From: a virus
Length of the DNA: 23,365 nucleotides
Virus record (IMG/VR): IMGVR_UViG_3300037071_004614
Span: 1-23,365 of that record
Direction: 5' to 3' (one strand)
Within the stretch, counting starts at the first letter, position 1; each line of letters begins with the position of its first letter. Position numbers and translations under genes: made by a program. This document shows positions 1 to 23,365 of the stretch, piece after piece. The notes beneath the pieces were generated by a model. The model did no database searches and was not told where the DNA came from. It worked only from the letters and a program-made list of their open reading frames with translations.

Positions 1-800
1 AAGGAAAGAATCAGGTCTACGTCTGTTCCTCCCTGTTGCCACGCATCCTGAATAGCTGTCCCAAGCCATGATTCCGTGAGGACTGGACCTACCGAACGGA
101 CATTGGTGGTAATAAGTGAACGGATACCAGCCATAGTACGTCGCGCTGTTCCAGAACCAATGGTATTTCCAGAGGCAATACCCATGATCGCTACTTTTTC
201 AAGGTCACGAACGGCTTCTGTCAACTTCTTCATTTTCTGGTATTCAAATTCGTCTTCAATCCCTCCCAAGAGTGCTACGGCCTGTTGTGTACCAGAGACA
301 ATAATATCCTTTTTAATAAGCTGAACGAAGTTGGAATTACGGCTCCGGTTTGTGCTGGAGTCCTGTGTAACGTCATCTCCTTCCAATGCAGCGTCAGAAA
401 TGACTTCAAGATTTTGACCAGCCGCAAAGGAGTTGGCAACAGTGCCACCAAACCCACGTGTGAGGGTAATAGAGTTCCCTGCAATAACTGAAATAGTGAA
501 ATACTCATTGGTGACAGGCTGACGGAGGACCGTGCCTACTTGGAGATAGGCCGCTTTCCCTGCAGCAACACCCATCACGGTATCTGTGGATGCAGAGGCT
601 ACCGCAGAGGAAGCCACAATGGTATTTGGTGCAAGTTCATCCTCTAACCATTCATGCTTAGTCTGCATGACTGGTCTATCTGCGTCACCGAGATAATCCA
701 AGAGAGGGGTTTCATGGGGAGTAATAATACTCACCATGTCTGACACGTCTTCCGCAATCGTATTGAAAGCAGAATAGGTTGCACGTCCTGTGAAAGCCAT
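1..800 (-). CDS. Major capsid protein, SU10/DUF5309 family (3' end cut by window)
   Basis: Main shell protein of the capsid. The frame is open from the ATG at 800 to the window edge, giving 266 residues with no stop; the C-terminus lies outside. I read it as the DUF5309 (phage SU10-type) capsid family from several conserved features: TPHETPLLDYLG (27-38) followed by KHEWLEDEL (48-56), the NRSRN segment (151-155), IIVSGTQQA (166-174), the acidic EDEFEYQ (182-188) and RDLEKVAIMG (198-207). An AGGAG ribosome site sits 7 bases before the ATG. The position after portal and scaffold-like genes is where a capsid gene is expected. The preceding 79-base gap may carry its own promoter, which would suit a protein needed in large amounts. 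Family assignment is from memory of the motifs; no search was run. Confidence 0.9.
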   Translation of the reverse strand, partial: MAFTGRATYSAFNTIAEDVSDMVSIITPHETPLLDYLGDADRPVMQTKHEWLEDELAPNTIVASSAVASASTDTVMGVAAGKAAYLQVGTVLRQPVTNEYFTISVIAGNSITLTRGFGGTVANSFAAGQNLEVISDAALEGDDVTQDSSTNRSRNSNFVQLIKKDIIVSGTQQAVALLGGIEDEFEYQKMKKLTEAVRDLEKVAIMGIASGNTIGSGTARRTMAGIRSLITTNVRSVGPVLTESWLGTAIQDAWQQGGTDVDLILS

Positions 801-839
801 AAGAATACTCCTGTGTATACGTCGTGTGTCTCCTTCTAT

Positions 840-876
840 AAATAGTGTTAAAATGAATAAATGTATGAAATAGTGT
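840..876. repeat. Pair of 9-base direct repeats upstream of the capsid gene
   Basis: The 9-mer AAATAGTGT (plus strand) occurs at 840-848 and again at 868-876, start to start 28 bases, inside the 79-base gap between the scaffold-like gene and the major capsid gene. It could be a paired protein-binding site for regulating capsid expression, or chance in an AT-rich spacer. Confidence 0.35.
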
Positions 877-879
877 CAA
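851..879 (-). promoter_or_regulatory. Possible promoter for the capsid gene
   Basis: On the minus strand a perfect TTGACA (-35 type) lies at 879-874, directly after the scaffold stop codon. Seventeen bases further on there is only TCATTT as a -10, a poor match. The leader beyond it also has an extra AAGGAGA besides the AGGAG used by the capsid ATG. The -35 match and the location before the capsid gene are suggestive; the weak -10 keeps this tentative. Confidence 0.2.
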
Positions 880-1782
880 CTACACAGCTACGTTGGATAC
901 CTCATCTATAATTTCTGTGACATCCCCACCAGAAGCAACATAGTCATTCTTGGCTTTGGTATAGCGTGCCATCAGAGTTGGATTCTTTTGTGCTGCTCTC
1001 CCTGCAGCAATGGCATTCTGACGCAGTGTAGCTTTACTTGCTCCATTTTCTTCACCAGTGCTATGTCCACCAGCACCACCCGCAGTAGATTTTGCTTTTA
1101 CCATATATTTTGGTGTGAACTTCTTCACACCAGCACTGAGGTCTAGTGTCCCATCACCGTCTTTTATTACCCAACTTTCCGTATCTTCATCGTAGACGGA
1201 TTTACTACGGAGGAAATCCGCTACATCATTGGCATCTATCGCACCAAGAGAGGTTGCAGCAGCAATAAGTTGCCTATCACGCTCTGCATGAAGTCTCCGT
1301 GTCTCTGCGGCCTGATACCGTTCTTCAGCAGCATCACCACGTTTCTTCTCTGTTTCAAGAGTTTTCTGGAAGTTTGCCAGCGTTTTCTTGAGTTCTGTAA
1401 TCTCTGGATTATCCTCTGTAGTAGTTGTTTTCGCTCTTGTAGTGCGCTTTGTAGTCTTGGGCGGTGTTTCCTCTTCAGTCTCAGTACCTTCTGTTTCAGC
1501 GTCATCATCCTGAGTTTGAGGGTTGAGAGCTTGAAGGGCAACAGTAATATCTCCTAATGTCTTCTTAATATTCGCCAGTTCAGTAGCAGTAGTTTTCTTT
1601 CCTGAGTTCAGTTCTTTCTGAAGGGTAGCAATGGTAGCAGAGGTTGTTTCTGCAAAGGCTTTGGGATCAAATTCAGTATCGGTTCCATCTCCTTCAGTTG
1701 CACCTTCACTTGTCTCAGCTACACGATAAATCAGATGATCAAACTTAGAGTGAAACGGGCTACGGAATCTATTCTTCTTCAT
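880..1782 (-). CDS. Probable capsid scaffold / head morphogenesis protein
   Basis: A 300-residue hydrophilic, strongly charged protein between the portal and major capsid genes, the usual place of a scaffolding protein. After a basic N-terminus (1-20) comes a long acidic and Thr-rich stretch: coil-like helix around 45-90, a low-complexity linker rich in Thr, Glu and Lys at about 90-125, then a heptad-like coiled coil at about 127-175 (ITELKKTLANFQKTLETEKK). The C-terminal third is Gly/Ala-rich then helical. The ATG at 1782 has GGAG 8 bases upstream and starts 3 bases after the portal stop. I see no protease motif, so a scaffold-protease fusion is unlikely. The function rests on position, composition and coiled coil, not on a recognised family. 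Confidence 0.6.
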   Translation of the reverse strand: MKKNRFRSPFHSKFDHLIYRVAETSEGATEGDGTDTEFDPKAFAETTSATIATLQKELNSGKKTTATELANIKKTLGDITVALQALNPQTQDDDAETEGTETEEETPPKTTKRTTRAKTTTTEDNPEITELKKTLANFQKTLETEKKRGDAAEERYQAAETRRLHAERDRQLIAAATSLGAIDANDVADFLRSKSVYDEDTESWVIKDGDGTLDLSAGVKKFTPKYMVKAKSTAGGAGGHSTGEENGASKATLRQNAIAAGRAAQKNPTLMARYTKAKNDYVASGGDVTEIIDEVSNVAV

Positions 1783-1785
1783 ACA

Positions 1786-3492
1786 TTATTCTCCTTGTGG
1801 AGGTGCGTTGAAACTCTCCGCAGTTTCTTCTGCCACTTTTTCTTGACTTTGAAGTGTTGCTGCTACCTCAATCGGTATCTTTTCTTCTAGTGTATCAATT
1901 TCTTGCATAACTTGCTCTAGAATATCTGTGGTAGATTTCTTGAGTGCTTTCCGCGCAAGACTCTTTTCTACTTCACGTGCAAAGGTCGGAGAACGAATCG
2001 CTTTCTTCGCATCAGTAGCACGTTCAAGTTCTTGTTCAAAAACTTCCACATCATAATTATCTGGATAATCAATAGAGCCTAACCATTCTTCACCTAACCA
2101 CTTACAATACAGCATATGGACCTTAATTTCCCCTTCTTCCATAAGTTGTGCGGTGTCTGCTAGCATTGTATTTGTTCTATTAAACTCGTAACTGTATGAT
2201 ACTCCAGGTCTGGATTCTCGGATACCAGAATCCGTCCATAGGGTAGCAAGTTTATAGATGGTGTCTGTTGATTTCTCTACCCACTCAACAATAAATCTCC
2301 CTGGATCAGAAGCAGGGGCAAGATAGTATGGAGGGTTTGTTCCTGCCCATAATAGGGCATTGTTATTGCCAATTTCCACAGGGACACTTCCTGCAGCTTC
2401 ATTATCATTCATCTGATTAGGGTCTTCCATCACCAGGATATTGAAGACTTTAGAACGTATCTCTTCTGTGAGTAAGCTTACGGAGTTAGCAATATCAACG
2501 TTGATCTTCCCAATAGGCTCAACAAAGGATTGACCTAATTGAGTATCAAGCATGTCTCGTTTCCCAAAGAAGCGGGTCACTGGTACAACCCCTAAACTAT
2601 GTTGACCAGCATCAAGGAGTCTCGCTTCTGGTTTCCGTCCACCAACTCTTACCACTTCATGTTTATACCATGCATCTCTAGTCCATGTCCAGTAGTGATG
2701 TATACTAGCTTTTGGACGTGAGCCAAATGGATTATACTGCTTATCCATCTTCTCTTTCCAACGATACCACAGAAACTCTCCCTTGTCATCAAACTCCCAA
2801 TTGATCGCATTCATAGGGAGAATATAGTATAAGTAGGGACGGATTTGTGCATCAAGCCGTTCTTGCTCATTGGTGATTTCATAGGTGGTACGTGGCATAT
2901 CTGTTACTACATCTATGAAGCCCCATATTTTGGCAAACGTGTGAATCTTTTCCATAAATTCATCTATGGTCGATTTTCGCAAATCGCAGTCTGCCCAAAA
3001 CTCATTCTTTTCTATGTGTTCCTGTTCGGCTAACTGTTCGTCTTGCTTAAAGAAAGACCGTGTGACATTCTTGGTATAGACAAAGGAACTGATAAGATCA
3101 ACAATCGAACCAGTATAGTTGTAGTAATATGCCCTCGCTTGCCGCTTACGATAGTTTTCTATTTTCTCACGGTGATGCCTGTCTAAGTAATTCTGGATAT
3201 TTTGTCCTGCATACCAGTTATACCAGTCACCCCATCTCAAATGAAATTCATCAAAGTGAGGATGAGTGGTTTCCAGTATTTTAACTAGATCATCATTGGG
3301 AGATTGACCAAAGAGGTCTGCATTATTCCGTGCAAAGTCTGGTTGAAAAACAGACGTGATACGGACATTGGGGTTTGAATATTCAAATATTCCTTCATCG
3401 GGATTAATAGAATATTGGTTAGCAGGCAGAGACATCAACTGCCGAAAGCGGGATGCAGTGAAGGAATCTGGCATACGTTTACGGTGTTTCAC
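1786..3492 (-). CDS. Portal protein (SU10-like type)
   Basis: The portal forms the ring at the capsid vertex through which DNA enters and to which the tail attaches. The 568-residue length is normal for a portal. The N-terminal half has the Tyr/Arg-rich helical region YRKRQARAYYYNYTG (114-128); the middle has the segment GKINVDIANSVSLLTEEIRS, like the stem-helix region of this portal type, followed by SYSYEFNRTNTMLADTAQ. The C-terminus is acidic and Gln/Glu-rich. The start is GTG: it overlaps the upstream stop (GTGA) and has GAGG 7 bases before it. An ATG at codon 7 (3474) is an alternative but is less well supported. It lies between terminase and scaffold/capsid genes, as in standard head modules. 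Confidence 0.88.
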   Translation of the reverse strand: MKHRKRMPDSFTASRFRQLMSLPANQYSINPDEGIFEYSNPNVRITSVFQPDFARNNADLFGQSPNDDLVKILETTHPHFDEFHLRWGDWYNWYAGQNIQNYLDRHHREKIENYRKRQARAYYYNYTGSIVDLISSFVYTKNVTRSFFKQDEQLAEQEHIEKNEFWADCDLRKSTIDEFMEKIHTFAKIWGFIDVVTDMPRTTYEITNEQERLDAQIRPYLYYILPMNAINWEFDDKGEFLWYRWKEKMDKQYNPFGSRPKASIHHYWTWTRDAWYKHEVVRVGGRKPEARLLDAGQHSLGVVPVTRFFGKRDMLDTQLGQSFVEPIGKINVDIANSVSLLTEEIRSKVFNILVMEDPNQMNDNEAAGSVPVEIGNNNALLWAGTNPPYYLAPASDPGRFIVEWVEKSTDTIYKLATLWTDSGIRESRPGVSYSYEFNRTNTMLADTAQLMEEGEIKVHMLYCKWLGEEWLGSIDYPDNYDVEVFEQELERATDAKKAIRSPTFAREVEKSLARKALKKSTTDILEQVMQEIDTLEEKIPIEVAATLQSQEKVAEETAESFNAPPQGE

Positions 3493-3938
3493 GTCACATC
3501 CTCATATTTACTACACTGACAACACCAGTTACCATTGGATAGGACTCTCCGTATCATAGATAAATGAGGATCATGGCATAAACAGGAACATTCACAGACA
3601 TAGAATGACTGACCTAATACACAATTTTCAGAGACGTGCACCCATGACGGACGCACATCAGCATCTAAACCGCCCTCTTGTTCTACCATCTCTAGTGCAT
3701 GAGGATGTACAACAACAAAGATATGCTTTGGATTATATTTGTCAGCAAAGTCTTGCCAGAAACCTCTTGTAAACTCTTGTTTCGAGTCAATAGACTCTTG
3801 TATACTCTCTTTCAATGTATCTAAGGTAAGTGATACAGATGTGTCGTGATGTGTTGTAGATGTATAATCACCAAAATAGTATGCTTTCATAATATTGTCA
3901 TCTATTTTTCTACCAATAGCTTGAAAGATATTTTTCAT
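3489..3938 (-). CDS. Hypothetical Cys-rich protein between terminase and portal
   Basis: 149 residues, no family recognised. The N-terminal part (1-65) is helical and polar; residues 70-80 (PKHIFVVVHPH) look like a buried beta strand. The C-terminal 45 residues hold an unusual Cys/His cluster: Cys106, 115, 117, 119, 121, His122, His125 and Cys139, 140, 142, which looks able to bind one or two zinc ions. There is no signal peptide or membrane segment. It starts 3 bases after the large terminase stop with AGGG 9 bases upstream, and its stop overlaps the portal start, so it is cotranslated with packaging genes. A small head-assembly or packaging accessory role is possible, but this is inference from position only. 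Confidence 0.75.
   Translation of the reverse strand: MKNIFQAIGRKIDDNIMKAYYFGDYTSTTHHDTSVSLTLDTLKESIQESIDSKQEFTRGFWQDFADKYNPKHIFVVVHPHALEMVEQEGGLDADVRPSWVHVSENCVLGQSFYVCECSCLCHDPHLSMIRRVLSNGNWCCQCSKYEDVT
3500..3503 (-). promoter_or_regulatory. Ribosome binding site fixing the GTG start of the portal
   Basis: GAGG on the minus strand, 7 bases before the GTG at 3492. It supports GTG over the ATG at 3474 and implies translational coupling with the upstream gene through the GTGA overlap. Confidence 0.6.
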
Positions 3939-3941
3939 AAT

Positions 3942-5447
3942 TTATAGCCCTGGTATGGTGACTGCTTTCACATGAGATTTTGGCATACGTGGATAGGTAA
4001 AGCATGGATACCGTGTCGCATCTGCCATATGATCATTCCCATCTTCGTAGGTATCCAGGTCTGGTTTTCCATCAGGAAGTATCCCATGTTCCCATGCAAG
4101 CATTTCTCGACGGAGTTCTATACACGTATCCATAATAAAGAGTTTTGGTAGTCCGTTTGCGGGGTTTATCTCAAGACGCTTCTTGACTTCATCAACCCCT
4201 TCTGCTAAGTCATTCATTGCTTGGAGGCAGTTTAAACCATATCCACGCATCTCAAGAATAGATTGCTTACCAGAAGGGTCAGAATAGATAGGGAGTCGTG
4301 GTCTCCAGTACAGATTCTTTTTGATATAGTTGGCATGAGTGCCAAGAAGTCTATCACCATGGAAATAATACTCAAACATCACAATCCAGATATCATATCG
4401 GGGTTCTATCACGATCTGAGCATAGGCAAAGTGGGCTCCAAAGTCCATCCCACCTATTCTACGCCAGTTTTTAGGGATTTCTTTCTCCTGAAAAATAGAC
4501 TGGAAGGACTTGAACTTTCCTCCACCTAACATAGAAATAACATGGATATCCTCATCATAGTGTTCACCATAGACTTTTGCTCCACCAGAGGGGGATTTAT
4601 TCTCCCACTCTGTAGCAAACATTGCTGCTGAGAGGTTTGCTGTTTTTTGGATAAACGTCGGAATAGGATACCAGCCCTTACAGTCATGGGCTTTACCCTT
4701 GCATTTCTCCCATGCAATACAATCTCCCCACTCTGGATCATTCTTACATTCACGTGTACACTGTTCTAGTGTTTCCCAAATACAGAATTGAGAGACAGAC
4801 ATATTCCGCTTAACTTGATCATTAAGAAGCGTAGTCATTGTACCGCCAGATTTTTTTCTTGTAGATCCCAAAATATCTTGGGCAGGAACGCCATTCTTAG
4901 ACATAGACATAGAGAGTCCTTGTTCAAGAATAGGCATGTCCATTAGTTCTACTTCATCTATTGTAGTCATATTTGGATGTGGACCATTCAATCCATGCAT
5001 CGTACCAGAAGCTATTTTCAGTAAACTTCCATTCTTAAATTTGGTGTAGGATTGAATAGGATCACCGTCAAGGAGTTCCCATAGAATAGGATCACTCTCA
5101 AGGAAACCTTTGAAATATGAATACCCAATATTGGTTTGATGAATCTGTGAGGATGCAACAACTAACTCGACTGGTGCACATCTAAACAATGCTTTGAGGT
5201 GGTTTAAGAGCGCAAACCCTAGCGTTTTACCAGAACCACGTGAGCCAAATGCGAGTGCAAACATAGTCCGTTCAAAAAATACATCTGTTATAAAACTGAA
5301 TATAGATGTGTGTCCTGCACAGAACGAGTGCTTAGGGAGGGTATATCCAAGGAATGTTTGGATGTAGAAGTCAAGATCATCTTCATCTTCAAAACCGTAC
5401 TTCATATATGTATGAAGAAGATCTCGCTTCACTACACTTGGATTCAT
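3942..5447 (-). CDS. terL: Terminase large subunit
   Basis: ATP-driven motor and nuclease that packages phage DNA through the portal. The 501-residue protein has both expected domains. ATPase: Walker A GSRGSGKT (68-75), Walker B MTTIDEVEL (160-168) with Asp164/Glu165, then STRKK (195-199), a motif-III-like segment. RNase H-like nuclease: GMDFG (333-337, Asp335), YSDPSG (388-393, Asp390) and NDHMADATRY (471-480, Asp472/Asp476), the three acidic metal-binding positions. Between the domains is a Cys-rich stretch (Cys222, 230, 234, 243, 249, 256) that may bind zinc. The ATG at 5447 has GGAGAAG 8 bases upstream and follows the small subunit stop by 3 bases. Confidence 0.95.
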   Translation of the reverse strand: MNPSVVKRDLLHTYMKYGFEDEDDLDFYIQTFLGYTLPKHSFCAGHTSIFSFITDVFFERTMFALAFGSRGSGKTLGFALLNHLKALFRCAPVELVVASSQIHQTNIGYSYFKGFLESDPILWELLDGDPIQSYTKFKNGSLLKIASGTMHGLNGPHPNMTTIDEVELMDMPILEQGLSMSMSKNGVPAQDILGSTRKKSGGTMTTLLNDQVKRNMSVSQFCIWETLEQCTRECKNDPEWGDCIAWEKCKGKAHDCKGWYPIPTFIQKTANLSAAMFATEWENKSPSGGAKVYGEHYDEDIHVISMLGGGKFKSFQSIFQEKEIPKNWRRIGGMDFGAHFAYAQIVIEPRYDIWIVMFEYYFHGDRLLGTHANYIKKNLYWRPRLPIYSDPSGKQSILEMRGYGLNCLQAMNDLAEGVDEVKKRLEINPANGLPKLFIMDTCIELRREMLAWEHGILPDGKPDLDTYEDGNDHMADATRYPCFTYPRMPKSHVKAVTIPGL

Positions 5448-5450
5448 AGA

Positions 5451-5921
5451 TTAGGCTTCTCCAAGCTTCCCACTCTGCCCATACCTTTGTGTGTTGTCAC
5501 CCATGACACGCATGAGTTCTTTCAAGGCATTCTTTTGCTCAGGCGTTTCAGCAGGCTTGGCTTCTCGCATATCTAATGCTTGATTGATATTCAGTGTTCT
5601 ATCCCTGAGTAGGGTAATCTGGAATATCTTGTTGACTGCCCACTCGAAATGTCGATACTCGAAATTTTTAGAAGTATATGGAATATCAACAATCTCTTGA
5701 AGCCTCGCTGTAGCAGTCCTACGGAGATGATTGATGTCATTATCAATCAACTCCATATATTTCGTCTCAAGATGGGCCATGTACTTCTTAAACTCTAGGT
5801 CTTGTCTCCATAGTTTGATTTGTCTGATAGAAAATTCTGGAAGTTGTTTAGAAATCTGAGTAGGAGTCATCCCTACAAGATAGTACCTGGCAGCTTTTTT
5901 ATGGTGTATTTTGAGGATCAT
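5451..5921 (-). CDS. terS: Probable terminase small subunit
   Basis: A DNA-binding partner of the large terminase that selects phage DNA for packaging. The 156-residue size and the place directly upstream of terL are typical. The N-terminal region (about 8-45) reads as a helix-turn-helix: KKAARYYLVGMTPTQISKQ, then a recognition-helix candidate around SIRQIKLWRQ. Residues 45-115 are helical, fitting the oligomerisation core, and the tail (115-156) is polar and flexible. The ATG at 5921 has no strong ribosome site; the next in-frame ATG (codon 18) would destroy the HTH, so 5921 is kept. Sequence similarity among small terminases is low, so the call leans on HTH plus context. Confidence 0.75.
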   Translation of the reverse strand: MILKIHHKKAARYYLVGMTPTQISKQLPEFSIRQIKLWRQDLEFKKYMAHLETKYMELIDNDINHLRRTATARLQEIVDIPYTSKNFEYRHFEWAVNKIFQITLLRDRTLNINQALDMREAKPAETPEQKNALKELMRVMGDNTQRYGQSGKLGEA

Positions 5922-5983
5922 AAGATACCATCTATGATAAGGATTGATACCGAGAACAAATACAAGAGATAAACTGTACTGTG

Positions 5984-6012
5984 ATTATAAGACTCTTTCA
6001 TTATATATACAA
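5984..6012 (-). promoter_or_regulatory. Possible promoter for the terminase/head genes
   Basis: In the 94-base gap before terS, one of the longest gaps in the window, the minus strand has TTGTAT (6012-6007) and a perfect TATAAT (5989-5984) 17 bases apart. The -10 is ideal, the -35 matches only at its first three bases, and the region is AT-rich, so chance is a real possibility. It would mark the start of a separate packaging/head transcript. Confidence 0.3.
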
Positions 6013-6015
6013 ATA

Positions 6016-6507
6016 TTAAATTTTTAAGGTCAGCTTGTTAATACCTCCACCACTCCATACGTCTATCATACAGGCAATCTCTACAGCTTCTTCTACACTC
6101 TTCCCACATAACATAGCTGCCATCGCTGGCATATTCCCTGTCCCAATAGCGTAGAAGTCTTCCTCAACTATAAATGGAATCCATGTATCTTCAAACTGGT
6201 AGATAATAGGTTCATTGTTTATAGACGTTAAAAAGAGTGCTTGAAAATCCTTTGCAGGAACACAAGATGGAAATAATTCTGGATTCATTCCACTTCTTAC
6301 CCATCGAAAAAACGGCTCATTATATTCTACCAAGCCAGCACACCCTACAAGACACTCTTTTTTATTAGGAAGAATATCATATTTTTGTTCGGTTGTATTT
6401 GTTACGATACATCGAATCTTAGTGAAGCTTCCACGTAAGCCACGATCATTTGTTTGTCTATCAGATGCCATTATTAAAGTCCGTTTATCAACAGCAATAG
6501 TGGTCAT
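6016..6507 (-). CDS. Proteasome/HslV-like N-terminal-threonine (Ntn) hydrolase
   Basis: Resembles the HslV peptidase and proteasome beta subunits, which cut peptides with an N-terminal Thr. With the start at 6507, Met removal exposes Thr1 in TTIAV. Mature numbering: Thr1, Asp15 in MASDRQ (like HslV Asp17), Lys29 in FTKI (like Lys33), Gly51-like strand VGCAG, and AIGTGNMPAMAAM (119-131), the counterpart of AIGSGG in HslV, followed by a helix and a last strand as in that family. Length 163 residues is close to HslV (about 175). An upstream in-frame TTG at 6537 would add 10 residues but has no ribosome site and would bury the Thr. The ATG overlaps the MazG stop (ATGA), with GGAG 4 bases upstream. 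No partner ATPase is in the window. Substrate unknown; activity inferred from conserved residues. Confidence 0.82.
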   Translation of the reverse strand: MTTIAVDKRTLIMASDRQTNDRGLRGSFTKIRCIVTNTTEQKYDILPNKKECLVGCAGLVEYNEPFFRWVRSGMNPELFPSCVPAKDFQALFLTSINNEPIIYQFEDTWIPFIVEEDFYAIGTGNMPAMAAMLCGKSVEEAVEIACMIDVWSGGGINKLTLKI

Positions 6508-7094
6508 ACTACTCCAGTTTGAGGGTTTTCTACCCAATTACGTTTAGATAAGACTCGTTCCCATACATCATCAATACAGCTTACGAGAGTTACCTTTAAT
6601 AGATTACATATATAGACAAGTTGGTAACACAGTTCATTGACACACTCAATGATAGATTTCTTGTTTTCTTTTGAGATGATATTGTCTTGTATGAACATTG
6701 GTTCAAAATATAATCCAATATGAGCTACATACTTATATACAGACCATGCAAGCATTTCCATCTGAATATTTGTATAATGTTTATTCTCAGAGAACACGGT
6801 AAAATATGATTCTTTATATGGAATAAATCCAAAATTTCCTCTATAAAAGAAGTTAGTAGCATACACCATTATATCACCAATAGCATCTTTAATATTATCT
6901 ATATGTTCTTCTGTTGTTCCACGAATCCCTTGAGACATCTTTAAGACAGAATGAACAAGCTCTCCTGCTTCTTCACACATCCCAAGAAATGGATGTCGTG
7001 GTGGTGCATACGGACCAGTAGGACCAAAATTTCTATTCTGCCAATCCCATAACTTTTTTTGAAGATTTTGGAAATAAATTTCATCATTATGCAT
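6504..7094 (-). CDS. MazG-like nucleotide pyrophosphohydrolase
   Basis: All-alpha NTP pyrophosphohydrolases hydrolyse (d)NTPs or related nucleotides to monophosphate and pyrophosphate. The metal-binding helix motif is CEEAGEL (Glu41, Glu42, Glu45), followed by NIKDAIGDIMVY with Asp70 and Asp74; the end KRNWVENPQTG is typical of MazG-like phage proteins. At 196 residues it is longer than the common 100-130: about 70 residues (roughly 82-150) appear inserted between the DAIGD helix and the last helix. The Ala at 71, where many relatives have Glu, is seen in some phage MazG-like proteins as I recall. The ATG at 7094 has AGGG 6 bases upstream. It is AT-rich compared with head and tail genes and shares a 4-base overlap with the Ntn hydrolase. 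Substrate cannot be told from sequence. Confidence 0.82.
   Translation of the reverse strand: MHNDEIYFQNLQKKLWDWQNRNFGPTGPYAPPRHPFLGMCEEAGELVHSVLKMSQGIRGTTEEHIDNIKDAIGDIMVYATNFFYRGNFGFIPYKESYFTVFSENKHYTNIQMEMLAWSVYKYVAHIGLYFEPMFIQDNIISKENKKSIIECVNELCYQLVYICNLLKVTLVSCIDDVWERVLSKRNWVENPQTGVV
6512..6515 (-). promoter_or_regulatory. Ribosome binding site fixing the Ntn hydrolase start
   Basis: GGAG on the minus strand, 4 bases before the ATG at 6507. Spacing is short, but coupling to the overlapping MazG stop could compensate. It favours the start that exposes the catalytic Thr. Confidence 0.5.
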
Positions 7095-7102
7095 ATAGAT
7101 CC

Positions 7103-7564
7103 CTATTGTAATTCATTCATATTGTTTTCTTTTGTCGCTTTATCATTTAAAACTTGATGAAAATATGACAATCGTTGTAATATTGTACTTATCCTTCCAT
7201 CTATATTTTTTTGTGTGTTTTCAAGAGTAGTTAAACGAACATTAATGCCATCTAAAGCAATTCTTAGTGTTGGTATGGATTGTAAATTATCAATATACCG
7301 TTCATAGAGTTTCTCGATATTGTGGATGTTTGTCATTATCACATTTAGGTTATGAGTATTTTCTTTGACTTGATTCTCCATAAAAATAAGTCTTTCTAAT
7401 ACTTTAATCTGGTTAGATTTTGTATCATAGACGATATTTCGTGTCTCCCAAAATATCACTGAACTTATCGTAAATACAATACTTGCTACTGATGTGAACC
7501 ATGTTTGCCACGGTATACCTTTTATGTAATCACTATTGCCATTGGTCAAATTGTATTTAAACAC
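7103..7564 (-). CDS. Membrane-anchored coiled-coil protein, possible inner-membrane spanin
   Basis: 153 residues, family not recognised. A short polar N-terminus (1-19) is followed by one hydrophobic segment (about 22-39, WFTSVASIVFTISSVIFW) and then a long helical, heptad-like stretch (about 50-140) without Cys. This is the build of an inner-membrane spanin or of a phage membrane protein with an extracytoplasmic coiled coil. No lipoprotein partner (outer-membrane spanin) could be found nearby, so the spanin idea is only topological. The start is a GTG at 7564; upstream ATGs are out of frame, and the nearest ribosome-like AAGG is 13 bases away, so initiation is uncertain. It lies next to the lysis block and ends 8 bases before MazG. 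Base composition is AT-rich like the next two genes. Confidence 0.7.
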   Translation of the reverse strand: MFKYNLTNGNSDYIKGIPWQTWFTSVASIVFTISSVIFWETRNIVYDTKSNQIKVLERLIFMENQVKENTHNLNVIMTNIHNIEKLYERYIDNLQSIPTLRIALDGINVRLTTLENTQKNIDGRISTILQRLSYFHQVLNDKATKENNMNELQ

Positions 7565-7602
7565 TCATAGAACATTGCCTTCTGAGTAATAAATAAAATC
7601 TA

Positions 7603-7848
7603 TTAAGTTACACGTACAATGATGGTAGCTAGTCTATCATCTATAGCAAGTGTGATGTTGTAATCACCAATTTCTGATGCTACAAAGGATGGTGAGGGCA
7701 TAGTAGGATTCATGAGTGAAGCCCCACACGCATCTGGACACTCCATAGTCCACTCATATTTTCCACTTGTTATCGTGAAGAGTGTTCCATTTAATGCAAT
7801 ATGAGTGTCAACACCGATTTCATAAAGTATGTCTGGTGCTTCAGCCAT
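7603..7848 (-). CDS. Small PKD/Ig-like beta-sandwich protein (paralogue of the gene at 8857)
   Basis: 81 residues, almost all one predicted beta-sandwich. It shares the patterned core NGTLF, YEW, P(D)AC, LMNP-MPSPSFVA, G-Y-ITL-DD-ATI-V-V with the gene at 8857-9225, so the two are paralogues. The pattern W...P...L...SP.F.A...G.Y.ITL...D resembles PKD-like domains that bind surfaces or polysaccharide. There is no signal peptide. The ATG at 7848 has GGAG 8 bases upstream, 12 bases after the hydrolase stop. Possible roles are capsid or tail decoration; the fold is inferred from pattern only. Confidence 0.78.
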   Translation of the reverse strand: MAEAPDILYEIGVDTHIALNGTLFTITSGKYEWTMECPDACGASLMNPTMPSPSFVASEIGDYNITLAIDDRLATIIVRVT

Positions 7849-7860
7849 GGGTATTACTCC

Positions 7861-8457
7861 TTATGTTACGATAACTTCTGCAATCATATAAACCTCTGAA
7901 CACTCAGCCCAATCTTTCGGCGCGATATACCCACCTGTGCTATAGGGCAGTGTAATCCCAAACGCTTTATAGACTTCCCAGGCAAATTCACTACAAATAT
8001 AGGCCGTATTTTGCGTAATGGGGTTAGTGCGAAAACCGACTTCTACAGCTAAAACACGTGCAGCAATACGTAGAATACTCTGAGTATCATAGGGATAACC
8101 TAGTAAATCAATCGCCCGTTGTGAGAAAGCCTGAAAGGCAGGAGATATTTCTGCCTGAAACAGTCTATGGCGTGCGATGAAGATACGGCCTGGATATCCA
8201 CAGCCTTCCCCTGCATAATTGGAGATATAACGTGAAACAGGGATAGCACGACATCCAATAGACTCCACTGACTCTAGCACTAAAATACGTTCTAGAGCAT
8301 CAACACGCATAAGACAACCAACGTGGGACCAGGGAGAATTGGTTGCATGTTGAATCATTCTGGCAAAAATAGAAGAACCTTGGCACAATAATAAATCTCC
8401 AGACTTGATCAGTGGGCGCACACTATCATAGGACATCAGAGAAGGTTCTGTACTCAT
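7861..8457 (-). CDS. Permuted papain-like (YiiX/DUF830-type) amidase or peptidase, candidate lysis enzyme
   Basis: 198 residues. The start IKSGDLLLCQGSS is typical of circularly permuted NlpC/P60-papain enzymes, where the His comes before the Cys: SHVG (His45 in SPWSHVG), the strand VLESVES (Glu62 or Glu65), and AYICSEF with Cys155 near the C-terminus. Members of this superfamily hydrolyse peptidoglycan peptides, amides or lipid esters. The ATG at 8457 overlaps the holin-like stop (ATGA) and has GGAAG 8 bases before it; the longer frame back to 8622 lies over the holin-like gene and is rejected. Holin followed by a coupled hydrolase is a classic lysis pair, which suggests an endolysin, although permuted papain enzymes are not the usual endolysin type. 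There is no signal peptide, so export would depend on the holin. Confidence 0.78.
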   Translation of the reverse strand: MSTEPSLMSYDSVRPLIKSGDLLLCQGSSIFARMIQHATNSPWSHVGCLMRVDALERILVLESVESIGCRAIPVSRYISNYAGEGCGYPGRIFIARHRLFQAEISPAFQAFSQRAIDLLGYPYDTQSILRIAARVLAVEVGFRTNPITQNTAYICSEFAWEVYKAFGITLPYSTGGYIAPKDWAECSEVYMIAEVIVT

Positions 8458-8648
8458 GGTGTTGTCTTCCATGCAGCTTTCCCTGAAATCGCTGCTGAGG
8501 ATAAACCCGTAGCAACGATCACTAACCATGTATTTGTTGCAATAGGCTCTGTAGTGCCAGAAAGTTGTGTCAATGTTGTGAGCAACGCGCCAGTAACACC
8601 AGTAATCAGACCGTACAGACACGTAAAATAGAATCCGGCTGTTGGCAT
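8454..8648 (-). CDS. Holin-like small membrane protein
   Basis: 64 residues with two hydrophobic segments (about 6-27 and 40-57) joined by a polar turn (TQLSGTTEPIATN), and a basic end (GKAAWKTTP). This is the size and topology of class II holins, which form membrane lesions at a set time and release the lytic enzyme. No holin family is recognised, so the call depends on topology and on the overlapping downstream hydrolase gene. The ATG at 8648 is preceded by AAGAGA, a weak ribosome site, as is common for timed holins. The reading frame shares its 3' part with a spurious extension of the next gene. Confidence 0.65.
   Translation of the reverse strand: MPTAGFYFTCLYGLITGVTGALLTTLTQLSGTTEPIATNTWLVIVATGLSSAAISGKAAWKTTP
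8466..8470 (-). promoter_or_regulatory. Ribosome binding site fixing the hydrolase start
   Basis: GGAAG on the minus strand, 8 bases before the ATG at 8457. It supports the short form that overlaps the holin-like stop by 4 bases instead of the longer frame from 8622. Confidence 0.55.
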
Positions 8649-8693
8649 AGCGTTCTCTTAGGGTGATGCTTAGACAACACCAGCCTCATAATA

Positions 8694-8843
8694 TCAGATA
8701 CGTCCCATGAACAGGAGCACTACCAGGACGATCAATAGCACCCCAACAATACCTGAAGGTCCATATCCATACTGGTGGTATCCCCATGTTGGAAGACCAC
8801 CAAACAGGAAAACGATGAGAATAATGAGTAATATAAGGCTCAT
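8694..8843 (-). CDS. DUF3309-family membrane microprotein
   Basis: 49 residues, missed by length filters. It begins with a hydrophobic helix (MSLILLIILIVFLFGGLPTW), has a short YHQYGYGPSG loop and a second helix (about 31-46) ending MGRI. The LPTW, GYGPSG and GRI marks match the bacterial DUF3309 family as I remember it; those proteins are about 50 residues and of unknown function. The ATG at 8843 has an AAGGGG 5 bases upstream and lies 13 bases after the stop of the PKD-like gene. A holin-antagonist or second holin role is conceivable from size and neighbours but not shown. DUF3309 is known mainly from bacterial chromosomes, so a phage copy next to a holin is unusual. Confidence 0.82.
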   Translation of the reverse strand: MSLILLIILIVFLFGGLPTWGYHQYGYGPSGIVGVLLIVLVVLLFMGRI

Positions 8844-8856
8844 TCCAGCCCCTTAT

Positions 8857-9225
8857 TTACTCTGCCGCCGCTACATTAACAGTAATGGTTGCTTCTCCAT
8901 CATCTGTTTGCAATGTGATGACATATGCCCCTTCCTTTTCAGCCACAAAGGATGGAGAAGGCATCTCTGGATTCATAAGCTGTCCATCTTTTCCATCTGG
9001 TGTGACCATTGCCCAATGATACGCACCACTAACATTGAACAATGTCCCATTCATACTTACGTTATCACCCACATGAACATTATGGGTTTGGTTCATTTCA
9101 GGAGCAACTTTTTCTGCTGATGCTCCTGATGGAGTGGGTTGAGCTTCACTCGACACTGGATCACTCGAAGCAGTTGATTCACTCGAATGAGCAGTATGTT
9201 GTTGTCTACTACGTTGTTCAGACAT
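8857..9225 (-). CDS. PKD/Ig-like small protein with disordered N-terminus
   Basis: 122 residues: a Ser/Gln/Pro-rich, probably disordered N-terminal 50 residues, then one beta-sandwich (about 50-120) clearly paralogous to the gene at 7603-7848, including LMNPEMPSPSFVAEKEG and the strand YVITLQTDDGEATITVNV. It lacks the Cys pair of its paralogue. No signal peptide is seen. The ATG at 9225 has GGAG 9 bases upstream, and the gene follows the fibre gene by 61 bases. It may be a decoration protein of the virion or an attachment accessory; PKD-like folding is inferred from the spacing of Trp, Pro, Tyr and the terminal strand. Confidence 0.8.
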   Translation of the reverse strand: MSEQRSRQQHTAHSSESTASSDPVSSEAQPTPSGASAEKVAPEMNQTHNVHVGDNVSMNGTLFNVSGAYHWAMVTPDGKDGQLMNPEMPSPSFVAEKEGAYVITLQTDDGEATITVNVAAAE

Positions 9226-9286
9226 GCTATATCTCTCCTAAACATTAAAGTATCTCACATACAACAGTATAAATTATCCATATAAA

Positions 9287-11218
9287 TTACGCAAGAGCGA
9301 TGGCTTGTTGCCCAAAGTTTTGTACAGAAAACGTCATACGCGGATAGCCTGTACTTGGTGTTAAGCTAGAATCAGCATTCACAGATATGAGGGCAGGATT
9401 CGCTGTACTCATTGCCCATACTGTTGTAAGTGTCCCTGCACTCACCGTTTGCTGTGAGTTGACTTCATTAATAGTAACGGTTACTGTACCAGCTTTATTC
9501 ACTGCACTGTAATAGACACTCCCTGTTTCCGATTGAAAATCTGTCCCATCTGTGACTTCTATTGCATAGTGAATCACTCCCCCTACCGCACTGTTTGAAG
9601 CAATTGTGATACTTAAAATATTTATCGGAGTATTATCGGTGAGTACCTTAAATCCATTGGGAATGAATCTATCCACTTGCGTATGGTCTGTCGTGCCTGA
9701 TGTGGCACTCGCTGCATCTCCTTGGAATCTAATAAGTCCTGGTAACGCATTACCCGTACCAAGTCCAGTTTTGAGAATACGAGCACCACCAGATTTATTG
9801 GTTGCCCCTACTGTTGCTCCACCAGATTGATCGGTGAAATTATTCCCTGCCGTGTCAGCAGTAAGGTGACGTTCCATGGCAAGAGTACGTGCAACTTGAC
9901 CACCTATCCCTATATCTGTAGACGGAGCAAGGGTAAAAAATCCAAGACGGTCTGTGATAATATGGAGTGTGCCATCTTCTGTCCCAATAGCCCATCCTAC
10001 TTTTCCTGTTGCTCTATCCTTTGCCCACATCACAGCCGTATTTACAGGGTAAGTTGTCGGATCAACACCTTCTAGTGCTCCAAAATTTCTACTGGCATCT
10101 GCACCAAAGATTGTTACACCCACACCTACATTATCTGTAGTTTCTGTTGTGGTAGTATTTCCACTGGTGCCTGATGGCTCAAAGCCATTTGTGCTGTTGT
10201 AGAGAGCTGAACGTTCGCCTGATGTTAAGACGTGATTTTTATAAACACCGAAAGCATCTAATCTTCCATTCAAATAGCTACCACCACCATCAAGAGAACC
10301 AACAGTGAAACCATTTGTACTATTATACGATCCTGTTGTGAGTGCTGTAGATGATATCGTACCTAGATTGAGTTGAAGATTGATGGTGTTTGCAACCGAA
10401 TCATGCCATGCAACAAAAAAATACCATGTACCTGTAGCCAAACTCCCTACAATAGCATTTTGCCCAACAGTCCCATTTGAGACACCAAAATACATATCGG
10501 TGCCTATAGTTTGTAGTGTATATTCAAAGGTTGTACCAGCACCAGTAAATCCTTTTGTGAAAAGAATCTGTTGTCCTGGTAAGGCATCAAACTGTACCCA
10601 TCCAGCAAAGGTAAAATCTATATCACCCATGGATAGGTCTGTGTTGTCAGCAATAGTAAGAGACTGATTTGTACCATCAAAATCTGCGGCATTACCCACT
10701 TTCCCTGCAACAAACGTGACACCATTATTATTGGTGAAGTTATTGAGTCCAATAGAATCGTTGAGATTACTAAATTTCCAAAAAGCGACTGCACCTATCG
10801 GGAGGGTATTGACTGCATCTGTGTGGTTCCATCCACCGCCACTACCGGAAGATATAAGCCTTACATCAGTACCATCTTGCACTAGAAGTGATCGTGTACC
10901 AGCCTCTACAATAACTCCAGTACCAGCAGAGGTACGAATACTGAGTATATTTGCACCAGTGGTATTGTTATAAACCCCAAAGAGACGTGTCGTTATTGGG
11001 ACAATAACATCAACATCATCAGTAAGAGCCCCTGTAAATTCAAAGAATGTATTCAGCCATTCTGTTGCTGTGAGTGTCACATCTGCACTACCTGCAACGG
11101 ATTTTACTAGATAACCTGCTACAGCAGAATCTATTTTCTGAAATCCAGTATTTATGGTAACTTCTTTTTGTGATTGTCCTTGTGTTAGTTCAGTAATACC
11201 AAGCTGTGTTGTTGTCAT
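9287..11218 (-). CDS. LamG-domain tail fibre / receptor-binding protein
   Basis: About 643 residues, placed right after the tail hub gene, the usual slot for a receptor-binding protein. The N-terminal part begins TTTQLGITELTQGQSQKEV, like the DUF2793-type attachment region of phage fibres. A LamG (laminin-G/concanavalin-like) domain lies at about 139-350, starting AVAFWKFSN and ending with GRLDAFGVYK and the ERSALYN helix, typical of LamG_3. The remaining ~290 residues are Gly/Thr/Ser-rich beta structure with no family recognised, likely the distal tip or trimer part. The start is taken as the ATG at 11218 because AGG lies 8 bases before it; a GTG 9 bases earlier (11227) would put that site over the start codon. 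Lectin-like function is known for LamG domains; the ligand is unknown. Confidence 0.8.
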   Translation of the reverse strand: MTTTQLGITELTQGQSQKEVTINTGFQKIDSAVAGYLVKSVAGSADVTLTATEWLNTFFEFTGALTDDVDVIVPITTRLFGVYNNTTGANILSIRTSAGTGVIVEAGTRSLLVQDGTDVRLISSGSGGGWNHTDAVNTLPIGAVAFWKFSNLNDSIGLNNFTNNNGVTFVAGKVGNAADFDGTNQSLTIADNTDLSMGDIDFTFAGWVQFDALPGQQILFTKGFTGAGTTFEYTLQTIGTDMYFGVSNGTVGQNAIVGSLATGTWYFFVAWHDSVANTINLQLNLGTISSTALTTGSYNSTNGFTVGSLDGGGSYLNGRLDAFGVYKNHVLTSGERSALYNSTNGFEPSGTSGNTTTTETTDNVGVGVTIFGADASRNFGALEGVDPTTYPVNTAVMWAKDRATGKVGWAIGTEDGTLHIITDRLGFFTLAPSTDIGIGGQVARTLAMERHLTADTAGNNFTDQSGGATVGATNKSGGARILKTGLGTGNALPGLIRFQGDAASATSGTTDHTQVDRFIPNGFKVLTDNTPINILSITIASNSAVGGVIHYAIEVTDGTDFQSETGSVYYSAVNKAGTVTVTINEVNSQQTVSAGTLTTVWAMSTANPALISVNADSSLTPSTGYPRMTFSVQNFGQQAIALA

Positions 11219-11226
11219 GTAATACA

Positions 11227-11229
11227 CCT
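11227..11229 (-). promoter_or_regulatory. Ribosome binding site fixing the fibre start at ATG 11218
   Basis: AGG on the minus strand, 8 bases before the ATG at 11218; it overlaps the alternative GTG at 11227. This favours the ATG, removing 3 residues (Met-Tyr-Tyr) from the longest frame. Confidence 0.45.
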
Positions 11230-11239
11230 ATTATAATTT

Positions 11240-14200
11240 TTATCCAGATCCACGTGATGGATACCCAAGAATCCCATTAACTCCAATACCTAAGACATCA
11301 TAGTATATTGTACTCTGTACACTACCAAAATCAGTGACTTGCTGTGCAGCAGTATAGACTTGTGTTAAAGTATCTTCAGCAGAGCCAGCAAATATAGATG
11401 TGACTATTAATCTCATGAGTACCGTATATGAACTATTCGTATAGATACGTACATGGAATTGTTTTGTGAAATCAATATCCCAACTCACACCAGTATTGTC
11501 AATCAACTCTGAGTTAAGCCGTGAACGATAGAGCCATGCAAGAGTAATATCATTGGCAGAAGGAATGTTCCTCTGAATAGATTGGAGCACTGGTGCCCAT
11601 GGTTTCAGGTTATTTCCTTGAATAGTTTGAGTGAAAGCATCTGCCACATCTATAGGTGTAATTAAATCAACAACTTTATAATTCAGTGCTACACCGACCA
11701 CTGTTTCAGAATATGCTATTGGATTAGACACTACAACACTATTCAGTAACACAAATCTTTCATTTGTACTATGTGTACCCACATAGGATTCTGTACCCAA
11801 TCTTCCACGCAATAAATGAGTAAGTTGATACGTATTTGTTGCAGTAAGTGTTGCTGTGGTAAATTGGATAAGTTCATTGCCAACAAAGGCACGATTTGCT
11901 CCATTTAATACCTCAAGTTCTGTTGAATGGCTTAACGTACCACGCCTTAATACAACCGTCAATACTGTGGTATCATCCCATATATCGTAATCTACATTCG
12001 GAAGTGGAGCTGCGACATTACCAGTAATAGCTTCTGTCGCTACTGTTTGTAACGCACTATAGGTTATACCCCCATCTAAACTTCTATAGGGAATTGCGTA
12101 AGAAAAACTCCGTGGGTTTTGTGTGGTGAACGCAGCAATAAAAACTCTTGGTGCAATATCTGTAGGGGTGAGTGCTGGTACATCCACGATATAAATATCT
12201 ACACGTCCAATAATAAGTGTTGTCCCTGTACTAACACCAGATATCGCTGGTGTCGGGATCGTCTCAGTGTAAAAAGCAGGATCAGTCACGATAGATTTTA
12301 CACCAGTAATCCAGTTAAATCCTCTATTTAGCTCACTAATTCTCATAAGATAGTCAAATGAACGTGCAGAGACATTGATATTATCTCTTGGATCAAGAAG
12401 CATGAGCATAGGTGTAATTGTAAACTCAGATAATTCTCTCTCGTTCCACAACTGATATAATCGAACTTCAGCATTCGTATAAGCTTGTTTACCAGAGAGC
12501 GCAACGGGCGCATTAAGTACCTGTGGATTTCTTTCGATACTCCCTGATGTTAAACTTGCAATCTGAGAGTTACTTTGAAAGTTTCTGTCTCTGTCTGGAT
12601 AGTTTATTGTTACTTTTGTTGGTAACTCACGTTCCTGAATACGGCTTAACACTAAGGATTTTGGATCATCTTTATCTATACCTCCAGCTAACGCCCTCTC
12701 TGGTATCGTTGCAGCAACTTGAGCATTAGAGTTAAAGAAGTATCGCATAACTCCTTCTGATTCAACTCCACTAAAAAGAAAAATATCAGCAAGGGTTTGA
12801 ATCACATCTTTTGCTGGTTGCGGATTGGAAAGAACCATATTTACTATTGTATTATCAAGACCGCTAGTATCTATCTCTCCAGGGGTTAAACCAGCTTCCT
12901 CTGATAAGTGTCTTACGACACATGCAAGGCCATCATCTACATAGGGGCTTGTTCCTATTGATGCAGTTGGGCTAATAACATATGGAGGATGTTCAGATGA
13001 GATTCCATATGCAAATCCATCTTCATCAGAAAGCACTTTATAGGTATCTCTTGGCGTGCGTATACTCACAAACGTTCCGTTACTTTGAATATGGAACATC
13101 TCATTGCCACTAGAAGCCACTGCCCATATAGTACCATCACCAGGAGCTAAGGATATTGTTGATTGTGAAAGTACGAAAGTCTCTACTGTGTATGCTGTCT
13201 GGTGTATACGATGTATTTGTGGAGCATTCGTACTCCCTACCCAAATATACCCATCTTCAGCTTGAGTAATAACATGAGGACCGTTAGGGATACTAATAGT
13301 TGCATAATCACCGGAGCTTGTAAAATGACCAACAGTATTCGCATCTCTGTTTGTCACCCATATTTTATTATCAGACGCTCTAATTATATGTGTAGCACCA
13401 GATCCTACATTAATATTTTCTGTGATTGTAGCTGCATTGGCTGTTTTCGCAACCGTATTATTATTCCGCAATATGAAAACAATATTCCCTGTTGACCACA
13501 CTAAGTCAAGCACTGGTGTTCCAACAGAAAAACGGGTATTCGCAAATATATTGCTATTAATATTAAAAGAAACAACACTTTGTATCTGCTCTAAATAAAT
13601 ATAAAAATAGTTTCCACCAGCATAGATGTCTTTTACCCCTACAACCGCATGTGCTGCTATCTCCCCTGCAACACGGACTTGATAATCATTGATAAACATA
13701 TTATAAGAATCACCAGCATAGACAGTTAGCATATCAGTATTTGTATCTTGTCCATCTCCTAATCCTAAGCTTATAACTCCCAACTTATTTGTTACTGATG
13801 AATATGCTATGCCACGTGGAGAAAGTTTTGCATTCTGTGTACCAATAACTTCAAGAGTTTCTGTTTTATATCCTGTCAGTTCCCCAACACTATTCGTCAA
13901 AGAACTATTTGTAAGATGTGAAACAGAACCAAGTCCCACGACCAAACCCACTGTTGCTCCTGAACCTTCTGTGTTCGATGGACCATTAGAATGTTGAATT
14001 TCAAAAGTAAAATTTGGCACACGTCCTGAAGTTCCAAGATTAAGGTCTTTAATAACAACATATGCCAAGCCTCTATATGCTGAGACATTTCCTACACCAT
14101 GTATTTCTTCTAACGTTGCATCGGGATTTTGTTCTTCTGTCCCTACGTGAACAATAGCTGTCTCAAGTGTTTCATCAATACTATGTGCAACTTTCAATCC

Positions 14201-14725
14201 TTCTTCTACATCAACAAGGACAAGCCTAAATCTTCCAAGATCATTACCATTATCATAGACTAAATCTAAGTCAAGCCATACACGGAGTATCTTAGAAATT
14301 GGACCTTCACATAGAGCAATAGCTAACGTCGTTGTGTATATTTTCTGTTTAACTGTCGTAGTGGCACTCCCTCCCCCTTTCCCTTTTGGTTGTGGGCTTG
14401 CTGCTGTTTGTACATCTGTTTCAATGATATGTTCTTCTTTTACTGTTGCATGAATAATGTTTCCACTAATACGATAAATACCAAATACTCTTGGTATACC
14501 CACACCAAGAGCAGGGGAGGTGATGAAAATATCTTTAAGGCTTTCTCCTGGTGTTTGTGTTGTTTTCTTTGGCTTGACTGGATCAATAGCATTGCCAGCA
14601 ATACCACCAACAGTCATCCCAAGAGAGAAACCTAATCCAGCACCTTGAAAACCACCAAAATAAAATCCTACTGCAGCTCCTACTATACCCCCTGCTAGTG
14701 CCCCAATCTGACCCCCACTACTCAT
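11240..14725 (-). CDS. Large tail hub / tip protein (RcGTA gp15-like), with beta-propeller insert
   Basis: 1161 residues; the distal-tail central protein that organises host contact. The Gly-rich hydrophobic N-terminus (8-45) is followed by IPRVFGIYRISGNI and LAIALCEGPISKILRVW (135-150), typical of this family, and by RVPNFTFEIQHS (235-246). The family usually continues directly with DLACVVRHLSEEAGL-like sequence, here at 597-613; between them lie about 350 extra residues (250-595) that read as a beta-propeller, with repeated blades such as DNKIWVTN and DGYIWVGS and DGTIWAVASS. After that the hub core resumes (STGSIERN, LWNERELSEF, LMLLDPRDNINVSA) and ends with TYQLTHLLRGRLGTE (965-980). The ATG at 14725 follows the peptidase stop by 7 bases. 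The propeller call rests on repeated blade patterns. Confidence 0.85.
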   Translation of the reverse strand: MSSGGQIGALAGGIVGAAVGFYFGGFQGAGLGFSLGMTVGGIAGNAIDPVKPKKTTQTPGESLKDIFITSPALGVGIPRVFGIYRISGNIIHATVKEEHIIETDVQTAASPQPKGKGGGSATTTVKQKIYTTTLAIALCEGPISKILRVWLDLDLVYDNGNDLGRFRLVLVDVEEGLKVAHSIDETLETAIVHVGTEEQNPDATLEEIHGVGNVSAYRGLAYVVIKDLNLGTSGRVPNFTFEIQHSNGPSNTEGSGATVGLVVGLGSVSHLTNSSLTNSVGELTGYKTETLEVIGTQNAKLSPRGIAYSSVTNKLGVISLGLGDGQDTNTDMLTVYAGDSYNMFINDYQVRVAGEIAAHAVVGVKDIYAGGNYFYIYLEQIQSVVSFNINSNIFANTRFSVGTPVLDLVWSTGNIVFILRNNNTVAKTANAATITENINVGSGATHIIRASDNKIWVTNRDANTVGHFTSSGDYATISIPNGPHVITQAEDGYIWVGSTNAPQIHRIHQTAYTVETFVLSQSTISLAPGDGTIWAVASSGNEMFHIQSNGTFVSIRTPRDTYKVLSDEDGFAYGISSEHPPYVISPTASIGTSPYVDDGLACVVRHLSEEAGLTPGEIDTSGLDNTIVNMVLSNPQPAKDVIQTLADIFLFSGVESEGVMRYFFNSNAQVAATIPERALAGGIDKDDPKSLVLSRIQERELPTKVTINYPDRDRNFQSNSQIASLTSGSIERNPQVLNAPVALSGKQAYTNAEVRLYQLWNERELSEFTITPMLMLLDPRDNINVSARSFDYLMRISELNRGFNWITGVKSIVTDPAFYTETIPTPAISGVSTGTTLIIGRVDIYIVDVPALTPTDIAPRVFIAAFTTQNPRSFSYAIPYRSLDGGITYSALQTVATEAITGNVAAPLPNVDYDIWDDTTVLTVVLRRGTLSHSTELEVLNGANRAFVGNELIQFTTATLTATNTYQLTHLLRGRLGTESYVGTHSTNERFVLLNSVVVSNPIAYSETVVGVALNYKVVDLITPIDVADAFTQTIQGNNLKPWAPVLQSIQRNIPSANDITLAWLYRSRLNSELIDNTGVSWDIDFTKQFHVRIYTNSSYTVLMRLIVTSIFAGSAEDTLTQVYTAAQQVTDFGSVQSTIYYDVLGIGVNGILGYPSRGSG

Positions 14726-14732
14726 AGTAAAC

Positions 14733-15164
14733 TCAACCTTCTATCCCAGGATAGGTGTAGCAGGCTTCTAGAATACGCTCATGGATAAATCGACTTACCA
14801 CAACTTTTCGTAATGTTTGAGAAATACGCGCATGGACAACACATCCATCATTCACAATAATAGCAGTATGTTGAGGGATAGAACGAAAACGCAAAATATA
14901 AATATCTCCAGGTAATGCTTCTTCTATAGGCTTTCTACGAAATCCACTATTATTCAACGTATCAAGAAGAAGTGTAGGAAAACTTAACTGCCATTGTGCT
15001 GTGTAAAACGGCACTACAAAATTCCTTGGGAGTAAACCAACACTCTTTCCAATACCTATTACCAAGTGTGCACAGTCAACACCAATGCCTTTACAACATT
15101 GAAAATGTTGGAATGGAGTATTCACCCACTCATAGGTTTCATGAACTATATCATCTCTATTCAT
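14733..15164 (-). CDS. NlpC/P60 cysteine peptidase, tail-associated (RcGTA gp14-like)
   Basis: 143 residues. Virion-tail peptidoglycan hydrolase of the NlpC/P60 family, used to open the cell wall during DNA entry. The active site is visible: Cys31 in GVDCAHLV, His99 in PQHTAII and a polar His111 (VVHARI). The segment ALPGDIYILRF (83-93) is the family's GD-lead strand. Position between DUF2163 and the hub gene matches the g13-g14-g15 order of the Rhodobacter gene transfer agent, so it most likely acts in the tail tip instead of cell lysis. The ATG at 15164 lies 9 bases after the DUF2163 stop. It is shorter and not permuted, unlike the hydrolase at 7861. Confidence 0.85.
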   Translation of the reverse strand: MNRDDIVHETYEWVNTPFQHFQCCKGIGVDCAHLVIGIGKSVGLLPRNFVVPFYTAQWQLSFPTLLLDTLNNSGFRRKPIEEALPGDIYILRFRSIPQHTAIIVNDGCVVHARISQTLRKVVVSRFIHERILEACYTYPGIEG

Positions 15165-15173
15165 ACATAGCTC

Positions 15174-16292
15174 TTAGTTAGGTGGAGTATAAAATTCTTG
15201 ATCTTCAAGTTTTCCAACAGAGGGATTGTAAAATACTGCCTCATTTGTTGGAACAAAGTCAAATCCCCGAAAGTTTATTTTATTATTAAATTTATTTTTA
15301 CATGTTGAAGCTTTTTTATCACATCCTGCAGTGACTTCAATAATATCTCCAGATTGTGGTAAACTTGGGAAAGGTAGATACGTCTGAATCAGCCCACTAT
15401 TATTAAATCGGATATCACGGTGTATACGGTCATTCTCACCACTCTTGAATATTATTCTTCCTTGATTGGCAAATCCACTTTCAAAACTTGTAGAGGTTTG
15501 TATAACTTTTCTATCTGTTGAGGTAGACGTTACTGTTCCTCTCTGCCAAAAATTTGTAGATTGCACAATAGTAAGAGTTATACTACTTTCGTTCGTTAGT
15601 GTTGCACTTAAAACAATCACAGAACTGGTAATTGAAGATATGGTAGCACTAACGTTATTTGCAGTAAGAGAACCTGAGACAACAACAACACTCCCTAACG
15701 TGTAGCCATCTTCTAGAAATGAACCGCCATCATTTCGTGTTATACTATTTGTTGGTGATCCTGCTACAGTACAAGGCATAGAATTTGAGATAGGAAATAT
15801 CTGTACTCTACAACGACTATCCCCTAAATCTGCATCACATGACGGAGAAAATATCCGTCCAATTTTTGTATCAAGCACTTGAGCAAGGCCACGCACTTCT
15901 ACTTGTATTAGCCCATCCATACGTGTAATCTCACCTACACGTCCAGTGCTTTCAATAATTTTTCCTAAGTTCAAATTCATATAATTGATAGTAAAAACAT
16001 CAACAGCAGCGTTATCAAGGAAACCATTTATGACAGCACTCTCAAAGTCTGGATAAAGAAAAGCACTCACTGTTAGTGTTCCTGGTACAAGAAATTCTGA
16101 AAAACGCACATCAGATATTTGGAAACCTTGGAGACTCAAGTAGACATCTTCACCTATTGTAAGATCACGTGTATGTGATGTGAAAGCATAGGTTACACCA
16201 AATACAGTATTAATTCTTATACAACGTGCAAGTGTTTTCCCTATCTTCGTTGTTAGGTATGTTTTAAAAGCGGTTAATACTGCCGTTCGCAT
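15174..16292 (-). CDS. Tail hub protein DUF2163/BR0599 type (RcGTA gp13-like)
   Basis: 372 residues. The N-terminal DUF2163 part (about 10-150) forms a hub around the distal tail; the BR0599-type C-terminus ends with CKNKFNN and FRGFDFVPT. Four Cys, at 152 and 161 (SPSCDADLGDSRC) and 324 and 331 (AGCDKKASTC), match the spacing of the iron-sulphur-binding Cys known in RcGTA gp13 and lambda gpL relatives. Between Cys161 and RGTVTS (about 168-245) an extra ~75-residue beta segment is inserted, with NDGGSFLEDGYTLGS at its start, a pattern seen in other phage tail proteins. The ATG at 16292 follows the DUF2460 stop by 2 bases; AAAGGTGG precedes it. Iron-sulphur binding is inferred, not shown. Confidence 0.85.
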   Translation of the reverse strand: MRTAVLTAFKTYLTTKIGKTLARCIRINTVFGVTYAFTSHTRDLTIGEDVYLSLQGFQISDVRFSEFLVPGTLTVSAFLYPDFESAVINGFLDNAAVDVFTINYMNLNLGKIIESTGRVGEITRMDGLIQVEVRGLAQVLDTKIGRIFSPSCDADLGDSRCRVQIFPISNSMPCTVAGSPTNSITRNDGGSFLEDGYTLGSVVVVSGSLTANNVSATISSITSSVIVLSATLTNESSITLTIVQSTNFWQRGTVTSTSTDRKVIQTSTSFESGFANQGRIIFKSGENDRIHRDIRFNNSGLIQTYLPFPSLPQSGDIIEVTAGCDKKASTCKNKFNNKINFRGFDFVPTNEAVFYNPSVGKLEDQEFYTPPN

Positions 16293-16294
16293 CG

Positions 16295-18673
16295 TTACCC
16301 ACCTTTGAATATTTCTCTACCATTATAGAGCTTAATAGGATTACGAACCTTTGGACGATCTATTGCAGCAACAGCATTCACAGTAGGTCTTCCAGTCGCC
16401 AATCCATCAGTATTTGGTTGATACCACGAAAAACCTACATTTCCAAAACGTGGGTTATTGACGTATGCTGGTTTCCACTTCTCTACTGAGTTTATATTTA
16501 ATTCCATAGTATCAGGATCAGCTCTCCAGTATGGATATCCTTGAAATGGAGGTATAGTGGGTGTTGTAAACTCATTTCCGTATTGACCTAGCCAATAACG
16601 TAATAAGTATTCATGCCCAATAGACACCGTATTAAAAGTCGCAGCTCGACTGCCACTAATCCATATAACCATTTCATATAAACGTCCACCAAAATGATCT
16701 GCTACGAGAGCAGAAGCAGGAAATATAGCCTTCCCTCCTATAGCGCAGTTATTAAAAGAATCAACATTGTATTTATCCCATTCTCTCTCTAAGTAATAAA
16801 GTCCATAATTTTTTGCACCTACAATTAGATAAGGGGTAATTCCTGGTGGATCACTTGTTGCTGTTGCAATACTATGTCCATGCTCTGAAAAAGTTCTAGA
16901 ACCATAAGAAGAACCACTTAAATATAACCTTCCATGATAAGCAAATGTCATCACATATAAATGCATATCATCATCTTCAGAAGATGATACTTGTGAAAAA
17001 GTCCCACCTTCGGGTATCTGAGGAAGAGGATTTAGAAAATATCCTGTAAGTGAATCAAAGCCATTTTCTAAAAGAATACTCCCATCATAACCAAGTATGC
17101 TTATAGACTTCGTTTTCATCCCAAAATTACTGAGTTCTAAACTGGTAATTTGCCCTGGTGCTCTATGCGAAAAGAGTGTTCTTTTATTTGCATCTTGTGG
17201 TACATGAGAAATAACAAAGCCAACGGTTATAGAATTATACCAACTTGCCATTTTAGAAAAAAATAGTGGATCTGTTGAGAACGGATAAAGAGTTGCTGCA
17301 GAACCGCCAGAGCTGAATTGCACATAATAATCTACGGCTTTAAAATCCTGTAAAGCTGGAAGTGCACATCCAGTCACAATAGTTGAGAATGGTTGTGGGT
17401 TATTGTATACCACCGTTGGCAATGTGTTCATGATTTCAATAAAACCAATAGATTCTATATCGTAAAAATCAAATCCACTTGGTATAGAAATAGATAGAAT
17501 ATCACTGTCAAATCGTGTTGGAACATCATATGTACCAGTCCATGATATTGTTCCTGTTGGTGGTGTTGCAAACGTTACTACACCTGTTGCTGGATTGATC
17601 GTTGGTTGTGGAGATGCAGCAACACTATTTATATAAACAACACAGGTACTTACCACAGGTTTCGTAATATTTCTCTGCTGAACAAATGCACCAGAAATAT
17701 AATTTTTTATGAGCTGAAATGTTGTGAGAACACCGTTTCCAGTCCCTATAACATGTTCATCTAAACACTGAAAGTCTGTGATATCCTTCATCCGAAAACC
17801 AGATAACCGACCTTTTCTACAAAGAAAGAAATGAAGAATAGTTTCCATATCTAATTTATTACGATACTCCTTAGAGATAATAAAACTTACTTTCGGTTCT
17901 GTGACATGTGTAACTCGTTCCATCTCACCACTATCGCTGTTAATAACAACAGCATTTACCCCTGGTCCTATAGAAGATCGTTCTGCATAGGGCTCTGGAA
18001 AGCGTGCCTCAACGAAATCGGGAATCTCAGATTCCTGAAGTATTGTTTCTAATGCAGTTGCACGTCTCTCTATAGCAGTAATCGGGGTATCAAACTGTTC
18101 AAAATTTTCAACAGATGTAGGGAGTTTTTCTATTATAAAATTTACTGGCGTATAGAACGTACCAGTCCATGTCAAGCTAAGTAAACCAGCAGGGGGAGTT
18201 GTAAACGTCACGATACCTGTTCCTGTTGTATAATCAACTGTGAATCCAGAAGTAATTGGTATAGTATCTCCAAATATTTGTATAGGAGAATTTGGGAGAA
18301 ATATAGGCCGAATATAGGTATGTGTGTCACCAGGAATACCAGAATTGTAATTTTTACATAATTGAAACTGTGTACGTACACCGTCAGCATTACCAAAATG
18401 TTGTGCCGTTGCTTGATAATCAGTAGGATCAAGTATCTTGAAGGTGTATCTATTTCCTAAACGTGCTCTATAAAAATCTATAATATAGCTCAAATCCGCT
18501 TGGTCACGTAAGGCTGGAGAAAAATTATATGTCCGTAACGGGTCTTGCCACATCCCTACCCGTTCTTCTTCTCCTTCACGCATACTATGCACTTGAGTCA
18601 TAAATTTAATCTCAACCTTTGCACCCAATGATATGAATGTATCCAGTGAGACATTATGAAAGTCAGTGATCAT
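16295..18673 (-). CDS. Distal tail protein with two DUF2460-like modules and a lectin-like C-terminus (RcGTA gp12-like)
   Basis: 792 residues, about four times a usual DUF2460 protein. Module A (about 1-200) has IDFYRARLGNRYTFKILDPTDYQA and DGVRTQFQLCKNY. Module B (about 255-415) has FFLCRKGRLSGFRMKDITDF and NGVLTTFQLIKNYISG, clearly a second copy. Both contain the TGIVTFTTPPAG or TGVVTFATPPTG strand. Residues about 440-700 form a beta-rich region with a LamG/concanavalin-like look (GRLYLSGSSYG, GGRLYEMVIWISG), and the last 70 residues end KLYNGREIFKGG. The ATG overlaps the tape measure stop (ATGA). Such distal tail rings contact receptors; the lectin-like domain would extend that role. Its order before DUF2163 matches RcGTA. 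Confidence 0.82.
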   Translation of the reverse strand: MITDFHNVSLDTFISLGAKVEIKFMTQVHSMREGEEERVGMWQDPLRTYNFSPALRDQADLSYIIDFYRARLGNRYTFKILDPTDYQATAQHFGNADGVRTQFQLCKNYNSGIPGDTHTYIRPIFLPNSPIQIFGDTIPITSGFTVDYTTGTGIVTFTTPPAGLLSLTWTGTFYTPVNFIIEKLPTSVENFEQFDTPITAIERRATALETILQESEIPDFVEARFPEPYAERSSIGPGVNAVVINSDSGEMERVTHVTEPKVSFIISKEYRNKLDMETILHFFLCRKGRLSGFRMKDITDFQCLDEHVIGTGNGVLTTFQLIKNYISGAFVQQRNITKPVVSTCVVYINSVAASPQPTINPATGVVTFATPPTGTISWTGTYDVPTRFDSDILSISIPSGFDFYDIESIGFIEIMNTLPTVVYNNPQPFSTIVTGCALPALQDFKAVDYYVQFSSGGSAATLYPFSTDPLFFSKMASWYNSITVGFVISHVPQDANKRTLFSHRAPGQITSLELSNFGMKTKSISILGYDGSILLENGFDSLTGYFLNPLPQIPEGGTFSQVSSSEDDDMHLYVMTFAYHGRLYLSGSSYGSRTFSEHGHSIATATSDPPGITPYLIVGAKNYGLYYLEREWDKYNVDSFNNCAIGGKAIFPASALVADHFGGRLYEMVIWISGSRAATFNTVSIGHEYLLRYWLGQYGNEFTTPTIPPFQGYPYWRADPDTMELNINSVEKWKPAYVNNPRFGNVGFSWYQPNTDGLATGRPTVNAVAAIDRPKVRNPIKLYNGREIFKGG

Positions 18674-21600
18674 CTGGTAAGTCCATCTCTTTTGTTCGCT
18701 CTATTTAAACGAGCGTAGACTTCTGACGCTATCTGTGATCCTGTCCGTCTACCCTGTTCTTCTGTGGTAACGTTTGGGAGCACAATATTAAACGCAAAAG
18801 TTCTACTACTATCCATTGCTGATGCTACATTCTTCTGCTGTGCTCTATTGAGAATAATTTCCCCTGGAGTGAGCATCGCTGGTACAGTATCCGTACCCAT
18901 CCCTGTAAATCCACCATTTTGAAAATGACGGATACCATGAATAGTCACCATACCTCCTGTTGCAGCACCAGGAAAATCCCCTCCTGTAAAACCTCCTGTA
19001 CCACCATAGGCTGATGCTGCTGCACCACCAAGCTTTAATATTCCACTCAGTAAACCACTATACCCTTTCGTGCTATCTGATGTCCCACTTAACGCCATTT
19101 GGAGTTCTTCAGCAAGTGGCTTAAATATAAGTATTTCTAATGTCATCTTCTTGATGTTTTCTATAACAATGTCTGCTAAGGATGAGAAGAAAATACCTGC
19201 CTTATCTAAGACAGAGAATTTAGTTTCTATGTCCTGTGTGGCTTGTCCAAGTCGTTCAACTTCCTCACGGAGTTTCTGTGCTTGGAGTGCGCGTCTGGAT
19301 TGGTCAGCATCCCGTAAATTTTGTCCAGAGGGAAGATTTCGTTCCAGTTCACGTGCTTGTGATTCTAAACTCCGTTGCCGTTTACTGATACTTTCCTGAA
19401 TCGTACTTTGCCGTTCTCCTGCTCTCCGCTCTAATGCTTGATCAAAATTAAGAATAAGGTCTTGAGCCCCACTTAGAACGTTGACAGAGAGTTTCTGAAA
19501 CTCTAGATTGAGATTTGATAAACTACCCAAACTATCTGTATATTGTCTCAGTGGACCGTTCAGTTCTTCATAGGAAAGTTTCAATTCTTTATTGGCACGT
19601 GCGAGAGCTAACGCTTCTTGGCGTTGTCGTGGATCAATAATTTGTTCATTTATTTCTCGAATCCTCTGCTTAAACTCTAGTTCTGCCTGTCGCTGTGTCA
19701 CATCCAATTGCAGCACATCTATTTGATCTTGAATCGCTCTATTTTCTTCTTCAATAGATCGAATATAGTCTTGAGACGTTTTTTTATTTTCTATGTTAAA
19801 GAGTTCAAGTGCCTGTGCACCACGCCGTATAGCATTCTCTTGTTGAGCAAAAAAACGCGGTGTTTGATTAGCAATATCTTCTGCTGTAACTCCTGTCTCC
19901 CTATATAAATCTCGTATAGCAGTAAGTATTGCAATTTCACGTTCGGCTTCTATACGGGTACGAGAACGGCCAGAAACTTGTATGTCTGTCAGACGTTCTA
20001 CTGATTTTAGAGTATCTTCATAGGCTGTCTGAATCGTATCTTGCTGCCGTAACATTTCACGTGTGGTTGTGGTAATCGTCTGAACGGTTGCTGCTGCTTG
20101 TTGCACAGGTCTTGGAGCACCAGCAGATTGTTTTTCTATATCTATCGACATACTAATTTGAGAGCCATCACCCCTATCTCTCACTGATGCAGCCTTCTCA
20201 GCACGTAAGGCTTCTCCAATAGACTTATTCAGTTCTGTACGTGTATCCGTTGGACGTGTCGCCACATATGCTTGAACAGCAGTTGCAGCAATCAGTGCAG
20301 CTCCCATAACTCTTGCTGGTGTAATCACCCCTCCACCAGCAAGTTCCGGTTTCATTGCTTCTTTAATATCTCTCTGAAGTGTAGACCCTTCATATGCTCC
20401 ACGGATAACCGGATTGGCTGGTTCAACATTCCCTATACTAATCCCACCTCTTGAACCAGGAATAATAGGTTGTCCCCCACTCATGTTTTGCCCGTTCATC
20501 GTAACAGAACCACTGAGGTTAATCGTTGCTGGTCCTGTGACAGTTGCTTGCATACTCCCTACATTCGCAACCTGTGATCCTACCGTTGTTTGTTCAACAG
20601 TGGTAGTCCGTGTAGGCTGACGTGCAGCACGATCTATATTTTGTGTAAGGTCAGAGAGGACACGTGAACTGGTCGGTACTCCCCTCATAGGAAAGGCACG
20701 TGCAAGTTCTCCTGGTGCCCCTGATTCTTCTGAAGTAATACCAATATTCCGTGCTGAGAGACTGATACGGAGTGCTGCTCGCTGGAACTGGAGTTCTTCT
20801 TCCCCTTGTTGCACCTGTGTAAGTTGTCGTAGTCTACCAGAAAGGACACCTGCCTCTACCGCTGCTTGTCGCATCGCTTCTGCTTGTTTCTTAAACGCTT
20901 CCGCTATTCTATCCGTTTGTGAGGCTGGCGCATTGGCAAGTATCGTTGCGTATTTTTCTTGAAGTTCCCGTATTTGGTCTAAAAAATCCCGTTCTACTTC
21001 AAGGATACCAGTAGTTGCACCCCCTTGAACAAGAGGAATCAATGCTCTCGTATTAGCAATTCTCTGCCGAATACCCAAGAGTGCCTGTTCCATCGTCTGT
21101 CCAAGTTTCGCTGCTTCTTGGAGGGCTAAGGCTTGCACTTCAGGCCCAAAGAATTGATTAATAACCGATTGTTTTGCTTTCTCTTTATCTCCAGTGCTGA
21201 GACGTTCAAATACTTCTGTACGCTCTAACGCTGTAACACGATCTAAAACTTTTCCATATGCTTCATATTCTATACTCAGCGAGGACATTCCACCTGTTGT
21301 TTTCTCAAGAAGGATAATTTGGTTTTGTAAATCTTGATTAAATATACGGAGTTCTTTATCTATTTTCTCTTGTGCTTCAAGCTGTGCACGTGTAGAGTCT
21401 GGTAAATTATCATTTGATTTTGCTTGTAACTGAAGTAACCGTTCTTGCTCTTTTTGCATATCCTCAAATTTCTTCTGTGCTCCTTCTAATCCTTCAGCAA
21501 ATTTATCCGCTGCTGTTTTCCCAAGGATCATAGATGCTATCAACCCTGCAAAAATAGCTACTCTTCCAATCAAACTCATATTAAGTAAGACATTTCCCAA

Positions 21601-23365
21601 GAATGCAAAAGCACGGACTAAGGTAAGAATACCTGTAATAAATGCTGCACTGGTGAGAAATACAAAGAGTTTTATAACTGATTCTAAGTTATCTCTGAGA
21701 AAGCGGAGAATATTTATGAGATATAGAAATGCTGCACCGAGTACATTGGTAATAAAATTGGCAAGTTGTGCAACCGCTACACGTGTTTCTTTTTCATTGA
21801 GGAAATCTGTCAGCGTTTTAAAGCCAGATATCAGTCCAGGCCCCACACCAGCATTGAGAGCAACTTGTTGGACTTCTGTAATAGCTGTTTTGAGAACATT
21901 GAATGCCCCACCTAATCTATTAATATTTTTAACAGCTTCTGAGCCATATCGTTTCTCAAACTCAGCAGCTAGACTGGTCAATACTTGCTCTACGCCAAGT
22001 GTCCCTCTTTGAATAGCTTGTGAGAGCTGTTGTGGGACCATCCCTAAACTCTCAGCCACAACACGGATAGAACCAGGGACAATATTACCTAACTGCTTTA
22101 CTAATTCTTCCGACTGTAAACGGCCTTTACCAAGGATATCAGTAAATACTTTTATTAATCCTGTCCCTTTTTCTGTATTTTGTCCCAATACTGCTTGGGC
22201 AGCAGCAATACCACGGAAGACTTTTTCTATTTTTTCTCCTTCTAAACTACTCCCCAATGCTGCTGCTGAAAGCCGTGCGTAATCCTCTCTGGTTTGTTGG
22301 AGTCCTAGTCCTAATTTTTTCGCTACATCTGCCGCAACAGCCATCCTACGGCTACCCTCTTCTACGTCATTGCGTGCTCCTGCTCTAAAGAGGGCAAACG
22401 TATTTTCAAAATCACGTCCAGTCTCAAAGAGTGTCTGTCCAAGTTGTTGTAGTTCACGGAGAATAGATCGTACTGTAAATAAGGCAAGAATAGCTATAGT
22501 AGCTGTGAGAGCACTATTAAAACCAGGAAGTGTATTCTGTGCCGTATCTCGTAAATTTCTATCTAAGGCATCCTTTTTCGCCTTAGCGGTAACGAGAGAA
22601 CCTTCAAATATTTGTGTTTGTCGTGCAGCTCTTTCTGATGCACGCCCAAACCCTTCTGTCGCTTCTCCCTGGAATATAAAAGGCTGAATACCTTGTTGCT
22701 GTCGAGTTTGTAAACCCCCTCCAATAGCCCCTGGTGCTTGAAGTAATTGCTGTTGTCCCGATGTCCCTGTAGGAAGTGCGAGCGTCTTTAATCGTAGATA
22801 GGTAGCATAGGCACGCTCTCCTATATCACTAAACTGTCGTACAGAAGCAGTTGCAGTCAGTGTCGCTTGCGAGAACGTTATCATAGAACGTGAGAGTGAT
22901 TGTACTTCAGTGTTTAACCTCATAATCTGAGTGACAGTCGCTCCCAACGCTGCAACATTTGTGAGAGCTGTACTTGTGGCAACAATAGCCGTTGTAGTTA
23001 TAGGTCCAGCCGCCGCTGTCGCTGCTTCTGCTGCTGGTGCAGGGGTTGCTCTGGTTCTCCGTACTCTGGTAGCAGCGTCCCCTACTCTTCCACTCAGGGT
23101 TGCTGTTTCACGCATCAAGGTATTTAAACCAGTAAGGTCTGAGCGTATTTCACGGATAATATCTCGTAGTTGTCGAAAACTATCTCCCATCCGTGCCCCA
23201 TAATCCGCAGTACGGATACTTTGCAGGGTATAATTTAATCGCCCTAGCTCTTGCACCACACTTTGAATCATGGTGAGAAAATTCCGCCCACCAGATACGA
23301 GACGGTTAAAGGTATCGGCTAATCTATTAAAATTAAGTTCATCAACCGTGCGAGCTGCCGTCTCT
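18670..23365 (-). CDS. Tape measure protein (5' end outside window)
   Basis: Sets tail length and is ejected with DNA. The frame is open to the window edge: upstream of the first internal ATG (23271) 31 more sense codons are seen without a stop, so the true start is outside and at least 1564 residues are coded. A hydrophobic segment at about 245-270 (counting from 23271) leads into a tape-measure N-terminal-type domain (about 275-475; motifs LQSEELVKQLGNIVPGSIRV, RLGGAFNVLKTAI). A larger hydrophobic zone is at 504-577, coiled coils follow near 580-660 and 1165-1300, and the Gly-rich end carries GTDTVPAMLTPGEIILNRA (about 1455-1475), typical of tape measure C-termini. The stop overlaps the DUF2460 start. 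The internal ATG is not the start. Confidence 0.92.
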   Translation of the reverse strand, partial: ETAARTVDELNFNRLADTFNRLVSGGRNFLTMIQSVVQELGRLNYTLQSIRTADYGARMGDSFRQLRDIIREIRSDLTGLNTLMRETATLSGRVGDAATRVRRTRATPAPAAEAATAAAGPITTTAIVATSTALTNVAALGATVTQIMRLNTEVQSLSRSMITFSQATLTATASVRQFSDIGERAYATYLRLKTLALPTGTSGQQQLLQAPGAIGGGLQTRQQQGIQPFIFQGEATEGFGRASERAARQTQIFEGSLVTAKAKKDALDRNLRDTAQNTLPGFNSALTATIAILALFTVRSILRELQQLGQTLFETGRDFENTFALFRAGARNDVEEGSRRMAVAADVAKKLGLGLQQTREDYARLSAAALGSSLEGEKIEKVFRGIAAAQAVLGQNTEKGTGLIKVFTDILGKGRLQSEELVKQLGNIVPGSIRVVAESLGMVPQQLSQAIQRGTLGVEQVLTSLAAEFEKRYGSEAVKNINRLGGAFNVLKTAITEVQQVALNAGVGPGLISGFKTLTDFLNEKETRVAVAQLANFITNVLGAAFLYLINILRFLRDNLESVIKLFVFLTSAAFITGILTLVRAFAFLGNVLLNMSLIGRVAIFAGLIASMILGKTAADKFAEGLEGAQKKFEDMQKEQERLLQLQAKSNDNLPDSTRAQLEAQEKIDKELRIFNQDLQNQIILLEKTTGGMSSLSIEYEAYGKVLDRVTALERTEVFERLSTGDKEKAKQSVINQFFGPEVQALALQEAAKLGQTMEQALLGIRQRIANTRALIPLVQGGATTGILEVERDFLDQIRELQEKYATILANAPASQTDRIAEAFKKQAEAMRQAAVEAGVLSGRLRQLTQVQQGEEELQFQRAALRISLSARNIGITSEESGAPGELARAFPMRGVPTSSRVLSDLTQNIDRAARQPTRTTTVEQTTVGSQVANVGSMQATVTGPATINLSGSVTMNGQNMSGGQPIIPGSRGGISIGNVEPANPVIRGAYEGSTLQRDIKEAMKPELAGGGVITPARVMGAALIAATAVQAYVATRPTDTRTELNKSIGEALRAEKAASVRDRGDGSQISMSIDIEKQSAGAPRPVQQAAATVQTITTTTREMLRQQDTIQTAYEDTLKSVERLTDIQVSGRSRTRIEAEREIAILTAIRDLYRETGVTAEDIANQTPRFFAQQENAIRRGAQALELFNIENKKTSQDYIRSIEEENRAIQDQIDVLQLDVTQRQAELEFKQRIREINEQIIDPRQRQEALALARANKELKLSYEELNGPLRQYTDSLGSLSNLNLEFQKLSVNVLSGAQDLILNFDQALERRAGERQSTIQESISKRQRSLESQARELERNLPSGQNLRDADQSRRALQAQKLREEVERLGQATQDIETKFSVLDKAGIFFSSLADIVIENIKKMTLEILIFKPLAEELQMALSGTSDSTKGYSGLLSGILKLGGAAASAYGGTGGFTGGDFPGAATGGMVTIHGIRHFQNGGFTGMGTDTVPAMLTPGEIILNRAQQKNVASAMDSSRTFAFNIVLPNVTTEEQGRRTGSQIASEVYARLNRANKRDGLTR

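Follow-up and report, generated by a model that had tools for sequence, protein, structure and literature searches.

What does a proteasome-like N-terminal-threonine hydrolase do in a phage whose contig carries no ATPase for it, and does its place beside the terminase genes connect it with the phage head? An earlier note on this DNA had read the gene as HslV-like, and had proposed that the product borrows host HslU, acts alone, or processes a head, phage or defence protein. We investigated the gene by comparing its sequence, predicted fold and genomic context with those of its relatives.

The window and its gene order

The window is one entire viral contig of 23,365 bases, and its recognisable genes are all on the minus strand. 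They are arranged in the order tape measure, gene transfer agent (GTA)-like tail module, fibre-like protein, small-gene cluster, MazG-like protein, the hydrolase (hereafter PPH, after its family), probable terminase small subunit (TerS), terminase large subunit (TerL), portal, scaffold-like protein and SU10-type capsid (Table 1). The presence of TerL, portal, SU10-type capsid and tape measure shows the tailed-phage origin of PPH. Since the capsid gene is cut off at the end of the contig, the remainder of the phage lies outside the window. The product of 5451-5921 gave no family or profile match and is a putative TerS. A search of 50,697 phage records with the window TerL gave a single distant match, and the peptide patterns of this TerL detected no relatives in the viral contigs.

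Table 1. Positions of the PPH gene, its neighbours and its key residues in the window
Feature	Position	Strand	Basis
PPH gene, 163-aa proteasome-like N-terminal-threonine hydrolase	6016..6507	-	translation; phrog_1040 E 3.3e-24; AF2 pLDDT 93.8; Foldseek to 20S beta and HslV
MazG-like pyrophosphohydrolase, 4-bp overlap (ATGA) with PPH start	6504..7094	-	phrog_1992 E 4.6e-7; Pfam MazG below cut-off
Probable TerS (HTH and long helices), between PPH and TerL	5451..5921	-	position and low-confidence model (pLDDT 61) only
TerL	3942..5447	-	phrog_2 E 2e-14
Portal protein	1786..3492	-	phrog_145 E 5.6e-46
Scaffold-like protein, between portal and capsid genes	880..1782	-	position and composition; no family match
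SU10-type major capsid protein, runs off contig end	3..800	-	PF17236 E 7e-44; phrog_1328 E 3e-39
Thr2 codon (putative nucleophile Thr1 after Met removal)	6502..6504	-	189/221 relatives start exactly M-T-T
Asp16 (mature Asp15; proteasome Asp17)	6460..6462	-	99% conserved, outside search pattern
Lys30 (mature Lys29; proteasome Lys33)	6418..6420	-	99% conserved, outside search pattern
Gly58, Gly of the oxyanion hole, immediately ahead of helix H1 (proteasome Gly47)	6334..6336	-	99% conserved; H1 from residue 60 in model
Residues 36-50, insertion in S3/S4 hairpin	6358..6402	-	spacing comparison; lowest-confidence loop of model
Family motif G-[ST]-G-x3-A-x2-A-M-x2-G...D-x2-[ST]-G-G	6047..6144	-	1 window match, 0 in 100 shuffles

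Other genes of the window were also annotated. A few genes upstream of PPH, 7861-8622 (-) encodes a YiiX-like permuted papain-fold amidase (PF05708, Peptidase_C92, E 5e-7). On either side of it, 7603-7848 and 8857-9225 (-) encode two small proteins with similar tails (NGTLF...SLMNPTMPSPSFVA / QLMNPEMPSPSFVA), one of which is weakly PKD-like. The tail module at 11240-23271 (-) resembles that of gene transfer agents (DUF2460, BR0599, phiJL001 Gp84, NlpC/P60-like, Rcc01698). Within it, 11240-14725 (-) encodes a tail protein in which Phage-tail_3 and Rcc01698 domains were recognised; residues 413-558 of this product form an apparent beta-propeller (Vgb_lyase E 1e-12, below the curated cut-off).

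The PPH gene, its start codon and active-site positions

The open reading frame translates to a protein with the N-terminus MTTIAVDKR and the elements MTTIAVDKRTLIMASD...GSFTKI...AIGTGN...DVWSGGG. Its only library match was PHROG 1040 ("peptidase HslV family"), a profile that also matched all 80 aligned proteins. No match was obtained with the single sequence in Pfam, NCBIfam or a phmmer search against the PDB. The back-translated family motif occurred once in the window and was never found in 100 shuffles. The 163-residue frame, the profile match and the motif show that the gene is real, as the earlier note had supposed.

The ATG at 6507, rather than the TTG at 6537, was assigned as the start codon, since 189 of 221 motif-selected relatives begin exactly with M-T-T-[IVL]. 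The Thr-Thr-Ile mature start proposed before is in agreement with this assignment. The ATG overlaps the stop of the upstream MazG-like gene by 4 bp, GGAG stands 4 bases before it, and translation of the two genes may be coupled. Such an overlap is frequent in the family and partly automatic, since Met-Thr starts give ATGA. With its ATG-Thr-Thr start and ATGA overlap, PPH possesses no propeptide, and the 189 relatives are alike in this.

The Asp15, Lys29 and GTG motif (the counterpart of GSGG) pointed out previously are all present. Asp16, Lys30 and Gly58 were each 99% conserved in 184 aligned proteins (among the matches listed), and these positions were not part of the retrieval pattern. Loss of the Thr, Asp and Lys positions, which would have spoken against the assignment, did not occur in the homologues. 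T1, D, K, G, S/T123, D149 and S/T152 are all conserved in the alignment, and T123, D149 and S152 of the window PPH are the equivalents of 20S beta Ser129, Asp166 and Ser169. Judged from the sequence, the predicted catalytic set is complete.

Family membership, relatives and selection

The PPH family was described in 2021 by Fuchs, Alva and Lupas (PMC8665760). According to that report, its members have about 140 residues, occur in tailed phages and prophages, are missing helix H2 and have no propeptide; neither an AAA+ interactor nor a suggestive genomic context was reported (PMC8665760). The window protein belongs to this family, as every feature that could be checked fits. It is likewise compact, with Thr1, Asp, Lys and Gly in place, without a propeptide, H2 or an AAA+ partner, and it is from a tailed phage. 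It differs in being at most 38% identical to its nearest relatives (among the matches listed), in its length (163 residues, as against a median of 146) and in an S3/S4 insertion that is the longest among the 184 listed members. Thus, the phage-encoded nature of PPH is not new; the family is already described. No biochemical experiments on any PPH were found in the literature searched. The additions made here are a motif of the beta and not the HslV type, purifying selection on the family, an accessory status seen in a matched pair, and the unusual loop.

By tblastn, 188 phage records matched PPH, with 23-32% identity among the matches listed, and many of them already carry the annotation "peptidase HslV family". 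Relatives were gathered with a fixed-spacing DNA motif, which gave at least 120 stretches from viral contigs and 92 from bacterial genomes. The dN/dS of 329 pairs of relatives had a median of 0.10 and a maximum of 0.26. These low values show that the family is maintained in functional form.

Fold and comparison with known proteins

In the AlphaFold2 model of the window PPH (73 sequences; pLDDT 93.8, pTM 0.88), the strands follow the proteasome order, with helices at 60-71, 125-133 and 138-148. A single helix (60-71) precedes the next long strand at 88, whereas HslV and the proteasome have two. Thus, helix H2, whose absence is the hallmark of PPH, is missing from the model. The C-terminus ends in strand 156-160, with no S12/H5. 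The top Foldseek matches in the PDB were 20S beta (1j2q_H, TM 0.74) and HslV, so that the fold is of the proteasome type and the wrong-fold outcome considered earlier did not occur.

When the family profile (A2) was compared with the PDB, beta5i ranked first (E 8.6e-13), with an alignment over the full length of the profile, followed by HslV (E 3.5e-10) and BPH (E 4e-10). Of the 143 positions, the best HslV matches span no more than about the first 110 and do not reach the C-terminal D-x-x-[ST]-G-G. This motif is of the proteasome-beta type, and the motif of the family is aligned with its counterpart in beta5i. On the profile comparison, PPH is closer to 20S beta5 than to HslV. Therefore, of the earlier HslV-like assignment the proteasome superfamily holds; the family is PPH (PMC8665760), with a profile nearer to 20S beta5, DxxSGG present and H2 absent.

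PPH resembles 20S beta5/beta5i, the best PDB match of its profile, in the core fold and in the catalytic residues including GSG and Asp/Ser-Gly-Gly, but it is phage-encoded and lacks the propeptide, H2 and the C-terminal H5. A search of the window with PPH for alpha subunits or a second proteasome-like protein found only PPH itself. With HslV (ClpQ), PPH has in common the Thr-Thr start after Met removal, Asp/Lys, a GSGG-like motif and the fold. It differs from HslV in its D-x-x-S-G-G, in the weaker profile match, in the absence of HslU from the phage contigs searched and in the absence of H2, so that the H1+H2 helix pair with the pore loop of HslV is not found in the window protein. Anbu and BPH are bacterial members of the superfamily which also have no known dedicated unfoldase, and BPH matches the profile; in contrast to them, the window PPH lacks H2 and the Anbu-type long C-terminal helix H5 and has a phage distribution. 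According to the model, the missing H2 could alter a ring.

The Lys30-Gly58 spacing in the window PPH is 27 residues, the longest among the 184 aligned proteins (among the matches listed), with a median of 12. The extra loop of about 15 residues was modelled without structure and lies at the insertion site of connectase, which carries a substrate lid at its S3/S4 site (PMC8665760).

Genomic context and accessory status of PPH

Of the 31 viral contigs with a usable TerL, 19 have PPH and TerL on one strand, with TerL no more than 3.5 kb downstream. The nominal chance of this was 2e-19 to 8e-14, but the enrichment was discounted since it derives mostly from one Pseudomonas clade. The TerL matches of G012, G016 and G019 were excluded from this distance test because they covered only part of the profile. 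When PPH was clustered at 50% identity (74 clusters), TerS or TerL was found within 3.5 kb downstream in 11 clusters, upstream in 6 and on the other strand in 0 to 1. The small subunits downstream of PPH are of several unrelated kinds (PF16677, PF20901, PF03592 and an HTH type). Thus, the terminase-side position recognised in the earlier note recurs in relatives. In other settings, PPH lay amid tail genes (opposite strand), beside a holin, near ribonucleotide reductase, or with early genes or head genes. In phiM5, PPH is between TerL and portal. Jedunavirus BUCT_49532, a Klebsiella phage, encodes a separate head maturation protease, and its PPH is located amid tail genes, on the opposite strand. 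No conserved partner gene was found upstream of PPH across clades; the upstream genes fell into many small unrelated clusters.

The P22-type prophages of E. coli MS 115-1 and 97.3 have TerS-TerL DNA of about 99.5% identity and the same TerL accession. In MS 115-1, PPH lies between the DUF2560 gene and TerS. In strain 97.3, the PPH site is occupied by a 23-codon ORF, whose last codons and stop are in common with PPH. PPH is also absent from P22 and E212. E. coli genomes with this TerS-TerL type numbered 245, and those with this PPH numbered 10. Thus, PPH is accessory in P22-type relatives. The window phage is too isolated for such a presence/absence pair, and from the relatives we infer that its PPH is accessory too. 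Taken together, the 97.3/MS 115-1 pair, the absence from P22 and E212 and the separate protease of BUCT_49532 make a required role of PPH in general in packaging or head maturation very unlikely.

The possibility that PPH travels with its terminase genes was considered from G045 and Sf101, whose homology is lost close to the start of PPH and resumes with the portal. This possibility was ruled out by the 97.3/MS 115-1 pair.

Several further arrangements were observed at PPH loci. In the Pseudomonas clade (L045, L057, L224, L237, L238 and others; 26 loci), the gene after PPH encodes a putative phage metallopeptidase (PF18894, E 1e-41), so that two different peptidases adjoin ahead of the terminase. 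Two different proteasome-like genes are in tandem at L230:6048-7486 (G012) and L275:2501-3897 (Aeromonas phage 4L372XY gp205-gp206); the first encodes about 184 residues and the second 275-295 residues with a C-terminal extension, and both match PHROG 1040. A two-subunit phage assembly is conceivable for this pair. Relatives of the first tandem gene occur as single copies in T5-like phages near nucleotide-metabolism genes. At ten Pseudoalteromonas loci outside obvious phage genes (L208:2277-3614, L207, L154, L165, L174, L178, L179, L138, L158 and L214), a Sir2-family gene (PF02146, E 9e-21) directly follows PPH and is a possible partner of the bacterial PPH. In the single contigs of L246 and L247 (G028) and of L184, two PPH copies lie several kb from each other.

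Search for an ATPase

No AAA_2 unfoldase above the cut-off was detected in the window or in 50 viral contigs with PPH, many of them incomplete (0/51), and the earlier statement that the window holds no HslU ATPase is confirmed. HslU was likewise absent from the 50 viral contigs. Of 50 bacterial genomes with PPH, 47 encode full-length HslU.

Discussion

We consider it probable, though well short of certain, that PPH is an active accessory (moron-type) peptidase which works without a phage ATPase and is not needed for head assembly or packaging. Host methionine aminopeptidase would remove Met1 and free Thr1, with no propeptide to be processed. Asp15 and Lys29 would activate Thr1 for attack on peptide bonds, an activity predicted from the conserved positions and the fold. 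PPH would be a moron-type gene in the late region by the terminase, its start overlapping the stop of the upstream gene. The product is probably a self-assembled oligomer without a phage-encoded ATPase, being dispensable for head assembly and DNA packaging. Its targets may be unfolded proteins or particular ones, whether from the host, from a competitor or from the phage. Because HslU is present in nearly all hosts sampled, independence from an ATPase is only a proposal.

A special case of this explanation is that PPH is a counter-defence or host take-over protease directed against one specific host or competing-phage protein. The accessory distribution, the replacement by a short ORF at one allelic site, the occurrence in many unrelated phages and the purifying selection are consistent with it. 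However, PADLOC did not match PPH and gave nothing convincing among the neighbouring genes searched in the window, and no upstream partner gene is conserved across clades; we regard this special case as unlikely, though worth keeping in mind. Borrowing of host HslU, by which PPH would replace or compete with host HslV and redirect HslU to chosen proteins during infection, appears more doubtful still. The HslU genes of PPH-carrying bacteria, their absence from the viral contigs and the match of the family profile to HslV argue for borrowing. On the other side, co-occurrence carries little weight, as HslU is widespread in these hosts in any case, and Fuchs et al. reported no AAA+ partner that co-occurs with PPH (PMC8665760). 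Moreover, the model is without H2, the helix adjoining the pore loop, and mutation of the pore loop next to H2 deregulates HslV (PMC8665760).

The long S3/S4 loop, at the insertion site of connectase (PMC8665760), would fit a connectase-like ligase or peptidase with sequence specificity, in which the loop would be a substrate lid. The insertion is, however, short and unstructured and not the two-helix insertion of connectase, H1 is present whereas connectase is without the first helix pair, and by its profile the family is similar to beta5 and HslV. Therefore, we find this reading hard to credit, and hold it just as improbable that the window PPH is specialised, by a substrate-selecting lid at the active site, as a single-target phage protease or protein ligase without ring or ATPase. 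It is highly improbable that PPH is a maturation protease for the head or for packaging, with scaffold, capsid or terminase as its substrate. The TerL proximity, the position in phiM5 and the fact that no head protease was seen between the portal and capsid genes of the window speak for such a role. Against these stand the concentration of the proximity in one Pseudomonas clade, the small share of clusters with a terminase gene downstream, the same terminase with and without PPH in the P22-type pair and the separate protease of BUCT_49532. Thus, the position claimed in the earlier note stands and the head processing attached to it is contradicted.

The matched prophages argue that the terminase-side position is no evidence for head processing. 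With them, laboratory strains can be used to test what PPH provides to a phage when a sibling phage does without it.

Follow-up and report, generated by a model that had tools for sequence, protein, structure and literature searches.

Gene transfer agents have RcGTA-like baseplates, and so do many phages that infect aquatic bacteria. Their tail-tip protein, the megatron, comprises in RcGTA an adhesin-like domain (residues 47-229), a peripheral domain (230-744) that contacts the fibre-binding domain, and a central domain (745-984) (PMC7296036). The peripheral domain of R4C has been described as resembling a mannanase and as having an additional carbohydrate-binding domain, and its authors proposed carbohydrate roles for domains at this place (PMC10276861). 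The role of the peripheral domain is not settled. In the available parts of PMC7296036 the word "propeller" is used once, for the fibre foot domain; it is absent from the available parts of PMC10276861, PMC10721106 and PMC8265664, and we found no paper about a propeller in a megatron among the titles and abstract openings that searches of the open-licence literature returned.

Here, we analysed a viral DNA stretch of 23,365 nucleotides (IMG/VR record IMGVR_UViG_3300037071_004614, hereafter the window) encoding a megatron whose peripheral position appears to be taken by a beta-propeller of the virginiamycin B lyase (VBL) type.

An RcGTA-type megatron in its baseplate locus

One open reading frame (ORF) of the window, of 1161 aa, matches PHROG 4271 (tail protein, 2e-133), the RcGTA megatron (6tba, E 3e-33) and the R4C megatron (8gtc, E 3.1e-17). 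Judged by these matches, it is an RcGTA-type megatron (gp15). The features of the locus, all on the minus strand, are:

18670..23271, minus: tape measure protein (TMP_3, 2.3e-18)
16295..18673, minus: distal-tail-type protein, two tandem DUF2460 domains plus about 374 aa
15174..16292, minus: baseplate hub (gp13-like) with attachment domain (PF09931, 8.9e-37; PF09356, 2.9e-22)
14733..15164, minus: NlpC/P60-like tail peptidase at the gp14 position, 143 aa (19.9 bits where the cut-off is 23; phage relatives have the same gene order)
11240..14725, minus: megatron, a tail-tip protein of the RcGTA gp15 type with 1161 aa (phrog_4271, 6tba)
13985..14725, minus: N-core, aa 1-247, a Gly-rich iris/penetration-like start followed by an adhesin-like domain ending VPNFTFEI (6tba 8-205; N-core profile, 3.2e-65)
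13856..13984, minus: Gly/Ser/Thr-rich linker, aa 248-290, covered by no Pfam family above cut-off
12932..13855, minus: predicted VBL-type beta-propeller, aa ~291-598, seven inferred blades, 1-2 weak (Vgb_lyase, PDB 2qc5/2z2p/2z2n, repeat test, blade layout)
12932..13405, minus: the four blades that are clear, aa 441-598, with a period of 39 (repeat spacing, blade layout)
11243..12931, minus: C-core, aa 599-1161, central domain and fibre-binding part (Pfam; C-core profile, 2e-162)
9287..11227, minus: tail-fibre-like protein adjoining the megatron (phrog_11585, 2.2e-12; phrog_12796, 1.2e-4; no Pfam match)

The local order is thus tape measure, DUF2460 distal-tail-type protein, hub, weakly matched NlpC/P60 peptidase, megatron and fibre-like ORF, which includes the RcGTA-type baseplate order of distal tail, hub, peptidase (match below cut-off) and megatron. 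A previous reading of the sequence, made without database searches (the sequence-only reading), had called the megatron a tail hub protein. It is a tail-tip protein, as that reading supposed, but in RcGTA nomenclature the hub is the neighbouring ORF (15174-16292), which has six cysteines, among them those at positions 161, 174, 324 and 331.

The alignment with 6tba falls into two parts. On the N side, aa 14-159 and 192-247 of the ORF align with residues 8-205 (192-247 with 149-205), and on the C side aa 598-1073 align with residues 764-1228; the two stretches of 6tba flank the RcGTA peripheral domain (230-744). We took the domain names for the N-core from PMC7296036, and its Gly-rich start corresponds in sequence to the iris/penetration-like part of the megatron. 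The C-core contains Phage-tail_3 (aa 633-798, 76.3 bits, cut-off 23) and Rcc01698_C (aa 899-992, 90.7 bits, cut-off 27). The conserved motifs VPNFTFEI (aa 236-243) and VVRHLSEEAGL (aa 603-613) are separated by about 350-360 residues. The GTA_TIM family (PF13547) was absent from the window megatron at E <= 1 in the Pfam scan.

A predicted VBL-type propeller between the two cores

The residues between the cores carry regular repeats. The motifs DNKIWV, DGYIWV, DGTIWA and DGFAYG begin at aa 452, 491, 530 and 569, i.e., with a spacing of exactly 39. Among 20,000 shuffled segments the mean count of blade motifs was 0.007 and the maximum 1, a comparison that is descriptive since the motif pattern was composed after the motifs had been seen. 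The best local self-alignment of aa 300-600 scored 80, against 34.6 +/- 5.0 for shuffled sequences, and none of 60 shuffles reached this value; it was not reached by any of 50 shuffles of a longer cut of the slot either. The controls were unremarkable, with 10 of 60 shuffles scoring as high for the N-core and 15 of 60 for a C-core stretch. The strongest ungapped self-matches in the segment occurred at lags of 78 and 39.

These repeats belong to a recognisable family. The Pfam family Vgb_lyase (PF24684) matched the segment alone with 51.2 bits (cut-off 50) and the whole megatron with 47.9 bits, just below the cut-off. The match spans aa 413-558 only (154 of 290 profile positions) and leaves blades 1-2 outside. 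A sequence search of the PDB with the segment gave only three matches at E <= 1, all VBL-type lyases: 2qc5 (5.4e-15), 2z2p (1.2e-14) and 2z2n (1.1e-13). Divided up manually, the segment gave seven blades: blades 4-7 stand out clearly, blade 3 is likely, and blades 1-2 are putative. We conclude that aa ~291-598 is a VBL-type beta-propeller, its fold in the window copy being predicted, and that it probably has seven blades. This bears out the sequence-only reading, which had noticed the repeated blade patterns between the conserved regions and compared them with VBL-type propellers.

The propeller claim rests on sequence because the AlphaFold2 model of the segment alone, made without homologues, was too poor (pLDDT 31.5, pTM 0.19). 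The poor model is explained by the lack of any propeller homologue, other than an identical copy, in viral_contigs, genome_contigs and the phages collection. In viral_contigs, searches for close relatives of the megatron, or of its propeller alone, returned only one contig, identical to the window over 9146 bases (IMGVR 3300037070_005447, L002); it spans the junction between N-core and propeller and stops before the C-side junction. Close relatives of the protein or propeller were not found in genome_contigs, and the phages collection gave no match to the propeller segment. A two-motif DNA scan of viral_contigs for D-G-x-I-W propellers returned 32 stretches, none significantly similar to that of the window (best phmmer E 0.17); about ten of these encode one and the same unrelated protein of 256 aa. 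A further two pattern scans found nothing.

Contents of the slot in related phages

We compared the region between the two cores (the slot) across relatives. The search matched 112 phage records, 16 of which were fetched, and 14 hub loci were added from viral_contigs. Using N-core and C-core profiles built here, we mapped the slot in 29 rows. Outside these are L014 and L032, where the protein is split into separate ORFs, L021, where the slot is broken, and L053, which has a GTA_TIM domain.

The slot contents differ widely. The slot is empty (3-14 residues) in seven of the 29 rows, from six records: S20 (twice), ctokW459, R9Y2, L022, L024 and L031. In R9Y2, the slot is empty, yet some 760 residues are inserted further along, within the C-core. 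Four rows (RcSimone-Hastad, PmaS-R3, ctuI7215 and MW462191) have a slot of 541-563 residues with GTA_TIM, a family (PF13547) found in L004, L005, L006, L019 and L053; in these four rows GTA_TIM also shows similarity to GH113, just over the cut-off in two of them. In 17 rows the slot has 303-459 residues, in which no Pfam family reached its cut-off (16 of the 17, all but L027, were scanned), and the window megatron, with 352 residues, makes up the remaining row. Matches below the Pfam cut-off were present in six of the 16 scanned slots, to Kelch_6, DNA_gyraseA_C, PQQ_2, DUF6923 (twice) and DUF6528. In a self-repeat test of the 22 filled slots, that of the window was alone in having none of 50 shuffles score as high. 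L004, with 1 such shuffle, and L015 and L019, with 2 each, came nearest to it, and two of these three are TIM barrels.

The sequence-only reading held that the two conserved regions lie near each other in related proteins. This is true of the seven rows with an empty slot, but the other rows are filled: some relatives carry an equivalent segment and some do not. That reading also described the segment as inserted, but it is not a one-off insert. Since RcGTA and R4C have peripheral domains at the corresponding stretch, the window segment is, judging by the sequence alignment, a replacement of the GTA_TIM/peripheral domain and not an addition with respect to the best-known relatives; other lineages hold other segments or none. 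GTA_TIM is not a defining feature of the wider phage megatron family, within which the slot varies.

We mapped the slot contents on a C-core tree of 28 sequences, from which L020, L027, L028 and L029 were omitted by choice (copies or split). The four megatrons with a TIM barrel form one clade (support 99/97), and the window megatron lies outside it, at a position that the tree does not fix. The six slot labels require 7 changes on this tree, against a minimum of 5 and a mean of 13.0 for shuffled labels. L023 (459-aa slot) and L024 (10-aa slot) are sisters (100/99); the slot content therefore changes between near relatives. Because it varies (empty, TIM barrel or other), the peripheral position looks like a swappable socket for a TIM barrel, a propeller or nothing.

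Possible propellers in other slots

The slots of one group (L067, L068, L069, L070 and L071) are 55-89% identical to that of L070 and are flanked by both cores (L068 runs into the end of its contig). A model of this slot based on the five sequences has low confidence (pLDDT 47.2, pTM 0.45), is nearly all-beta and was used for fold class only. Foldseek returned 944 PDB matches at E <= 0.001, the best being YncE, WD40 and quinoprotein propellers; nearly all of the best 50 of the 944 are proteins that we take to be propellers (WD40, YncE, YVTN and quinoprotein types). VIA-align gave Z scores of 14.7 for NirN, 14.6 for NirF and 14.5 for YncE (243 residues, rmsd 3.9). The matches in the viral structure library were WD40-like and unnamed proteins, none of them named as a hub.

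The sequence comparisons gave no such indication. Comparison of the window slot with 14 other slot profiles by hhalign gave no link (best probability 3.3%), and PF24684 was found in none of the 20 records of relatives. PDB sequence searches with four other slots or groups (the L067-L071 group, A4, L026 and L030) returned no propeller, which counts against a wide claim. Hence, sequence indicates a propeller in the slot of one megatron, a weak model points to one in a second group, and for the others a propeller is a guess; the idea of a "propeller socket" across the wider family depends on a single model of low confidence (pLDDT 47).

Proposed role of the propeller

The reading that we favour, and hold to be rather probable, is that the megatron peripheral domain of this phage is a VBL-type propeller (probably of seven blades) that replaces GTA_TIM, that three of them at the tail tip bind a host-surface ligand, most likely a glycan, and that the domain can be swapped or be missing. 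By analogy with the RcGTA and R4C baseplates, three megatron copies would form a ring at the tail tip, in which the N-terminal helices would close the channel and the central domain would dock on the distal tail. The three propellers would then protrude sideways, each on its flexible N-side linker. Display at the tail tip, which the sequence-only reading had suggested, would follow from the RcGTA structure, given the position of the segment at the peripheral domain (PMC7296036). Each propeller would be one among several tail-tip binding sites and is predicted to bind a host-surface glycan, most likely, or another receptor. Since the RcGTA peripheral domain touches the fibre-binding domain, ligand engagement could also help to loosen the baseplate.

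The segment might instead be an enzyme, a lyase or hydrolase of surface polysaccharide standing in functionally for the glycosidase-like TIM barrel. It does occupy the position of GTA_TIM, whose similarity to GH113 was seen in relatives, and its nearest solved relatives are lyases. Yet aa 247-605 of the window megatron lack the E-x-H motif, which, with partner residues, we take to be catalytic in VBL. The hydrolytic module put forward by the sequence-only reading thus finds no support, and we regard an enzymatic role as quite improbable. We also think it unlikely that the propeller is a scaffold or spacer that props the fibre-binding domain and sets the fibre geometry, any surface ligand being incidental. 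The contact of the peripheral domain with the fibre-binding domain in RcGTA would suit such a role (PMC7296036), but the megatrons with an empty slot (S20, ctokW459, R9Y2, L022, L024 and L031) indicate that the core needs no occupant, which makes a scaffold-only role less likely, and the occupants diverge strongly in sequence, as expected for host-facing parts.

Two further explanations concern the origin of the segment. All non-TIM occupants might be propellers from one ancestor, the window copy being a diverged member and not a new acquisition. The L070 slot model resembles propellers, and several of the sub-cut-off matches in six of 16 slots are to propeller families (Kelch_6, DNA_gyraseA_C and PQQ_2). 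However, neither hhalign nor the PF24684 searches link the slots in sequence, and the other slots lack internal repeats like those of the window; we consider a common ancestry unlikely. An assembly chimera, in which a bacterial VBL gene was fused to the megatron gene, is very improbable. The VBL-type matches are to cellular proteins, and nothing in the phages collection matches the segment, but the frame is open throughout, both halves of the megatron are present and in order, the G+C content is alike in the segment (38.8%) and the cores (39.8% and 39.2%), and the N-side junction is identical in the second contig.

Beyond the favoured reading for the window, a broader one is that the slot is a general exchange socket: propellers of several unrelated sequence families would fill it most often in virulent phages, TIM barrels would be restricted to a single clade, and phages would change their recognition of the host surface by exchanging or losing this one tail-tip domain. 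We put this forward tentatively, as a possibility a little short of evenly balanced. A propeller in place of the TIM barrel, together with megatrons lacking the domain, suggests a host-facing module and not a part of the core machine, and the position may be a swappable socket by which phages change their binding to host cells. When phage hubs are annotated, their long segments without an identified family are worth searching for propellers.

Comparison with known systems

The window megatron agrees with the RcGTA megatron Rcc01698 (gp15; 6tba/6teh) and the R4C megatron (8gtc) in the arrangement of its N-core, its central part and its fibre-binding part, and in the succession of hub, peptidase and megatron genes. 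They differ in the slot: the RcGTA peripheral domain has 515 residues and that of R4C is described as mannanase-like plus a carbohydrate-binding domain, whereas the window slot, of 352 residues, lacks GTA_TIM and carries VBL-type repeats. The window propeller shares its blade sequence with virginiamycin B lyase/streptogramin B lyase (2z2p, 2z2n, 2qc5; PF24684), from which it differs in being fused within a phage tail protein, in lacking E-x-H and in matching about half of the PF24684 profile.

Beta-propellers are reportedly present in the host-recognition device of a siphophage, in the receptor-binding protein of Staphylococcus phage phi11. That protein is said to be separate, whereas the propeller of the window would be a domain within an RcGTA-type megatron. 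Among phages with related megatrons, CcrSC, Lacusarx and XM05 (from Caulobacter, Sphingobium and Erythrobacter phages) and the L067-L071 group have, like the window, a non-TIM segment in the slot, with no detectable sequence similarity to the window propeller. In Tetraselmis viridis virus S20, L022 and L031, both cores are present as in the window, with 3 residues between them. Set beside these systems, the window megatron is a protein of a known kind, and what is new in it is the domain at a position that varies.

Variation in hub architecture

Among the relatives of the megatron-type hub, insertion and division of the coding sequence were found at the following loci.

812-5341, hub of Alteromonas phage R9Y2
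514-2838 and from 5638, the two ORFs of the split hub L028
968-5018, divided hub of Xanthomonas phage Langgrundblatt2 (L014)
5267-6021, interrupted slot of the hub L021

The slot between N-core and C-core is empty in R9Y2, yet its C-core carries an insert of about 760 residues, located between columns 67 and 72 of the profile. This insert, which had no Pfam match above the cut-off, is a second insertion site in the hub.

In L028 the C-core is broken near column 190 of the profile, and its two parts lie in ORFs that are separated by about 2.8 kb and flank a fibre-like ORF; L029 is arranged in the same way. Individual genes encode the N-core, the slot-position ORF and the C-core in L014 and L032, as if the socket occupant had become its own gene; the slot-position ORF of L014 is annotated "tail fiber lysozyme component". 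A break in the slot leaves L021, as sequenced, in two overlapping ORFs in different frames, whether genuine or a sequencing error.

Other genes of the window

3-800 (-), SU10-type major capsid protein, truncated by the contig end (150.9 bits)
7861-8622 (-), match to YaeF/YiiX-type permuted papain-like amidases (Peptidase_C92)
16295-18673 (-), distal-tail-type protein with two tandem DUF2460 domain matches

A single contig combines an SU10-type capsid protein with an RcGTA-type tail module. The Peptidase_C92 match scored 30.4 bits against a cut-off of 27, whereas PHROGs placed the same protein in an enoyl-CoA hydratase-like family; it is possibly a lysis or tail enzyme.

In the distal-tail-type protein both DUF2460 domains are complete (residues 1-215, 4.6e-38; the following 203 residues, 1.8e-44), and the 374 residues C-terminal to them had no match in the domain search. 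Such a fusion could set odd and even subunits joining the six-fold tail to the three-fold baseplate. Tetraselmis viridis virus S20, a relative with an empty slot, has one DUF2460 domain, whereas the protein of the window has two in tandem.
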